Positions 1 through 64,000 of a stretch of DNA of 64,000 nucleotides are shown here, in pieces. How positions within the stretch are numbered: position 1 is the first letter of the stretch; the number at the start of each line of letters is the position of its first letter. Under the pieces are notes generated by a model. The model did not search any database, had not been told where the DNA came from, and worked only from the letters and a program-made list of their open reading frames with translations. This DNA comes from Maribacter dokdonensis DSW-8 (GTDB lineage Bacteria > Bacteroidota > Bacteroidia > Flavobacteriales > Flavobacteriaceae): NCBI RefSeq assembly GCF_001447995.1, contig NZ_LDPE01000001.1, forward strand, positions 2,046,001 to 2,110,000. The letters run 5' to 3'. The translations under genes were made by a program, and so were the position numbers.

Positions 1-737
1 ATACTGATATTATTAGCAGCATATCTGACGGCATGATTGAAAAAATAGAACATAAAGCATTAAAACCTGTTTCATTTTTCCCTAATTGGACAGAAACCAA
101 GAACTTTTACCCCATTGAAAACAATGAACATTTAAAAAAGCAATTTGGATTTAAACCTTCAGATTATGTTGTTTTATATTCCGGGGGTATTGGTGAGAAA
201 CAAGGCTTAGATGCCATATTGTACTCAGCCAGGCATCTGAACTCACACAAATCGTTACAGTTTGTTATTTGTGGCACAGGTCCTTATAAGCAAGTGCTTA
301 AAAAGAAAACAAATGAAATGAATTTGAACAATGTTCATTTTATGCCGTTGCAACCAAAAGAAAACTTTAATCAATTTTTAAATATGGCCGATTTACATTT
401 GGTCATACAAAAAGAAAAAGCCAGTGATCTTGTCATGCCGTCTAAACTTACCACCATTTTAGCGGTAGGTGGATTATCTTTAATAACAGCGAATCCTGAC
501 TCTAGTTTACATCGTGTAGTAAGTAAACACAGTATGGGTATTTTAGTTTCTCCTGAAAATCAAGAAGCTTTAAATAAAGGTATCCTAAAAGGTCTAAATG
601 AAATGGACAACAAAAATATAAAGAAGGCTGCACGTAAATATGCCGAAAAATATTTAGCCATTGATACTGTAATGCAAGATTTCAATAAAAAAATTACCGC
701 TGATCAAAAAAGACAAGTATTTCAATTTGTCGATTAA
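1..737 (+). CDS. Glycosyltransferase family 4, WcaI/WbuB-like (5' end outside window)
   Basis: The reading frame is open to the left edge; codons from position 3 read TDIISSISDG just before the first visible Met at 33, so the start lies outside the window and 33 is not the true start. What remains is the C-terminal GT-B half: a linker with FFPNW, then YSGGIGEKQG (the first strand and loop of the donor-binding domain), then ICGTGPYK and a late helix MPSKLTTILAVGG with the nucleotide-sugar binding Lys/Glu region replaced by Thr. This layout is that of the WcaI/WbuB-type transferases, which add a sugar to an undecaprenyl-linked intermediate on the cytoplasmic face. The downstream glycosyltransferases and WcaF-like acetyltransferase on the same strand support a role in surface polysaccharide assembly. 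Donor and acceptor cannot be read from the sequence. Confidence 0.85.
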   Translation, partial: TDIISSISDGMIEKIEHKALKPVSFFPNWTETKNFYPIENNEHLKKQFGFKPSDYVVLYSGGIGEKQGLDAILYSARHLNSHKSLQFVICGTGPYKQVLKKKTNEMNLNNVHFMPLQPKENFNQFLNMADLHLVIQKEKASDLVMPSKLTTILAVGGLSLITANPDSSLHRVVSKHSMGILVSPENQEALNKGILKGLNEMDNKNIKKAARKYAEKYLAIDTVMQDFNKKITADQKRQVFQFVD

Positions 738-1011
738 AATTTCATCAATAACCTATTAAATGATTTCCTCTAATTACCAAAGGTGTAGTACTGAAATTAA
801 AATTTATAACGTTTATAAACAAATTAGGTAGGTCGTTATTACAGATAGTAAGTATAGAATTGTAACAATGGAACGGTTAAGTATCGAAATTGTACTTCCA
901 GTAGCCTAACAAAGTCTTGGCTATAAACATCTAGTTTTACGCGGCTTTTACATAAAATGATAATTTAATATTACAAAACAACAACTACTTAAAGTTTCAA
1001 CTATTTTTTGA

Positions 1012-2001
1012 ATGAAAATCAATTATTTCTTTAGACATCCAAAAGTCGGTCATTCTATACATCGCGTATTCAGAACTTTAATTCAAGAGTTAAAAAAAAC
1101 AGTTGAAATAGATACCTTTAACGTACCCAACATTGGGTCAATGCCATTTGATGTCCTAAAAAATAATTTTTACATCTATAAAAAACGAGACACAAAGGCT
1201 ATTCATCATGTTACAGGTCATATACACGATGTACTTTTATCCCTGACCAGTGTTAAAACGGTTTTAACCATCCATGACCTAGTATTCTTAGACAATGTTA
1301 ATAATCCTATCAAACGTCTCTACAAATGGTTGTTTTGGTTCTATCTACCTATTAAAATAGCAGATAGGGTAGTTTGCATATCTAACCAAACCAAAAACAA
1401 CATTTTAAACAAAATAAGCACAGACAAATTATCGGTTATTTACAATGCAGTAGACCCCATATTTAAATATACACCACATGATTTTAATGAAGAAAAACCA
1501 GTGATACTTCATATTGGAACAGGGTGGAATAAAAATCTAGAGCTTACAGTTGAAGCATTAGAAGATATTGATTGTCATTTAAGAATCATTGGAAATATAA
1601 GTGATAAACAATTACAACTTCTAATGAAATATAAAATTGATTTTTCAAATGAATCTAATATGACCGATGAACAAATTAAACAGGAATATGTTAATTGTGA
1701 TATTGTAAATTTCCCTTCTAAATATGAAGGCTTTGGTATGCCCGTAATAGAAGGGCAACAGACCGGAAGAGTTGTTGTCACCACTAAAATAGAACCTATT
1801 ATTGAAGTTGCCAATGACGCTGTAGCTTTCGTATTTCCTGATGACGTTAATTCATTGAGAAATACATATTTGAAAATAAAAACTAATTCTGCTTATAGAA
1901 ACAATATTATTGAAAAAGGACTAGCTAATGCAAAGCGGTTTTCCGTTGAAACTATTGCGTTACAGTATATTAACTTATATCAAGATTTATATAAAGAATG
2001 A
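1012..2001 (+). CDS. Glycosyltransferase family 4
   Basis: A 329-aa GT-B fold transferase. The donor-site EX7E motif is visible as EGFGMPVIE (about residues 240-248), preceded by the strand VILHIGTGWNKN, which is the usual start of the C-terminal Rossmann domain. The N-terminal half carries HHVTGHIHDVL and TIHDLVFLD, typical of mannosyl/rhamnosyl GT4 enzymes. It is expected to act in the cytoplasm on a lipid-linked oligosaccharide. Its stop overlaps the start of the next gene by 4 bp (ATGA), so the two are translationally coupled. A 274-bp gap separates it from the preceding transferase. Sugar specificity is not readable. Confidence 0.9.
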   Translation: MKINYFFRHPKVGHSIHRVFRTLIQELKKTVEIDTFNVPNIGSMPFDVLKNNFYIYKKRDTKAIHHVTGHIHDVLLSLTSVKTVLTIHDLVFLDNVNNPIKRLYKWLFWFYLPIKIADRVVCISNQTKNNILNKISTDKLSVIYNAVDPIFKYTPHDFNEEKPVILHIGTGWNKNLELTVEALEDIDCHLRIIGNISDKQLQLLMKYKIDFSNESNMTDEQIKQEYVNCDIVNFPSKYEGFGMPVIEGQQTGRVVVTTKIEPIIEVANDAVAFVFPDDVNSLRNTYLKIKTNSAYRNNIIEKGLANAKRFSVETIALQYINLYQDLYKE

Positions 2002-3164
2002 AAATACTACGTATAATACCTAGCATGGACCCAACGCAGGGAGGTCCTTGCCAAGGCATCCGAAATTCCATACCCGAACTACAAAAACTAGGTGTTACCA
2101 ATGAGGTGGTGTGTTTAGATGAATCATCTTCATCATATTTAAGTAATGACCCATTTACTATTCATACTTTAGGAAAAGCCAAAACTCCTTGGAAATTTAA
2201 TAAGAACTTACTACCATGGTTAATACAGAATTTTAAAAATTATGATACTATTATTGTACATGGTCTTTGGTCCTATCATAGCCATGTAGCTATAAAAGCT
2301 TTTTTAAGGCTAAAGAAGAAAGAAAAGGGCACGCAAAAAATATATGTAATGCCGCATGGCATGTTAGACCCCTATTTTCAAAAAGCAGAATCGCGAAAGT
2401 TAAAAGCCCTACGTAATGACATTTATTGGAAATGGATAGAAAACAAAGTCATTAACCAGGCTGACGGTATTTTATTTACTTGTGAAGAAGAATTACTATT
2501 GGCCCGTACAACATTCCCTAACTATAAGCCAAAAAAAGAAATTAATGTTGGTTATGGTATACAGCCGCCACCAGCATATAACAAAGATATGCGCAAAGCA
2601 TTCTGTAAAAAAGTACACCAATGGAACGGAAAACCACACTTAGTTTTCTTAAGTAGAATACATCCAAAAAAAGGAGTAGACCTACTTATAAAAGCTTACC
2701 TCAAAATTGAGAAAGAAATGGACAATATACCTCAATTAGTAATTGCAGGTCCAGGACTAGAAGAACCCTACGGTAAGGAAATGCAAGACCTAGCAAACAA
2801 ATCTAAAAATATCTTATTTCCGGGAATGTTAAGTGGCAGTGAAAAATGGGGCGCTTTTTATGAAAGTGAAGTGTTTATATTACCAAGTCATCAAGAAAAT
2901 TTTGGCATTGCCGTTGTAGAAGCATTAGCCTGCTCTAAACCAGTATTGATAAGCGAAAAAGTAAATATCTGGCGGGAGATTTCACAGGAAAACGCAGGTA
3001 TCGTCAAAAAAGACACCGAAAAAGATACTTTTCTTCTTTTAAAAGAATGGCTATCAAAAACAACTATAGAACAGGAACAAATGGCGAAAAATGCTTTTAA
3101 TGTCTATACAAAACACTTTACTATTGCCAATGCCGGCAAGCAGTTATTAAACAATATCGAATAA
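1998..3164 (+). CDS. Glycosyltransferase family 4
   Basis: A 388-aa GT-B transferase. It opens with the glycine-rich loop IIPSMDPTQGGPCQG, has the interdomain HGLW and PHGML motifs, the second-domain strand LVFLSRIHPKKG, and the EX7E donor motif ENFGIAVVE (about residue 305). The length is normal for GT4. It starts inside the stop of the upstream transferase and ends only 9 bp before the WcaF-like gene, so all three read as one operon for repeat-unit assembly. The SRIHPKKG form is common in colanic-acid and capsule transferases. Donor sugar is unknown. Confidence 0.9.
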   Translation: MKILRIIPSMDPTQGGPCQGIRNSIPELQKLGVTNEVVCLDESSSSYLSNDPFTIHTLGKAKTPWKFNKNLLPWLIQNFKNYDTIIVHGLWSYHSHVAIKAFLRLKKKEKGTQKIYVMPHGMLDPYFQKAESRKLKALRNDIYWKWIENKVINQADGILFTCEEELLLARTTFPNYKPKKEINVGYGIQPPPAYNKDMRKAFCKKVHQWNGKPHLVFLSRIHPKKGVDLLIKAYLKIEKEMDNIPQLVIAGPGLEEPYGKEMQDLANKSKNILFPGMLSGSEKWGAFYESEVFILPSHQENFGIAVVEALACSKPVLISEKVNIWREISQENAGIVKKDTEKDTFLLLKEWLSKTTIEQEQMAKNAFNVYTKHFTIANAGKQLLNNIE

Positions 3165-3173
3165 ACAATTTTC

Positions 3174-3737
3174 ATGAACACCACTAAATCTAAAGTATTA
3201 TTGAACGATTTTAATCCTAACATTGGATTAAAAAGAGGTGCAAGTAAATTAAAGGAGATTATTTGGTACTTGATCAAGATTATATTTTTCTTAAGCGCTT
3301 TGCCTTATCCAAGTGTACTAAAAATATGGTTATTGAAAATCTTCGGTGCAAAAGTTGGCACAGGTATTGTAATTAAACCGAGAGTTAACATACACTTTCC
3401 TTGGAAGTTAGAAATTGGCAGTCATGTATGGATAGGTGAAGAAGCCTTTATTTTAAACTTTGAGCAAATAAAAATAGGTAATAACGTATGTATTTCTCAA
3501 AGGAGTTTCTTATGTGGCGGTAATCATGATTACCGAATTCCCTCCATGCCTTACCGAAACGGCCCTATAATACTACAAGATGGCTGTTGGGTTGGCGCTA
3601 ATTGTTTTATTGGTCCAAATGTTATAGTGGGCTACGACTCTGTAATTACGGTGGGGTCAATAATAGTTGACAATATAGAACCAAATAAAGTAATTACTCA
3701 AAGACCTAAAAACAAAACTACCTTGCGATGGAGATAA
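3174..3737 (+). CDS. WcaF-like hexapeptide-repeat acetyltransferase
   Basis: A 187-aa left-handed beta-helix acyltransferase. Hexapeptide-type turns are seen from about residue 60 onward (IGSHVWIGEEAFI, IGNNVCISQRS, VGANCFIGPNVIVGYDS), and the extended loop contains GGNHDYR, with the His expected to act as catalytic base. The length and the hydrophobic N-terminal helix match WcaF/colanic-acid O-acetyltransferases, which transfer acetyl from acetyl-CoA to a sugar of the nascent polysaccharide. It is the last gene of the plus-strand run and converges with the secreted-protein operon with only 10 bp between stops. It is not a serine acetyltransferase, since the CysE N-terminal domain is missing. 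Confidence 0.88.
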   Translation: MNTTKSKVLLNDFNPNIGLKRGASKLKEIIWYLIKIIFFLSALPYPSVLKIWLLKIFGAKVGTGIVIKPRVNIHFPWKLEIGSHVWIGEEAFILNFEQIKIGNNVCISQRSFLCGGNHDYRIPSMPYRNGPIILQDGCWVGANCFIGPNVIVGYDSVITVGSIIVDNIEPNKVITQRPKNKTTLRWR

Positions 3738-3747
3738 TGTAAACCAA

Positions 3748-5907
3748 TTAATGCGTTACCAAAAATTGAGGATAGGGGGTTGAAATATCATCTAAAATAA
3801 TTGAGGGAGTACGATTAGAATAATTTATAAGTAAAGACTGTGTTCCTTCATCACCTGATATAATTGAATTTATTAACATACCATTATCCATTCTACCTAA
3901 TCTTCCCAACACATTTGAATTTCTCACAAAAGCTTTTACACTTGCATCTGATGTAAATAAATCAATATCATCTAAAAAACTACTGCCTTCAATCATAATT
4001 TCTCTAATATCAAAAATAGTTTTAGCATTATTTTGATTGAATCTACAAGAGTACAAGCTAATTGGACTACCACCAATAATATAATTACCTGTATGATTGG
4101 TAAAATCGCAATTCGCAAAAAAAGATCCATTATGATATTTCATATCAGCAGCAATTTCATTCTTATCAAATTTAGAATTTACCCAAGCGTTTAGATTATC
4201 TGCTCTGCCAGCAATCATGCTAATTGCAGTATCACATTCTACATACTGATTTTTATAAAATACTATCTTATCAACATACATCATTGTATAATTCTCACCC
4301 GAGACATAATTAGGATCAACTTCTTGAAAAAATCCAATTCCACAATTAACAAAGTTTAAATGATCCAAAAAATTATTATCAAAACCATAAAATTTATCCA
4401 AATGAATCCCGATTTCTTGATCACGAAAAACTAAAAACTTAAATACACATGAGGTGACTTGCATAAAATTATCTCCTATATGATGGATTCTTAAACCAGT
4501 ACTACCTCCTTGCAAGGTTAAATTAGAAAGTACGAAATTGACAGCAGTAGAATTACCTTTACCTGTTACTAAAGGAAAATCATCCGAAAGACCTACTATT
4601 GCAGTTTTACCGGTACCTTGACCTATAATACCTTCTTCATCCTCAATTATTAAAGTTTTTCCTATATAGTAAATACCCTCTTCTAGTTCAGCTATACCAT
4701 TACTATCAATTAAATTTTGAATATAATCACTCTGATCAGTCTTGGAGACCCTCTGATTAGACCAATCAGGACCTAAAATATCTGGAATAGTTTCGTATGA
4801 GGGATTATCCCATGCGTCATTTTCAGTTCCAAGTAAAAATTTTGTTAAACTACTCTTTTCTGTATCCGATAAATTATTATTTAACTCTGTTTGATTATAT
4901 TGAATAACGTTATTACCAGAGTAACCGTTAAAATTAAAGCCAGTAGACTCATTCTCCATAATATAACCCTCAGATTTATCATGTAAAGACACTATATTAG
5001 TATTATTTCTTACGATACTAAAACCGCCTCCATTGGAGGTAGTTATTTTACCAAAAACATCTAAGTTATTAGCCTGAATATCGAACACTGGACTTTTATA
5101 TTCAATATTATTACCTCCTGTAAGTCCAACCAATTTTACATCACCCATATTACGCAAAAAGGTCATTGCCTTATCACTCTCATTATTCCAATTCCAACTT
5201 TCAGAATCAAGACCTAGATAAGTCTGAGAAGACAAATTCTCAAGTTCTATTGCATGACCCCCGGGTGTTAATAAATTAGACCATACTGTTACATTTCCAT
5301 AACTTGGTGTAACATCATTACCTTTCATCACAACTTGAGGCCATTCCCCATGGACCCAATGTTTAATAAATTTGTTATTACGGAAATACCCAGAACCCCT
5401 GCTATCCCAATTTAATCGACACCTATCTAAATTAATAAAGGTGTTATCTTCTAAAGCACAATTAGTACACTCAAGTGGTGTAAAACGAATATTCTTAAAC
5501 GTGGAATTAGAAATTTTAGCGCCAGAGTTAAATAATATATAAGAGTCTACATTCTGTATTCTAACGTTACTACTACCCGATTGTATAGTAATGTTGGGGA
5601 CTTTAGTTATTGTTGGGTGCCCAAACAATCGTTGTCCTGAAGTCATTATTATGGGATTACCAGAGTAATCACCATTTTCTAAGCGAACAGAACCATGAGT
5701 AATTAATGCTTCTTGTAAATGATCAGCTTCAGAAACTGGCAACAGGTATGAGTTGAAGTATAAAATCTCTTCTTCAAAATTTTGAACCCCTGTAAATTCT
5801 TCTGTTTCATCAATGTCTGTTTCTTTCTTTGAATCTAAGGCATAATGGTAATTTTGCCCAAAAACAGCACCAGTTATTAAAAATGTAAGTAAACACAATA
5901 GCTTCAT
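3748..5907 (-). CDS. Secreted protein with two pectate-lyase-like beta-helix halves
   Basis: A 719-aa protein with a clear signal peptide (MKLLCLLTFLITGAVFGQ). Two consecutive segments each begin with a Pectate_lyase_3-like entry: QEALITHGSVRLENGDY with SGQRLFGHPTI (about residues 63-100) and IQNLIDSNGIAELEEGIYY with GIIGQGTGKTAI (about 390-435). Each is followed by irregular Asn-rich parallel beta-helix coils. No catalytic triad or known lyase signature can be assigned, and there is no C-terminal T9SS sorting domain. It is the last gene of a three-gene operon, its start overlapping the stop of the preceding gene by 4 bp. Its place in a polysaccharide locus suggests it binds, cleaves or epimerises the exported glycan, but this is inference. 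Confidence 0.8.
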   Translation of the reverse strand: MKLLCLLTFLITGAVFGQNYHYALDSKKETDIDETEEFTGVQNFEEEILYFNSYLLPVSEADHLQEALITHGSVRLENGDYSGNPIIMTSGQRLFGHPTITKVPNITIQSGSSNVRIQNVDSYILFNSGAKISNSTFKNIRFTPLECTNCALEDNTFINLDRCRLNWDSRGSGYFRNNKFIKHWVHGEWPQVVMKGNDVTPSYGNVTVWSNLLTPGGHAIELENLSSQTYLGLDSESWNWNNESDKAMTFLRNMGDVKLVGLTGGNNIEYKSPVFDIQANNLDVFGKITTSNGGGFSIVRNNTNIVSLHDKSEGYIMENESTGFNFNGYSGNNVIQYNQTELNNNLSDTEKSSLTKFLLGTENDAWDNPSYETIPDILGPDWSNQRVSKTDQSDYIQNLIDSNGIAELEEGIYYIGKTLIIEDEEGIIGQGTGKTAIVGLSDDFPLVTGKGNSTAVNFVLSNLTLQGGSTGLRIHHIGDNFMQVTSCVFKFLVFRDQEIGIHLDKFYGFDNNFLDHLNFVNCGIGFFQEVDPNYVSGENYTMMYVDKIVFYKNQYVECDTAISMIAGRADNLNAWVNSKFDKNEIAADMKYHNGSFFANCDFTNHTGNYIIGGSPISLYSCRFNQNNAKTIFDIREIMIEGSSFLDDIDLFTSDASVKAFVRNSNVLGRLGRMDNGMLINSIISGDEGTQSLLINYSNRTPSIILDDISTPYPQFLVTH

Positions 5908-6644
5908 TGCCCGGATATTATATAAGAGTTAACACCCATTTTTCTAAGTAACCCAAAACGAACATTTCCTGTTTCACTTTCAAAGGTTGCACTACCACCC
6001 ATCACATAATTGATCTGCACAGCACTATCGCCAGCAATGGTTAAATTTGCACCATTATGCGCTTCTAAATTAATGGTATCACCAATTTCCATAGCATCAA
6101 AATTAGACGTTAAAACCAAGGTAGCGCTAGCTTTGCATTCAATTATATTGCCAATATCATCCACATTTATTGCTCTACCGTTCTGTAATGAAATTACTTT
6201 CGATCTTAAAGTATAGTCGCCGTCTGAAGATACAAGACTGCTGGCAGTATTGGAATGTAAGGCATAGGGCACACTTAAAAGTTCAGTTAAACCAGTAAGC
6301 GTATAATTTGAACCACCTTCTAAATCCATTTTAGTTTCAAGAAAAAATGATCCATTATACCAGTCTATTTCTGAAAAATCACCAAAAGTGACATCTCCTG
6401 AACCAATCTGTAAACTTACCAGACCATTTTCATTGGTAATTTGATTATGAACTTCTTCATAAACCCGCTCTCCATTTGTAGATCCTTGAATAACGCCAAT
6501 TTTTAATCCTACTTGAGACACAGCTAAAATTGAACCATCAATGTTACGAACAACAGCTTGATAACTCATCTTTTCAGGACCCTGTGCAAAAACCCCAGCA
6601 CACAAAAAAATAAAATAGAGCGCTATGACTATTTTTACTTTCAT
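5904..6644 (-). CDS. Secreted protein with tail-fibre-like C-terminal domain
   Basis: A 246-aa protein with a signal peptide ending FAQG. Residues about 24-135 carry a domain widespread in Bacteroidota secreted proteins, recognisable by MSYQAVVRNIDG, the loop NENGLVSLQIGSG, IDWYNGSFFLETKMD and the end motif LLSVPYALHSNTA. The C-terminal 80 residues (AMEIGDTINLEAHNG, LLRKMGVNSYIISG) resemble the small beta-sandwich found near tips of phage tail fibres and in tail-spike-like proteins. It overlaps both neighbours by 4 bp, so the three proteins are probably made in fixed ratio. It may be an adhesive or trimerising adaptor. No enzymatic motif is visible. Confidence 0.8.
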   Translation of the reverse strand: MKVKIVIALYFIFLCAGVFAQGPEKMSYQAVVRNIDGSILAVSQVGLKIGVIQGSTNGERVYEEVHNQITNENGLVSLQIGSGDVTFGDFSEIDWYNGSFFLETKMDLEGGSNYTLTGLTELLSVPYALHSNTASSLVSSDGDYTLRSKVISLQNGRAINVDDIGNIIECKASATLVLTSNFDAMEIGDTINLEAHNGANLTIAGDSAVQINYVMGGSATFESETGNVRFGLLRKMGVNSYIISGQ

Positions 6645-7138
6645 TTTTTAATAATTTTTAAAGACTTTAATACTTCATCATTCTGATATATTACTATGAC
6701 ATATAAACCAGAGGTCACAATTTCAAATGAAATTTCATTCAGAGCGTTTTCCAATACCTCATTTTGAATTAATTTGCCTCCGAAATCAAAGATGCTATAC
6801 GAGATATTTTCAATATTCAAATCTCCTAAACTTAAAAACAACTTATTAGTTACAGGATTTGGATAAGCCACAATTTCTATTTTAGAACTATTATCACTGC
6901 CACTACTTTCCCCTTGCTGAACGCCCATTAATATTTGACCTTCTTTCACAAATACTTGACTTGTAAAAATTTGACCTATAGAAAAAGAAAAATTACCTTC
7001 TTGACCAACACTATATCCTCCACCAGAGTTTATGGAATGTTTAGTTTGCTCCATACTGGACCCAACGGATATATCATTATCTTGACCTAAGACCGGTATG
7101 ACGGACATTAACAATAAAACAAAAAATAGAAATCTCAT
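6641..7138 (-). CDS. T9SS type A sorting-domain protein
   Basis: A 165-aa protein with a signal peptide (cleavage after LGQ). The C-terminal 75 residues form a typical type A sorting domain: AYPNPVTNKLFLSL, then SYSIFDFGGKLIQ, and the ending SGLYVIVIYQNDEVLKSLKIIKK. The region between (about 20-85) is short and Ser/Gly-rich with ISVGSSMEQTKHSINSGGG and SFSIGQIFTS, a pattern seen in many Bacteroidota proteins that carry only a small beta region before the sorting signal. The protein should be exported by Sec, then crossed over the outer membrane by T9SS and anchored. It is first in a three-gene overlapping operon, so it could serve as surface anchor for the two following proteins, which lack a sorting domain. 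Confidence 0.88.
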   Translation of the reverse strand: MRFLFFVLLLMSVIPVLGQDNDISVGSSMEQTKHSINSGGGYSVGQEGNFSFSIGQIFTSQVFVKEGQILMGVQQGESSGSDNSSKIEIVAYPNPVTNKLFLSLGDLNIENISYSIFDFGGKLIQNEVLENALNEISFEIVTSGLYVIVIYQNDEVLKSLKIIKK

Positions 7139-7496
7139 TAAAAATCACAAAAGTCTAAACGGTCTAAGTGTATGAAAATAAACTGAATAGTATTTAAAAA
7201 AAATAAACACAACAACTATTCTATGAACAAAAATAAGTCATACTTTGTTAAAGTAATACGGTATAAATCCCATTTAAGACTTTAGAATTCAGGTTTTTAC
7301 ATTCTTTTTAAAATAAACTTAAAATCCTAAGGAAAATTTAATAAAACCCCACTTTTGTGATTGAATAGGTAGTTTTTAAAACTGTTAAATTTTTATTTAA
7401 TGAAAAGGAAGTAAAATGTTCACAAATAATTAATAAACAGCATACCAAACAGTTAAGTAATTACTGGATAGCCTTATTTTATATACCTTTACGTTG
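7139..7496. other. Intergenic region upstream of the T9SS operon
   Basis: This AT-rich 358-bp stretch lies between the stop of the WecG-like gene and the start of the three-gene secreted-protein operon, both on the minus strand. It should carry the operon promoter. CAAAAATA at 7228-7235 reads TATTTTTG on the minus strand, a match to the -7 box, but no -33 TTTG is found at the right distance. No ORF or hairpin stands out. Confidence 0.4.
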
Positions 7497-8261
7497 CTAT
7501 TTTACAGTAGCAGACATTTCTTCTCTTGCAGAAAACTTGGCTCTTACCAAATATACTGCATAGACCACACCATAATAGAGATACCGTTTAGACATACGCT
7601 TGGGTTCCTTTACTAAACGCCCCAACCACTCTAAGCCTAAATCTCTCCATACTTTACTTGGTCTTTCTACAGTACCTGCATAAAAATCAAAAACAGCACC
7701 AATACAGCATATAATTTTAGCATTAAGAAGGTTTTTATGTGCATGGCTCCATTTCTCTTGTTTTGGAGCGGTCATACCAACAAAAAGCACATCAGGATCA
7801 AAACTGTTAACCGCCTCGATCATACTTAAATTCTCTTCTTCAGTAAATTGAGGTTTAAAAGGTGGCGCATAACTAGCAAATCTAATATTTGGATATTCGC
7901 CTTTTAAACGAGACTCTATTTTAGCCAAGGTATCACTGCTTGCCCCTAAGTAAAAACAAGATCCATGGTTTTCATTTAATAGTTTTAATTGATACTCATG
8001 AAAATCTGCTCCTGCTATTTTTTTTATGGAAGCACCATTCAACCATTTTGCAGCTAATGTTATGCCAACACCATCGGGCAGAATAACATCACTACCCAAT
8101 AACGCTTTTTTAAATTCCGCATCTTCTTCAGCTATACAATAAGAATATTGATTGATCGTATTTACCAATAATTTAGATTTTAAGGGTAAATTATCAAGTG
8201 TAGACTTGTATATAGGATAACCAAGGCATAACACATTTGAGTCAACTTCAGTAAGCATCAT
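7497..8261 (-). CDS. WecG/TagA/CpsF family glycosyltransferase
   Basis: A 254-aa GT26 enzyme. Diagnostic motifs are present: NTINQYSYCIAEEDAEFK, LLGSDVILPDGVGI (the catalytic Asp region), FYLGAS, VLFVGMTAPKQEKW, and the terminal GAVFDFYAGTVERPSKVWRDLGLEWLGRL spread over the last 70 residues. The family transfers ManNAc(A) or related sugars from UDP donors to lipid-linked acceptors at the membrane face. A -7 promoter box lies about 110 bp upstream. The gene stands alone between the secreted-protein operon and a divergent lipoprotein gene. The particular sugar is not readable; the ending LVRAKFSAREEMSATVK is unremarkable. Confidence 0.92.
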   Translation of the reverse strand: MMLTEVDSNVLCLGYPIYKSTLDNLPLKSKLLVNTINQYSYCIAEEDAEFKKALLGSDVILPDGVGITLAAKWLNGASIKKIAGADFHEYQLKLLNENHGSCFYLGASSDTLAKIESRLKGEYPNIRFASYAPPFKPQFTEEENLSMIEAVNSFDPDVLFVGMTAPKQEKWSHAHKNLLNAKIICCIGAVFDFYAGTVERPSKVWRDLGLEWLGRLVKEPKRMSKRYLYYGVVYAVYLVRAKFSAREEMSATVK

Positions 8262-8718
8262 AAATTTCTAAAAAAGCCCTAATTATAATTTTGTTCATCC
8301 TACATGTACACAATATTCGCATCAATCTTCAACAACAATTATAACTATATCGGGGGTTAATGGTTGTTCAGACAAAGATATTTATTTGGCATGCAACCAC
8401 AGATTACTTCTGTTAACGTGTAGTAAAATATAGTTATAGCGCAGCTTAAAACATATGGCCTTACACTATCAAAAAGATCAATTACCAAACTTGTAGTATT
8501 ATTCAAACAACTACTGTAAGTCGGTGATGCGCAGAAATTTTTAACTTTTATTAAACGCGCTGAGGACTGCATTTTACATTTTAAAATTTATCTTAGCATT
8601 CTTAATCATTTAAGAATTAACACATAAGGGATTCCAAATTTTTATTCTGCTTATATTCCCCCAAATCATATTCTGAATAACAATTTTAAAAGACCTAATT
8701 TCTCTTATAGAAATTTTA
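8262..8718. other. Divergent intergenic region
   Basis: 457 bp between the divergent WecG-like and beta-helix lipoprotein genes. It contains a good minus-strand -7 box (8373-8380) and otherwise AT-rich sequence. A 71-codon open frame on the minus strand (8357-8572) covers the promoter and has no recognisable content, so I do not call it a gene. Confidence 0.45.
8373..8380 (-). promoter_or_regulatory. Candidate -7 box for the WecG-like gene
   Basis: Read on the minus strand this is TATCTTTG, a perfect match to the Bacteroidota TAnnTTTG box. It would give a leader of roughly 108 nt before the ATG at 8261. A canonical TTTG -33 box is not seen at 19-22 bp spacing, so the call is tentative. Confidence 0.4.
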
Positions 8719-10155
8719 ATGGCTTTCAATTATAAAGACATTAATGAATACTTAAGAATTATGATAAGACCTACTTCATTAAAAAACACATTTTTCTTTT
8801 TTGCTACCATACTATTTTATGCATGTCTATTTGAATCTTGTGCCTCTGAAAAAGACCATGTAGAAGATGGGAATACCACGCATGAACAATCAGAAGAACC
8901 CAAAATCATCACTTTTAGTTTTTTAACTACAGATAATAATGGCTTAACCACCGATATTGCTGCAACCCTTGATGAAGAAATAAAAACTATCTACGTTGAG
9001 CTTGATCCATTAGTGGTAAACATAGGCCAACTAATACCTACCATTACCTTATCATCTGGATCTAAGGTTAGCCCTATATCAAAATCTGAACAAGATTTTA
9101 GCCATGAAGTTACCTATACGGTTACTGCAGAAAACGGTACAACAACCGTTTATAAAGTTGTACCGAGTATTATAGGGAATATTTGTACTTCTAATCTAGT
9201 TGATTCCGGTCCTATTGTAGTAAGTACGAACAATCAACGCATAGAAAACCTTTATATTAGAACAACTGACCAACATGGTATTGAGATCAACAACCATACA
9301 GGTGTGGTAATCTCTAATTGTATTATTGAATACACCGGGGCTTATATGGGAATAAAGTTCACCAGTGCCGATAACCTGACCATAAAAAACTGTTATATAA
9401 AATATACCAATGCGCCATCTAGCGGTTCATTAGCGGATTCTGAAAGAAACTGTATTGAAGGTTTAGGTTCGCAAAATATTGTAATTGCCAATGTAAAATT
9501 AGAGGACGGGTCAACGGGCATACGTTTGAACCAATGTGATGATTCGGTTTTAAGATATATTGAAGGCCATAATATGAGAGGTCCTTTCCCTAGGGGACAA
9601 TTAGTACAATACGATAAATGCGCCGGTGGACTTTTAGAGAATTTCTCCGTGATTAATGATCGTGATGTGGCTTGGACAGAAGACAATATAAGTATCTACA
9701 AAAGTGGTGGGCAACAGATCAAAAAAGGATTGATCGTTGGCAATAACAGCCCTACTGGTGTTGGTGTGTTATTTGAAGATCAAAATACCGAAGGTGCACG
9801 AGGTGGTTACGGCGGACTTGTAGAAGATGTAGATTTTTTGGAAATGGGTAATGGTGTGGTCTCCTCTGTGGAAGGCTCTAAAAATGTGAGTTTTACAAGA
9901 ATACGAGCCAAACAGATCATTTGTGGCGATTTAGGACAAAACAGGGGAAAATCTACCTCTAACTCATTAATATTCGGTGCTTTTGGCACTACGGCCAATA
10001 CCGGTGGAAATAGTATAAATGATTGTATCGTGTACAATTCCTGTAACCCCACCAATATTGTTTGGCCAGAACACAATTTTGATGTTATTGACTATAGAAC
10101 AGATATTGATTTTGAACCTAGAAATCCTATTGTGCTTAATTTCAACTGTGATTAA
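8719..10155 (+). CDS. Beta-helix lipoprotein with DUF5018-like N-terminal domain
   Basis: The frame opens at 8719, but the ATG at 8761 (MIRPTSLKN) directly precedes the signal sequence and may be the true start. A lipobox-like FESC follows the hydrophobic stretch. Residues about 58-145 resemble the DUF5018-type domain: ITFSFLTTDNNGLTTDI, ITLSSGSKVSPIS, and VTYTVTAENGTTTVYKV. From about 150 to the end the protein is a right-handed beta-helix with short coils such as IENLYIRTTDQHGIEINN, GVVISNCIIEYTG, NLTIKNCYIKYTN and NIVIANVKLEDGS. Such proteins are often surface-exposed lyase- or epimerase-like. Substrate is unknown, but the gene sits inside the polysaccharide locus with a second beta-helix gene nearby. 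Confidence 0.85.
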   Translation: MAFNYKDINEYLRIMIRPTSLKNTFFFFATILFYACLFESCASEKDHVEDGNTTHEQSEEPKIITFSFLTTDNNGLTTDIAATLDEEIKTIYVELDPLVVNIGQLIPTITLSSGSKVSPISKSEQDFSHEVTYTVTAENGTTTVYKVVPSIIGNICTSNLVDSGPIVVSTNNQRIENLYIRTTDQHGIEINNHTGVVISNCIIEYTGAYMGIKFTSADNLTIKNCYIKYTNAPSSGSLADSERNCIEGLGSQNIVIANVKLEDGSTGIRLNQCDDSVLRYIEGHNMRGPFPRGQLVQYDKCAGGLLENFSVINDRDVAWTEDNISIYKSGGQQIKKGLIVGNNSPTGVGVLFEDQNTEGARGGYGGLVEDVDFLEMGNGVVSSVEGSKNVSFTRIRAKQIICGDLGQNRGKSTSNSLIFGAFGTTANTGGNSINDCIVYNSCNPTNIVWPEHNFDVIDYRTDIDFEPRNPIVLNFNCD

Positions 10156-10199
10156 GGTGGTAATGGCAATTAGACATGTTCAAGGAAAACACCACAACA

Positions 10200-11135
10200 T
10201 TACCCTTCAGTAGCATACCCGGGAATTCTTAGAAAGCCCAATATTTTTCTGCGTACTATAGTGTCTTTAAAGAAATATTTAAAATACCTTCTATCTGCCT
10301 TTATATCCCTAATAATAAACTTAGGATGCGCTAACGGAAAATCTATTTCCTGTGCTTCATTATATTGTCTAGCATCATTGGCACTAACGGTATGTGTAGC
10401 ATCTTCACCAAACCCAACATTTTTGATCATATTTTGGTTTGGTATTATTGACAAGCCAGAGTTGACCAGTTTTGTATAGTCCCACTGATAGTCCCACCAA
10501 GAGACTTCTTTAGCATTGATCGTTTTTTCTATTTTACTAAGTCGATATTTCTTTTCGATGATATTTGAAAAGTAGTTGTCAAAATAGCCTTTCCTTTTTA
10601 GTTCTGGAAAGCTTGAACATTCGTAATCATAGTTTTTCCAGGCTCTTCGCCAACTTGCCCAACCCCACTCATGACTAAAATAAGAGAAGTAATACGAATA
10701 ATCTGAATCTGAGACATATCCGTTCTGAAAGTTAGACCCCCCAATATGCATAATCTGATTATTGTCTCTATATCTTTCCAATAATTCTGAACAAAACTTG
10801 AAAAAACTCAAAGACGGCAAACAATCATCTTCTAGAATAATGCCTTCTTCCTCATTTTCAAAAAACCAATCTATAGCAGTTTTGGGCCCTAATCCACAAC
10901 CTACATTTTCTTCCCTGAACAACGTTTTAACTTCACAATCCCAATCTACTAAATCTACAATAGCCCTAGTTTCTTTGCATTTTTGATCATCCTTACCATT
11001 TTTACGTGGACCATCTGCCGCAACATAGAGTTTTGCTGGCTGGGCTTTCCGTATCATTTCAAAAACCCTTTTCGCCTGTTCCGGCCTATTAAAAATGATA
11101 AATAGTACCGGTGCTTGTGCTGTTGCTGTTTTCAT
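10200..11135 (-). CDS. GT-A fold glycosyltransferase (nucleotide-diphospho-sugar transferase)
   Basis: A 311-aa transferase. The start APVLFIIFNRPEQAKRVFEMI and the metal-binding ILEDDCLPSLSFFKF match the family often labelled nucleotide-diphospho-sugar transferase or, misleadingly, hemolytic protein HlpA-like. The aromatic stretch YFSHEWGWASWRRAW (about residue 165) is typical of that family. It is cytosolic, without membrane segments. Its ATG overlaps the stop of the upstream GT2 gene by 4 bp and it is last in the Wza-Wzc-Wzy-Wzx operon, so it probably adds a sugar to the repeat unit polymerised by that operon. Donor and linkage are not predictable. Confidence 0.85.
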   Translation of the reverse strand: MKTATAQAPVLFIIFNRPEQAKRVFEMIRKAQPAKLYVAADGPRKNGKDDQKCKETRAIVDLVDWDCEVKTLFREENVGCGLGPKTAIDWFFENEEEGIILEDDCLPSLSFFKFCSELLERYRDNNQIMHIGGSNFQNGYVSDSDYSYYFSYFSHEWGWASWRRAWKNYDYECSSFPELKRKGYFDNYFSNIIEKKYRLSKIEKTINAKEVSWWDYQWDYTKLVNSGLSIIPNQNMIKNVGFGEDATHTVSANDARQYNEAQEIDFPLAHPKFIIRDIKADRRYFKYFFKDTIVRRKILGFLRIPGYATEG

Positions 11136-12022
11136 TTTAAATAGTCTTCATTTTTAAACAATTGCCAAATGATGGGAAATAAGGTTTTACCCCACAACAG
11201 TAAGAATGCCTGTGGTAGGTGAAACGGAAAATGCACCTTAATGAACTTTAAATATTCTTTATACGATAAGCCTATAGGGCTATATAAATATGCTATTCTT
11301 TGTTTTAAATTACTTTTTTGACTTAACCAATTTACCCCATGATCATTTTTACAATAACCACAATAAGCACTGGCAACATAGGTAAAAATACCGTTGTCCA
11401 AAGCTTTTAAGGTGTAATCAAAATCTGCAATACCGTGCGTATAGGTTTCTGTTAAAGAACCGATAACCTCGTAGACTTCATGAGGTACCAGCATGATATT
11501 GGCATTGCCCATTTCGCACTTCTGCGGATATTTATCATTAGGCAATACCATTTTGCTCTTAAACGATAGTTTATTCAAAATTTTATGTCCGCCGTAGGAA
11601 ACCTTCTTAGTATCTGGATCTAAGGTAGGACCCACGATGATACTTTTAGGTTCGTTTACTTCTTCTAAGTCACTTAACAGTCTGGTCAGTGTATCCTTAA
11701 AAACAATAGTATCATCATTTAACAGTAAATAATAATCTGAATGCCTGTCATTATCCCGAGCCGCTTTCCAAGCCGTACGCATGCCACCTGCCCAAAATAA
11801 ACTACCTGATCCCTGTATGATATGAAGGTTTTTGAAATTACCCTGAAGGTATTCCGTAGTACCATCTGTACTACCATCATCTACCAGGTAAATTTTTAAA
11901 TAATAACTATCATCATCTAAATCACAGTTTAAAAGCGCCTCTAAACAGCTATACGTTTTCATCTTACGATTATGGCACGTAAGTAAAACCGTTATTAATT
12001 TCTTTTCTTTAGTTGACATCAT
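11132..12022 (-). CDS. Glycosyltransferase family 2
   Basis: A 296-aa inverting GT-A transferase. The family start LITVLLTCHNRKMKT, the nucleotide-binding YLVDDGSTDGT, the substrate loop SGSLFWAGGMRTAW, and the DxD region YLLLNDDTIVF are all visible. This variant with the WAGGMR loop is usual in rhamnosyl- and related transferases of capsule loci. The C-terminal helix (YKEYLKFIKVHFPFHLPQAF) may sit on the membrane. It follows the Wzx flippase gene by 19 bp and is coupled by 4 bp to the next transferase. Two Met codons occur at the start; the first is used here. Specificity is unknown. Confidence 0.9.
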   Translation of the reverse strand: MMSTKEKKLITVLLTCHNRKMKTYSCLEALLNCDLDDDSYYLKIYLVDDGSTDGTTEYLQGNFKNLHIIQGSGSLFWAGGMRTAWKAARDNDRHSDYYLLLNDDTIVFKDTLTRLLSDLEEVNEPKSIIVGPTLDPDTKKVSYGGHKILNKLSFKSKMVLPNDKYPQKCEMGNANIMLVPHEVYEVIGSLTETYTHGIADFDYTLKALDNGIFTYVASAYCGYCKNDHGVNWLSQKSNLKQRIAYLYSPIGLSYKEYLKFIKVHFPFHLPQAFLLLWGKTLFPIIWQLFKNEDYLK

Positions 12023-12041
12023 CTCTAAACTTTTTCAACTG

Positions 12042-13409
12042 TTAAGCTGGTAACTTTCTGTTTTTTCTCATTTCTACATACACTTGGTACGGTGCAACAA
12101 TTAACCCATTGACATTGGTTACCACAATTGCCATACAGATACCAAAAATTCCATAACCCATTTCTACCGATAGGAAATAAGCTATTGGTACAAAAAATAG
12201 GATTACAAAAATGGAAATATAGAATTGTAAATTGACCTTACCCATGCCGTTCAACACACTTATAAATATTTCTGAAAAGCAATTAGACAACACTATTAGA
12301 ACAACACCCAATGAGGTTATGAACGGTATGGTTATAATATCACCGATCCATAAGTTATAGATAGTAGGCGCCAATAATAATCCAATGATACATCCTACGG
12401 CAATAACGCTCCAAATGAGCAATAGCTTTTTTATCAATTTTTTAATCCACGTATAATCATTGTTTACCTGGGCATTGGTAACAGAACTCCACACCGGACT
12501 CAATATGATACCAAATATTAAAGAAGCAACGCTAAACAGCTTAAAAGCAATATTGAACTCGGTTACCTTTTCTGGTCTAAAGTATTTACTGATCAAAAAA
12601 TTACTGGTTTGAAACTGCACCATATATGCAATGTTCAAAAAGAAAAATTTGATCCCTAGAGAAAAGATAGACCCTAAGGTATCTACCGTAGGTTTTTCTA
12701 TTTTCTGTATTAAATCCGGTCTTTGTACTACAAAGAAATATGCGGTAAAGAGAAATATAGAAAGTACATTACTACCCATGACCACAAAACCTAAATTAAA
12801 TAAGGAAGGCTCAGAAAATTCCCTTAAATACAGAATACCAATTAAGCCAAGCACATTGCCCAATAAGATAGTCCTGGCAATCATTGCAGGCTTTTGCAGG
12901 GCAAATTGGATAGGGTTATATATTTGAAAAATAAACTGTAAGCTAAAAAAGGATATTAAAAGAAAAACCAACTGTTGCAGTTCTGAACGGTATGACGCAT
13001 CTACTCCTAAAAATTCATCCCATTTTAACTGATCTGTAAATATGACATTTAAGATAAATATGACAGTAGAGATCAATATTAATACGGCTGCAGTGGTATG
13101 AACCAGTTTTCGCTGCTCTTTGATATCATCCAGAGCTACGGCTTCTGAAAATTTATTGCGTAGACCGTTACCAAAACCAATATCCAACAAGGTAAACCAT
13201 GTTAACACAGAACTAAGCGTTAACCAAATACCGTATCGTTCAGCGTTGACAAAATTTATAACCAAAGGAACAAACAAAAAGTTTATAGCCGTACCCAAGC
13301 CTCTTAAAATCAACGAAGAAAAAACATTCTTAATCAACAGATTAGTCCTAGAATTTCCTTGAAAATAAGACTGTATGATTACCTTAATGGAGTTAAACCT
13401 TTTGATCAT
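12042..13409 (-). CDS. Wzx-type oligosaccharide flippase
   Basis: A 455-aa polytopic membrane protein of the MATE/PST flippase superfamily. Around twelve to fourteen hydrophobic segments are visible, starting with NVFSSLILRGLGTAINFLF. Characteristic features are FVNAERYGIWLTLSS and LDIGFGNGLRNKFSEA (about residues 52-90), near-universal in this family. It would move undecaprenyl-linked repeat units to the periplasm. Its ATG shares one base with the TAA stop of the Wzy gene (TAATG at 13409), a strong sign of coupled translation of polymerase and flippase. Confidence 0.92.
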   Translation of the reverse strand: MIKRFNSIKVIIQSYFQGNSRTNLLIKNVFSSLILRGLGTAINFLFVPLVINFVNAERYGIWLTLSSVLTWFTLLDIGFGNGLRNKFSEAVALDDIKEQRKLVHTTAAVLILISTVIFILNVIFTDQLKWDEFLGVDASYRSELQQLVFLLISFFSLQFIFQIYNPIQFALQKPAMIARTILLGNVLGLIGILYLREFSEPSLFNLGFVVMGSNVLSIFLFTAYFFVVQRPDLIQKIEKPTVDTLGSIFSLGIKFFFLNIAYMVQFQTSNFLISKYFRPEKVTEFNIAFKLFSVASLIFGIILSPVWSSVTNAQVNNDYTWIKKLIKKLLLIWSVIAVGCIIGLLLAPTIYNLWIGDIITIPFITSLGVVLIVLSNCFSEIFISVLNGMGKVNLQFYISIFVILFFVPIAYFLSVEMGYGIFGICMAIVVTNVNGLIVAPYQVYVEMRKNRKLPA

Positions 13410-14671
13410 TATATTGTGTTAGGTCTTTTTAATGGTAGGTACTTTGACCTATAATCAAATGACAAAGCTGTAAAATCTTGTTTTTTAAATGTGGGCAAAA
13501 ATATAAATATGACACAAATAGGTAGCATTAGTATGGGTTCACCAAAGCTTAATATCAGTAAAATTAATATGGAATAACATACGTATTCGGTTTTTCTTAA
13601 ATACCCCCGGCATAACTTACCATATCTATAGAGTAAAACCATAAGCCCAACCAAACCGAACTTAGTTATAAAGTCCATAATACCGTTAGAGATATTAACA
13701 TTAAACTCATTAATATAGTACTCATCATATTGATTACTGACCCCTAAAAAAAGTTTCCAGTTAAACTGTTCGTAAAGAAAAATTACACTTGCAAAACGGT
13801 TTAAGGGTATTTGCCTTTCTACATCTTCATAATACACCGATAATTGCTCCAACTCTTTTAAATCACGTATATCTTGCTCATAAATCTCAACCACCTTCTC
13901 CCCTAAAAAAGGTACGTTGGGAATGGCCAATGCAAATATGACCGCAAAAATTATGATGGTAATCTTACTGCCCCTGCTCAATACACGATACCGAAGAAAA
14001 TACAATATAAACGCACCTAAATATGCCGTGGTAGATACCGTTGTTAAAATGGCCAAGGTGATTATCAATGCCTCTTTGTTCAGTTTAAAATCATTGATTA
14101 AAAAATTGAACATTAATGCCAAAGTCAAAAACGAACCAAAAGCGCCAGGCTCCCAACAAAATCCGGAATTTCTATAGTAATGGATATCATCAAAAGTGAA
14201 AAATACAAAATTGGTATATCTAAAAGAGCCGTCATCTACCGTTAAACTTTCGAACGTAGTACCTATTGCCTTTACAATTGCGCCATTTTGAAACAATTGA
14301 ATACTATAAAACACCAGGGAGACTATGGCTAAATGCGAAATTACCTTTACCAAATAATACAAAGCCTTTTCTCGTAGTATCACACAAAACAAATAGGCCG
14401 TAAATGCAAATTTGAAAAAATAGAATACATCGCTTGCAAAATAATCCGCAGGTAGTTTATTCAGTTTGAATCGAACGGCGATATATAGAAAGTACACTGC
14501 CAGGAAAGTCAAGAAATACTGAATATCGCGCTTTTTAACCTTCTTCAATCGAAACGCAACGATAATCATAAAAACCTCAAGCCCAAACCAAGCTGAATTA
14601 TAATCAACTAAAAAATTGGCTTTAGAAGAAAACAACAAGAAAAGTAAAACTACAAGGTAGTATATATTCAT
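13409..14671 (-). CDS. Wzy-type O-antigen/capsule polymerase
   Basis: A 420-aa protein with about ten to twelve membrane segments and a large periplasmic loop (about residues 262-320). The motif GFCWEPGAFGSFLTLA (about residue 170) is frequent in Wzy and O-antigen ligase-like polymerases of Bacteroidota. Low sequence conservation is normal for Wzy, so the call rests on topology, this motif and position: it lies directly between the Wzc-like and Wzx genes. It would join flipped repeat units in the periplasm under chain-length control by the neighbouring Wzc-like protein. An alternative is O-antigen ligase, less likely next to Wzx and Wzc. Confidence 0.85.
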   Translation of the reverse strand: MNIYYLVVLLFLLFSSKANFLVDYNSAWFGLEVFMIIVAFRLKKVKKRDIQYFLTFLAVYFLYIAVRFKLNKLPADYFASDVFYFFKFAFTAYLFCVILREKALYYLVKVISHLAIVSLVFYSIQLFQNGAIVKAIGTTFESLTVDDGSFRYTNFVFFTFDDIHYYRNSGFCWEPGAFGSFLTLALMFNFLINDFKLNKEALIITLAILTTVSTTAYLGAFILYFLRYRVLSRGSKITIIIFAVIFALAIPNVPFLGEKVVEIYEQDIRDLKELEQLSVYYEDVERQIPLNRFASVIFLYEQFNWKLFLGVSNQYDEYYINEFNVNISNGIMDFITKFGLVGLMVLLYRYGKLCRGYLRKTEYVCYSILILLILSFGEPILMLPICVIFIFLPTFKKQDFTALSFDYRSKYLPLKRPNTI

Positions 14672-14710
14672 TTTGGCCCTTACTTTATTCTAATTTTGGT
14701 AGGTCGTTTA

Positions 14711-17035
14711 TTAATTGTTCGTAACATCGTTAAAAACAACCATAGGATTTTTAAACTTCTTATTGCGCTTAGCTTCTTCCAAGATTGCCAGATCATCTAA
14801 ATGGGTATAATTCTCACGAACCATAAAAACACAACAATCCGAAAATTTAGAAAGGGCAAGCGTATCTGCCAATGTGCCAATTGGGGCGGAGTCTATGACA
14901 ATATAATCGAAGTCATTTCTTAACTGCTCCATAAATTGAACCATTTGCACTGAATTAAAAGATTCTAGTCCGTCTACTTTTTCGGAACCCAACCCTATGG
15001 CAAACAAATTGTCATTGTTATTTACCGGTACCAGCAAATCGTTGATAGTAATAGTACGGGTTCCTGGCGATAGGTAATTTGAAATACCAATTTCTGAATT
15101 AGCAGCTCCCAATGCCCCCATTAATTCTGGATTGTGCTTATCTAATTCTAAAATCACGACTTTAGAGTTTGAAGAAGCCAGTGCCACCCCAATATTTGAG
15201 GAAAAGAAAGTTTTTCCCTCCCCCTCTTGGGCAGAAGTAACCAAAATAGTTTGCATCTTCTTTTTAGGTAGATGAAAACTCATATTCATACGCATCATTC
15301 TAAAATCTTGAGCCAATCTACTACTCTCCTCTCCCTTTTCAATAAGATTTTTACCTGATGCATTATGTGTTATTTCACCTATTAAAGGCACACTAATTCT
15401 TTTCTGAACATCTTTCTTATCGGCAACTTTAGTATTTAATCCATCCTTTAAATGAACAATACCTACAGGAACGGCAAGACCCAATAACAGGGATACCAAC
15501 ATGAATAGTTTTTTACTAGGAGATTTAGACTCAAAATCAGTAATAGCCTTATCGATTACGGTAAAGTTATCTTGCCTAACACCAACCATTAAAGCCGCCT
15601 CTTCCCTCTTTTGTAATAAGTACAAAAACAAGTTTTCCTTAATACCCTGCTCTCTACTAATTTCCAATAATTGCCTTTGCATTGATGGTATTCTTTGCTT
15701 TTTGGCTGCAAATTGATTGGACCTACTTCTAATACTACCTATAGTACTTCTTAAACTTTGCCTAGATGTAGAAAGGCTACCAAGAATATTTCCTTTCAGC
15801 TGCTGTAACTGATCCCTAATATCGATCATACGCGGGTTGTTCTCAGGAACCGTTCTTTGCAGACTTTTGCGCTCTATCTGTAATCTATTATAATTATCTA
15901 TTAAATACACCAGATTAGGGCTTGATACACTTAAAGAATTTAAAGTAGATTCATTATCCCCATTTCTTAAATTACGGTCTATAGCACTTAAAACTTTTAG
16001 TTCTATTTCAGCTTCGGTCAGTTTTCTACTATAATCTATTTCTTGCTCCGAAAATGAATTTGCATCGAACTCTACATTAGCCAGTTCATTTTCTGTTTTG
16101 AACTGGGCAACATTTTTTTCTACCTCACTAAGCTCTACAGATAATGCATTTAAACGCTCATCAATAAACTTTACGTTATTTAAAGCCATGGCATTTTTCT
16201 CTTGATATGCCTTTATACCATATATCTCAACCAATGTATTTATGATATCCTCGCCTTTCTGAGGATTTTGCTCTTTTAAAACAATGTTGATAACAGAAGC
16301 ATCTTTATTGATTACATACACACTCAATGCTTTTTTCACATAATCGTGTGCCATCTCATCTATATCCCTAAATTCCAATAAAAATTCAGTACCCTTTACG
16401 TTGGACTTTTCATTGGGCACAATCTTAAAAGTTCCATACGGTTTTTCAATTTTGTAACCATAATTATATCTATTATAACCATAACTTGAGCTAATAGAAT
16501 TTGCTGCATCTAAGTCCCCTTCAAAATCTTCCGATATACTAAAACTATCTTTTCCTTCTAACTTAATTTTAATAGAAGTATCATAAGCCGATGGATATAA
16601 GGTGTCTACGACAATTTTAAACGGCAACTCTGAACCATATAGTTCCGTTTCAGAAAAAGTCTCTGGAGTACTAACTTTACACTGCAAGGACAAACTATCT
16701 AAAACAGAACGCATTAAATGCACAGAAGTTAACACCTCAATTTCATTGTTAACCCGCTCTGAATTACTAAACGGATTGTTGCTGACCATGTTATTACCAG
16801 AGGCATCTATATTAGAGGTTTCATTTTTCAATAAGATCTTACTAGAAACCTCATATGAAGAGTTTATAAACTGCAGGGCAAGAGCCGCCAAGCCAATAAA
16901 AATCAGAAGAAACAATAGAAATAGTTTCCATGATTTCAGGTATTTGCCCAACAATGCCTTTACATCAAAATTTTCTTCATTATCAGAAGAAGATAGCCTT
17001 GAGTCAAAATATTCCTTTTCAGTCATTGTATTCAA
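14711..17035 (-). CDS. Wzc-like polysaccharide co-polymerase / BY-kinase without tyrosine tail
   Basis: A 774-aa inner-membrane protein. An N-terminal Wzz domain begins with a membrane helix (FLLFLLIFIGLAALALQF, about residues 38-55), a long periplasmic coiled-coil region follows (about 290-470), and a second helix (LFMLVSLLLGLAVPVGIV) leads to a cytoplasmic P-loop domain. Walker A reads AQEGEGKT, Walker A' LELDKHNP and Walker B YIVIDSAPIG. The protein ends right after PMVVFNDVTNN; the Tyr-rich C-terminal tail that BY-kinases autophosphorylate is missing. It should control chain length and link Wzy to the Wza-like outer-membrane exporter. Loss of the tail means regulation may work on other tyrosines or not through phosphorylation at all. 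Confidence 0.92.
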   Translation of the reverse strand: MNTMTEKEYFDSRLSSSDNEENFDVKALLGKYLKSWKLFLLFLLIFIGLAALALQFINSSYEVSSKILLKNETSNIDASGNNMVSNNPFSNSERVNNEIEVLTSVHLMRSVLDSLSLQCKVSTPETFSETELYGSELPFKIVVDTLYPSAYDTSIKIKLEGKDSFSISEDFEGDLDAANSISSSYGYNRYNYGYKIEKPYGTFKIVPNEKSNVKGTEFLLEFRDIDEMAHDYVKKALSVYVINKDASVINIVLKEQNPQKGEDIINTLVEIYGIKAYQEKNAMALNNVKFIDERLNALSVELSEVEKNVAQFKTENELANVEFDANSFSEQEIDYSRKLTEAEIELKVLSAIDRNLRNGDNESTLNSLSVSSPNLVYLIDNYNRLQIERKSLQRTVPENNPRMIDIRDQLQQLKGNILGSLSTSRQSLRSTIGSIRSRSNQFAAKKQRIPSMQRQLLEISREQGIKENLFLYLLQKREEAALMVGVRQDNFTVIDKAITDFESKSPSKKLFMLVSLLLGLAVPVGIVHLKDGLNTKVADKKDVQKRISVPLIGEITHNASGKNLIEKGEESSRLAQDFRMMRMNMSFHLPKKKMQTILVTSAQEGEGKTFFSSNIGVALASSNSKVVILELDKHNPELMGALGAANSEIGISNYLSPGTRTITINDLLVPVNNNDNLFAIGLGSEKVDGLESFNSVQMVQFMEQLRNDFDYIVIDSAPIGTLADTLALSKFSDCCVFMVRENYTHLDDLAILEEAKRNKKFKNPMVVFNDVTNN

Positions 17036-17104
17036 TTTATCGGGATAAATAAGCCTGACTATGAACAGTCCTTAGCTTAAGAATTTTTTAATTGTATGGA
17101 TTGA

Positions 17105-17893
17105 TTAAAAGCTGGCAATAGAAATTACCGCCAATGACAACGAACCTAATATTACCGAGAACCATTGCGTAGCATTAGAAGTATTTCTAACCTTTCTATC
17201 ATTTGGTTGTACGTAAACAATATCATTTGGTCGTAGATAATAGTTTGGTGAAGTAAATAATTCATCTGAAGTAAGATCTATTCTTCTAGTACTTTTAATA
17301 CCGTCTTCCTCACTTATTAATAATACATTATTTCTTTGGGCATATATTGTCATGTCACCCGCCATACCCAAAGCTTCTAGAAGTGTAACTTTTTCATTTG
17401 GTATGGTAAAAACCGCAGGTTGATTTACTTCTCCTAAAACAGAAACTTTAAAGTTCATAAAGCGTATATCAACTATTGGCTCCATCAACAATCTTTTAGA
17501 TATCAACTCTTCTCTTATATATTCTCTCAGTTCTTTCTTTGTAAGACCGGCTACCGCTATTTTGCCCAAAACCGGGAATCTTATAAATCCATCTTGATCG
17601 ATCAAATAACCAGGAGTTTGTATACCGCCTACGTTATTGGCAATATTGAACATCTCGGTTACCTCAGCATTTAAACTGGTAATATTGATACTCAACAAAT
17701 CATTCTTTTGCAAAATGGGCTCTAAGGGCTCATAATATGATGCAAATGTATTATTACCTACTTCATTGAAATAAGATGATTTTTTAGCGCTACCACACGA
17801 TGTCAATTGCAATGCCACAACAAGCAACATTGAAATTTTCAGCAAATAAGATTTAGTGTTGTGAAAGTTAATTGGGGAAATACTAGTTTTCAT
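17105..17893 (-). CDS. Wza-like polysaccharide export lipoprotein
   Basis: A 262-aa outer-membrane lipoprotein. The lipobox is LTSC (Cys at about residue 33), followed by a Poly_export domain (ILQKNDLLSINI, GYLIDQDGFIRFPVLGKI) and an SLBB domain (VSVLGEVNQPAVFTIPNEKVTLLEAL). A hydrophobic C-terminal segment (WFSVILGSLSLAVISIASF) could form the amphipathic helix barrel across the outer membrane, as in E. coli Wza, although this protein is shorter than Wza (about 380 aa). It precedes the Wzc-like gene by 69 bp; the two proteins form the envelope-spanning exporter. The PPTase gene lies 201 bp upstream on the same strand. Confidence 0.93.
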   Translation of the reverse strand: MKTSISPINFHNTKSYLLKISMLLVVALQLTSCGSAKKSSYFNEVGNNTFASYYEPLEPILQKNDLLSINITSLNAEVTEMFNIANNVGGIQTPGYLIDQDGFIRFPVLGKIAVAGLTKKELREYIREELISKRLLMEPIVDIRFMNFKVSVLGEVNQPAVFTIPNEKVTLLEALGMAGDMTIYAQRNNVLLISEEDGIKSTRRIDLTSDELFTSPNYYLRPNDIVYVQPNDRKVRNTSNATQWFSVILGSLSLAVISIASF

Positions 17894-18094
17894 AAATTAA
17901 TTGTTTGCAGCTTATAGTTACTGTAAATGGTGAACATCAAAATTAATTGAAAGAGAAAATTGAACGACATTAATTCCGACATCCTAGTTTATATAATCGT
18001 CGTAATTAAGATAACAGGCCATTTTACCCATTGTTAGCGGAAAAATTTAAAAAAAATTAGGCACTTCATCGTATTTACATGGTCTTACAACAAT

Positions 18095-18787
18095 TCACCG
18101 AATAGTTTTGAAGAAATTGGAACCCATAAAATCCGCTATTTTTTCTGGGCTTACATGAGTAATCTCCGTACTGGAAAATTCATTTAAATGCTGTGTAGCA
18201 ATATGGCATTTATATTCTGCAGTAAGATCAATTTCTTCTAAGTAAAATATTTCTTCACCTATTGTAGATGATCCGTCAATAATTTCAATAGAATCCAAAG
18301 CTACATTCAAACCGGTTCCATAAGCTTTTAAAACTGCTTCCTTCTGTGTCCAAAATTCAAAAAACTTTTCTTGCACATGTAAAGAACCAACCATATTGTC
18401 ATATTCCGATTTTGAGAATTGTAATCTAAAATCATTTATATCTACATTACTTATTTTCTCTACATCTACACCTATACCTCCATGAGACGTAAATGCACAA
18501 ACTATAAAATCATTTGAATGGGAGATGTTAAACTGAACCTCAGAATTATCTAAAAAAGGTCGTTTATCTTTAGAATATTCAATGGCAATATCATCGACAT
18601 TAATGTTATAGAATTTTTGTAAACCATATGCCAACAACAGTCTGCCTAAAATAGTAGACTTAGCATCTTGCCATCTTTTATATTTCGAATATTTAAGCAC
18701 AAATTCTTCAGGAAATTTCTCTTGTGCCTGCGCAAAGAAAATTTCATTGTCAATAGGTGTTAAGCTAGTACATAAAAGATGTGTCAT
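18095..18787 (-). CDS. 4'-phosphopantetheinyl transferase, Sfp type
   Basis: A 230-aa Sfp-type PPTase that converts apo carrier proteins to the holo form by moving phosphopantetheine from CoA to the conserved Ser. Visible motifs are FNISHSNDFIVCAF (P1 region), GIGVDVEKI (Mg-binding Asp and Glu) and FWTQKEAVLKAYGTGL (the WxxKEA signature). Length fits the Sfp subfamily rather than AcpS. It starts 39 bp after the stop of the NRPS-PKS gene on the same strand and almost certainly activates the three carrier domains encoded by this cluster. It has no FAL or other fused domain. Confidence 0.95.
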   Translation of the reverse strand: MTHLLCTSLTPIDNEIFFAQAQEKFPEEFVLKYSKYKRWQDAKSTILGRLLLAYGLQKFYNINVDDIAIEYSKDKRPFLDNSEVQFNISHSNDFIVCAFTSHGGIGVDVEKISNVDINDFRLQFSKSEYDNMVGSLHVQEKFFEFWTQKEAVLKAYGTGLNVALDSIEIIDGSSTIGEEIFYLEEIDLTAEYKCHIATQHLNEFSSTEITHVSPEKIADFMGSNFFKTIR

Positions 18788-18826
18788 CTAAACAGGTAAA
18801 CAATATTCCCAAACCATTCTATATCT

Positions 18827-21800
18827 CTAAATATCAATTTTTAAATAGCCATTTTCTTTTGTGGCATCTGCTACGTACCATGCTGGCTGCCCATTCTCAT
18901 CTCTACCTAAACGAGCACCTGGCACAGGTGGTGTGTTCAATCTCTCAAAAGAATTTTGCATTGTAACGGCATGCCCATTGGTTTCCTTTTTTAATATCCC
19001 AACAGTTACCAATTCATCAATGGAATCTAAAAGTGTTTTCTTCAAAAAGTCCACATCCTCATTGGTATATGCCGTTGTTAAAAAGCAAGGGAAGCCATCC
19101 CAAATATGTATCCCTTTCTCTCGCATAATTACAAACAGTAATTCCGAATACGGAATTTCTTTCTTAAACTTTATCCTCCATAAAGACCCAAAATAATTGA
19201 TCTCTAATGGCAGCCCTTTTTTAGCAAAATTTTCATTTAAACTAACCACCATTTGTTCAGTCATGGCAGAAACATTTGCCTGCAAACTTGGTCCTTGTTC
19301 TTTCATATGGAGCAAAGCCGCCTTTGCAGAGGCTAATGCCAAAGGATGGCGAACAAAAGTACCGGCAAAATAAGTAACCCCAACTTCTGGGTAAGAATCA
19401 TCTCCATACTGCCAAAAGCCGCCATCAAGTGCATCCATATACTCTTTTTTACCCAATATAGCACCGATGGATACACCACCACCTATGACCTTACCATAGG
19501 TTGCAATATCCGCCTTAACATCAAAAAGGGCCTGGGCACCACCCGGATGCATTCTAAAACCGGTAATAACCTCATCAAAAATAAATGGTATTTCTTCGGC
19601 TGCAGTTATTTCCCTTACTTGCTTTATAAATTCTATGGGTTGAAATTCCGGTCTACGGCTCTGTACCGGTTCTACAAGAACGGCCGCCACTTCATGTGCT
19701 CTATCTTTAATAATCTGCAAGCTTTCCTCAGTACCGTAATCAAGGATCAACATATTTTGAACCGCTTCTGGTAGTATCCCTGCTGCAGCCGGAAAAGTTT
19801 TCTTTTTCTGGGTTCCCCTTACGATACCCTCATCATTAATTCCGTGGTAAGACCCCGTAAAAGCAATAATAAGCGAACGCCCGGTTACGGTACGTGCAAT
19901 CCTCATGGCACCCAATACAGCTTCTGACCCTGTATTACATAAAGCAGCCCTGTCATGACCTGTAAACTCTAAAAGTAAATCACACACTTCACCAGCCAAC
20001 GGATGTTGCGGCCCAACTTCATATCCTAGATCCACTTGTTTGTGCATTGCCTCTTTAATAAAATCTGGCTGGTACCCAAAGAAACACGAACCAAACCCGT
20101 TCAAAGCATCTATATACCGGTTGCCGTCTAGGTCCCAAAGTCTATTTCCCTGAGATTTACCGATCACTATGGGATATACCAAATCTTTGGTCAATGGTTT
20201 GAAACCCGACACCACTCTTGGATCTGCCATTTTTGCCCTGTGATTCTGGGCATAATTTTTACTGCCAATGGTTTTCTTGTTATATCTAGCAGTCAATTCA
20301 TTTAAGTATTGAGACTGAGCTTGATCTAAACCGGTTGTTTGCTTTTCTATTCTTGGTGAAGCTCCAAACGGTTTTTTATGTTCTTGTTTTTCCTGTTCCG
20401 TACGTATATCCATACTACTTGCACCATTGACCTTTTCTGGTTGTTGAGGAGCACTTGGCGCAACACTTGGTTGTACAGTAGCTACCGATCCACCTTGTAA
20501 AAGCTGTAATTGCTTGCTAAGCAGTTGAAGTTGCTCCCCAATTAGACCAATAGCCGTTTGGTTACCAGCAGCGGTAGCATATTGGGCTGCGTTATTTTCT
20601 TGAACCTGATGTACTGCAACTGTAGGCTGTTGAACCACTTGTGGTTGTGGCTTTAGAACTTCTTCAGGTAAATTAGCATCTAAATAGCTTGCTAAAAGTT
20701 CTGGTGTATTAATATCCTCATTAAGCTGTCTAAATGTAATTGGAATTTTAAATTCTCTCTTACAAGTAATAGCCATTTGAGTAAGGATAAGGGAATCTAA
20801 CCCTAGTTCTAAAAAGCTTAGATTTTTGTCATTGGCTTCAATTTCAATACCATAATTGTTTGAAACTAACTCCGAAATTTTATTTAAAATGGTCACGTTT
20901 CTCATTGGTGTAACGCTTTTTGGTTTTTCTGTTAAGGTCTGTATTGTTGGATTGGTATGAACACTAGTCCTTTCAATTTTTGATTGAGTGACAATAGGGT
21001 CTATCCAACATGGTTTTCGGTCAAACACATAGGTAGGCAATCTTAATCTATGTCTGCCCTGTTTGTCATAAAAACTAGTCCAATCTATGGTTATACCCGT
21101 TAACCATAATTGTCCTAAGGCATTAAGTACGCCGTGGTAATTATTTTCATTGGTTTTAGGCACCGGTAATGAAGCTATAGACTTAATTTTTCTTGCCTGT
21201 TTGTTCTGACGACTTAGCGTAGTAAGAGTATTACCCGGACCTACTTCTAACAATACCACATCTTCTAATTTCACTAAGGTATCCATAGCATTAGAAAATT
21301 TTACGGTATCGCGTAAATGATTGGTCCAATATATGGGATCCAGGGCCTCCTCATTGGTCAGCCAAGTACCTGTTACCGTAGATACTATGGGTATCTTTGG
21401 AATATTTAAATCGATATTTTCGACAATAGCGCCGAACTCCTCTAAAATAGGGTTCATCATTGCGGAATGAAAAGCATGGCTTGTAGCTATTAATCTATAA
21501 GGCAAATTTTCTTCCTTAAGTACCTCTGCAAATTTTTCAATTTCATTATCCTCACCAGAAACTACACAAAGTTTATGGGAATTAACAGCGGCTACAGATA
21601 AGGTTTTTGGCAATATTTTATGGAGCGATTCTTCATCTATACGAACGGTGAGCATACTACCTTTAGGAAGTGTACTTACCAAAATACCCCTCAAGGAAAC
21701 CAGTTTTAATGCATCTTCCAAGCTAAAAATGCCAGCCAGATGAGCCCCAACAAACTCCCCTAAACTATGACCGCAAATTACGGTAGGTTGAATTCCCCAA

Positions 21801-24800
21801 CTAATCCATAATTGAGATAGTGCATATTCTATGGTAAACAACGCCGGCTGTGTAAACCGTGTATCGCGAAGCTTATTTTCCGCTTCCTCGTTTAAAGATT
21901 CCGGGAAAATTATTTTTCTGATATCCAACTTTAGGGTGTCCAGCAACAAGTTGGCACATTTATCCACAGCATCTTTAAATACACCTTCGCTACTATACAA
22001 CTCCTTGCCCATGTTCAAAAACTGGGAACCTTGCCCTGGAAATAAGAACGCCACTTCATTAGCAACTGCCCTAACTACTGACGATTGTGCTGTTTTATTA
22101 TCTTTATCAAACAGTACATCTGAAGCCTCTTTAGTGTTCGATGCCAATATAAACCTTCTAGTACCAAAACTAGCTTTAGTAGTACTCAGCGTATAAGCCA
22201 CATCTGCTAAATTCTCCTCTTTATCAGCATCAAAATGAGCTTTCAAGGCACTTTCATAACCCTCTAAACTTGTATTCGTTTTTGCGGAAATAGGTAAAAG
22301 CTGTACCGGTCTTTGTTGCACAGGCTCTTTTACCTTCATCTCATATTCTTCTAATACCACGTGTACATTGGTACCTCCAACGCCAAAAGAACTTACCCCG
22401 GCTCTTCTCGGACCTTCTACGTCCCATGAAGCCAAAGTATTGTTTACATAAAACGGACTATTATCAAAATCTATTACCGGGTTAGGTTTTTCATACCCTA
22501 AAGAAGGTGGTAATTGTTTATGGTTAAAGGCCAATATCGTTTTAATCAAACCAGTTACACCTGCCGCAGCGGTAAGGTGGCCCATATTACTTTTTACCGA
22601 ACCTAGTCCACAATAGTTTTTCTTGGATTGCTCGCCAAAGGCAAGGTTGAGTCCGTCCATCTCAATAGGATCTCCTAAAGGCGTGGCCGTACCATGAGCC
22701 TCTACATAGCTAATGGTTGCAGGTGAAATACCGGCATCATTAATAGCGCTCCTAATAGCGTTGGCCTGCCCTTCTGCGCTAGGAGCCGTAAAGCTACCCT
22801 TGCCACCGCCATCATTGTTAATACCTACACCCTTAATCACTCCATATATAAAATCCCCATCCTTTTTAGCTTCCTCCAAATCCTTTAAAACAACCACTCC
22901 TGCACCATCGCTGAACACGGTTCCTTTTGCTTGAGAATCAAAAGGTCTACAATGACCGTCTGTACTGAGCATTGATCCTTCTTGATACAAATGACCACTA
23001 TTAATTGGTGCCGTTATACTAGAGCCCCCAGCGAGAGCAACCTCACAATGTCCATTTCTAATAGCTTCGACCGCTTCGGCTATAGCCAGCAAAGATGTGG
23101 AGCATGCGGATTGTACACTTACCGCCGGACCTTTTAAATCTAAATGATAAGCCGTTCTTGATGATATATAGTCCTTTTCATTTACCGTATCCAGTTGTAG
23201 CTGACCAACGGACTCTATCAATTCATGGTTCGGTAAAATGTTCTTTTGATAATACGTATTGGTACCCGTACCGGCATAGACCCCAACCCTACCGTTATAA
23301 TGTTCCGGAAGATGACCAGACTCTTCAAGTGCTTCCCATGCAAGCTCTAAAAACAAACGTTGCTGAGGATCCATGGCCGCCGCATGTTTAGGCGTTAAGC
23401 CAAAGAAACGCGCATCGAACATTTTAACAGAAGGCACTACACCTCTTGCAGCTACGTACAAGCTATCATTTCTTAAGGTTTCAGGAATACTTTGGTCCAA
23501 TTCTTCTTTGGTGAAAAATGAAATAGTTTCCTTTCCATTTTTTAAGACCTCCCAAAATTCATCAATATTCTTGGCTCCGGGAAATCTGCCCGTCATACCA
23601 ATAACGGCAACATCGTTAGATGAAGCATTATTTTTCTCTTTTCGCTTATTGGATAATATAGCTGGTTCTTTGTCGCCTTCTATAAATTTTACAAGTGCTG
23701 CAATGGTCGTATGTTGATAGAGCTTGGTTACCGGAATTCTCTTGTTCAGGGTTTTCATAATGGCATTTACGACTTTTTGTGCCATGAGCGAGGTACCGCC
23801 CATTTCAAAAAAGTTATCATCAACACCAATACCGGAAAGTTTTAATTCCTTTTCCCAAATAGCAGCTATACTCTTCTCTACCTTGGTACGTGGTTTTTTA
23901 AAGATCACATCTGAATTTGACCTTAGATACCCGGGAGCCGGTAGCTTTTCCTTATCAATTTTCCCATTAGAGTTTGTAGAAAACTCATCTACCCACATTA
24001 AAAAAGTGGGGACCATAAATTCTGGTAACTTGTTGACAAGCGCTAGTCTAATACCGGTCATTTCAGGTTTCTCACCAACAGCCTGCATATATGCTACCAA
24101 TCTGGTTTCACCTTCCTCATTTGTATTTGGCAACACCACAGTACGTTCAATACCGTCTAAAGCATTAATGGTAGATTCTATTTCCCCTAATTCTATACGG
24201 TGTCCACGAATTTTAACTTGATGGTCAATTCTGCCAATATATTCTAGAGTACCATTTGAAAGTCTTCTTACCAAATCTCCCGAGCGATACATTTTTTGCC
24301 CAGGTTCAAAAGGATTCGCAATAAACTTTTCACTGGTCAATTCCGATCTATTTAAATAACCTCTTGCCAATCCAAGACCTGAAATGCACAGTTCACCTAT
24401 AACCCCTACAGGTTGTAACTGGTTTTTGGTATTCACTACATGTGAAGTTAACGATGACACACAATTACCAATATTGGAAACATTGGTTCTTACATCCTCA
24501 TCATCAATGATTTTAAATGTTGTAAATATGGTAGTTTCGGTAATACCGTAGCCGTTTACAAATTGAATACCCGGAAATTTACGGTACCATTTTTCTAAAT
24601 ATTTTGGAAACAATGCCTCACCACCAAAAATGACGTATCGCAATTTCAGATCGATATCACCTGAAGGTAAGCTACCCATGATATTTAAAAATGATGATGG
24701 TGTTTGGTTCAGAATGGTCACCTTTTCTTTTATGAGCAAGGACATAAATTCAAAAGGATCCTTGATCACTTCACTGGAAGGAATTATCAATTTACCCCCA

Positions 24801-26194
24801 AACAACAACGCTCCGTAAATCTCCCAAACAGAAAAATCAAAACAGTACGAATGGAACATGGTCCAAACATCGTTCTCATTGAAATCATAGAAAGGATCAT
24901 CATTAACAAATAAACTAACGATATTTCTATGTTCTAACATGACACCTTTAGGATTACCTGTAGTTCCTGAAGTGTAAATGATATAAATCAAGTCGTTAGG
25001 CAATAGCACTATACCTGTTAATGGGGCAGTTGTAAAACTAGCTTTAGTTGCCTTGAACTCTTCAATTGCTGCGGCATCTACCGTTATATTGCAATTGCTA
25101 TCGTTTTTAATATATTCTTTGCGTTTTTCTGGGTAGTTTGGGTCAACAGGCACGTATGCGGCACCAGTTTTCATAATCCCCATCATACCAATAATTAGCC
25201 ATTCACTCCTATCTAGAATCAAGCAAGCCAGGTCCCTTGGTTTAACCCTTTTTTTTTGAATTAAATAATTTGCAAATTGATTGGACAGCTCATCTAACTC
25301 CCTGTACGTTATTGTATGCTCCTCAAAGGCTACAGCTATACGATCTGGAGTTTTTAGAGCCTGCTCCTTAAGCAAATCAACCACGGTTTTATCCGTTGGA
25401 TAGTCTACGGTAGGTGTATTGAATTCAGTTAACAATATTTCACGCTCCTTATCTAAAAGAAAATCTATACTTCCTATTTCAGAAGTTGAATTTTCCATTA
25501 ATGGAGAAATGATGCTCATATAATGCATCATAAACTGTTCAATAAAACTATTTTCAAATACCGCATCATTATATACGACATCTAACCTAATAGTATCAGC
25601 ATTAATCTCAAGATTAATTTCCAAATTAGATTTGACATATACTTCACCTATCCTTTTAATCTCATTGAACGTATCAATATCATTAGAGACAGAAGTATCA
25701 TCAGTCTTTCTAGCGTTAATGGAAAGCACGACATCTTGTAGTGCATTGTGACCATTGGTATCGATTAAATTAAAATCTACCAATAACTTTTCAGAAGGAT
25801 AAAAATTTTCTTGATTTAGCGATAACCTTTCAGTAGTGTCTTTATTTACCCTATTAAAGTTATATTCAGCCTCAATGATATTTCTAAATAAAGATAGATT
25901 TTGATCTAACAATAGTCCAAAAGCAATATCATTCTGATTTGTATACCTATGAAAGAGTACAGCTAATGCAGAAATTGCAAAAGTCGTTATTTCATTAGGG
26001 GAAGAAGTATTTGATTTCAAATTACCAGACAACTGTTCAGAAAAATAAGTACGCAACAAAACCCCTTTTGAAGCGGTATCGTTTACTTTTAAATTTCTAT
26101 TGGGCAAGTCAAGCAATTTTATGTCGTCTGACAATAAATTTTCCCAATAGATTTTAGCGCTACTGGAAACAGCCCCTTTATTTTTGGCATTCAT
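18827..26194 (-). CDS. Hybrid NRPS-PKS: C(partial)-A-PCP-KS-AT-ACP-aminotransferase
   Basis: A 2455-aa multienzyme. Order by residue: C-terminal half of a condensation domain without HHxxxDG (about 10-255); adenylation domain with YTSGTTGNPKG (about 405) and NGKIDKEKL; PCP with GGTSL (about 800); ketosynthase from about 858 with Cys in QSACSTS (1030), His in EAHGTATP (1167) and in GHLTAAAG (1206); malonyl-type acyltransferase with GHSLGE (1477) and HAFH (1573); ACP with LGLDSL (1800); Gln/Pro-rich linker; and a class III PLP aminotransferase (about 1990-2400) with DEVITGFR and the Schiff-base Lys in TYGKVIGGG. No ketoreductase, dehydratase or thioesterase is present. My reading of the A-domain pocket is D-F-W-N-I-G-G-I-F-K, threonine-like in the first six positions. 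Chain passes to the terminal NRPS. Confidence 0.95.
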   Translation of the reverse strand: MNAKNKGAVSSSAKIYWENLLSDDIKLLDLPNRNLKVNDTASKGVLLRTYFSEQLSGNLKSNTSSPNEITTFAISALAVLFHRYTNQNDIAFGLLLDQNLSLFRNIIEAEYNFNRVNKDTTERLSLNQENFYPSEKLLVDFNLIDTNGHNALQDVVLSINARKTDDTSVSNDIDTFNEIKRIGEVYVKSNLEINLEINADTIRLDVVYNDAVFENSFIEQFMMHYMSIISPLMENSTSEIGSIDFLLDKEREILLTEFNTPTVDYPTDKTVVDLLKEQALKTPDRIAVAFEEHTITYRELDELSNQFANYLIQKKRVKPRDLACLILDRSEWLIIGMMGIMKTGAAYVPVDPNYPEKRKEYIKNDSNCNITVDAAAIEEFKATKASFTTAPLTGIVLLPNDLIYIIYTSGTTGNPKGVMLEHRNIVSLFVNDDPFYDFNENDVWTMFHSYCFDFSVWEIYGALLFGGKLIIPSSEVIKDPFEFMSLLIKEKVTILNQTPSSFLNIMGSLPSGDIDLKLRYVIFGGEALFPKYLEKWYRKFPGIQFVNGYGITETTIFTTFKIIDDEDVRTNVSNIGNCVSSLTSHVVNTKNQLQPVGVIGELCISGLGLARGYLNRSELTSEKFIANPFEPGQKMYRSGDLVRRLSNGTLEYIGRIDHQVKIRGHRIELGEIESTINALDGIERTVVLPNTNEEGETRLVAYMQAVGEKPEMTGIRLALVNKLPEFMVPTFLMWVDEFSTNSNGKIDKEKLPAPGYLRSNSDVIFKKPRTKVEKSIAAIWEKELKLSGIGVDDNFFEMGGTSLMAQKVVNAIMKTLNKRIPVTKLYQHTTIAALVKFIEGDKEPAILSNKRKEKNNASSNDVAVIGMTGRFPGAKNIDEFWEVLKNGKETISFFTKEELDQSIPETLRNDSLYVAARGVVPSVKMFDARFFGLTPKHAAAMDPQQRLFLELAWEALEESGHLPEHYNGRVGVYAGTGTNTYYQKNILPNHELIESVGQLQLDTVNEKDYISSRTAYHLDLKGPAVSVQSACSTSLLAIAEAVEAIRNGHCEVALAGGSSITAPINSGHLYQEGSMLSTDGHCRPFDSQAKGTVFSDGAGVVVLKDLEEAKKDGDFIYGVIKGVGINNDGGGKGSFTAPSAEGQANAIRSAINDAGISPATISYVEAHGTATPLGDPIEMDGLNLAFGEQSKKNYCGLGSVKSNMGHLTAAAGVTGLIKTILAFNHKQLPPSLGYEKPNPVIDFDNSPFYVNNTLASWDVEGPRRAGVSSFGVGGTNVHVVLEEYEMKVKEPVQQRPVQLLPISAKTNTSLEGYESALKAHFDADKEENLADVAYTLSTTKASFGTRRFILASNTKEASDVLFDKDNKTAQSSVVRAVANEVAFLFPGQGSQFLNMGKELYSSEGVFKDAVDKCANLLLDTLKLDIRKIIFPESLNEEAENKLRDTRFTQPALFTIEYALSQLWISWGIQPTVICGHSLGEFVGAHLAGIFSLEDALKLVSLRGILVSTLPKGSMLTVRIDEESLHKILPKTLSVAAVNSHKLCVVSGEDNEIEKFAEVLKEENLPYRLIATSHAFHSAMMNPILEEFGAIVENIDLNIPKIPIVSTVTGTWLTNEEALDPIYWTNHLRDTVKFSNAMDTLVKLEDVVLLEVGPGNTLTTLSRQNKQARKIKSIASLPVPKTNENNYHGVLNALGQLWLTGITIDWTSFYDKQGRHRLRLPTYVFDRKPCWIDPIVTQSKIERTSVHTNPTIQTLTEKPKSVTPMRNVTILNKISELVSNNYGIEIEANDKNLSFLELGLDSLILTQMAITCKREFKIPITFRQLNEDINTPELLASYLDANLPEEVLKPQPQVVQQPTVAVHQVQENNAAQYATAAGNQTAIGLIGEQLQLLSKQLQLLQGGSVATVQPSVAPSAPQQPEKVNGASSMDIRTEQEKQEHKKPFGASPRIEKQTTGLDQAQSQYLNELTARYNKKTIGSKNYAQNHRAKMADPRVVSGFKPLTKDLVYPIVIGKSQGNRLWDLDGNRYIDALNGFGSCFFGYQPDFIKEAMHKQVDLGYEVGPQHPLAGEVCDLLLEFTGHDRAALCNTGSEAVLGAMRIARTVTGRSLIIAFTGSYHGINDEGIVRGTQKKKTFPAAAGILPEAVQNMLILDYGTEESLQIIKDRAHEVAAVLVEPVQSRRPEFQPIEFIKQVREITAAEEIPFIFDEVITGFRMHPGGAQALFDVKADIATYGKVIGGGVSIGAILGKKEYMDALDGGFWQYGDDSYPEVGVTYFAGTFVRHPLALASAKAALLHMKEQGPSLQANVSAMTEQMVVSLNENFAKKGLPLEINYFGSLWRIKFKKEIPYSELLFVIMREKGIHIWDGFPCFLTTAYTNEDVDFLKKTLLDSIDELVTVGILKKETNGHAVTMQNSFERLNTPPVPGARLGRDENGQPAWYVADATKENGYLKIDI

Positions 26195-26673
26195 ATTTTA
26201 CTTAATGCTATAATTATCTACTAAGTTCGAGTACTTATCAAATTGCAAATGCCCAAAACATACTGCATGGATTATTGAATAGGTTAAAAGAAAATTGTTT
26301 TGTGCTAAAAGCTTCAACAAGCATACCTATTTTTATAAAATATTTGAATGTATCATTGAACATTATAATAGTAGTAAAATTAGTGAATCTATTGTATAAA
26401 TAAGATTTCAGCTAACAGCAATCAATGAACCATTTCAATCAAAATTAGATTACAAGCAATTGATTATCAATCAATTAAAAAATTATACGTCATCTACAAC
26501 TGAAACATAAATTATTTCATTCCTATAATTTCATCGAATAAAAAAAGACGTTCTTCGATATACAATTTCACCCAAATATGACTAGGTAGATGAACTGTGT
26601 TATATTTAAGATAATCGGCGATTTCAAATAGATATATTGTTTATTTTCACAAGTAAATTATAACAAGGTTAAA
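26195..26673. other. Divergent intergenic region of the NRPS-PKS cluster
   Basis: 479 bp between the divergent NRPS-PKS and methyltransferase starts; it must hold both promoters. On the minus strand TAATTTTG (26447 to 26440) matches the -7 box. An 8-bp perfect inverted repeat, AATTGATT/AATCAATT with a 3-nt spacer (26458-26476), sits where its -33 region would be and could be an operator. No ORF or terminator is visible. Confidence 0.4.
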
Positions 26674-27531
26674 ATGAAAGGAAAGCTTATACATCTCATA
26701 GGTGACTTACTCATATTGTTGATGCCAAAAAAAGCTAAGAAACTTGCAAAAACCGGCATGACAATTACCGATAGAAATAAAATTACCCTAATTGAGCTTT
26801 TTATGCGTAAGTCGCTATTAAAAAAAGTAGAGGATAAATCAGACTACAACACACTATCAGAATTTCATAAGGCATATTGGAAAAACAAAGGAGATGACTT
26901 CTTTACGGCCACCGATGACTCCTTTGAAAAAAACTTCTTACCCGAATGTTCTTTTATGTTTGACCTTTTAAAGAACAAATTATCTATAGAAGAGGAAGGT
27001 TTTAATACCCTAGTGGAGATTGGAACCGGCAACGGAAAAGTTTTAAATTATTTAAGCGAACAATTTCCACAAATAGACAGGTTCGTAGGTATTGACCTAA
27101 GTGAAAATCAAATAATTAGAAACCAAAAAACATACAGCAGGAACCAAAAACTTGAGTTTGTTGCCTGCGATGCTTTTGATTGGGTAAACACGTATGCCAA
27201 TAAGAATATGATTTTTGTAACTTCTAGAGGTGTACTTGAATACTTTACCGAAAGTAAGCTCCTAGACTTTTTACAACAGATAAATAGATTAGGAAACACC
27301 ATTTTTATAGCTATTGAGCCTAATGGAGTTAACCATGACCTTAATGCTAATACCGGTTCAGAGCCATATGGGTATGAGCGTTCATTTTCCCACAATTACA
27401 AGGTGCTTTTTAAGAAAGCTGGTTTTACATTATGGCATAGCTCAATAAAAGACAGCACCCTTGATCACTATTTTAGTTATATGGGTGCTGATAATTATAG
27501 TAAAAAAGCTGTAATGGTAGCCTTAAGATAG
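26674..27531 (+). CDS. SAM-dependent class I methyltransferase
   Basis: A 285-aa protein with a Rossmann-fold methyltransferase domain: motif I is LVEIGTGNGKVLNYL (about residue 110), motif II FVGIDLSENQI, and a post-I acidic CDAFDW. About 80 residues precede motif I and include a basic hydrophobic start (KLIHLIGDLLILLMPKKAKKL), perhaps a membrane-associated helix. It is divergent from the NRPS-PKS gene and convergent with the terminal NRPS gene (26 bp between stops), so it lies inside the cluster and may methylate the peptide product on O or N. This is inference from location; it carries no signature that fixes the substrate. Confidence 0.85.
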   Translation: MKGKLIHLIGDLLILLMPKKAKKLAKTGMTITDRNKITLIELFMRKSLLKKVEDKSDYNTLSEFHKAYWKNKGDDFFTATDDSFEKNFLPECSFMFDLLKNKLSIEEEGFNTLVEIGTGNGKVLNYLSEQFPQIDRFVGIDLSENQIIRNQKTYSRNQKLEFVACDAFDWVNTYANKNMIFVTSRGVLEYFTESKLLDFLQQINRLGNTIFIAIEPNGVNHDLNANTGSEPYGYERSFSHNYKVLFKKAGFTLWHSSIKDSTLDHYFSYMGADNYSKKAVMVALR

Positions 27532-27556
27532 TCTGGTATGGCTATCATTTTTACAC

Positions 27557-30500
27557 CTAGTTATTTTTATCTAGAACGTTTTGGAGCGTCTTTGACAAAA
27601 TTTTATCATTAGGTGGTGAAAACATTGTTAAATGCTCTCCGGGTACATAATGAACTTCTATACCATTTTTGGCATATGATTTCCAACCCAAATTTTTAGG
27701 ATCATGGGTATAATCAATTACATCTTGTATTCTGAACAGATCTGCCTTAATGGGCAAAGGTTTTAAATGGTATTTATCCACGACCTTATTGTGTTCAATA
27801 ATTCTGCTTTCATATTCCCAATCGTAATCCATTTTAGACAAGGTATTCTTATCCTTTTTCAACCTTAGATAAAACTTCTTTAAGTTCGCCTTTGTTACAC
27901 CTACTCTATAATTAAAGCCCTCTCTGCTTAACAACAATTGTTTTAGTACATGCAAAGCCTTATTTGCTATATAATTACCAAATGCCAATTTTTTACCCAA
28001 ATATGTATTACGCCCATAATGTGCATACGCATAGGTATCTAATAATGCCAAGGTAGATATCTGTTCTCCTCTGTCCATCAACTGCTTTGCCATTTCATAA
28101 GCAATAATACCCCCAGAGGAATAACCCGCTAATTTATACGGTCCTTTAGGTTGTGTTGCCAATAACGCATCATTATAATGAGATGCTATTTCTTCTACAG
28201 AAGTCAACATAGCTTCTTTACCGTCAAGACCTTTTGCCTGAAAACCATAAATGGGTTGCTCTGGATCCATATGGTCCTTTAGGGTTTTAAACGAAAGAAT
28301 ATTTAAACCTGCTCCATGAACAATGAACAAAGGGGTCTTAGAACCTTTTGGCTGTATTGGAACCATAGAATCCCAGGTTACGGTATTTTCTTCTATTTTT
28401 AATAAACTAGCCAGTCCTCTAACCGTAGAATACTCAAACAATGAAGAAAGAGGTAAGCGTTGACCGGATTTTTGCTCCAAACTGGTCATTACCTTGGCAG
28501 CTATTAATGAATGCCCGCCGAGCTCAAAGAAATCATCATTTGGATGTACTTGGTTTAAAAACAAGCATTCTTTCCATACTTCACAAACCAATTCTTCTGC
28601 TTTTGTTAATGTCCGAGTAGGTTCATTTATATTGGCTTCGCCATTTAAAACAGTATCGGGCAGGCTCTTTCTATCTAATTTGCCGTTTATGGTCACCGGC
28701 AATTCCTTTAATCTTATATATTCAAAAGGCAACATAAAAGAAGGCAATTCCTCGGCAAGTTGATTTTTCCATTCCAACACACTTGCATCCCAATCCTCAT
28801 TACTTCCATTAAAAACAATATATGCTTTTAAAGCATGATTTCTAACATCTGTTGCAGCAGCTGAAACTCCCTTTAATTTCAGTAGAGCGTGTTCTATCTC
28901 GCCAAGCTCAATTCTATGACCACGAACTTTTACTTGACCATCTTTCCTACCCAAACACTCTATTTGACCGTTAGGCAAAAGTTTACCTAAATCGCCCGAT
29001 AAGTACATTTTAGATTGCCCGTCACCAACAAACGTATTATTCACAAAACGCTCATTAGTTAGTTCTCTTTGACCTAAATACCCGTTTGTTACTCCCTCAC
29101 CGCCAATAACGATCTCACCTACCATACCTTTTGATACAGGATTTCGCTGATCATCCAGGAGGTAAATTTGAGTATTGGCAATAGGCTTACCTATTGAAAT
29201 AGGATTATCGTTTGCCGTAATTTTAGTAAGTATACAGCATACCGTGGTTTCGGTAGGGCCATAAATATTCCACACTTCATTACATTTTTCCAATAATTGT
29301 AATGAAAGTGCTTTAGGCACAGGTTCTCCACCGATCAATGCTTTTATAGGTAATGGTTTTTCCCAACCGGAATCCAGTAAAATCTGCCAAATGGTTGGCG
29401 TTCCCCACATTATGGTAATATTATCGGCAATTGCTTTTTGCAATAAAAGATGTCCGTCTTTTCTAGTCTTTTCATCTACCAATACTACACTGGCTCCGTG
29501 GATTAATGGCAAAAATATCTCCATGACCATAGCATCAAACGAAATGGTCGTAGTTGCGAATATTCTATCATGTTCTGAAATACCAGGCTCAGAACCCATT
29601 GAATATAACAAGTTAATCACATTTTTATGCGTTACCTGTACACCTTTAGGTTTGCCCGTAGATCCCGAAGTATAAATGATAAAGGCACCCGAATCTGCAG
29701 ATACATCTATTTTCTGAAAATCCTCATTCCCGTTGGCTACCATATCCTCCATGAAAATTGTTTGACAACTGTGATCCAGCGCCTTCTTAGATGTAGTGCA
29801 AATGAAAAAAGTGGCATGAGCATCTGCTATCATCAGTTTTGTACGAACATCTGGATAACCGGTATCTATAGGAATATATCTAGCTCCACATTGTAATATG
29901 GAAAATAGCGTAATAATTAAATCTGGAGATCTTTCTAAGGAAATTGCAACCGTAACCCCTGGCTTAATGCCTTTTTGCCACAAATAACCGGCTGTAGCAT
30001 TGATCCTACTTTGCATTTCTGCATAGGTAATTTTCTCTTTATTAAACTCCAGTGCAGTTGCATTTGGGGTAATTTCAGCTTGTTTATGGAATAACTCGTG
30101 TAAGTTGGTATTTGGTAAAGCCATTGAAGCACCTTCAATACCGATCTGCTTTGGTTCTTTATCAATTATTTCAGATAGTTTGGCATTAGGGTTTTCAACC
30201 AACTGGTTAATAATGGTCTTAAAAGCACTACCTAAGTTTAGTATCGTGTTCTCTTCAAATAAGTTGGTATTGTAAGACCACTCAAGTGTTATATTATCAT
30301 TGGAGCCTGTAGCATTCAAGAACAATTCAAAAGTTTCGAAATTACGAGCATTACTATGATAATCATAGGTTAACCCTTCAAAAGCAACATCATCATCTAA
30401 ATTCATGTCCACATTAAAAACAACAGGAACCAAGGGAACCCTACCTGGTGTTCTAGGGATGTTCAGTTTTTTCAACAGGCTACCAAAGGTGAGTTCTTGA

Positions 30501-31516
30501 TTTTCGAACGCATCAAAATTGTCAGATTTTCGTTTCTTTAAATAATCAATAAAACTATCATCATCATTAAGCTCACTTTTCATAGGAAGCAGCTTAACGC
30601 AATGACCCACTAAATTTTTAACGCCCATGTTAGATTGCCCCGCAACAGGAAGCCCTAGCACTATACTTTTTTGAGCCGTAGTTTTGTAGAGCAATATTTC
30701 AAATGCGCCCATTAAGGTCAAAACTAAACTAGAACCAGCTTTAATACCAGTATCTTTTATGCGCTTTACAATTTCTTTATCTAAAGTTTGATTTATACGA
30801 GCACCGTTATAGGTTCTTTTCGTTACTTGTCCAAAATCGGTAGGTAAATTTGTTTTGGGAATCTCACCTTTAAAAAGGTTCAACCAGTACGTTTCAGCTC
30901 TTTCAAACTCGCCATTGGTTTTTAATTCCTCTTGTTGAGTCACATAGGCAGTGTACGGTGTTGCAACCGGAAGATTATGAGATTTATGGAGTACTTTAGA
31001 CGAATATAGCGCGCCTATTTCCTGCATAATAATGCCAACGGACCATCCGTCGCAAACAATATGGTGTGCGGTAATTGTAAAATTATAAACTTCCTCATCA
31101 AGTTTAAGCAGTGCAAACCTGATCAATGGTCCTTTGGTAAGATCAAAAGAAGTATTCGTATCCTGTTCAGTATAATTATGTATTGCCTCCTTGGCTTTCT
31201 CAACTGAAAGTTGGCTATAATCCACCAGGTCGATATTAGTAAACACCGATGAAAAAACGTTAATATACTTACCATCCGGGCTAAATGAAGATCTTAGTGA
31301 CTCATGACGCGCAATCAATTCATCTACCGCCAATTGCAAAGCATTTACATTGAGCTGTCCTTGCAATTTTATAGTAAGGGAAAGGTTGTAAGCAATATTT
31401 GCCGCCTCACCACCAAAATAACAAGAATACCAAATTTCCTCTTGCGCATCGGTCGTTTGCAAAATATGCTTAATCTCAGGTCCTTCAAAAGGATTAAAAG
31501 GTGTTAAAACTTCCAA
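27557..31516 (-). CDS. Terminal NRPS module C-A-PCP-TE
   Basis: A 1319-aa module. The condensation domain carries an intact HHIVCDG (about residue 150). The adenylation domain has YTSGSTGKPKG (about 617), IYGPTETT and NGKLDRKSLP; my reading of its pocket is D-A-M-W-L-G-I-V-C-K, mostly hydrophobic with no confident substrate. The PCP has GGHSL (about 999). A type I thioesterase (about 1060-1319) has the oxyanion strand FIVHGAG, nucleophile GYSSGG (about 1134) and His in GEHLTMF (about 1294). It would accept the beta-amino acyl chain from the hybrid protein, condense it with the second amino acid, and release the product by hydrolysis or cyclisation. It converges with the methyltransferase gene. 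Confidence 0.95.
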   Translation of the reverse strand: MEVLTPFNPFEGPEIKHILQTTDAQEEIWYSCYFGGEAANIAYNLSLTIKLQGQLNVNALQLAVDELIARHESLRSSFSPDGKYINVFSSVFTNIDLVDYSQLSVEKAKEAIHNYTEQDTNTSFDLTKGPLIRFALLKLDEEVYNFTITAHHIVCDGWSVGIIMQEIGALYSSKVLHKSHNLPVATPYTAYVTQQEELKTNGEFERAETYWLNLFKGEIPKTNLPTDFGQVTKRTYNGARINQTLDKEIVKRIKDTGIKAGSSLVLTLMGAFEILLYKTTAQKSIVLGLPVAGQSNMGVKNLVGHCVKLLPMKSELNDDDSFIDYLKKRKSDNFDAFENQELTFGSLLKKLNIPRTPGRVPLVPVVFNVDMNLDDDVAFEGLTYDYHSNARNFETFELFLNATGSNDNITLEWSYNTNLFEENTILNLGSAFKTIINQLVENPNAKLSEIIDKEPKQIGIEGASMALPNTNLHELFHKQAEITPNATALEFNKEKITYAEMQSRINATAGYLWQKGIKPGVTVAISLERSPDLIITLFSILQCGARYIPIDTGYPDVRTKLMIADAHATFFICTTSKKALDHSCQTIFMEDMVANGNEDFQKIDVSADSGAFIIYTSGSTGKPKGVQVTHKNVINLLYSMGSEPGISEHDRIFATTTISFDAMVMEIFLPLIHGASVVLVDEKTRKDGHLLLQKAIADNITIMWGTPTIWQILLDSGWEKPLPIKALIGGEPVPKALSLQLLEKCNEVWNIYGPTETTVCCILTKITANDNPISIGKPIANTQIYLLDDQRNPVSKGMVGEIVIGGEGVTNGYLGQRELTNERFVNNTFVGDGQSKMYLSGDLGKLLPNGQIECLGRKDGQVKVRGHRIELGEIEHALLKLKGVSAAATDVRNHALKAYIVFNGSNEDWDASVLEWKNQLAEELPSFMLPFEYIRLKELPVTINGKLDRKSLPDTVLNGEANINEPTRTLTKAEELVCEVWKECLFLNQVHPNDDFFELGGHSLIAAKVMTSLEQKSGQRLPLSSLFEYSTVRGLASLLKIEENTVTWDSMVPIQPKGSKTPLFIVHGAGLNILSFKTLKDHMDPEQPIYGFQAKGLDGKEAMLTSVEEIASHYNDALLATQPKGPYKLAGYSSGGIIAYEMAKQLMDRGEQISTLALLDTYAYAHYGRNTYLGKKLAFGNYIANKALHVLKQLLLSREGFNYRVGVTKANLKKFYLRLKKDKNTLSKMDYDWEYESRIIEHNKVVDKYHLKPLPIKADLFRIQDVIDYTHDPKNLGWKSYAKNGIEVHYVPGEHLTMFSPPNDKILSKTLQNVLDKNN

Positions 31517-31841
31517 GATTCTATACTAAATAGGTTAATTATATAAGATAAGGGGAACACGTTTAAATTCACACAACTTCACCTTAAGGGGTGTAATTAT
31601 TTAAATCTTGGGATAAATATATTTATATTCCTAACAATTTGGACTTAGATTCGCTAATCTGTATATAAAAAGAGTTGTTTGTAAAAAAGCGAAGATTTTA
31701 GCCCCCTACTTAAGACCCTTAATAATGATGAATATAACAACAAAAAAAGGTATAACCCAATAAAGTTTGGACTATACCTTTTCATTATCAATTACCAGGT
31801 TGGCATTTATAAATACTTATATAATTTCTCAAAAGACTGTA
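31517..31841. other. Intergenic region upstream of the terminal NRPS
   Basis: 325 bp that must carry the NRPS promoter on the minus strand and that ends in a terminator for the small gene further right. A short inverted repeat CACC/GGTG around TTAAGG lies at 31580-31593, about 65 bp before the NRPS start. No clear TAnnTTTG box was found on the minus strand. Confidence 0.35.
31742..31782 (-). terminator. Rho-independent terminator of the 84-aa gene
   Basis: AAAAGGTATA (31745-31754) pairs with TATACCTTTT (31773-31782), and an inner CCAA/TTGG (31757-31760, 31767-31770) extends the hairpin. Read on the minus strand it ends in a run of seven T. It lies about 60 bp after the stop of the minus-strand ORF at 31842-32096. 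Confidence 0.7.
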
Positions 31842-32096
31842 TTAGCCTTTTAACAACCTTTCAGTCATTAATTTGGCATATATTATTTGATTCTGTTCAA
31901 TAAGATTAGGTGAAAGTTGATCTCTAGTACCTTGAATTTTTTTTCCTTTCAAGGCAGAACCAGATGCATTGACCTGTCCACTTATTTTTATCTTAAAATA
32001 AGGCTTAAGTTGCTTATAGCAATCTTCAAGAGAAACTAACTTTTTACTTTGATAAGAAGATGTTAGCTTCCCATTTAAAATGTTAGATATCATCAT
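31842..32096 (-). CDS. Small hypothetical protein (84 aa)
   Basis: I do not recognise this protein. It is basic and rather hydrophilic, without a signal peptide or membrane segment; a central stretch reads KISGQVNASGSALKGKKIQG. The main support for it being a gene is the strong intrinsic terminator about 60 bp after its stop in the same direction, plus its location in an otherwise gene-free 1.4-kb gap. Two adjacent Met codons begin the frame and no convincing ribosome-binding sequence precedes them. It could be a cluster accessory gene, a remnant, or a chance frame. Confidence 0.4.
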   Translation of the reverse strand: MMISNILNGKLTSSYQSKKLVSLEDCYKQLKPYFKIKISGQVNASGSALKGKKIQGTRDQLSPNLIEQNQIIYAKLMTERLLKG

Positions 32097-32949
32097 ATGG
32101 AGGTTTAAGTTGATAAAATAACGAGAGGAAACAATAAATATTCTACAAGAGATGACTTAATTTTATAATTTAAGTAAGAGAAAACTTATAAAAGCTAAAC
32201 ATAGCATAAACAACAATACAAATACTAAAAAAATTATATTTTAATTATATTTTAACTATACAACAACAATTCGCTTATAAGTTTTAATTTGAATATTAAG
32301 ACTAAAACAAAACTTCACCTAATAAGTTTGAAAATATGTACAACATTTAAGAAGAAAAGTTGGCATGCAGTTATTACCATCCATTTGTCAATTGAAACAA
32401 AATTGTATCTAATCGGGCTTTACTTCCGATAAACTAAGCTTTCGATCATTTAAGAAATAATTCTTTTTACCGCGCAAGTAAATAATATTCAATAGCAATT
32501 ATCATTATTTAACTAGAACATTCTTAGAAAACCTTAAAATATACAGGTCATAAATACACTCTTAATAATAATTGAGAACAACATTTTATATAATTACACT
32601 TTATCGAATAAATGATTAATTTGTCTATAGTTTGATTTTAACAAGGTGAATTAGGTAAATATTATCCTAAATTTGTTACACAACCATTAACCACAGTCAT
32701 TTTAGGCGATTTAACCTATGATGAACTTCATACTTATTTTGTTTTAATCTAGGTAGTGGTAAAACATAATTTTACTTTTAAAACCAGTTTATTAACGAAT
32801 TAAACGAACATCTTTTCTCATATAAATTTAATGAATACACTAAGTTTTTCGCAGGAAAAATGTTTATCACCTAACAATTCAAACAATTTAGAACAAAATT
32901 TGGATTCTAATTAAACATAAAATATTATTTAAATTCATTTCACAGCACT
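32097..32949. other. Long AT-rich gap before gmd
   Basis: 853 bp with no ORF of note on either strand. It separates the NRPS cluster from the gmd-fcl operon and should contain the gmd promoter. TAAATTTG at 32668-32675 matches the -7 box but lacks a TTTG partner and would give a leader of about 270 nt. No hairpin terminator or repeat was seen. Composition is strongly AT-biased, as in long flavobacterial leaders. Confidence 0.35.
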
Positions 32950-34062
32950 ATGAAAGTAGCATTAATCACAGGAGTAACAGGTCAAGACGGCGCTTATTTG
33001 AGCGAATTTTTACTAAAAAAAGGATACCAAGTTCACGGACTTAAAAGAAGAGCTTCTCTTTTCAATACTGATAGAATAGATCACCTTTATCAAGACCCAC
33101 ATGTTGAACATAGAAATTTTGTACTTCATTATGGTGATATGACCGATAGTACTAACCTGATTAGATTAATACAAGAGATTCAACCTGACGAGATATATAA
33201 CCTTGCGGCCATGAGTCACGTTCATGTATCATTTGAAGTTCCTGAATATACAGGAAATGCGGATGGATTAGGTACTTTAAGAATATTGGATGCAGTTCGT
33301 CTACTAGGGCTAGAGAAAAAAACAAGAATCTACCAGGCGTCTACTTCAGAATTATACGGTAAGGTACAAGAGGTACCACAATCTGAAACTACTCCTTTTT
33401 ACCCAAGAAGTCCCTATGCAGTTGCAAAAATGTATGCATTTTGGATTACGGTAAATTACAGGGAAGCATATAACATGTTTGCTTGTAACGGTATTTTATT
33501 TAACCATGAGTCGCCCATTAGAGGGGAAACTTTTGTTACCCGAAAAATTACTAGAGCTGCGGCACGGATTGGTCTAGGGCTACAGGACAAAGTATACTTA
33601 GGGAACTTAGATGCACAGCGTGATTGGGGCCATGCCAAAGATTATGTACGTATGATGTGGATGATTTTACAGGCAGACGAACCAGAAGACTGGGTTATTG
33701 CTACTGGTAAAACTACTCCGGTTAGAGAATTTGTACGAATGGCATTTGCAGAAATGGGTGTTGAAATAGAATTTAAAGGTGAAGGTGTTAATGAGAAAGG
33801 ATATGTAAAATCTTGTAGCAACCCAGAAATTCAACTAGAAATTGGCAAAGAAGTACTAGCTGTAGATCCTAAATATTTTAGACCAACAGAAGTAGAATTG
33901 TTAATTGGCGATGCTACAAAAGCAAACACCAAATTAGGATGGATCCCGGAATATGATTTACAAGGCTTGGTAAAGGATATGATGGTACATGACCTAAAAC
34001 TAATGAAGAAAGACCAATACTTGAAAGAAGGCGGCTATGTAACTTATAACTATTTTGAGTAA
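32950..34062 (+). CDS. gmd: GDP-mannose 4,6-dehydratase
   Basis: A 370-aa extended short-chain dehydrogenase. NADP-binding [15 protein letters not shown] begins at residue 7, HGLKRRAS contacts the cofactor, and the catalytic residues lie in [10 protein letters not shown] and [13 protein letters not shown]. The C-terminal [19 protein letters not shown] and [18 protein letters not shown] are diagnostic for Gmd. It converts GDP-D-mannose to GDP-4-keto-6-deoxy-D-mannose in the cytoplasm. The fcl gene follows 33 bp later, so the pair makes GDP-L-fucose for the surface polysaccharide. Confidence 0.98.
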
Positions 34063-34095
34063 GAAATAAACAATTATTCAAGTTAAAATTTCAAA

Positions 34096-35187
34096 ATGTT
34101 AGATAAAGAAGCTAAAATATATGTTGCAGGTCATAGAGGTCTGGTCGGTAGTGCAATAGTTAAGAACCTTAAAATAAAAGGCTACTCGAATTTAATTTTC
34201 AGAACACACAAAGAGTTAGATTTGACCGATTCTGTAAAGGTTTCACATTTTTTTGAAACCGAAAAACCTTCGTATGTAATACTTGCCGCCGCAAAAGTTG
34301 GCGGCATAGTTGCCAACAATACATATAGAGCTGATTTCATTTATGAGAATCTCATGATTCAGAATAATGTGATTCACCAAAGCTATAAACATGGTGTAAA
34401 AAAATTACTTTTTTTAGGTAGTACCTGTATTTATCCTAAAAATTGTCCACAACCCATGAAAGAAGATTATTTGCTGACCGATACTTTAGAGTATACCAAT
34501 GAGCCTTATGCTATTGCTAAAATTGCTGGTATAAAAATGTGCGAAAGTTATAATCTGCAGTACGGAACTAATTTTATTTCTGTAATGCCTACTAATTTAT
34601 ATGGTCCTAATGACAATTTCGACTTAGAAAAATCACATGTTTTACCAGCATTGATAAGAAAAATGCACTTAGGAAAAGCCCTAGAGAATGATCATTGGGA
34701 TGCTATCTCATCTGATTTAAATGCCTTACCCATTGAGAGAGTCAATGGAAACTCATCAAAAGAAGAAATTTTATCAGTTCTAGATAAATACGGTATCAAA
34801 AAGAAAGATGATAACATTCATTTAGAAATCTGGGGAACAGGAAAACCAATGCGAGAGTTTCTTTGGAGTGAAGACATGGCAGACGCCTGTGTTTTCTTAA
34901 TGGAACAAAGAGATTTTAATGACTGTTATGACCAAGATAATAAAGAAGTTCGCAATACACATATTAACATAGGTACTGGTGTAGATATCAGTATTAAAGA
35001 TTTAGCTGAACTTATTCAGCAGAAAATAGGTTTTAAAGGTAATTTATATTTTAACACAGAAAAACCAGATGGAACCCTAAAAAAACTAACAGATCCCTCA
35101 AAACTACATGACCTTGGATGGAAACACACCGTTTCATTATCACAAGGAATAGAACAAGTGTATTCTTGGTACACCACTAAGAAATAG
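34096..35187 (+). CDS. fcl: GDP-L-fucose synthase
   Basis: A 363-aa extended SDR (epimerase/reductase). Key sites: VAGHRGLVGSAIV for the cofactor, LFLGSTCIYPKNCPQPMKE with the Ser-Cys pair, and NEPYAIAKIAG with the Tyr-Lys. It is about 45 residues longer than E. coli WcaG because of an insertion (about residues 200-250, starting ALENDHWDA) that is usual in Bacteroidota homologues. It epimerises and reduces the Gmd product to GDP-L-fucose. It is co-transcribed with gmd; a 14-bp stem-loop follows in the 121-bp gap before the next gene. Confidence 0.97.
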   Translation: MLDKEAKIYVAGHRGLVGSAIVKNLKIKGYSNLIFRTHKELDLTDSVKVSHFFETEKPSYVILAAAKVGGIVANNTYRADFIYENLMIQNNVIHQSYKHGVKKLLFLGSTCIYPKNCPQPMKEDYLLTDTLEYTNEPYAIAKIAGIKMCESYNLQYGTNFISVMPTNLYGPNDNFDLEKSHVLPALIRKMHLGKALENDHWDAISSDLNALPIERVNGNSSKEEILSVLDKYGIKKKDDNIHLEIWGTGKPMREFLWSEDMADACVFLMEQRDFNDCYDQDNKEVRNTHINIGTGVDISIKDLAELIQQKIGFKGNLYFNTEKPDGTLKKLTDPSKLHDLGWKHTVSLSQGIEQVYSWYTTKK

Positions 35188-35227
35188 TTGTCATTTACCT
35201 ACAGATTTCTATCAAACTCAAATTTAC

Positions 35228-35261
35228 CTGTTATCCATTGGTTGACACCAATGGATAACAG
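35228..35261 (+). promoter_or_regulatory. Intercistronic stem-loop after fcl
   Basis: CTGTTATCCATTGG (35228-35241) and CCAATGGATAACAG (35248-35261) form a perfect 14-bp stem with a 6-nt loop. No T-run follows on the plus strand, so it is not a classic terminator. It may stabilise the gmd-fcl transcript end, attenuate read-through into the phosphotransferase gene, or act as a processing site. Confidence 0.5.
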
Positions 35262-35308
35262 TAATAACCTATCATTAGCTCTTAAACCAACCATTATTAA
35301 AAGCTGAA

Positions 35309-36655
35309 ATGAAGAAATCAATTTTCATTATTCCAATTTCATTTTTTGTACATATAATGTTCATAAACCTTACATTATACGTATACATACCTGAAACCTA
35401 TCTAAATATTTATGGCATACTATATTATAACTTAACTTGGTTAATTGTTGCATACCACATTAACTTTTACCCTACTGCGAGAAGGGATAGTTTTATGACA
35501 AATTTCAAGAATTTTGTCGCACAATTTACTGTGTACGGGTTGGTTTACTTTACCTCTTTTATATTCTTTAACCAACAAACGTATACCCCTATTTATTTAG
35601 TTCTAGTATATCTTCAGATTTGTATTTTACTCACAGTTTTTAGAATACTATTTTACTGGGCGAGAAATTTATACCGTAAAAAAGGGTATAGCGAAATTAG
35701 AACGGTAGTAATTGGGCGAGATAAAAACTTACAAAAAGTAAAACGCATATTTGACAATCCTGAATACGGCTATCGTTATATGGGGTATTTTGATAATATT
35801 GAATCAAAAAATCCTTTTTATTTAGGCAATATTGAAAGTTCCTTTAATTACATTTTTGAAAATAACGTAGAGGAAGTTTATTGCATGGCTTCTAGACTCT
35901 CAAAATCAGAGATTCAATATTTAATAAACATTGCCGATAATAGTCTAAAGAAAGTGAAAATAATACCAGATAATAAAGAACTATTTTCAAGGGCAATGTC
36001 TTTAGAGCTTTATGGGCATGTGCCGGTACTAAATCTTAGGGCATCTCCTTTAGATCTAGATTATTCTAGCATTATAAAACGTTTATTCGATATTTTTTTC
36101 TCAAGCCTAGTAATTTTGCTAGTACTATCATGGTTAACTCCAATCATATATATCCTTATGAAACTTGATTCTAAAGGTCCTTTATTTTTTAAACAAAAGC
36201 GTCATGGGGTTAATAGAAAAACTTTTTGGTGTTACAAGTTTAGGTCTATGACCAAAAGCAAAAATAGTGACACCAAAATGGCTACCAAGAATGATATGCG
36301 TATTACTAGGTTAGGCAAAATTTTACGAAAGACCAGTATTGATGAATTACCTCAATTTATCAATGTATTAATGGGAGACATGAGTGTAGTTGGTCCAAGA
36401 CCACATATGGTTGTACATACCGAGCAATATCAAAATTCAGTAGACAAATATCTAGTACGGCATTTCCTAAAACCAGGTATAACAGGCTTGGCACAGATTC
36501 AAGGGTACAGAGGTGAAATCATATACAAATCGGATATCATTAACAGAGTACGTTATGATATTTTTTATATGGAAAAATGGTCATTGGGATTAGATGCAAA
36601 AATTATAATCATGACTGTATATAATGCCATTAAAGGAGAAGAACGTGCATACTAA
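35309..36655 (+). CDS. Undecaprenyl-phosphate sugar phosphotransferase (WcaJ/WbaP family)
   Basis: A 448-aa polyprenyl-phosphate hexose-1-phosphate transferase that starts repeat-unit synthesis. Four N-terminal membrane helices (to about residue 120), a cytoplasmic Rossmann-like domain with VVIGRDKNLQKVK, then a fifth helix at KRLFDIFFSSLVILLVLSW and the catalytic domain: KGPLFFKQKRHG, CYKFRSM, LRKTSIDELPQF, MSVVGPRPHM and KPGITGLAQIQGYRG are all family hallmarks. It is most similar in layout to WcaJ, so glucose-1-phosphate or another hexose-1-phosphate is the likely substrate. It follows fcl on the same strand and converges with the DUF808 gene. Confidence 0.95.
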   Translation: MKKSIFIIPISFFVHIMFINLTLYVYIPETYLNIYGILYYNLTWLIVAYHINFYPTARRDSFMTNFKNFVAQFTVYGLVYFTSFIFFNQQTYTPIYLVLVYLQICILLTVFRILFYWARNLYRKKGYSEIRTVVIGRDKNLQKVKRIFDNPEYGYRYMGYFDNIESKNPFYLGNIESSFNYIFENNVEEVYCMASRLSKSEIQYLINIADNSLKKVKIIPDNKELFSRAMSLELYGHVPVLNLRASPLDLDYSSIIKRLFDIFFSSLVILLVLSWLTPIIYILMKLDSKGPLFFKQKRHGVNRKTFWCYKFRSMTKSKNSDTKMATKNDMRITRLGKILRKTSIDELPQFINVLMGDMSVVGPRPHMVVHTEQYQNSVDKYLVRHFLKPGITGLAQIQGYRGEIIYKSDIINRVRYDIFYMEKWSLGLDAKIIIMTVYNAIKGEERAY

Positions 36656-36673
36656 ACAACTAAACCCAAGAAC

Positions 36674-37540
36674 CTATTTTTTGAATATTGATTTAACTCC
36701 TTTAAAAATCAACAGAGCTACAAACCCCACTACAAGTCCAGTTAAAAATTCCACAATAATACCTGGTAAATTAGGTAGTAAATGATGTAGAAATTCAATA
36801 TTGTGTACAAATATTCCCCCAGAAACCAAAAGTAATGCTATTGTACCTATTACAGCAAGCGCTTTAATCACCTTAGGTAATGCGCTTACAAAAAATTGCC
36901 CTATTTTATCTGAAATGGTATTGGTCTCTTCATTTATGTTAATTAATCTAGCTCCAAACTCATCCATACGAACTATTAAAGCTACAATACCGTATACTCC
37001 AACCGTAGCTAACAAAGCAACAACTGAAACAACAGCTATTTGAGTAGCTAGAGGTTCTTCAATAACAGTTCCTAACGCAATGATCACGATTTCTATTGAC
37101 AAAATAAAATCCGTTAGAATAGCAGATTTCACTTTTGACTTTTCCAGTTCTAAAATTTCCGCCTTGCTCATTGGTTGAGTATCGGCAGAAACATGGTCAA
37201 GCTTGTGAGGTACAATAAATTCATAAATTTTCTCGGCACCTTCAAAAGCAAGGTAAACACCTCCTAAAATTAAAATCACTGTAACCGCCCAAGGCAAAAA
37301 AGCACTCAACAAAAAGGCGATAGGTAGAATTATAATCTTATTGAGCAAAGAACCCTTAGTAATTGCCCAAAGTACCGGTAATTCTCTTTGAGAGACAAAT
37401 CCTGATGCTTTTTCTGCATTTACCGCTAAATCATCACCGAGAATACCAGCCGTTTTCTTAGTAGCTATTTTACTCATTGACGCTACATCGTCCAACAATG
37501 CCGCTACGTCATCCAATACTGCAAAAAATCCTGATGCCAT
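36674..37540 (-). CDS. DUF808 family membrane protein (YedI-like)
   Basis: A 288-aa membrane protein. The start MASGFFAVLDDVAALLDDVASMSKIATKKTAGI is the hallmark of the DUF808/YedI family, split here for reading into FFAVLDDVAALLDD and KIATKKTAGILGDDLAVN. About six hydrophobic segments follow, with the loop KLDHVSADTQPM in the middle. The function of the family is not known. It stands between the polysaccharide locus and a divergent oxidoreductase gene and has no obvious partner. Confidence 0.9.
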   Translation of the reverse strand: MASGFFAVLDDVAALLDDVASMSKIATKKTAGILGDDLAVNAEKASGFVSQRELPVLWAITKGSLLNKIIILPIAFLLSAFLPWAVTVILILGGVYLAFEGAEKIYEFIVPHKLDHVSADTQPMSKAEILELEKSKVKSAILTDFILSIEIVIIALGTVIEEPLATQIAVVSVVALLATVGVYGIVALIVRMDEFGARLININEETNTISDKIGQFFVSALPKVIKALAVIGTIALLLVSGGIFVHNIEFLHHLLPNLPGIIVEFLTGLVVGFVALLIFKGVKSIFKK

Positions 37541-37656
37541 TTATATCATTTTGCTCAAAAATAATTCAACAAATTCATTATTAAGAATTCTATACCTAAA
37601 AAAGATAACCCATCCCTAATTTGTAACTTTAGTAAGAAATAAAAAGAGAACCTTAA

Positions 37657-38631
37657 ATGAAAGAAATTAATTGGGGAATAATTGGTTGTGGAGATGTTGC
37701 CGAAGTAAAAAGTGGACCTGCTTTTCAAAAAGTGGAAAACTCCAACTTGCTAATGGTCATGCGCAGAAATGAAGCTAAGGTCAAAGATTTTGCACAACGC
37801 CATGAGGTACCGTTATGGACTACCAATGCTGATGATATTATACACGACCCAAATATCAATGCAGTATATATTGCCACTCCCCCATCTTCTCACCTTACCT
37901 ATACCACACAGGCTCTAAAGGCAAATAAAAATGTGTATTTAGAAAAACCAATGGCACTGAACCCAAATGAAGCTAACCAAATTTGTGAAGCATTAGTAAA
38001 TAGCACAGGTAAATTAACCATGGCTCATTACCGACGTAAACTACCCGCTTTCTTAAAATTAAAAGAATTACTAGAAATTAATGCTATTGGTAATGTGCTT
38101 CACGTTGGATTACAAGTTTTACAATCTAAAAATGAATTATTTGCTTCTGACAAAAAAGAGAATTGGAGAATACAACCAGAAATATCAGGTGGTGGGTATT
38201 TTTTCGATTTGGCACCTCATCATTTAGATTTAATGATTCATTTTTTCGGGTCCATTGACAAGTTATATGGCCTTACCACGCCAACCAAAATCAACAACAA
38301 GGTAAATGAAATCGTTAACGGTATTATCGCATTTAAAAATGGTATACAATTTCGAGGTCTTTGGCAATTTAATGCCGCCGAAATAAACCAAAAAGATGAG
38401 TGTATTATATATGGAACAAACGGATGTATCAAATTTTCGTTTTTTGGATCGAAAGTTCACCTTATATCCAAAACAGAGGAAAGAGTATTTGAATTCAACA
38501 ATCCTAAACATGTTCAAGAGCCTATGATCGAAGCAACTGTTAATTTCTTTTTAGGAAACAATAAAAACCCATGCTCTGCTGAAGAAGGACTTTTGGTTAT
38601 CGATATTTTAGAACGTTTAAGCAGTCGATAA
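37657..38631 (+). CDS. Gfo/Idh/MocA family oxidoreductase
   Basis: A 324-aa NAD(P)-dependent dehydrogenase. N-terminal Rossmann fold with WGIIGCGDVAEVKSG (residues 5-19), the IATPPSSH strand end, and the catalytic-site motif YLEKPMALN (EKP, about residue 95). The second-domain GGGYFFDLAPHHLDLM provides the usual His and Asp residues. The family oxidises or reduces sugars and inositols; the substrate cannot be told. It ends 2 bp from the convergent nucleoside-hydrolase-like gene. Confidence 0.92.
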   Translation: MKEINWGIIGCGDVAEVKSGPAFQKVENSNLLMVMRRNEAKVKDFAQRHEVPLWTTNADDIIHDPNINAVYIATPPSSHLTYTTQALKANKNVYLEKPMALNPNEANQICEALVNSTGKLTMAHYRRKLPAFLKLKELLEINAIGNVLHVGLQVLQSKNELFASDKKENWRIQPEISGGGYFFDLAPHHLDLMIHFFGSIDKLYGLTTPTKINNKVNEIVNGIIAFKNGIQFRGLWQFNAAEINQKDECIIYGTNGCIKFSFFGSKVHLISKTEERVFEFNNPKHVQEPMIEATVNFFLGNNKNPCSAEEGLLVIDILERLSSR

Positions 38632-38633
38632 CC

Positions 38634-39653
38634 TTATTTTTCAACCCCCAACAACACCAACTTCGTAAAGAAATCGTCAAACAACAAGCGATTATCAAGC
38701 TGTTGATATACTCGAATGTTTCGCCCTTTTAAATTGACTTTATACAAACCCTCTTCATTTATAATTGGAGCTTGTTTTATAACATAGCTACTCGATGATG
38801 GGTCTGGCTCAAATGACGACTGAAGAGCCGTCAGAAGCACTAACGGATTATCGCCATATATATACACCTCCCCCATAGGAATATTCCATTTATCCAATTT
38901 CGTATAAGCCTCTTTCATCACATTAAATAAATGATTACCAAGCTTGCCTTTACCTTTAACTTTTATCAATAGTTCGGCATCTGACATTATAGGTTGTCGA
39001 TAAACGTTTCTTGGTACTTGCCATATATTGATGTCTGAATCATTGAATATAACTTGAGCGGCTTTAATATCGATTCCTAAATTATACTCTAAAGTAGTAT
39101 ACCCAGGTGGCGGAATTGCGATATCTGTATATTCTGGACCGCCGATCCAAACCAAGGTTAATTTTTCTGCAATTTCAGGTTCAAGCAAGTAAGCACTTGC
39201 GATGTTAGTTAAACCTCCACCACAAACAACATACAAAGGCAAATCTGTATCGGTACGCATTGCTTCTTTAATGATTACCTGGACTGCTTCGCTATCTATA
39301 GGTTTTGTAACATCGACCATACTTCGGCTTTTATCTATATACACATTAACAGAATTTTCGAGCCCCAAGATATTAATGACTTTCATCGCCTGTTCTTTTG
39401 CGTATTCTGAAGTTCCAGGTCCGCCAAAACCTTGTTCATATAAATGGGAAGCAATTATCCCTCTTATTTCTACTGATGGTGACATTAAGTGATGTGCTAA
39501 TTGAAAGAGTCCGTCAGGATCACCTCCCAAATCATTATCTATTATTACTCGCATTCTGGGCTTCACCAAAGAGTTCAGCTCTTCTAATCGGGTTTGTTGT
39601 GAAAATCCAAATGAAGAAATAACAAAAAACAGAATTAGAAATATAGACCGCAT
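38634..39653 (-). CDS. Secreted nucleoside hydrolase-like protein
   Basis: A 339-aa exported protein (signal peptide MRSIFLILFFVISSFGFSQ). The metal-binding Asp cluster appears as IIDNDLGGDPDGLFQLAHH (about residues 36-54), close to the DxDxxxDD motif of inosine-uridine nucleoside hydrolases. The strands VVCGGGLTNIASAYLLEPEI and LVWIGGPEYTD follow the family core. Expected role is Ca-dependent cleavage of a ribosyl bond in the periplasm or outside, but sugar-directed relatives exist in Bacteroidota, so the substrate is open. It is divergent from the carboxylesterase gene, also exported. Confidence 0.85.
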   Translation of the reverse strand: MRSIFLILFFVISSFGFSQQTRLEELNSLVKPRMRVIIDNDLGGDPDGLFQLAHHLMSPSVEIRGIIASHLYEQGFGGPGTSEYAKEQAMKVINILGLENSVNVYIDKSRSMVDVTKPIDSEAVQVIIKEAMRTDTDLPLYVVCGGGLTNIASAYLLEPEIAEKLTLVWIGGPEYTDIAIPPPGYTTLEYNLGIDIKAAQVIFNDSDINIWQVPRNVYRQPIMSDAELLIKVKGKGKLGNHLFNVMKEAYTKLDKWNIPMGEVYIYGDNPLVLLTALQSSFEPDPSSSSYVIKQAPIINEEGLYKVNLKGRNIRVYQQLDNRLLFDDFFTKLVLLGVEK

Positions 39654-39848
39654 AAGCTTTATTTTTTTATGAAATACGTATCAACAACAATTAATTTTAT
39701 ATTACTACAATGATTACAACAACTTAAATCATCAATATCTGATAGTAAATTTTATCAATAATACTAAATTTTAATGGTCAGATTATCATATAATTAAAAA
39801 ATAAATGTATTATTGTTACAAAATGAGACAATAACACATTTAATCATC

Positions 39849-41477
39849 ATGAGAAATCTTAAAATTATCCTATTCAGCCTTTTGTTGACCTTCAAATTTA
39901 CAAACGCACAAGAAACTAATTCATTTCCTGTTCAAGTATCTATTGAAAACGGAATCATCGAAGGTAATTACGACACTCACACCGGAATTCAACGTTTCTT
40001 TGGCATACCATTTGCCAAACCTCCAGTAGGTGAGCTAAGATGGAAAGCCCCTCAACCTTTAGATAATTGGGAAGGCGTAAAAGAGACTAAAAAATTTGGT
40101 CCTAGACCAATGCAAACTATGGTTTTCGGTGATATGCATTCTAGGTCTAATGGCGTTAGCGAAGATTGCCTATACCTAAACGTTTGGACACCAGCAAAAA
40201 TGGACACCAAAGACCTTCCCGTTCTTGTATATTTCTATGGCGGCGGGAATGTTGCCGGTGATGGTTCAGAGCCTCGTTATGATGGTGAGAGTATGGCCAA
40301 AGAAGGTATTGTCGTTGTTACAACGAATTATAGATTGAATATATTCGGATTTTTGGCACACCCAGAATTAAGTGCAGAGGCTCCGTATAAGGCTTCTGGA
40401 AATTATGGATTGTTAGATCAAAATGCAGCTCTAAAATGGGTAAACAAAAATATTGCCGTTTTTGGTGGCGACCCCAATAAAATAACCATTGCAGGCGAAT
40501 CGGCTGGTTCTATTGGTACAAGTCAACAAATGGGGTCGCCATTATCTAAAGATTTAATTGCAGGCGCTATTGGTGAAAGTGGTGCTGGCATCAACCCTAC
40601 TATGTCACCTGTTCCATTGAAAGATGCAGAAAACATGGGTGAGGAATTTGCTAAAAATACCGGTTACCCATCTATTGCAGCATTACGTAAATTGAGCACC
40701 AGAGAAGTATACGAAATATATAATGAGTCAAAAAGATTTGGTTTCCCTACTGTTCTAGACGGTTACTTTTTACCCAAAACGCTACCTGAAATCTTTGAAA
40801 ATAAAGAACAGGCTATGGTCCCATTATTATTAGGGTGGAATTCTGCCGAGATACCAGGTATGGCTTTTACACAAGGTCCTTATACAGAGGAAAACTATGT
40901 AAACAAAGTAAAAGAAGCTTACCCAAAAGAATATAAAAAGGTATTAGAACTATACCCTCATAGTTCTGAAAAAGAAATTGAATTATCTGCTACTGCTTTA
41001 GCATCTGATAGATTTATCTCTTATAGTACTTGGAAATGGTTCGATTTACATAGAAAAAATAGTGGCCAACCCGTTTACAGATATTTATACAGCAAATTGA
41101 GACCACCTTTAGTTGATAATACTTTAGCATCTGGTTTAGCTGGTGGCACTGTGGCAAAAGGCTCAGACACACCTCCTGCTCCAGTAGCTGTTGGTGCTCC
41201 GCACGCTTGTGAAATTGAATATTGTATGGGCAACCTTCATTTGGTTGATGATTATGCATGGACTGCGGATGATTACAAAGTTTCTAAAGAGATGATGACG
41301 TATTTTGCTAATTTCATTAAAACCGGAAACCCAAATGGTGAAGGACTACCAAAATGGGATCCTGCCAAACCCAACGACACAACTCCCCCGGTTATGGTCC
41401 TAGACACTGAAAGTAAGCTGATAAAGGCTCCCAATGATGAACGTTATGAGTTTTTAGATAAGTCTTTCAAAAATTAA
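39849..41477 (+). CDS. Secreted type B carboxylesterase
   Basis: A serine esterase of the cholinesterase-like family, about 542 aa from the ATG at 39849. An upstream in-frame Met at 39813 adds 12 residues before the signal peptide (MRNLKIILFSLLLTFKFTNAQ), so I prefer the internal start. Motifs: FFGIPFAKPPVGELRWKAP, EDCLYLNVW, the nucleophile elbow GESAGS, and the His region GAPHACEIEYCMGN. It hydrolyses carboxylic esters in the periplasm or outside the cell; natural substrate is unknown. A terminator hairpin follows. Confidence 0.93.
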   Translation: MRNLKIILFSLLLTFKFTNAQETNSFPVQVSIENGIIEGNYDTHTGIQRFFGIPFAKPPVGELRWKAPQPLDNWEGVKETKKFGPRPMQTMVFGDMHSRSNGVSEDCLYLNVWTPAKMDTKDLPVLVYFYGGGNVAGDGSEPRYDGESMAKEGIVVVTTNYRLNIFGFLAHPELSAEAPYKASGNYGLLDQNAALKWVNKNIAVFGGDPNKITIAGESAGSIGTSQQMGSPLSKDLIAGAIGESGAGINPTMSPVPLKDAENMGEEFAKNTGYPSIAALRKLSTREVYEIYNESKRFGFPTVLDGYFLPKTLPEIFENKEQAMVPLLLGWNSAEIPGMAFTQGPYTEENYVNKVKEAYPKEYKKVLELYPHSSEKEIELSATALASDRFISYSTWKWFDLHRKNSGQPVYRYLYSKLRPPLVDNTLASGLAGGTVAKGSDTPPAPVAVGAPHACEIEYCMGNLHLVDDYAWTADDYKVSKEMMTYFANFIKTGNPNGEGLPKWDPAKPNDTTPPVMVLDTESKLIKAPNDERYEFLDKSFKN

Positions 41478-41498
41478 TTAGTAACTCCGTTCAAATAC

Positions 41499-41553
41499 AT
41501 CTCTTTTTCATTTTAATAGCATCAATGCTCTTAATAAGAAAAAGAGATTTTTT
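41499..41553 (+). terminator. Terminator after the carboxylesterase gene
   Basis: ATCTCTTTTTC (41499-41509) pairs with GAAAAAGAGAT (41538-41548), with an inner AGCAT/ATGCT stem, followed by six T. It lies 22 bp after the esterase stop. Confidence 0.75.
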
Positions 41554-41619
41554 ATTGAAACAAGTTTTTGAGCAACTTTTTACATCAATAGTAACCAAAC
41601 AATATTATAAATTGCACCC

Positions 41620-41757
41620 ATGAAAAAATTAATTCAAATTATTGGTGCGTGGTATGGCGCAAAGAAAATAGGTGGTGGTAAATGTGGCTGCATAGGAACC
41701 GTTTTTGTATTTCTTATTCTGTATTGGATATTCGGTTATGTTTTAGAGGCTTTTTGA
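41620..41757 (+). CDS. Small membrane protein (45 aa)
   Basis: A 45-codon frame starting MKKLIQIIGAWYGAKKIGGG, with KCGCIG in the middle and a hydrophobic stretch VFVFLILYWIFGYVL ending EAF. The composition, with a basic Gly-rich N-terminus and one membrane helix, looks like a real small membrane protein rather than chance. It is placed after the esterase terminator, so it needs its own promoter. I know of no function; the two Cys in CGC could bind metal or form a disulfide. Confidence 0.5.
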   Translation: MKKLIQIIGAWYGAKKIGGGKCGCIGTVFVFLILYWIFGYVLEAF

Positions 41758-41763
41758 GGATGT

Positions 41764-41932
41764 TTGTTAGTTGTTAGTTGCCGGTTGATGGCTTTTACGC
41801 TGGGCGCTATGCGCCTGTCGCTTAACGCTTGACGCATTGCGCTGGACATTATAAAACGCTTTATCTGCGCAGAGCATATAGGGCTTTACAAATAGCGCTT
41901 CCTCTACTCTCTAATTTCTATTTTCTCTTCTC
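41764..41932 (+). repeat. Degenerate composite repeat, copy A
   Basis: Copy A of a three-part sequence: a GTTGTT/GGTTGATGG-like block, a GCGC-rich block (GCGCTATGCGCC, CGCTTGACGCATTGCGC), and a pyrimidine tail (CTCTCTAATTTCTATTTTCTC). The tail overlaps the last codons of the dnaE-type gene on the other strand. Copies B and C, in the same orientation, lie at 44938-45078 and 45225-45320. Confidence 0.6.
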
Positions 41933-44900
41933 CAGTTTTCTTTTGGTCAAAAACCTTGACGCTAGTTTTCATATCGGCATATCTAGGGTCTTGTATAAAA
42001 TCTTGCTTTTGTAGTTTTATAACTTCTATACTTAGAAAACCAAATTCACTGACCACTTTACCATAAAACCGATAAATTCCTCGTCCTTTAAACATATATT
42101 TTGCTGCCACGGGCGGAAATAAGACCGTATCAAAAACCTGTCCCTGTTGATCCAACAATGTTGCAAAGTACATGGCTTTCTTTGTATGTGTTCTGGTGCG
42201 CTTTACTGTAATTAGATATCCGTAGATATCTATATTCTTACCTAAGTACTGCTCCAAATCTTTACTACCACAAGTATTTAACGGCTGCTCTAACAACAAC
42301 TGAAACGGACTGCATAAACTAAAGCCCAACAATTCTAATTGTGTAAAGGCAACTTCTAAATGGGTGCTATATAATGCTGGAATTTCAAAATGTTGATGTC
42401 GTGGCGCAAACAATTTAGGGTGGTCCACTTTTTTAGTCTTATTCAAAAACAAATGTGCTTTCCATAATAATTCGTGCTTATTGGTTTTTGTAAACCTAAA
42501 AGCATCAATTCGTATTAAAATACTCACTTGCTCTATAGAGATAATCAACCGATCTAATAAATCTTCTAACGAATGAAACTTCCCATTAAGAAAGCGCTCT
42601 TTTAAAATACGCTCCATAACCCGTTGTTCCAATTCTCGTAGATAGCCTAACCCTAAATACAAATCTTTACCATAAATGCAATTACCTGCATTACTTCTAT
42701 TTACGCAAGGTGGATGTATCGTTGCGCCCAACATACGGGCTTCGTGCACATAAAATTCGGGTTTGTAAAATCCGCCACCATTATTCAGTACCGCCACCAT
42801 ATATTCTAGCGGATAATACGCCCTTAAAAACAAACTCTGGTAACTTTCTACTGCGTATGATGCCGAATGCCCTTTTGCAAAAGCATAGCCAGCAAAACTT
42901 GCTACTTGATCCCACACCTCATTAATAAGCTTTTCTGTATAGCCTTTTTTACGACAGTTATCTATAAATTTATCCTGTACTTTTTGAAACTCTTCTCGCG
43001 AGCGAAATTTACCGCTCATTCCACGCCGTAACACATCGGCTTCACCTAAATCTAAATCGGCAAAATGGTGGGCAACTTTTATCACATCTTCTTGATACAC
43101 CATAACTCCGTAAGTCTCTGGCATAATTTCTAGCATTACCGGGTGAGCCAACTCTTCTGCCCTGCCCTTGTTACGATGCCGAAGAATGTATTCTCGCATC
43201 ATACCACTTTTAGACACTCCTGGGCGAATTATAGAACTTGCCGCTACCAAACCTAAATAGGTATCTACTTCTAGCTTTTTCAACAACATACGCATAGCGG
43301 GAGATTCTACATAAAAACAACCCATGCACTGCGCTGTTTTTACCATGTTATTGATTTTGGGGTCGTTTTTAAATGCTTTGATATCGTGAATATCGAATTT
43401 GGCAAATTCATCAGGGCGGTCGCGTTCCAAAATATCGAGCGTTTCTTTTATTTTAGAGAGTCCGCGCTGGGCAAGAATATCAAACTTAAAAATACCGACA
43501 TCTTCGGCGATCACCATATCAAATTGTGTGGTAGGAAATCCTTTTGGGGGCATATTGGTTGCCGAAAACCAATGAATAGGTTGTTCGGTAATTAAGATTC
43601 CACCGGCATGTATACTCAAATAATTGGGCATGCCGTGTAGCAACTGGGCGTATTTTAATACCAAAGCCGATATATTATCTAACCTGCTGGCTTGAAAATC
43701 ACCATTACACAACACATCTATTTCATCTTTTGGCAAGCCAAATACCTTACCCAATTCTCGAATTACTCCTCTAGATTGAAACGTAACATAGGTACCCAAC
43801 AAAGCAACGTTCTTGAATCGATTAAAAATATACTCCGTCATTACCGGTCTGTCCCGATGCGAAAAATCAATATCAAAATCGGGCGGATTTACACGATACA
43901 GATTAATAAAACGCTCAAAATACAGGTCGAGCTCCATAGGATCTACATCCGTTATAAAAAGTAAATATGCCACAATACTATTGGCACCACTACCACGCCC
44001 CACATAAAAGAATTTCTGCTTACGGGCATAAGAGATGATATCCCAATTAATAAGAAAGTAAGAGACAAAATCCATTTTTTTAATGAGGTAGAGCTCTTTC
44101 TCTAAGCGATCCAAAACAGCTTGGTTTATTTCTGGATACCGCTTAGGCAAGCCTTCTTGACATAGCTGCTCTAAAAACACCTCATCTTCTGCCTTACTCC
44201 CTAAATACACATTTAAATTCTGAGGTTTTCGCTCCAAGCTAAAATCGAAATGAATAGTGCAATTATTCATTAAACGCTGGGTATTCTCTAAAATAAAAGG
44301 ATGCTCGGAAAAATGCGCTGCCAAATTTGGTATGGCATACATTTTCTCATCTTCATTAGCTTGCTCAGTAACCGACAGCATACTCAACAAGGTGTTATTA
44401 GCAATGGCGCGTAGCAACCTGTGTGCATTAAAATCGCGCTTATTTCTAAAGGTTACAGGTTGTAGCAATACAATTTTATCGTGCTGCTCTAACAACTTTG
44501 AAAATCGTAATCGTTTTAGCTCATTGACCGAAACCCCAATAAACTCATGTTCTGCAAAGACTTTCTTTTCACTCTCTAAAACTTTCTCAAAAGGATAAAT
44601 AACAAAGACATTTTTAAACTGCGGAGCTATTTCAGGAATGTTCTTTTCATGATGAATATAATGCGATAAAAAATCGTTGAGCTCTAAAAACCCTTCGTTA
44701 TTCTTAGCTATACCCACAAAACAAGGTTCAACCCCGTTTCTAAAATCGATTCCTAAAATGGGTTTTATATCATATTCTGGAGCTTTACGAACAAAATTTA
44801 AACAAGCCGATGTGTTATTGATATCGGTCAATGCCAGTTGCGTAACCCCATGATTTTTTGCCAATTGCAAGAGCTCCAGTTCCGAGAAGGTTCCGTAACG

Positions 44901-44933
44901 AAGGCTGTAATATGTGTGACAGTTTAGGTACAA
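41904..44933 (-). CDS. dnaE2: DnaE-type DNA polymerase III alpha, short error-prone form
   Basis: A 1009-aa C-family polymerase, shorter than replicative DnaE (about 1150-1450 aa). The PHP domain is N-terminal (HTYYSLRYG; TDINNTSACLNF has lost a metal ligand, as in E. coli DnaE). The palm motifs are RGSGANSIVAY, PDFDIDFSHRD (two catalytic Asp) and IFKFDIL (third Asp); the fingers have HPVMLEIMPETYGVMVYQEDV and FAKGHSASYA. A C-terminal OB fold (about 900-985) reads IDIYGYLITVKRTRT. It lies downstream of dinB on the same strand, the pair resembling bacterial mutasome-type translesion sets. Two repeat copies bracket it, and one supplies its last codons. Confidence 0.92.
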   Translation of the reverse strand: MYLNCHTYYSLRYGTFSELELLQLAKNHGVTQLALTDINNTSACLNFVRKAPEYDIKPILGIDFRNGVEPCFVGIAKNNEGFLELNDFLSHYIHHEKNIPEIAPQFKNVFVIYPFEKVLESEKKVFAEHEFIGVSVNELKRLRFSKLLEQHDKIVLLQPVTFRNKRDFNAHRLLRAIANNTLLSMLSVTEQANEDEKMYAIPNLAAHFSEHPFILENTQRLMNNCTIHFDFSLERKPQNLNVYLGSKAEDEVFLEQLCQEGLPKRYPEINQAVLDRLEKELYLIKKMDFVSYFLINWDIISYARKQKFFYVGRGSGANSIVAYLLFITDVDPMELDLYFERFINLYRVNPPDFDIDFSHRDRPVMTEYIFNRFKNVALLGTYVTFQSRGVIRELGKVFGLPKDEIDVLCNGDFQASRLDNISALVLKYAQLLHGMPNYLSIHAGGILITEQPIHWFSATNMPPKGFPTTQFDMVIAEDVGIFKFDILAQRGLSKIKETLDILERDRPDEFAKFDIHDIKAFKNDPKINNMVKTAQCMGCFYVESPAMRMLLKKLEVDTYLGLVAASSIIRPGVSKSGMMREYILRHRNKGRAEELAHPVMLEIMPETYGVMVYQEDVIKVAHHFADLDLGEADVLRRGMSGKFRSREEFQKVQDKFIDNCRKKGYTEKLINEVWDQVASFAGYAFAKGHSASYAVESYQSLFLRAYYPLEYMVAVLNNGGGFYKPEFYVHEARMLGATIHPPCVNRSNAGNCIYGKDLYLGLGYLRELEQRVMERILKERFLNGKFHSLEDLLDRLIISIEQVSILIRIDAFRFTKTNKHELLWKAHLFLNKTKKVDHPKLFAPRHQHFEIPALYSTHLEVAFTQLELLGFSLCSPFQLLLEQPLNTCGSKDLEQYLGKNIDIYGYLITVKRTRTHTKKAMYFATLLDQQGQVFDTVLFPPVAAKYMFKGRGIYRFYGKVVSEFGFLSIEVIKLQKQDFIQDPRYADMKTSVKVFDQKKTGEEKIEIRE

Positions 44934-44937
44934 AATT

Positions 44938-45078
44938 CGTTGTTCGTTTTTGGTTGATGGTTTTTTTGCGCTGAGCGCTTCACGCTAGACGCTAAACACT
45001 ATTTTTTTTTGCGCTTCGCGTGTGGCGCTCGGCGTGTAGCGCGATGCGCTTTCTCTCTTTTCTAACTTCTATTTTCTC
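44938..45078 (+). repeat. Degenerate composite repeat, copy B
   Basis: Same order as copy A: GTTGTTCG and GGTTGATGG, then a GCGC-rich part (GCGCTGAGCGC, GGCGCTCGGCGTG, GCGCGATGCGC), then CTCTCTTTTCTAACTTCTATTTTCTC. It lies just upstream of the dnaE-type start codon, so it is part of that gene's leader. Confidence 0.6.
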
Positions 45079-45224
45079 ACTCGAGATTTCACTTCGGCTA
45101 CGCTCAGTGACCGGATTTCGTCATTGCAAGGTTTTTTAGCCGAAGCAATCTGCCGAAAGTAACTGCATCCGATTATCATTGTCACCCCAATACAACAGAT
45201 CACTTCGTCATTCCTCCTCTTTTT
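45079..45224. repeat. Interspersed-repeat-like segment between copies B and C
   Basis: Contains CACTTCGGCTACGCTCAGTGA (45090-45110), CGTCATTGCAAGG (45119-45131), GAAGCAATCTG (45142-45152) and the imperfect reverse complement CAGATCACTTC (45196-45206). These words recur as intergenic repeats in many bacterial genomes. Recognition is from memory; no genome was available for comparison. Confidence 0.4.
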
Positions 45225-45320
45225 AGTTGATGGTTGTTGGTTGTTCGTTTTTTTTTGCACTTAGCGTGTTGCGCATTGCGCTTTCTCTCCTCTCTATATT
45301 CTAACTTCTTTTCTCTCCTC
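45225..45320 (+). repeat. Degenerate composite repeat, copy C
   Basis: AGTTGATGG and GGTTGTTCG, then TTAGCGTGTTGCGCATTGCGC, then CTTTCTCTCCTCTCTATATTCTAACTTC in two pieces. It shares GCGCATTGCGC-like and TTCTAACTTCT words with copies A and B, and lies just after the dinB stop. Confidence 0.55.
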
Positions 45321-45358
45321 AACAACCAACATTTCATTCCGCCTCTGGGGCTAGGGGC

Positions 45359-46573
45359 TTACAATTTTCTATGCGCCAATACTACTGGTGGTAATCCGTT
45401 GAAGGGATTATGCATTCTTCCTATTGTTTTTGCTCCCATGCCTGATGCACGCAGCACACTTTTGTCTCCGTAGCGTTTTCGTATGTTATCCATAGCATTG
45501 TAAAGGCTTAGAATTTCTTCGGTATCATCGAACAAATTGATCTGGTAATTACCCGATACTAAATGACTAAAACGTATACCTATTAAGCGTACTAGCAACC
45601 TACGGTTATACAAGTTTTTGAACAGGTCTAAAATTTTAGGAATTAAAATATGATCTGCGCTGGTATACGGAATACGCATTTGCTTTGAATAGGTGTTAAA
45701 ATCTGAATATCTGATCTTTACCGAAATACAAGCTGTTAGCTTCTCGCCTCTTCGTAATTGGTAGGCTAGGTTTTCGGTCATAGCAATCAGAATACCGCGC
45801 AGCCTGTTGACATCAATAGTATCTTTGTCAAAAGTTCGTTCTGTAGAGATAGACTTTCGTTCGTTGAACGGAATCACGGGTGTATTATCAATGCCATTGG
45901 CTCGTTTCCAAATAACGCCACCATTGGCACCCAACACACGCTGCATTACCTCCATGGGCATTTCTTGTACAGTACGTACTTGGCGCAATCCTAAATTTCG
46001 TAATGTTTGATAGGTTTTATCGCCCACCATAGGTATTTTTTTGATGGACAGCGGTGCCAGAAAAGGCTTTTCCAATCCCTCATCTATTTTTAATTGATTG
46101 TTAGGTTTTGCCTCGTTCGTAGCCACTTTAGAAACTACTTTATTTGCTGAAAGTCCAAAAGAAATAGGAAGCCCCGTTTCCCTAATAATCTTCTTTCGCA
46201 TGTCACATGCATATTGATAGCAACCAAAAAAACGGTCCATACCGGTGAGGTCTGCATAAAACTCATCTATGCTCGATTTTTCGAATACGGGCACATACTC
46301 TTTTATAATTTCGGTTACAATATCTGAGTGCTTACTATAGTCACCCGCATTACCTCTAATGACAACAGCTTCGGGACAAAGTTCTCTTGCCATTTTCATG
46401 GGCATACCAGAATGTACCCCAAAGCCACGGGTTTCATAGCTACACGCTGCCACTACACCACGGTCTCCTGTTCCGCCTACCAACAAAGGTTTATGCTGTA
46501 ACTCACGATTATTTAATCGTTCTACGGACACATAAAAAGTATCTAAATCTATATGTAAAATGGTCTTGCTCAT
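45359..46573 (-). CDS. dinB: DNA polymerase IV (Y family)
   Basis: A 404-aa Y-family translesion polymerase. Catalytic acidic residues are visible in HIDLDTFYVSVE (residues 6-17) and SSIDEFYADLTG (SIDEF, about residue 100). YETRGFGVHSGMPM is the usual fingers motif, and the helix-hairpin-helix region reads IPMVGDKTYQTLRNLG. The C-terminal little-finger domain is complete (RYSDFNTYSKQM, GIRFSHL). A consensus C-terminal clamp-binding motif is not evident, although QINLF (about residue 357) could serve. It precedes dnaE2 by 425 bp of repeats on the same strand. Confidence 0.95.
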   Translation of the reverse strand: MSKTILHIDLDTFYVSVERLNNRELQHKPLLVGGTGDRGVVAACSYETRGFGVHSGMPMKMARELCPEAVVIRGNAGDYSKHSDIVTEIIKEYVPVFEKSSIDEFYADLTGMDRFFGCYQYACDMRKKIIRETGLPISFGLSANKVVSKVATNEAKPNNQLKIDEGLEKPFLAPLSIKKIPMVGDKTYQTLRNLGLRQVRTVQEMPMEVMQRVLGANGGVIWKRANGIDNTPVIPFNERKSISTERTFDKDTIDVNRLRGILIAMTENLAYQLRRGEKLTACISVKIRYSDFNTYSKQMRIPYTSADHILIPKILDLFKNLYNRRLLVRLIGIRFSHLVSGNYQINLFDDTEEILSLYNAMDNIRKRYGDKSVLRASGMGAKTIGRMHNPFNGLPPVVLAHRKL

Positions 46574-46911
46574 AACTACCCCTATAAAAAAACGGGACAG
46601 CTAAATTATGGATTATTTCCAATTATTAGGATTATTTCCATTTTTTAACATTGAAAAATAAAGAAAAAAGATTCTGAACCAAAAAGACCATATACTTAAT
46701 GCCTATTACACTACAAACTACTTACTATCAACACAATAAAACACACAACTTACCTCCCATTGCAAATATTCATCCTCTATATTATTTCAAAAAAATAGTA
46801 CTATTTATATTAAAATAATATAGTTTTTCGTTAAATGCCATATATCTTGTAGATTACAAAGGTCTTGAACAATTGGTTCTATAAGACTATCTTTAGGGTA
46901 AGAACGTACAT
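46574..46911. other. Divergent intergenic region dinB / secreted protein
   Basis: 338 bp, AT-rich. It holds a candidate promoter for the rightward gene (46864-46895). I looked for a LexA-type operator in front of dinB and saw no convincing palindrome. No ORF or terminator is seen. Confidence 0.4.
46864..46895 (+). promoter_or_regulatory. Candidate promoter of the 291-aa gene
   Basis: CTTG (46864-46867) and TATCTTTA (46888-46895) are separated by 20 bp, each one base off the Bacteroidota -33 TTTG and -7 TAnnTTTG boxes. The predicted start is about 13 nt before the ATG. Confidence 0.35.
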
Positions 46912-47787
46912 ATGCGCCAACTTCATTTTATATTTTTATTTGTTTTATTATTATCATCTACTATTGCCCACACGCAAGAGATATCTACGATAAACATTAC
47001 TTCTCCAAATGAAAACACAATCTGGAATATTCCAGAAAAAATAACATTAGAGTGGAATACCGTAAAAATAGATACCAGTAAGTCTATTCGTTTTTTTCTA
47101 GTTAGAAATGAAATGGTGGTACAAGAACTAGGCTCTTTTAAGAACGATGGTTTTGAAAGCGGAATAGAATTAGCAAAAAATATAGGTTCTGGCAATAGAT
47201 ACCAGGTAGTTGCCATAGAATTATTTCCTGATGACAAATACAATATTGCCAAAAGGGTAACACCTTTTTTTACCATTACCAATGCAGCCTCTGACGAAAG
47301 AAAGAAAAAACAGCAATTAGCAAATGCCAATACGGTTGCCCCTAAAAAAAAGAGAAAGAAATCTAAAGTAAAAACAAAGGAACAAGTTGCCCCGGCGCAA
47401 ACAGAAGTTGTCCAAGCCCAAGAGAAACCTGAAGTAAGAGAAAGTTTTGATGGAAGAAAAATCTCCTACACCAAAGAATTTGAATTCGATTCTGAACACA
47501 TTATTGTAAAAATCTGGGACCATGGCAGGCAAGATGGTGACATCGTATCTATTTACCTTAACGGAGTACAAGTAGTAAAAAAGTATTATTTAACCTATTG
47601 GAAAAAAGAGTTTAAAATTAAATTAGACCCCAATAAATCTAACGATCTTTTTCTCTATGCCCATAACCTAGGCGACTCGCCCCCAAATACCGTAGCCGTG
47701 GAAATCACCGACGGAAAAAAATCAGAAAATATTGTTCTTAACTCAGATTTACAAAGTTGTGAAGCGGTTTTGATCAGTGTAAAATAA
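46912..47787 (+). CDS. Secreted hypothetical protein
   Basis: A 291-aa protein with signal peptide MRQLHFIFLFVLLLSSTIAHTQ. Residues about 25-125 form an Ig-like beta domain (SPNENTIWNIPEKITLEWNT), then a strongly basic linker (KKKRKKSKVKTK, about 143-155), then a second beta domain (about 180-291) with IIVKIWDHGRQDGDIVSIYLNG and FLYAHNLGDSPPNTVAVEI. The second domain resembles a family of secreted Bacteroidota domains without assigned function. The next gene begins 12 bp later, so co-transcription with the PLD-like gene is likely even though the roles look unrelated. Confidence 0.75.
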   Translation: MRQLHFIFLFVLLLSSTIAHTQEISTINITSPNENTIWNIPEKITLEWNTVKIDTSKSIRFFLVRNEMVVQELGSFKNDGFESGIELAKNIGSGNRYQVVAIELFPDDKYNIAKRVTPFFTITNAASDERKKKQQLANANTVAPKKKRKKSKVKTKEQVAPAQTEVVQAQEKPEVRESFDGRKISYTKEFEFDSEHIIVKIWDHGRQDGDIVSIYLNGVQVVKKYYLTYWKKEFKIKLDPNKSNDLFLYAHNLGDSPPNTVAVEITDGKKSENIVLNSDLQSCEAVLISVK

Positions 47788-47799
47788 CCAACACTGAGT

Positions 47800-49134
47800 A
47801 TGCCCATCCATTGCTATTTTGATGAACCTGATAATTATAAAAATCAATTCGATTTTTATGAACAGGGTGGCTCCCCTTTCTTACTTCAAGAATTTATACG
47901 CACTATTGAAAAGGACAAGAACAATATTGAGGAAATCAATATTTCATGGTACCTGTTCAACAATCAATATTTGTACAACTATCTTAAAGAGGTAGCCGCA
48001 AATGGCATTACGGTAAATGTAATTACTATTCCGCTAGAGGGCTATGACAATAACAATCCTAAAGTTTTAAAAAACCTTGATACCGGAAAAAAAACAACTC
48101 AAGAACTTACCAAATATAATTTAGCAAGGAAGATTTTTGGTGAAGTTTACAGATCTACATCTCTCAAAAATTTTCATTTTTATGTATTCTCCCACCTATA
48201 TGTTCGCAGCGCGAATATTAAAAAATTCTCAAGGGGCACCTTACCGTATTCCCTGCATATAAAATCTGCCTACATAAAAAAGAAAAACGGCTATTTATTA
48301 TTAATGAGCTCATCTAATTTAGCCGTAAGGGATTTGGTGAAAAATGAATCTATGATCTGTATTGAAAACGAACCTGGTTATGAAGAAACGGCCAACACGT
48401 TTTACAAGAATTTGATAGAGCGTTCTATTGCCATAAAAGATTACAGGTCTTCACTGAATACAACATGTAACACCCATGATAAGGCAGTATTTCAATTTTC
48501 CGATTCAATATATATCACCGCTCCTTTTTACGACAACTCTGCTAACCACCTAGAAATAACTTTGATCAATTACCTAGAAGCGGCAAAAGAAAAAATAATC
48601 CTTTGCGCGCAACATTTAGCGGCATTTAATTATAATTTCAATGCCACACATCATTCTACTTTAGAAATAAATGAAACCAGACAAGGTATATTGGGCGTGG
48701 TACTAAAAATGGCAGACAAAGGAATCAGCGTCACCTGTTTATCTCAAACATTTGCTCCATTACCCCAAGACGAACAAAAATTTAAGGATGTAAAATTCAG
48801 AAGTCCGGTAAACACCGGGAATTTCCAAAAATTTTACGCTCAGCTTAAAAACACCAAAAATGTAACATACTTTATCAATAATGACATTCACTCAAAATAT
48901 ATCATCATAGATAATCTTCTTATCTATTGCTCTTACAATTTTACCCCTACACAATTTATATATTTAGATGATGTGAACATCCCTACATTTAAGAATATGC
49001 CAAATGTAAGTTATACCGGTATTCATTGCGAGGTAGGAATGCATGTTGTCATAAAAGACCGTAAAATTATTAAGTCTTTTGAAGCCAATGTAGCGAATAT
49101 TAAAAATAAGAAGCAGACCATACAAGTGAAATAG
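47800..49134 (+). CDS. PLD-superfamily protein, probable restriction endonuclease
   Basis: A 444-aa protein without a signal peptide. The C-terminal half has a clear HKD motif: HSKYIIID followed by CSYNF (about residues 363-381). The N-terminal half has a degenerate version, HIKSAYIKKKNG with SSSNLAVRD (about 146-172), where the Asp of HxKxxxxD is missing. PLD-fold nucleases include restriction enzymes such as BfiI and, as I recall, the NgoFVII family. The C5-cytosine methyltransferase gene lies 109 bp downstream on the same strand, which makes a restriction role the best guess. A phospholipase is less likely in this context. Confidence 0.7.
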   Translation: MPIHCYFDEPDNYKNQFDFYEQGGSPFLLQEFIRTIEKDKNNIEEINISWYLFNNQYLYNYLKEVAANGITVNVITIPLEGYDNNNPKVLKNLDTGKKTTQELTKYNLARKIFGEVYRSTSLKNFHFYVFSHLYVRSANIKKFSRGTLPYSLHIKSAYIKKKNGYLLLMSSSNLAVRDLVKNESMICIENEPGYEETANTFYKNLIERSIAIKDYRSSLNTTCNTHDKAVFQFSDSIYITAPFYDNSANHLEITLINYLEAAKEKIILCAQHLAAFNYNFNATHHSTLEINETRQGILGVVLKMADKGISVTCLSQTFAPLPQDEQKFKDVKFRSPVNTGNFQKFYAQLKNTKNVTYFINNDIHSKYIIIDNLLIYCSYNFTPTQFIYLDDVNIPTFKNMPNVSYTGIHCEVGMHVVIKDRKIIKSFEANVANIKNKKQTIQVK

Positions 49135-49170
49135 ATACTTGGTTTAAAAGCATTTTGAAAATCTAAAATG

Positions 49171-49178
49171 TATTTTTG
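49171..49178 (+). promoter_or_regulatory. Candidate -7 box for the methyltransferase gene
   Basis: TATTTTTG matches TAnnTTTG and lies 65 bp before the methyltransferase ATG. A separate promoter would let the modification enzyme appear first. The -33 box is not evident and the region is AT-rich. Confidence 0.3.
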
Positions 49179-49243
49179 TAATAACAATAGCATTTAAAAT
49201 CAAGATATTGTTTAGAACAAAAACAATTGAATAGCACAAAAAA

Positions 49244-50296
49244 ATGAATGTAGTATCCTTTTTTGCCGGAGCGGGCGGTTTAGATCTTGGTTTTGAACAA
49301 GCAGGCTTCAATGTCATTTGGGCAAACGAATATGATAAGGATATTTGGGAAACGTACGAGAAAAATCATCCGGATACTATCTTTGACAAAAGAAGTATTG
49401 TAGACATCCCTGCCGATGAAGTTCCCGATTGTGACGGAATCATTGGCGGACCACCTTGCCAAAGTTGGAGTGCAGCAGGTGCTGCCAGAGGCATTCAAGA
49501 TAAACGAGGGCAACTCTTCTATGATTTCATTAGAATTCTTGAAGCCAAACAACCCAAATTCTTTTTAGCAGAAAATGTAAGCGGTATGCTTATTCATAAG
49601 CACAGCACTGCTCTTGATGGCATTAAAAAACTTTTAAAAAATGCAGGTGTAGGTTATGACCTATCATTTCAAATGCTAAATGCAAGCGACTACAATGTAC
49701 CACAGGATAGAAAAAGGGTGTTTTTTATAGGTATTAGAAAAGATTTGAATTTTAAATATGAATTTCCTACCCGTACCTTTCCTAAAGTAACTCTTGAAAC
49801 TGCCATACATGACCTAAAAAGTAACGCCATACCTGCATTGGAATACAATAACACCAATGGTACAAATTGTAAGGTAGCCAATCATGAATATATGATCGGT
49901 GGTTTTTCTACCATGTTTATGTCCAGGAACCGGGTGCGTAATTGGGACGAACAATCTTTTACCATACAAGCTGGCGGCAGACATGCCCCTATACACCCAC
50001 AGGCGCCCAAAATGAAACTGATAGATAAAGATGTTAGAATCTTTGTACCAGGAAAAGAACACCTTTACCGAAGGTTAAGTGTGCGCGAATGTGCCAGAAT
50101 ACAGACTTTCCCCAATGATTTTACTTTCCATTACAAAAAAGTAGCAGCAGGTTATAAGATGATCGGTAATGCCGTACCTGTAAATTTGGCAAAATTTTTG
50201 GCTGAAAGTATTATGGAGCAATTGAAGGTAAATGAGAAAATTACACCTAAAAAGGCAAGAGCGAAGAAAATTAAAATGGATAGCATAACAAACTAA
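49244..50296 (+). CDS. DNA (cytosine-5-)-methyltransferase
   Basis: A 350-aa C5 methyltransferase with all major motifs: I (VVSFFAGAGGLDLGFEQAGF), IV with the catalytic Cys (GGPPCQSWS, about residue 73), VI (FFLAENVSGM), VIII (VPQDRKRVFFIG), IX (RRLSVRECARIQTFP) and X (GYKMIGNAVPVNLA). The target recognition region between VIII and IX is of ordinary size. The form PPCQSWSAAGAARGI resembles methyltransferases of GC-rich target systems of the NgoFVII type, but the site is not readable. Paired with the upstream PLD-like gene it probably forms a type II restriction-modification system. It ends about 100 bp from the 3' end of tRNA-Leu. Confidence 0.95.
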   Translation: MNVVSFFAGAGGLDLGFEQAGFNVIWANEYDKDIWETYEKNHPDTIFDKRSIVDIPADEVPDCDGIIGGPPCQSWSAAGAARGIQDKRGQLFYDFIRILEAKQPKFFLAENVSGMLIHKHSTALDGIKKLLKNAGVGYDLSFQMLNASDYNVPQDRKRVFFIGIRKDLNFKYEFPTRTFPKVTLETAIHDLKSNAIPALEYNNTNGTNCKVANHEYMIGGFSTMFMSRNRVRNWDEQSFTIQAGGRHAPIHPQAPKMKLIDKDVRIFVPGKEHLYRRLSVRECARIQTFPNDFTFHYKKVAAGYKMIGNAVPVNLAKFLAESIMEQLKVNEKITPKKARAKKIKMDSITN

Positions 50297-50360
50297 TTAA
50301 ATAGCAAGTTCCATTATTCCACAAAAATCAACATTAGCAATATCAGAATTTTCCAAAATC

Positions 50361-50395
50361 AAAAAACCCTATTAATCAATTGATTAATAGGGTTT
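50361..50395 (-). terminator. Terminator of tRNA-Leu, perfect 32-bp palindrome
   Basis: AAACCCTATTAATCAA (50364-50379) is directly followed by its exact reverse complement (50380-50395). On the minus strand it ends in six T just after the tRNA gene. It may also stop methyltransferase transcripts from the other side. Confidence 0.75.
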
Positions 50396-50400
50396 GTAAG

Positions 50401-50480
50401 TACTCGAGGCGGGAATCGAACCCGCACTCCGAAGAACTGGATTTTGAATCCAGCGCGTCTACCAGTTCCGCCACTCGAGC
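50401..50480 (-). tRNA. tRNA-Leu (anticodon CAA)
   Basis: Read on the minus strand: acceptor GCTCGAG pairs with CTCGAGT at the 3' end (first pair G-U), anticodon stem CTGGA/TCCAG with loop TTCAAAA giving anticodon CAA, a long variable arm of class II (TTCTTCGGAGT), and T-arm GCGGG TTCGATT CCCGC. The CCA end is not encoded. It reads UUG codons. Confidence 0.95.
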
Positions 50481-50596
50481 ATATTTGCCATTCAAAGTTG
50501 GCATCCTATCAAAATAGGACTGCAAAATTAAATAATAATTTTCTTTCTACCACTAAAAATATCAATATTTATGCATTAGCAACCAAAATTAATTTT

Positions 50597-50604
50597 TAAA
50601 TTTG
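50597..50604 (+). promoter_or_regulatory. -7 box of the prs-rplY transcript
   Basis: TAAATTTG followed by CACC matches the flavobacterial TAnnTTTGCA form. It overlaps an upstream in-frame Met at 50602, which therefore cannot be the start of prs, and leaves a leader of about 66 nt before the ATG at 50674. Confidence 0.5.
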
Positions 50605-50673
50605 CACCTTCTAAAAAACAAGTGCTTGCCGCCATACAAGGAAGTAACTGTTTGGAAAACAATATACAAAGAC

Positions 50674-51615
50674 ATGCCATACCAAGTTCCACAACCGAAA
50701 ATATTTGCTTGTACTCAAAGTAAAGTCTTAGGAGAAAAAATTGCCAAAGCTTATGGTGCAGAAATAGGCAAAATATCGTTTTCCCGCTATAGTGATGGTG
50801 AATTTCAACCTTCTTTTGAAGAATCAATAAGAGGAACCCGTATATTTCTTATTGGATCAACACATCCCGGTCCAGAGAACTTAATGGAAATGTTATTAAT
50901 GATAGATGCTGCCAAAAGAGCATCTGCGCGTCATATTACAGCCGTTATGCCGTATTTTGGCTGGGCAAGACAAGATAGAAAAGACAAACCTAGAGTGCCT
51001 ATTGCTGCCAAATTGGTCGCTAAAATGTTAGAAACAGCTGGGGCAACTAGAATTATCACCATGGATTTACATGCTGATCAAATACAAGGCTTTTTTGAAA
51101 AACCGGTTGACCACCTATTCGCATCAACATTATTTTTACCTTATTTAAAAAATTTAGGATTAAAAGATCTTACCATTGCCTCACCCGACATGGGCGGATC
51201 AAAAAGAGCTTATGCATATTCCAAAGCTTTAGATAGTGATGTTGTAGTATGTTATAAGCAAAGAGCCAAAGCCAATGTTATTTCCCATATGGAACTAATT
51301 GGTGATGTAAAAGGTAAAAATGTAGTACTAGCAGATGACATGGTAGATACGGCAGGTACATTGACCAAAGCAGCGGACCTAATGATGGAACGTGGCGCTT
51401 TGAGTGTTAGGGCCATTGCTACACATGGTCTATTATCAGGAGATGCTTACGAGAAAATTGAGAAATCAAAACTTACGGAATTGATCATTACAGATTCAAT
51501 ACCGGCGGAGGTAAAGAGTGATAAAGTAAAAGTTTTAAGTTGCGCAGATTTATTTGCCGATGTCATGGACAAGGTACACAACAACAACTCCATATCTTCT
51601 AAGTTTTTAATGTAA
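50674..51615 (+). CDS. prs: Ribose-phosphate pyrophosphokinase
   Basis: A 313-aa PRPP synthetase from the ATG at 50674 (MPYQVPQPKIFACTQS); the longer frame from 50602 would start within the promoter. Motifs: FSRYSDGEFQPSFEESIRG, the flexible loop YFGWARQDRKDKPRVP with ATP-binding Arg and Gln, MDLHADQIQGFF, DMGGSKRAYAYS, and the PRPP loop VLADDMVDTAGT. It makes PRPP from ribose-5-phosphate and ATP for nucleotide, His and Trp synthesis. rplY follows after 41 bp. Confidence 0.98.
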   Translation: MPYQVPQPKIFACTQSKVLGEKIAKAYGAEIGKISFSRYSDGEFQPSFEESIRGTRIFLIGSTHPGPENLMEMLLMIDAAKRASARHITAVMPYFGWARQDRKDKPRVPIAAKLVAKMLETAGATRIITMDLHADQIQGFFEKPVDHLFASTLFLPYLKNLGLKDLTIASPDMGGSKRAYAYSKALDSDVVVCYKQRAKANVISHMELIGDVKGKNVVLADDMVDTAGTLTKAADLMMERGALSVRAIATHGLLSGDAYEKIEKSKLTELIITDSIPAEVKSDKVKVLSCADLFADVMDKVHNNNSISSKFLM

Positions 51616-51656
51616 AGAAGAAGTCAAAACAAGAATATTAATTTTTAATACATATA

Positions 51657-52286
51657 ATGAAGTCAATTACAATTAAAGGATCAGAAAGAGAAAGCGTGGG
51701 CAAGAAGGCAACGAAAGCCCTACGTAATGCTGGAAAGGTTCCTTGCGTGGTATACGGAGGGGATAAACCATTACACTTTTCAGCAGATGAACTAGCGTTC
51801 AGAGACTTGGTTTACACTCCAAATGCACACACAGTTGCAATTGAATTGGAAGGCAAAGAAACAGTTAACGCAGTATTACAGGATATTCAATTTCACCCTG
51901 TAACAGATGCCATCATCCATATTGATTTTTATCAGTTATTCGATGATAAAATGGTTACCATGAACATTCCTGTAAGATTACAAGGGAATTCACCGGGTGT
52001 TCGTAATGGTGGACGTTTATTGTTCAGAAAACGTAAGCTTGCAATCAAAGCTTTACCTAGCAAATTGCCAGATTTCTTCGATATCGATATTTCTAAATTA
52101 AGAATTGGTCAGAACATTTCTGTAGCATCATTATTAAATGATGACTTTAGCATCTTACACCCAGACAATCAAGTTGTAGTACAGGTTAAAACTGCACGTA
52201 CCGCTGTTGTTACTGATGATGAAGATGAAGATGAAGAAGGAGCTGAAGGTGCAGAAGGTGCATCTGAAGAAGCTGCTCAAGAATAG
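51657..52286 (+). CDS. rplY: 50S ribosomal protein L25/general stress protein Ctc
   Basis: A 209-aa protein of the long (Ctc-type) L25 form: N-terminal 5S-rRNA-binding domain (residues 1-90; [36 protein letters not shown] in part) and a second beta domain (about 95-185; [14 protein letters not shown] in spirit, [11 protein letters not shown] here). The tail is acidic ([16 protein letters not shown]), as in many Bacteroidota. Gene order prs-rplY-pth is widely conserved. A terminator follows. Confidence 0.97.
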
Positions 52287-52309
52287 ACTTAACGGTTTAA
52301 AATTCATTA

Positions 52310-52343
52310 AAAAGCATCCTGGTATTTGTATCAGGATGCTTTT
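52310..52343 (+). terminator. Terminator after rplY
   Basis: AAAAGCATCCTG (52310-52321) pairs with CAGGATGCTTTT (52332-52343), loop of 10 nt, followed by a T-rich stretch. It ends the prs-rplY unit before pth. Confidence 0.75.
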
Positions 52344-52372
52344 GTATTTTTACGCACTAAATTATAGTTCAA

Positions 52373-53002
52373 ATGCTCCGTTTACTTAAATCCTTTTTTA
52401 CCAAACAGAGTATTATTATCGAAGAAAAAGATCCCATGAAAAAATTTTTAATCGTTGGCCTTGGAAATATAGGAGAAGAATATACCGAAACCAGACACAA
52501 CATCGGTTTTAAAATACTGGACGAAGTAGCCAAAACAAACGACTTTACCTTTGAAACGGCAAAACTAGGCGACATTGGTTCTTATAAGGTAAAAGGAAGA
52601 ACTATTATTTGTCTTAAGCCCTCAACATATATGAACAGAAGTGGCAAGGCATTGAAATATTGGATGGATAAAGAAAATATTCCGCAAAGTAACGTCCTTG
52701 TAATTACAGATGATATTAATCTGCCATTTGGAACCATTCGTATTAAAACAAAAGGCAGCAATGGTGGCCATAATGGACTAAAAGATGTAGAATTATTTCT
52801 ACAGACCATTCAATACAACAGGTACCGCTTTGGAGTAGGTTCAGATTTTAGTAAGGGTAGACAGGTTGAATACGTGTTAGGACAATGGAACAGTGACGAG
52901 CAAGCATTATTACCAGAGCGATTAAAGAAATCAACTGAAATTATCAACTCTTTCGCTTTAGCCGGCATTGCCAGAACAATGAATCAATTCAACAATTCTT
53001 AG
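52373..53002 (+). CDS. pth: Peptidyl-tRNA hydrolase
   Basis: A 209-aa frame; the conserved domain begins MKKFLIVGLGNIGEEYTETRHNIGF, read here as FLIVGLGNIG plus ETRHNIGF (catalytic His). Other motifs: KPSTYMNRSGKAL, DDINLPFGTIRIKTKGS, GGHNGLKD and YRFGVG. An internal ATG at 52436 would give 188 aa, but a short basic N-terminal extension is common in flavobacterial Pth, so either start is possible. It frees tRNA from prematurely released peptidyl-tRNA. It converges with the lipoprotein gene, 2 bp between stops. Confidence 0.95.
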   Translation: MLRLLKSFFTKQSIIIEEKDPMKKFLIVGLGNIGEEYTETRHNIGFKILDEVAKTNDFTFETAKLGDIGSYKVKGRTIICLKPSTYMNRSGKALKYWMDKENIPQSNVLVITDDINLPFGTIRIKTKGSNGGHNGLKDVELFLQTIQYNRYRFGVGSDFSKGRQVEYVLGQWNSDEQALLPERLKKSTEIINSFALAGIARTMNQFNNS

Positions 53003-53004
53003 CA

Positions 53005-53691
53005 TTAAAGCACCTTAAAACTATATACCCCGGTATTAGATCTATTACCTTCTGCATCTATAACAATTACACGCCAATAGTAAACCGTATCTGAAGATAC
53101 CGAAACTTTGATATTGGTAACATCTGATGAAAGCGTACGTATAAGATCAATTGGTGGCGTTTCTACCGAGAAATAGACTTCATAACCGGTTATATCATTA
53201 TCCAGATCAGATGCAGACCAAACTAGCTCTACCTCATTATTGATGTCCTTAAAAACACTTGAAGAGGAAGCCGGGCTCTCAATAGTTGCCGGAAAGGGGG
53301 CAAATGTAGTTCTAGACCCTGCATTATAAAAATACCATTCTTCACTGGAAACCGTTTCTTCTACGTCACTATTACGTGATCGTACCAACCATGAAAACTG
53401 CTCTCCTTTGGCCAAAGGCAGCTTTGCTGAATTTGAAGTAGACACAATGGTTTGCACCGTACTTGTAGCAATATTGGTAACACGTAACTCATACGTTTCC
53501 GTATTATCCGCCAAGTTCCATCTAAATTCTACCTGACTGGTTTCAGTACCTAAGCTTACACCGGTTGTACATTCAGAATTCTCTTCGGGGAATACCAAAC
53601 TTACTGCTTCTGGAGGTGTTGCAGAACGCTTCTTTTTACAGCTAGAAAAAGCTATAACTACGCAGAAAGAGAACATTAGAAAACGTATCAT
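53005..53691 (-). CDS. Lipoprotein with two fibronectin-III-like domains
   Basis: A 228-aa lipoprotein with lipobox FSSC followed by KKKR. Two beta-sandwich repeats of FN3 type are visible: VEFRWNLADNTETYELRVTN with FSWLVRSRN (about residues 50-120), and VELVWSASDLDNDITGYEVYFS with TVYYWRVIVIDAEGN (about 140-225). It overlaps the stop of the large metalloprotease gene by 4 bp and is thus coupled to it. It may anchor or assist the protease at the cell surface; no catalytic motif is present. Confidence 0.85.
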   Translation of the reverse strand: MIRFLMFSFCVVIAFSSCKKKRSATPPEAVSLVFPEENSECTTGVSLGTETSQVEFRWNLADNTETYELRVTNIATSTVQTIVSTSNSAKLPLAKGEQFSWLVRSRNSDVEETVSSEEWYFYNAGSRTTFAPFPATIESPASSSSVFKDINNEVELVWSASDLDNDITGYEVYFSVETPPIDLIRTLSSDVTNIKVSVSSDTVYYWRVIVIDAEGNRSNTGVYSFKVL

Positions 53692-56600
53692 TCCTTAATT
53701 ACTTTTGTTGTTCCATTAATTGTATTTCCCTCATACCTTAAGTAGTATATTCCCGCGGCCAATGCACTTAAATCTAACTGAATTATGCCATTCACCAAAG
53801 TGGTAGTTTCATCATAGATAAACCTACCGTCTATACTAAAAATACTTACAAAAACATCTTCTTGCTGCCCACCTATATACACCTGCACTACATCTTTTAC
53901 CGGGTTTGGAAAAACTACCGGGCGCTCATAAAAACCTATTTGCTCTTCATAAACTCCTTGACAAGCGATTGGAGTATATACCTTTAAAGAATTTAGTCCT
54001 TTTTGCAATTCTAATTGCACAACAGAATTTTCCGTTTGTATGGCTATACCGTTCAACTCTATCGTATAAAATGAAGACCCGGTCAAATTCAATGTCACTA
54101 AAGACCCATCATCCGCAATTTTAGAAGAAACGTTTAACGGACCAGGTTCGGTTATTTGTACTTCAACACAATATTCTTGATACACGACCGTACCATCCGT
54201 ACCCGTAATACATAATGTATACGTACCCGCACTTAAGTTTGCCAAATTAAAGCTATTGGAAAAATTTTGCGTTAAATCAACCCCATTACCCGACACGGTT
54301 ATTTGATAATCCAATGCCAATTTAGGGGCAATGGACAAAGACCCATCATTATTATCGCTACAGGTTTCACTTTCTAAAGTTATTACAAAATTCTCTGAAG
54401 GAAAGCGATAAATTGCACAACCGGAAGCATCTACCTCCTGCCCTGCCGGGGTATTTAGACAAAGATCGTCACCATCATCGAATACACCATCATTATCCGC
54501 ATCTGGTCTAAAGTCACCTTCAACACAAACCTCAAGAGCAAAAGAAACCAAGCGTCCACCATCAGAAGGTGCATTATCTTTTACTTCCAAAGTCCATTCA
54601 CCCAGTATAGATTCCCCATTAAAGGAACTTAACGTTCCCAATGGTTTCACAGACCCACCTATTCCAGGATTTACACCACAAATAAAAGCAGGGCTATCAT
54701 CATCGAAAATAGCATTAATGTCACTTGCATCACCACAAGAATTAGAAACCAAGGTAACGGTTGTACCTGCCGGTGAAGTTAAGCTGACCACCAAATCAGC
54801 TAAAAAAGTATGCTCAATATCTAACTGCACATTAATATCCGCAATGGGCAAATCTTCTAAAAAGATCAATTTAGACGTTATTACCGGTGTTCCGCTGCTT
54901 GATATTGCTATTGGCGTATCAGAAGATTCTTTTGTGGTACAATTAAACTGTACGGTAGAGAAGCTAAAGGCTTCACTAAAATCTCCCTCACCACAATTGT
55001 TCCTCGGTTTTACGCGCCAAAAATATGTACTATTATTATCCAAAAGGGTTGGCGTATAGGAACTACCTGATACGGATACAGATTCTACGATAGAAGTAAA
55101 GGCAGAATCGCTCGCAATTTCCAACTCGTACTGAGTATTACCGATCGATGTACCCCATTCCAAAAGAATATCTGTAGAAGCATTTGCAAAACCATTTGTA
55201 GGAGCTACTAGAATAACATCTTCAAAATTATCTTCGAACACCCTTACTTGTAGCGTAATTTCTTTAGTGACCGTAGCGGATGTAGCTACCACTTTTATAG
55301 GGTACTCTCCTACGTTTAGACCCACCACACCTTCTATAGCTATACTAACTTCGGTATCCGTTGTATCTGCGGTCGCCGGGGTAAAGGTTGCCGTAAGGCC
55401 TGCTGGCAAATCCTGAACACTAAATGTACTTTCCTCGTCAAAACCCAAATTGGTTTCGTAATTAAAGGAAACATTTAAATCATTAGGCTTACAGACATCA
55501 AATATTACCTCATCAAAATCCATTACAATTTCAGAAGGTGTTATGGAAAATAAAGCATCGTTTACTGCAAAGAATATATTATTATCCGCCATTACCATTA
55601 TACGCCCTGTACTGGTAGGAAGGTTCGGTATAATAACTTCATGACTTCCATCATTTAGTATATTCTCTGCCAATATTTCAGTAAAGGTAATTCCACGATC
55701 CGTAGATAATAATATGGTAACCGTTTCCGCATTGATCGGTGCTACGTTCGTATTGGCTACATCCCAAGTTATGGTTTGTACCGATCCAGCTTCAAAGGTC
55801 TCTTGTGTACTTTGTGAACTCACCAAAAAAGGACCGGCTTCACCGCTCACCGAAACTGTCATTTCATCAGAAACAGATTGCCCTCCATTCAAGGCATTAT
55901 CCCTTACGGTCACTGAAAAATTGAGATCCCTGCCAACGTTTGACACAGTTTCCCAAGCATCGCCAATTGAAGGTAACGCCTCTGTAAGTTCCCCGCCCAA
56001 AATACGGGTAAGGTTAGGAAAATATCGTTGTGGAATTAGTGAAGGTGGTAAAGACCTAAAATTGGCTCCTGCAGGATTTGTAGGTCCGAACGTAGATTGG
56101 GTCACAATACCGTTATCTATTTGCTCCCATGTATAACTAAGCACATCACCGGTATCTACATCGTTAGCTTCTGCAGTTAGCACAAAAGGTGTGCCTTTTG
56201 GAATATTATAATTCACCAATGGACTTAACGTTGGTGGTGTATTTCCAAGTACCTCGGTACTACCACATGAAACTGTTTCCAAATAATCTCTGATCTGTAC
56301 AATACTTACGTAGTGAAAATAATCATCGCTATTATTGGCAACATTATTATTTCCCGTAATACCGGCATACCCCATAATAGTTGTACCACTGGCAGGTTCA
56401 ACTTGTACTATAGTGCCTTCCGAAGTATGTGAAAAAGAGTGATTGGCACCAAATTGATGCCCTATTTCATGCGCTACCAGATCAATATCAAAAGCATCGC
56501 CTATAGGAGAAGACAAAGTAGTATAACCACTACCTTTTCTTCCGTCTACGCAAACGGCACCGATAAAGCCAGAATTACCATCTAAAGTATTATCCTGTTG

Positions 56601-57452
56601 GTTGAATAAATGCCCGATATCATAATTTGATTCTCCTATGACACTTGTTAGGGTGTTTTGCACCTGAGAGCTTAAACTACCAGTGTACGGATCAGTATCT
56701 GAATTGGTATATATAACAAGATCTGTATTTGCGATCAACTCTAAAGTAATAGCCAAATCTCTTTCAAAAACTGCGTTGACCCTTGTCAACGTAGCATTTA
56801 TGGCCGCTAATGCATCTGCCTTGGTTCCCCCATGAAATTCTGTGTATTCACCTGATGCAGAAATAGCTATCCTGAATTTTCTCAGTGTTTGATCATCTAC
56901 CAATTTAGCGGTTACATTCTGTGAATACTCCTTAACCTCCGTTACTGTTTTACAAACAAAATCGATATCGCTCTCCTCTTGTTCCGTTCTACGGTACAAC
57001 ACATAAATATCATCAGTAGATTTTTGCATGAACAATGCCCCATTTTCACCAGATGTACTCATTGTACTTTGAATACCCTTTGGCGACATACTGAACCTTA
57101 TCTGCGTTGTTGCATCGTTCAAGGCAACTCCCTTAAAAGATTTTATGGAAGGGTATTTCTCGGCTAAACCTTCAGCAAAAAGATGTGCATCTTCCACTAA
57201 AAAGGGAATTATTTCACCCAACTCGTTAGGGAAATAAACAATTTTAGATGATTTACCGTCGTTTAATACCTTCGTAAATTGTTCTTGATCTAATTTAAAA
57301 GCCTTGCTTTTATTTACTTTTAAGCGTTGTTTGGATAATCGCTTCGCCGCTCCGTTCAACTCCGTATTTTTCCAATATGTAGATTGCGCTACACCGGAAA
57401 AGGAAAGAAATACTATGGTAATTGTAAAAACTAGGCGTAATTTTGCAATCAT
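53688..57452 (-). CDS. Secreted reprolysin-like metalloprotease with P domain and T9SS sorting domain
   Basis: About 1254 aa from the ATG at 57452 (MIAKLRLVF); an upstream Met at 57476 overlaps a TATATTTG promoter box and is less likely. Order: signal peptide ending GVAQS, propeptide (to about 190), M12B-like zinc protease with HEIGHQFGANHSFSH (about 337) and a Met-turn IMGYAG, Ig/FN3-like domains (about 415-830; VQNTLTS earlier), a proprotein-convertase P domain (about 835-965; TFLADLVVSLTSPAGT, LGEWTLEVKDNAPSDGG), a Ca-binding DADNDGVFDDGDD, and a C-terminal type A sorting domain (VFPNPVKDVVQVYI to KVIKE). It should be a cell-surface or secreted protease. Confidence 0.93.
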   Translation of the reverse strand: MIAKLRLVFTITIVFLSFSGVAQSTYWKNTELNGAAKRLSKQRLKVNKSKAFKLDQEQFTKVLNDGKSSKIVYFPNELGEIIPFLVEDAHLFAEGLAEKYPSIKSFKGVALNDATTQIRFSMSPKGIQSTMSTSGENGALFMQKSTDDIYVLYRRTEQEESDIDFVCKTVTEVKEYSQNVTAKLVDDQTLRKFRIAISASGEYTEFHGGTKADALAAINATLTRVNAVFERDLAITLELIANTDLVIYTNSDTDPYTGSLSSQVQNTLTSVIGESNYDIGHLFNQQDNTLDGNSGFIGAVCVDGRKGSGYTTLSSPIGDAFDIDLVAHEIGHQFGANHSFSHTSEGTIVQVEPASGTTIMGYAGITGNNNVANNSDDYFHYVSIVQIRDYLETVSCGSTEVLGNTPPTLSPLVNYNIPKGTPFVLTAEANDVDTGDVLSYTWEQIDNGIVTQSTFGPTNPAGANFRSLPPSLIPQRYFPNLTRILGGELTEALPSIGDAWETVSNVGRDLNFSVTVRDNALNGGQSVSDEMTVSVSGEAGPFLVSSQSTQETFEAGSVQTITWDVANTNVAPINAETVTILLSTDRGITFTEILAENILNDGSHEVIIPNLPTSTGRIMVMADNNIFFAVNDALFSITPSEIVMDFDEVIFDVCKPNDLNVSFNYETNLGFDEESTFSVQDLPAGLTATFTPATADTTDTEVSIAIEGVVGLNVGEYPIKVVATSATVTKEITLQVRVFEDNFEDVILVAPTNGFANASTDILLEWGTSIGNTQYELEIASDSAFTSIVESVSVSGSSYTPTLLDNNSTYFWRVKPRNNCGEGDFSEAFSFSTVQFNCTTKESSDTPIAISSSGTPVITSKLIFLEDLPIADINVQLDIEHTFLADLVVSLTSPAGTTVTLVSNSCGDASDINAIFDDDSPAFICGVNPGIGGSVKPLGTLSSFNGESILGEWTLEVKDNAPSDGGRLVSFALEVCVEGDFRPDADNDGVFDDGDDLCLNTPAGQEVDASGCAIYRFPSENFVITLESETCSDNNDGSLSIAPKLALDYQITVSGNGVDLTQNFSNSFNLANLSAGTYTLCITGTDGTVVYQEYCVEVQITEPGPLNVSSKIADDGSLVTLNLTGSSFYTIELNGIAIQTENSVVQLELQKGLNSLKVYTPIACQGVYEEQIGFYERPVVFPNPVKDVVQVYIGGQQEDVFVSIFSIDGRFIYDETTTLVNGIIQLDLSALAAGIYYLRYEGNTINGTTKVIKE

Positions 57453-57473
57453 TAAGGGACTTTTAACCAAAAT

Positions 57474-57481
57474 CAAATATA
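57474..57481 (-). promoter_or_regulatory. Candidate -7 box of the metalloprotease gene
   Basis: Reads TATATTTG on the minus strand and leaves a leader of about 18 nt before the ATG at 57452. It overlaps the upstream Met codon at 57476, which supports the internal start. Confidence 0.4.
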
Positions 57482-57505
57482 AGTCTTTTTATTTTCTATC
57501 ATAAG

Positions 57506-58432
57506 GTGATTACAGTCCGCAACATTTCCAAATACAAAGAAGAGTATCCTACGGTCATTACCATAGGCACCTTTGACGGGGTACATATAGGCCACCTGAA
57601 AATACTTAATAAAATCATAAATCATGCCAAAAATACGGCATTGAAATCATCGGTTCTTACGTTTTTTCCGCATCCAAGAATGGTTTTACAGAAAGATACC
57701 AATATAAAACTCTTGAATACTATTGATGAGAAGATCAATATTTTAGAGCGCTTAGGGTTAGATGTTCTTATTATCCACCCATTTACAAAAGAATTCTCTA
57801 GACTTACGGCAACAGAGTTTGTCCGTGATATTTTGGTTAACACCTTATATACCAAAAAAGTAATTATTGGCTATGATCATAGGTTCGGCAGAAATCGTAA
57901 TGCCAACATAAACGACTTGGTCACTTTTGGTAATACGTATGAATTTTCAGTAGACGAAATACCCGCCCAAGAAATAGATGATGTATCGGTAAGTAGCACC
58001 AAGATCAGAAAAGCTTTGGAAGAAGGTGATATTGAAACCGCCAACAGCTATTTAGGCTATGAATATATGCTTACCGGAACAATCATAAAAGGCAAGGGAA
58101 TTGGCAAACAACTAGGCTACCCTACTGCCAACCTTTCCATTGCGGAAGACTATAAGCTAATACCTAAAAATGGAGCCTATATCGTAAATAGTACTATTAA
58201 TGGTAAAATAGTTTACGGAATGATGAATATAGGTTTTAACCCTACCGTAAACGGCACCAAACAATCCATAGAAGTCAATTTTTTTGATTTTGATGCGGAT
58301 TTATACAATCTTAAATTACAAGTTAATATTTTGGTTCGTTTACGAGATGAACATAAATTTGAATCTGTTGATGCCCTAAAGGCTCAATTGGCAACAGACA
58401 AAGAAAAATCTCTTCACTATATAAATAAGTAA
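57506..58432 (+). CDS. ribF: Bifunctional riboflavin kinase/FAD synthetase
   Basis: A 308-aa RibF starting with GTG. The N-terminal FMN adenylyltransferase domain has TIGTFDGVHIGHLKIL (HxGH) and FFPHPRMVL, ending with the SSTKIR motif (about residue 167). The C-terminal riboflavin kinase has GKGIGKQLGYPTANL (Thr-Ala-Asn metal site) and FNPTVNGTKQSIEVNFFDF with the catalytic Glu. It makes FMN and FAD. The HTTM gene starts 2 bp after its stop, so they are co-transcribed. Confidence 0.97.
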   Translation: MITVRNISKYKEEYPTVITIGTFDGVHIGHLKILNKIINHAKNTALKSSVLTFFPHPRMVLQKDTNIKLLNTIDEKINILERLGLDVLIIHPFTKEFSRLTATEFVRDILVNTLYTKKVIIGYDHRFGRNRNANINDLVTFGNTYEFSVDEIPAQEIDDVSVSSTKIRKALEEGDIETANSYLGYEYMLTGTIIKGKGIGKQLGYPTANLSIAEDYKLIPKNGAYIVNSTINGKIVYGMMNIGFNPTVNGTKQSIEVNFFDFDADLYNLKLQVNILVRLRDEHKFESVDALKAQLATDKEKSLHYINK

Positions 58433-58434
58433 TT

Positions 58435-59766
58435 ATGCTTAATAGGTTATTATTTCAACGCATAGATAATAGCTCATTGATCATTTTTAGAATCTTTTTT
58501 GGTATTCTAATCTCACTTGAATGTTTTGGCGCTATTGCTACCGGCTGGGTGAATAGAAATTTAATTGCCCCAAAATTTAAATTTCCATTTATAGATTTCG
58601 ATTTTTTACAACCTTTACCAGGCAATGGAATGTATTTCTACTTTGGTATAATGGGTCTAATGGGCATATGCATTGCATTAGGCTTTAAGTACCGGGCAAG
58701 TATGATAACGTTTACAACCATGTGGACGGCTACTTATTTAATGCAAAAGACCGCCTATAACAATCATTACTATCTTCTTATTTTAATTTCATTGATCATG
58801 TGCTTTTTTCCTGCCGAAAAAAGCCGTTCAATAGACGTTAAGCTTAACCCCAAGATAGAAAGCAATGCAATGTATGCATACATAAAATGGATCGTGGTGC
58901 TACAACTTTTCATTGTTTACACATACGCATCAATTGCTAAAATATATGGAGATTGGCTAGACTTCAGTACCATAGCCGTTTTAATGCATTCGAAGAGGAA
59001 TTATTGGCTTGTTGGCGATATTTTACAGGAACCTTGGATACATACTGTTATAGGATCTGTTGGTATTTTGTTTGATTTACTCATTGTACCGGCATTACTT
59101 TGGAAACCGACCAGAAAAGCGGCTTTCTTTCTTTCATTGTTCTTTCACCTATTCAATTCGATCATATTTCAAATTGGTATTTTTCCTTATTTATCCATAG
59201 CCTTCAGTGTTTTCTTTTTTGAGCCTGAAACCATCCGCAAAATTTTCTTTAAATCTAAAATTCCGTTGACCACATCAAAAGTCATCATCCCAAATTATAA
59301 AAACAGCTTATTGATCGTAGCTGCAGTATACTTTTTAACACAGCTGTTATTACCCGTTAGACATTATACTTTTGAAGATGATGTGCTATGGACCGAAGAA
59401 GGACACAGAATGAGCTGGCGTATGATGTTACGCAGTAGACAGGGCAAAGGCAGGTACAAAGTAGTGGACAAGAATACCGAAGAGGTTTTTATAATCAACC
59501 CCAAAGATTACGTATCTCGTAGTCAAGAGCGAAAGATATTTGCTTACCCAGATTTTGCCTGGCAGTTTGCCCAATATCTTAAAAAGGAATTCAAAGAAGA
59601 AAATAGGGACGTTTCCGTATACTTAGAAAATTCAAAAATTAGCATAAACCGTAAGCCGTACGAACCCTTTATAGACTCAAAGACCGACTTGGCGGCCGAG
59701 ACATGGTACCGAACAAAACACCATAGCTGGATTCTTCCATCCCCTTACATCAAATCAGAAAAATAG
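58435..59766 (+). CDS. HTTM domain membrane protein
   Basis: A 443-aa protein with the horizontally transferred transmembrane (HTTM) domain related to vitamin-K-dependent gamma-carboxylase. Start IDNSSLIIFRIFFGILISLECF, the central NNHYYLLILISLIMCFFPA, IVYTYASIAKIYGDWL and LFFHLFNSIIFQIGIFPYL are the usual hallmarks across about seven membrane segments. The C-terminal 110 residues are soluble (MSWRMMLRSRQGKGRYKV) and typical. The catalytic Lys of the human enzyme cannot be placed with confidence. Function in bacteria is unknown. Confidence 0.9.
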   Translation: MLNRLLFQRIDNSSLIIFRIFFGILISLECFGAIATGWVNRNLIAPKFKFPFIDFDFLQPLPGNGMYFYFGIMGLMGICIALGFKYRASMITFTTMWTATYLMQKTAYNNHYYLLILISLIMCFFPAEKSRSIDVKLNPKIESNAMYAYIKWIVVLQLFIVYTYASIAKIYGDWLDFSTIAVLMHSKRNYWLVGDILQEPWIHTVIGSVGILFDLLIVPALLWKPTRKAAFFLSLFFHLFNSIIFQIGIFPYLSIAFSVFFFEPETIRKIFFKSKIPLTTSKVIIPNYKNSLLIVAAVYFLTQLLLPVRHYTFEDDVLWTEEGHRMSWRMMLRSRQGKGRYKVVDKNTEEVFIINPKDYVSRSQERKIFAYPDFAWQFAQYLKKEFKEENRDVSVYLENSKISINRKPYEPFIDSKTDLAAETWYRTKHHSWILPSPYIKSEK

Positions 59767-59816
59767 ATAATTGATGTTTAGTATTAAAAAGTATCTACTT
59801 AGAATATTAGATTAAG

Positions 59817-59824
59817 TAAATTTG
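59817..59824 (+). promoter_or_regulatory. -7 box of serS
   Basis: TAAATTTG followed by CAGCC, 20 bp before the serS ATG. It matches the flavobacterial TAnnTTTGCA promoter form; a -33 TTTG is not clear. Confidence 0.5.
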
Positions 59825-59844
59825 CAGCCAAATACAATTCTACA

Positions 59845-61116
59845 ATGTTACAAATACAGACCATTAGAGATAACAAAGAAGAGGTTGTCCTAGCTCTTGA
59901 AAAAAGAAATATTGATGCACAACCATTAGTGGACAATGTGCTTAGATTAGATGAAAAAAGACGTGCTTCACAAACTAGTTTAGATAACGTTTTAGCTGAA
60001 TCTAACAAGATTTCTAAAGAGATCGGCGTATTGTACAAGACAGGTAAAGTTCAAGAGGCAAATCTGTTGAAAGAGCAGACCGTAAAACTTAAGGAGGAGT
60101 CTAAGCAATTAGGCGACGACTTAAATGCAGCTGAAGAAGAGTTAAAATCATTATTATATCAATTACCTAATACTCCGCATACCTCGGTAGTAAAAGGTTC
60201 TTCTGAAGAGGACAATGAAGAAGTATTCAGTGAAGGCGAAGTGCCAAAATTGGATGAAGCTTCTTTGCCACACTGGGAGCTTGCCAAAAAATATGATATC
60301 ATAGATTTTGAATTGGGCGTTAAAATTGCCGGAGCGGGATTCCCTGTATACAAAGGCAAAGGTGCAAGGTTACAACGTGCACTAATAGCTTATTTTTTAG
60401 ATAAAAATACTGAAGCGGGCTATACTGAAATTCAAGTACCACACTTAGTAAACGAACTATCTGGCTATGGTACTGGGCAATTACCGGACAAAGAAGGGCA
60501 AATGTACCATGTAACCGCAGACGACCTTTATTTGATACCAACGGCAGAGGTTCCTGTAACCAATATTTTTAGAGATGTTATTGTAAACGAAAGCGATTTC
60601 CCAATAACTTATACAGGTTACACGCCATGTTTTAGAAGAGAAGCAGGTAGTTATGGTGCACACGTACGTGGACTAAACCGTTTACATCAATTTGACAAAG
60701 TTGAAATTGTTCGTGTAGAACACCCTACAAAATCCTATGAAGCTTTAGACGGCATGGTTGAGCATGTGAAAAATATTCTACGTGAATTAAAACTACCATA
60801 CCGTATACTAAGACTTTGTGGTGGTGATTTAGGATTTACCGCTGCGCTTACTTTTGATTTTGAAGTTTTCTCAACTGCGCAAGATAGATGGCTTGAAATT
60901 AGCTCTGTATCAAACTTTGAAACCTACCAAGCCAATAGATTAAAATTACGCTTTAAAGACGAGAACGGTAAAAGCCAATTGGCACATACCTTAAATGGCA
61001 GCTCATTAGCATTACCACGTGTATTAGCTGGTATTTTAGAAAACTACCAAACCCCAGATGGCATTAAAATTCCCGAGGTGTTAGTACCTTATTGTGGGTT
61101 TGATATGATTGATTAA
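59845..61116 (+). CDS. serS: Seryl-tRNA synthetase
   Basis: A 423-aa class II synthetase. N-terminal antiparallel coiled coil (residues about 25-105) binds the long variable arm of tRNA-Ser. The catalytic core has motif 2 (TPCFRREAGSYGAHVRGLNRLHQF) read as CFRREAG and RGLNRLHQFDKVE, and motif 3 (LNGSSLALPRVLAGILENYQ) read as NGSSLALPRVLAG. YLIPTAEVPVTN is the serine site. It charges tRNA-Ser. A strong terminator follows. Confidence 0.98.
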   Translation: MLQIQTIRDNKEEVVLALEKRNIDAQPLVDNVLRLDEKRRASQTSLDNVLAESNKISKEIGVLYKTGKVQEANLLKEQTVKLKEESKQLGDDLNAAEEELKSLLYQLPNTPHTSVVKGSSEEDNEEVFSEGEVPKLDEASLPHWELAKKYDIIDFELGVKIAGAGFPVYKGKGARLQRALIAYFLDKNTEAGYTEIQVPHLVNELSGYGTGQLPDKEGQMYHVTADDLYLIPTAEVPVTNIFRDVIVNESDFPITYTGYTPCFRREAGSYGAHVRGLNRLHQFDKVEIVRVEHPTKSYEALDGMVEHVKNILRELKLPYRILRLCGGDLGFTAALTFDFEVFSTAQDRWLEISSVSNFETYQANRLKLRFKDENGKSQLAHTLNGSSLALPRVLAGILENYQTPDGIKIPEVLVPYCGFDMID

Positions 61117-61175
61117 ATCTTCAAAAGCCAACTTTTAAATATTGGTTGATTTAACTTAAGGTTACAACAATCATT

Positions 61176-61214
61176 AAAACGTCATGAAACTTATAAATCT
61201 CATGACGTTTTTTT
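61176..61214 (+). terminator. Terminator after serS
   Basis: AAAACGTCATGA (61176-61187) pairs with TCATGACGTTTT (61200-61211), and the T-run continues. It lies 60 bp after the serS stop. Confidence 0.85.
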
Positions 61215-61259
61215 TGATACCAATTAATTCTTCGACCTTTATATTTAAAATTGTTACTT

Positions 61260-61586
61260 ATGAATTGGATATTATTAATTATCGCCGGCATATTTGAAGT
61301 AGCATTCGCTTTTTGCTTGGGTAAAGCAAAAGAATCTACCGGTAATGAAATGTATTTATGGTATATCGGTTTTTTAATAGCCTTAGCTATAAGTATGATA
61401 CTCTTGGTAAAAGCAACGCAAACTCTTCCCATTGGCACTGCATATGCGGTTTGGACAGGCATTGGAGCCGTAGGTACGGTTTTAGTGGGCATATTTGTTT
61501 TTAAAGAACCCGCTACTTTTTTACGAATACTATTTTTAACTACATTGATCGGATCTATAATAGGTCTTAAAGTCGTTTCACACTAG
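61260..61586 (+). CDS. SMR-family small multidrug transporter (SugE/Gdx-like)
   Basis: A 108-aa four-helix transporter from the ATG at 61260 (an in-frame TTG lies 9 bp upstream). The N-terminal helix has WILLIIAGIFEVAFAFCLGKAK with the conserved membrane Glu (about residue 13), and the second half carries LPIGTAYAVWTGIGAVGT, typical of SMR proteins. KESTG after the first helix favours the SugE/guanidinium-exporter-like branch. It is expected to exchange a cation for protons as an antiparallel dimer. The neighbours give no hint of substrate. Confidence 0.92.
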   Translation: MNWILLIIAGIFEVAFAFCLGKAKESTGNEMYLWYIGFLIALAISMILLVKATQTLPIGTAYAVWTGIGAVGTVLVGIFVFKEPATFLRILFLTTLIGSIIGLKVVSH

Positions 61587-61624
61587 CTCATATCATAATG
61601 TTCTTAAAACAATATTGAAAAAGT

Positions 61625-62272
61625 ATGAACCTAAAAGTGGATCATTTTCTGAACGAACAAGTAGTATGGAAGAATGAGCTTTCATTGCTCCGAGAAATAA
61701 TCCTGGAATGCGATGTTAAAGAAGATTTCAAATGGAAACATCCTTGCTACACCAAAAATGGAAAGAACATTGTTTTAATTCACGGTTTCAAACAATACTG
61801 CGCTCTTCTATTTTACAAAGGTGCCCTGCTTAGAGACCCGCATTCTATTTTAATACAACAGACAGAAAACGTACAAGCGGGCAGGCAACTAAGGTTCAAG
61901 AATACAGAAGATATTTTAAAAATGAAAAAGGTGATCAAAGATTACATTTTTGAAGCCGTAGAAATTGAAAAATCAAATCTAATAATACCAACGAAAAAAG
62001 TTAGTGACTATGAAGTCCCTGAAGAATTGAAAATAATTTTTAAGGAAAATCCCACTTTTAAAAACGCATTTGAAAAATTGACCCCTGGTAGACAAAAAGG
62101 ATATTTATTACATTTTTCAAAAGCCAAACAATCTTCGACAAGGTTAGCCCGAATCAATAAATACACCAATAGAATTTTAAGCGGAAAAGGTCTTAATGAT
62201 TGTGTTTGCGGACTTTCAAAAAGAATGCCCAATTGCGACGGGTCTCATAAGGGTATCGGAACCATTTCATAA
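61625..62272 (+). CDS. DUF1801/YdeI-type protein ending in a CDGSH-like motif
   Basis: A 215-aa cytosolic protein. The DUF1801-like part (about residues 15-115) has DVKEDFKWKHPCYTKNGKNIVLIHGF, read as WKHPCYT and CALLFYKGALLRDP. The YdeI-type part follows (PEELKIIFKENPTFKNAFEKLTPGRQKGYLLHF in part, then KQSSTRLARINKYTNRIL), typical of bacteriocin-protection/YdeI proteins. The last 20 residues contain CVCGLSKRMPNCDGSH, an exact C-x-C-x2-S-x3-P-x-C-D-G-S-H pattern of 2Fe-2S CDGSH proteins. Function of the family is unclear. Confidence 0.85.
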   Translation: MNLKVDHFLNEQVVWKNELSLLREIILECDVKEDFKWKHPCYTKNGKNIVLIHGFKQYCALLFYKGALLRDPHSILIQQTENVQAGRQLRFKNTEDILKMKKVIKDYIFEAVEIEKSNLIIPTKKVSDYEVPEELKIIFKENPTFKNAFEKLTPGRQKGYLLHFSKAKQSSTRLARINKYTNRILSGKGLNDCVCGLSKRMPNCDGSHKGIGTIS

Positions 62273-62294
62273 AATATGCTGTGATAATATATGC

Positions 62295-62328
62295 TTTGTA
62301 ACAACTTACAGCATTCTATGTATCTTTG
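62295..62328 (+). promoter_or_regulatory. Promoter of the TPR gene, possibly leaderless
   Basis: TTTG (62295-62298) and a perfect TATCTTTG (62321-62328) are 22 bp apart. The ATG at 62332 lies where the transcript would begin, so translation may start on a leaderless mRNA. Confidence 0.5.
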
Positions 62329-62331
62329 AGT

Positions 62332-64000
62332 ATGCGGTTTATCCTTTTTCTAATTACATACATAACCTTTACAACATTTTGTTTTGCCCAAGATGATTTT
62401 TTGGCCAAACAATATTTTGCAGATGGTGATTTTGAAAAAGCTGTAGTATTCTACGAAAAATTGGTAGAAAAAAATCCCCGAAGAACAGAGTATGTGCAAG
62501 ACCTAGTTGCTTGCTACCAACAGTTGGAAGCATACCAAAAAGCAGAATCTTTTTTGAATGCACGGTTAAATGACCGCAATCCTTACCCTACCCTGTTAAT
62601 TGACCTTGGTTACAACTATGCGCTACAAGAACAGCAAGACCTGGCGCAAAAGAATTACGACAAAGCTTTGGCCATTATAGATAAAAATCCCAATTACGGA
62701 TATGCCTTGGGACTTCAATTTCAGAAATACAACCTTTTGGATATGGCCATAAAGGCTTTTCAAAAATCAATGGAGTTAAACCCCGCTTTAAACTTCAATT
62801 TTCAATTGGCAAGAATTTATGGGGAACAGGGCAACGTTGAGGCTATGTATAATTCGTATTTAAATCTTGTTATTGATGGTAAAACTTCAAAAAGCAATAT
62901 TCTAAGAAGCATAGACGATTTTGTATCGGAAGAACCGGAAAACCAAAATAACATTTTGCTAAAAAAAGTGTTATTGGAACGCGCTCAAAAGAATCCTGAT
63001 ATTTTATGGAACGAGTTATTGAGTTGGTTATTTGAAAAACAAAATCAATACGGTAGTGCATTTAGGCAAGAAAAAGCCATTTTTAAGCGTATGAATGGCA
63101 GTTCTACCAGTCGTTTAGAAAATTTAGGACAAAGCGCTCTGGAGAATGAAGAATATGAAATTGCTAAAGATATTTACAGCTATATCATTGAAAACACCAG
63201 TGATAAAATAGTTCAACTAGATGCAGAATTAAATCTAATTGATATTGAATTGGTAGGCGCAACGGACAGTACGTTAGACGCTATTCAAAAAAAATATGAG
63301 GAACTTGTGGATATTTACGGGTACAGATCACAAACCCTTCAGCTTCAGGTAGCCTATGCCAATTTTCTAACTTTTAAAAAGAACGACCCGGCACCTGCCG
63401 AAGAATTATTGAAAAACAGCCTTGAACTGCCCATGAGCGATAGAGGCACTGCCTATTTAAAATTGGCACTTGGAGATATTTTAGTGTTCAACAAAAAATT
63501 CAATGAAGCACTCATCTATTTTTCACAGATTCAGCAAAAACTTAAAAACGACGTTTTAGGTCAGAATGCACGGTTTAAAGTTGCGCAGACCAGCTTCTAC
63601 AAGGGAGATTTTGATTGGGCCTTAACCCAACTAAAAGTATTAAGAAGCTCTACCTCACAGCTTATCGCAAATGATGCCATGCAGCTGAGCCTCTTGATAT
63701 CCGATAATTCATTAGAAGATTCTACTCAAACAGCATTAAAAAAATATGCACGGGCAGATTTTTTAGCCTACCAAAATAAAAACGATGAGGCAATCAATGC
63801 CTTGGGTGACATTCTAGAAAATCATAAGGGAGAAAAAATTGAGGACGAGGCTTTATTGAAGCAAGCCCAATTATACGAGAAACTTAAAAAATACGATAAT
63901 GCGCAATTAAATTACCAAAAAATCATCACGTTCTATGGTAATGGTATTCTTGCAGATGATGCTTATTATGCCTTGGGAGAACTTTACAGAACAGTGTTCA
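62332..64000 (+). CDS. Secreted TPR-repeat protein (3' end outside window)
   Basis: The frame is open from the ATG at 62332 to the right edge (556 codons seen). Signal peptide MRFILFLITYITFTTFCFAQ, then tetratricopeptide helices: YFADGDFEKAVVFYEKLVEKNP, LLIDLGYNYALQEQQDLAQKNYDKAL and GLQFQKYNLLDMAIKAFQKSMELNP (given in part), further ones at LALGDILVFNKKFNEALIYFSQI and VAQTSFYKGDFDWALTQLKVL. The repeats extend to the end of the visible part. Large periplasmic TPR proteins of this kind are common in Bacteroidota, and their role is usually scaffolding; no enzyme domain is seen. Confidence 0.85.
   Translation, partial: MRFILFLITYITFTTFCFAQDDFLAKQYFADGDFEKAVVFYEKLVEKNPRRTEYVQDLVACYQQLEAYQKAESFLNARLNDRNPYPTLLIDLGYNYALQEQQDLAQKNYDKALAIIDKNPNYGYALGLQFQKYNLLDMAIKAFQKSMELNPALNFNFQLARIYGEQGNVEAMYNSYLNLVIDGKTSKSNILRSIDDFVSEEPENQNNILLKKVLLERAQKNPDILWNELLSWLFEKQNQYGSAFRQEKAIFKRMNGSSTSRLENLGQSALENEEYEIAKDIYSYIIENTSDKIVQLDAELNLIDIELVGATDSTLDAIQKKYEELVDIYGYRSQTLQLQVAYANFLTFKKNDPAPAEELLKNSLELPMSDRGTAYLKLALGDILVFNKKFNEALIYFSQIQQKLKNDVLGQNARFKVAQTSFYKGDFDWALTQLKVLRSSTSQLIANDAMQLSLLISDNSLEDSTQTALKKYARADFLAYQNKNDEAINALGDILENHKGEKIEDEALLKQAQLYEKLKKYDNAQLNYQKIITFYGNGILADDAYYALGELYRTVF

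Follow-up and report, generated by a model that had tools for sequence, protein, structure and literature searches.

The question raised by this locus of Maribacter dokdonensis DSW-8 is what would be made by a two-protein hybrid of nonribosomal peptide and polyketide modules, in which a class III aminotransferase (AMT) follows an acyl carrier protein and the chain to be extended appears to start from an amino acid. The locus was analyzed within a window of 64,000 nucleotides, i.e., the whole stretch of DNA under study, to which all coordinates refer. The architecture of both proteins, as originally predicted, agrees with the Pfam domain order and the catalytic motifs, and the parts of the line are as follows.

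27557..31516, minus strand: P0002, 1319 aa, C-A-PCP-TE, TTG start (Pfam, motifs)
30167..31465, minus strand: C domain of P0002, HHIVCDG (Pfam, motif)
28679..30091, minus strand: A2, code DAMWLGIVCK, substrate probably aliphatic, with a position-1 type core
28400..28591, minus strand: PCP2, GGHS (Pfam, motif)
27617..28333, minus strand: TE, GYSSG (Pfam, motif)
26674..27531, plus strand: SAM methyltransferase between P0001 and P0002, likely a dedicated partner of the line (Pfam)
18827..26194, minus strand: P0001, 2455 aa, half-C followed by A-PCP-KS-AT-ACP-AMT (Pfam, motifs)
25430..26194, minus strand: half-C of P0001, C-terminal part of a condensation domain, HHxxxDG absent (Pfam)
23900..25387, minus strand: A1, code DFWNIGGIFK, looks Thr-like
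23681..23869, minus strand: PCP1, GGTS (Pfam, motif)
22493..23617, minus strand: KS, Cys-His-His motifs present (Pfam, motif, PDB matches)
21092..22048, minus strand: AT, GHSLG and HAFH, malonyl type (Pfam, motif)
20720..20893, minus strand: ACP, LGLDS (Pfam, motif)
18995..20227, minus strand: AMT, PLP-binding Lys in YGKVIGGG (Pfam, motif)
18095..18787, minus strand: 4'-phosphopantetheinyl transferase (PPTase), 39 bp after P0001 (Pfam)

In P0001, Pfam placed AMP-binding at residues 276-614, PP-binding at 776-838, the N- and C-terminal ketoacyl synthase domains at 860-1234, Acyl_transf_1 at 1383-1701, a second PP-binding stretch (the ACP) at about 1768-1825 and Aminotran_3 at 2007-2364 (E 1e-48); the corresponding assignments in P0002 were Condensation (18-450), AMP-binding (476-814), PP-binding (976-1039) and Thioesterase (1062-1300). 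The KS carries the catalytic motifs ACSTS, EAHGT and KSNMGH, and its PDB matches are various PKSs. The half-C (residues 1-255) is probably a condensation-domain remnant: its best stretch, residues 116-254, corresponds to positions 312-455 of the 456-position condensation profile, a motif search revealed no HHxxxDG anywhere in P0001, and the half-C is 44% identical to that of the G286 orthologue, while the A-core, KS and AMT of the same pair are 84-87% identical. P0001 is under purifying selection (pN 0.12-0.16 vs pS 0.68-0.72 in four comparisons with other Maribacter, synonymous sites being near saturation). No Rfam match at the gathering score was found in 17000-33500.

A grouping of the AMT with the glutamate-semialdehyde aminomutases (GSAM) had been named beforehand as one of the results that would speak against the line. 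The nearest solved structure is the AMT of MycA (PDB 6kfm, 377 bits), the best GSAM scoring 158 bits, and the domain failed both HemL cut-offs (223 against 527 bits and 225 against 398 bits), which the genome's own HemL, L005, clears with 614 and 641 bits. In a tree of 77 rows, the AMTs of assembly lines (68, with MycA and BamA) were split with 100/100 support from the other nine, L005 among them, and the window AMT groups with MycA and BamA. Tree, scores and cut-offs thus rule out a GSAM. The domain is of the MycA type in being linked in cis to an ACP and closer to MycA than to GSAM, the following C domain being on a separate protein. It is also among the best-conserved domains of the line (identity of 64-87% across the 14 top rows of the listing), and both its Lys motif and the HAFHS of the AT are kept in 120/120 homologues among the matches listed.

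In the mycosubtilin (MycA) and bacillomycin (BamA) lines the AMT likewise stands behind an ACP and ahead of a C domain, and belongs to the same clade, the BamA AMT being 42% identical to that of the window. Those lines are primed with a fatty acyl starter. They build a beta-amino fatty acid into their products, whereas a 3,4-diamino acid is predicted for the window. The claim that the starter differs from the lipid and polyketide starters of known lines is upheld by A1, an amino-acid A domain followed by a PCP (TIGR01733, 409 bits at a cut-off of 317); the acyl-ligase loading of a fatty or polyketide starter, a trait of the iturin and microcystin lines, was not found in the window line. The published Thr code is DFWNIGMVHK (PMC2533009), for which Thr is also predicted elsewhere (PMC3547906), and the A1 code differs from it at three of ten positions. 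The A1 substrate looks Thr-like and that of A2 is probably aliphatic, the A2 code having no match in the open-access literature; considering these differences, both substrates are to be taken as guesses.

From the domain content we infer the following chemistry, including which substrates are used, how the product is released and where it is methylated. The PPTase would prime the carrier domains and A1 would load a Thr-like amino acid onto PCP1, whereupon the KS would extend this aminoacyl group by a single malonyl unit, supplied by the AT, to a 4-amino-3-oxoacyl-ACP. The cis AMT could then transaminate the beta-ketone, with Gln as the probable amino donor, as reported for MycA, resulting in a 3,4-diamino acyl thioester (3,4-diamino-5-hydroxyhexanoyl, if Thr is the A1 substrate). 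P0002 would couple this unit to a second, probably aliphatic, amino acid, the TE would free an open or cyclised vicinal-diamine pseudo-dipeptide, and the methyltransferase may then modify the product, perhaps on an amine, for tailoring or self-protection. This sequence of amino-acid starter, one malonate, cis transamination, second amino acid and TE release is supported by the way the domains are ordered, by their intact motifs, by the AMT phylogeny and by the reappearance of the order across genera, the product itself being a prediction. That the two proteins, with the methyltransferase, make a methylated vicinal-diamine pseudo-dipeptide appears to us reasonably probable; it counts against it that a thioester bearing a free vicinal diamine might cyclise prematurely.

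The line is no isolated case and belongs to a wide bacterial family. Of 397 Flavobacteriaceae genomes, 16 have an AMT match, 14 of these with the window layout, and within the genus it was found in 18/36 genomes. The line is also present in Sphingobacteriaceae, Spirosoma and Variovorax have a counterpart of P0001, and in Akkermansiaceae and rhizobia the domain order is rearranged. Among the 47 family loci (AMT identity of 57% or more), PCP-KS-AT-ACP-AMT was found in 46, the remaining locus being cut off; 44 have a separate TE protein, in 36 of them in collinear order, and 40 carry a PPTase, as the window does nearby. Both window proteins follow the family order, A-PCP-KS-AT-ACP-AMT and then C-A-PCP-TE. 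However, the gene of the NRPS-TE protein comes before that of P0001 in the window and in seven further Maribacter loci of Thr type, the reverse of assembly order, which counts against the preferred explanation. The stretches covered for G749 and Spirosoma show no second (TE) protein, and in G536 the TE protein is fused to the first. One scanned member of a cluster of small membrane-like proteins (C11) had no Pfam match.

Relatives outside Bacteroidota vary the same plan. In Aliiroseovarius sp. M344 (L152) a single fused protein of 3.4 kaa, A-PCP-KS-AT-ACP-AMT-C-A-PCP-TE, replaces the two of the window; a PPTase and the same methyltransferase family (HMM E 4e-50; 25% identical) are shared, but both A codes are Val-like, the AMT is 47% identical, and everything lies in an exopolysaccharide (EPS) locus on a plasmid. 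Rhizobium, Sinorhizobium and Loktanella keep the order but split it into A-PCP and KS-AT-ACP-AMT-C-A(Gly-type)-PCP, with an extra C-PCP protein in which Pfam found a TE in SL42, an example of how BLAST-based domain strings can miss diverged domains. No described product and no characterised cluster of identical layout were found in the open-access literature, MIBiG and subscription journals being beyond reach. The layout itself was already catalogued in 2013, when Table 2 of the Aminotran_3 list gave Pedobacter heparinus C6XWU5 as A-CP-KS-AT-CP-PLP1 with the predicted product Nrp-Mal-Gly-Pk (Milano et al., 2013; PMC3870968), and the family is large. C6XWU5 has the same order as P0001 but without the half-C, and is a catalogue entry listed, apart from that prediction, with no product, partner genes or family distribution (PMC3870968).

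The methyltransferase probably belongs specifically to the line. In the set of 397 genomes it has 13 carriers, each of which also has an AMT match; it is absent from 3/16 AMT-positive Flavobacteriaceae genomes, one of them with another architecture, which counts against the preferred explanation. Its HMM had no match at 1e-4 in the Rhizobium, Sinorhizobium and Loktanella loci.

The A domains are the variable part. KS and AMT are 62-77% identical to those of non-Maribacter relatives (best 14 listed) and A1 is variable, as expected for fixed chemistry with varied starters. A2 is of the Gly type (code in PMC12283262) in 36 of the 60 loci with codes read, codes being absent or partial for some loci, and the window A2 lies outside this majority. 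In the A-core tree its core falls in the clade that relatives carry at position 1; therefore A-domain cores were exchanged between modules. This tree left out G019, BamA, Planktothrix, Nostoc, Jannaschia, L030, L037, L040, G785, G791, Variovorax RA8 and any core below 180 residues. A cupin/JmjC oxygenase is found at 5/15 Pro-coded loci vs 0/44 others.

The cassette sits within an exopolysaccharide locus, with these neighbours:

17105..17893, minus strand: Wza-like polysaccharide export protein, membership in the system uncertain (Pfam)
14711..17035, minus strand: Wzc/Wzz-like chain-length protein (Pfam)
7497..14671: rest of the EPS operon, with a 420-aa protein (13409) and a 311-aa protein (10200), both lacking a Pfam match, a Wzx-like flippase (12042), GT2 (11132), a beta-helix protein (8719) and a WecG-type GT (7497)
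32950..36655, plus strand: GDP-mannose 4,6-dehydratase, epimerase and bacterial sugar transferase

The product might hence be an acyl-amino-acid decoration of the EPS from the surrounding Wzx/Wza/Wzc locus and not a free small molecule, which we consider unlikely. The same setting was found in 8/8 Thr-type Maribacter loci examined and in Kriegella; 6/6 annotated alpha-proteobacterial plasmid loci (Rhizobium SL42, CCGE532, Aliiroseovarius, Loktanella, Rhodobacter CZR27 and Jannaschia), as well as the related line of Variovorax VAI-C, adjoin polysaccharide export, kinase, flippase or glycosyltransferase genes. Weaker or farther matches occur in other Bacteroidota (G299, Wzc at 10.5 kb and Wza at 12.8 kb; G490, Wzc-like, 1e-13, 7.4 kb; G643, Wza-like, 6e-17, 0.6 kb). 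However, no Wza/Wzc gene lies within 10 kb at E<1e-30 in any of the 24 other (non-Maribacter) Bacteroidota loci whose flanks reach 10 kb in both directions, where chance would give about 1% per locus by Poly_export density; with shorter flanks, Kriegella is the single case among 15. A general EPS linkage in Bacteroidota, suggested by the plasmid loci, finds no support in these fully flanked loci. Moreover, a TE closes the line, and a sugar-directed transferase is not evident.

Improbable, too, is a metal-binding metabolite, although the predicted chemistry would fit it, a vicinal diamine with amide and carboxylate being expected to act as a chelator of copper, zinc or nickel. On Spirosoma pSLIN02 and two Variovorax plasmids, annotated copper genes occur at distances of up to about 15 kb from related lines. 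These are no more than three loci on plasmids, however, two of which are closely related, and plasmids often carry metal genes; no metal importer was found among the window neighbours scanned. It is very improbable that the AMT is inactive before release and the 4-amino-3-oxo thioester cyclises or moves on to a tetramate-/pyrrolinone-like or keto product: such chains do cyclise readily, which favors a non-aminated product, but the strong conservation of the AMT and its Lys motif (see above) argues against it, a release domain of Dieckmann type was not among the Pfam matches, and the next domain is a C domain. A conventional beta-amino acid line of iturin or microcystin type, primed by a lipid or polyketide, shares the AMT family but is barely credible with an amino-acid A domain and PCP in place of an acyl ligase for loading and a single KS.

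Returning to the transaminated aminoacyl beta-ketone, we tentatively propose, with doubt slightly prevailing, a phylum-crossing family of minimal lines whose products are vicinal-diamine pseudo-dipeptides and which would offer nature a way to 3,4-diamino acids resembling aminostatine. A-core exchange, even from one position of a line to the other, would have diversified the family, and its members in Flavobacteriaceae would be coupled to a methyltransferase of their own for tailoring the product or rendering it harmless. If the chemistry is correct, this would be a short route to 3,4-diamino acids, units (aminostatine) that serve chemists as statine analogues; in the open-access literature searched, no natural line for them is described and the word aminostatine was not found. 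The fixed KS-AT-ACP-AMT core with interchangeable A domains would be a natural record of A-domain swapping, useful to NRPS engineers, and in marine Flavobacteriaceae a recurring product family may be sought by mass spectrometry.

Gene and domain search of the window recovered the two assembly-line proteins at the coordinates and on the strand assigned to them in the original prediction. The line and the genes discussed with it are arranged as follows:

18827-26194, minus strand: first line protein (P0001), with a half condensation domain, A, PCP, KS, AT, ACP and a class III aminotransferase
27557-31516, minus strand: second line protein (P0002), C-A-PCP-TE
26674-27531, plus strand: SAM methyltransferase (P0003)
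18095-18787: PPTase, beginning 39 bp past P0001

All catalytic motifs sought in P0001 and P0002 were found in the motif check. The half condensation domain of P0001 carries no HHxxxDG and shares only 44% identity with its orthologue in the congeneric genome G286, where the A core, KS and aminotransferase are at 84-87%; these two features make a remnant the most likely reading, with the A domain of P0001 (A1) most likely serving as the loading module. The original prediction named neither this half domain nor the PPTase.

The class III aminotransferase domain of P0001 (AMT) failed both models of HemL, the glutamate-1-semialdehyde aminomutase (GSAM), by a wide margin, whereas the HemL of the same genome (L005) passed both, and the domain was rejected as a HemL. 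Its best relative among solved structures is the MycA domain of mycosubtilin synthesis (377 bits; best GSAM, 158 bits). In a tree of 77 rows, 68 assembly-line AMTs, including MycA and the bacillomycin BamA, split 100/100 from the other nine rows. Three of these nine are GSAM-like and six are class III enzymes encoded in the window's own genome, among them L005; a tool warning notes that several of the outer branches are long. The Lys motif of the AMT and the HAFH motif are present in 120/120 homologues among the matches listed. The phylogeny and motif conservation thus support, but do not prove, amination of a carrier-bound beta-ketone by the P0001 domain.

The A-domain codes were read by alignment of A domains to the window A1, at positions which we take to correspond to those of GrsA. 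The A1 code, DFWNIGGIFK, differs at 3 of 10 positions from DFWNIGMVHK, which is given as Thr for a cyanopeptolin line in a passage of PMC2533009 and as predicted Thr for the zeamine cluster in a passage of PMC3547906; the A1 codes of relatives are Pro-type, DAMW-type and others. Five of the 15 loci with a Pro-type A1 code carry a cupin/JmjC oxygenase, and none of the other 44 whose A1 could be read does (p 6e-4, with flanks unequal and phylogeny ignored), a distribution that agrees with the Pro reading of these codes. The five loci are those of genomes G299, G360, G173, G524 and G618. At position 2, 60 loci had a readable A2 together with an AMT of at least 45% identity; they are not independent of one another. 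Of these, 36 carry a Gly-type code (a passage of PMC12283262 gives DILQLGMIWK for Gly), and the remaining 24 include eight of Maribacter. The window A2 code, DAMWLGIVCK, occurs in no paper of the open-access literature searched; since it resembles Val-type codes such as DALWIGGTFK, the A2 residue is likely aliphatic.

Judging from its domain relationships, P0002 has a mosaic make-up: the C, PCP and TE domains find their best matches in the second protein of relatives, but the A core shares 66-70% identity with position-1 A domains of three relatives, versus 49-55% with the listed position-2 ones. When 107 A cores were placed in a tree, the seven Maribacter A2 rows fell into one clade (100/100) that excludes the other 46 A2 rows and otherwise consists entirely of position-1 domains (DAMW-type and two similar). 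With weaker support, the clade seems nested within the Gly-type A2 group, which suggests that A cores moved between positions more than once.

Homologues of P0003 (E up to 1e-20) were found in 13 of 397 Flavobacteriaceae genomes, all 13 within the 16 AMT-positive ones (Fisher p 7e-22 over the 397 genomes, phylogeny ignored); AMT-positive genomes without a homologue are G286, G173 and G019, the searches having scored a limited number of first-look candidates, with misses possible. Within the genus, the line is present in 16 of 17 methyltransferase carriers, G790 having the methyltransferase without the line, and G286 and G795 have the line without the methyltransferase. Because the gene lies ~35-40 kb from the line in G796 and on a separate contig in G800, linkage alone does not, on these genome arrangements, account for the pairing. 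A distant homologue (25% identity) adjoins the line of the alpha-proteobacterial Aliiroseovarius, and a search of Sphingobacteriaceae loci gave no homologue of P0003. The closest solved structures to the family profile, at a weak 4e-6, were the plantazolicin-type BamL and BpumL. Both methylate an amine, and we can only guess by analogy that P0003 might do so too. A second, unlinked homologue of P0003 is encoded in the window's own genome (G000:C1:454968-455792, 46% identity). An apparent membrane protein of ~265 aa recurs beside the line in G288, G134, G299, G066, G786 and Aliiroseovarius; the one member scanned had no Pfam match, and self-protection is its possible, putative role.

The window cassette sits within an exopolysaccharide (EPS) locus, a placement seen in 8/8 Maribacter loci examined with a Thr-type A1 code, the window's included, and in Kriegella; EPS genes also adjoin the line in 6/6 annotated alpha-proteobacterial loci fetched and in one Variovorax line, all of which favours a product that decorates the EPS. 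However, among 24 further Bacteroidota loci with complete flanks, none has such genes by the cassette at limits of 10 kb and E<1e-30 (G299, G490 and G643 fall just beyond them), nor were any found at the annotated Nostoc and Planktothrix loci or in the short BamA stretch. We therefore treat EPS decoration as an alternative and do not adopt it as the favoured explanation. The six alpha-proteobacterial loci and the Variovorax one mentioned above (L108, L151, L152, L153, L155, L156, L111) are all borne on plasmids, and the genes annotated beside their AMT-containing NRPS-PKS lines are for polysaccharide export, a kinase, a flippase or a glycosyltransferase. A copper ATPase, copper oxidase or cupredoxin is annotated within ~15 kb of related lines on Spirosoma pSLIN02 and two Variovorax plasmids (L106, L107, L110). 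Elsewhere in the window, PLD-like and C5 DNA methyltransferase-like genes, recognized by eye, adjoin a tRNA-Leu found by search (47800-50480) in what looks like a restriction-modification island, and a DnaE-like polymerase adjoins a DinB-like gene (41904-46573, by eye), possibly a mutagenesis cassette.

The AMT-region search returned 7937 proteins below 1e-3 among 8000 scored; 103 of the best 120, which were listed, are of 2150-2350 aa and 12 of 2400-2500 aa. An AMT match at 1e-100 was present in 16 of 397 Flavobacteriaceae genomes (15 of 237 genera), 14 of these 16 having the window layout, a count that leaves out G270 (6-kb contig); in G019, the AMT (41% identity) stands in a different architecture. 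Across the phylum, 18 of 395 genomes matched at 1e-90, 13 of them with at least 60% identity. Within the genus, 18 of 36 genomes matched, 12 at 85-100% and six at 68-72% identity, and by these two identity ranges the genus contains both the window's version of the line and the common one.

Among 47 loci with AMT identity of at least 57%, a PPTase is present in 40 and a separate TE protein, within the stretch examined per locus, in 44; it follows the first protein in collinear order at 36 loci and precedes it in the eight Thr-type Maribacter loci. The cassette aside, neighbour genes differ between most of the distant loci. Contigs of Akkermansiaceae and Verrucomicrobia MAGs (L043, L044, L045, L047) carry a split A-PCP followed by KS-AT-ACP-AMT-C-A(Gly-type), some of these lines being truncated by contig ends. 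The database entry for one family protein (P0050) gives the isopod Idotea baltica as its organism and is flagged as contamination by the source; the protein probably comes from an associated bacterium.

An A-CP-KS-AT-CP-PLP1 arrangement is listed for Pedobacter heparinus, with no product named in that passage (Milano et al., 2013; PMC3870968), and a Flavobacteriaceae survey counts NRPS-PKS hybrids, its passages on them holding no description of the window line (PMC10734526). No characterised product of the line was found in the open-access literature searched, subscription journals and MIBiG being outside this scope. Named contigs with relatives of the line include those of Mucilaginibacter, Pedobacter and Akkermansiaceae, and related lines are also carried on plasmids of Spirosoma, Variovorax and rhizobia. 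As judged from sequence, the line is a family spread across genera and not a singleton.
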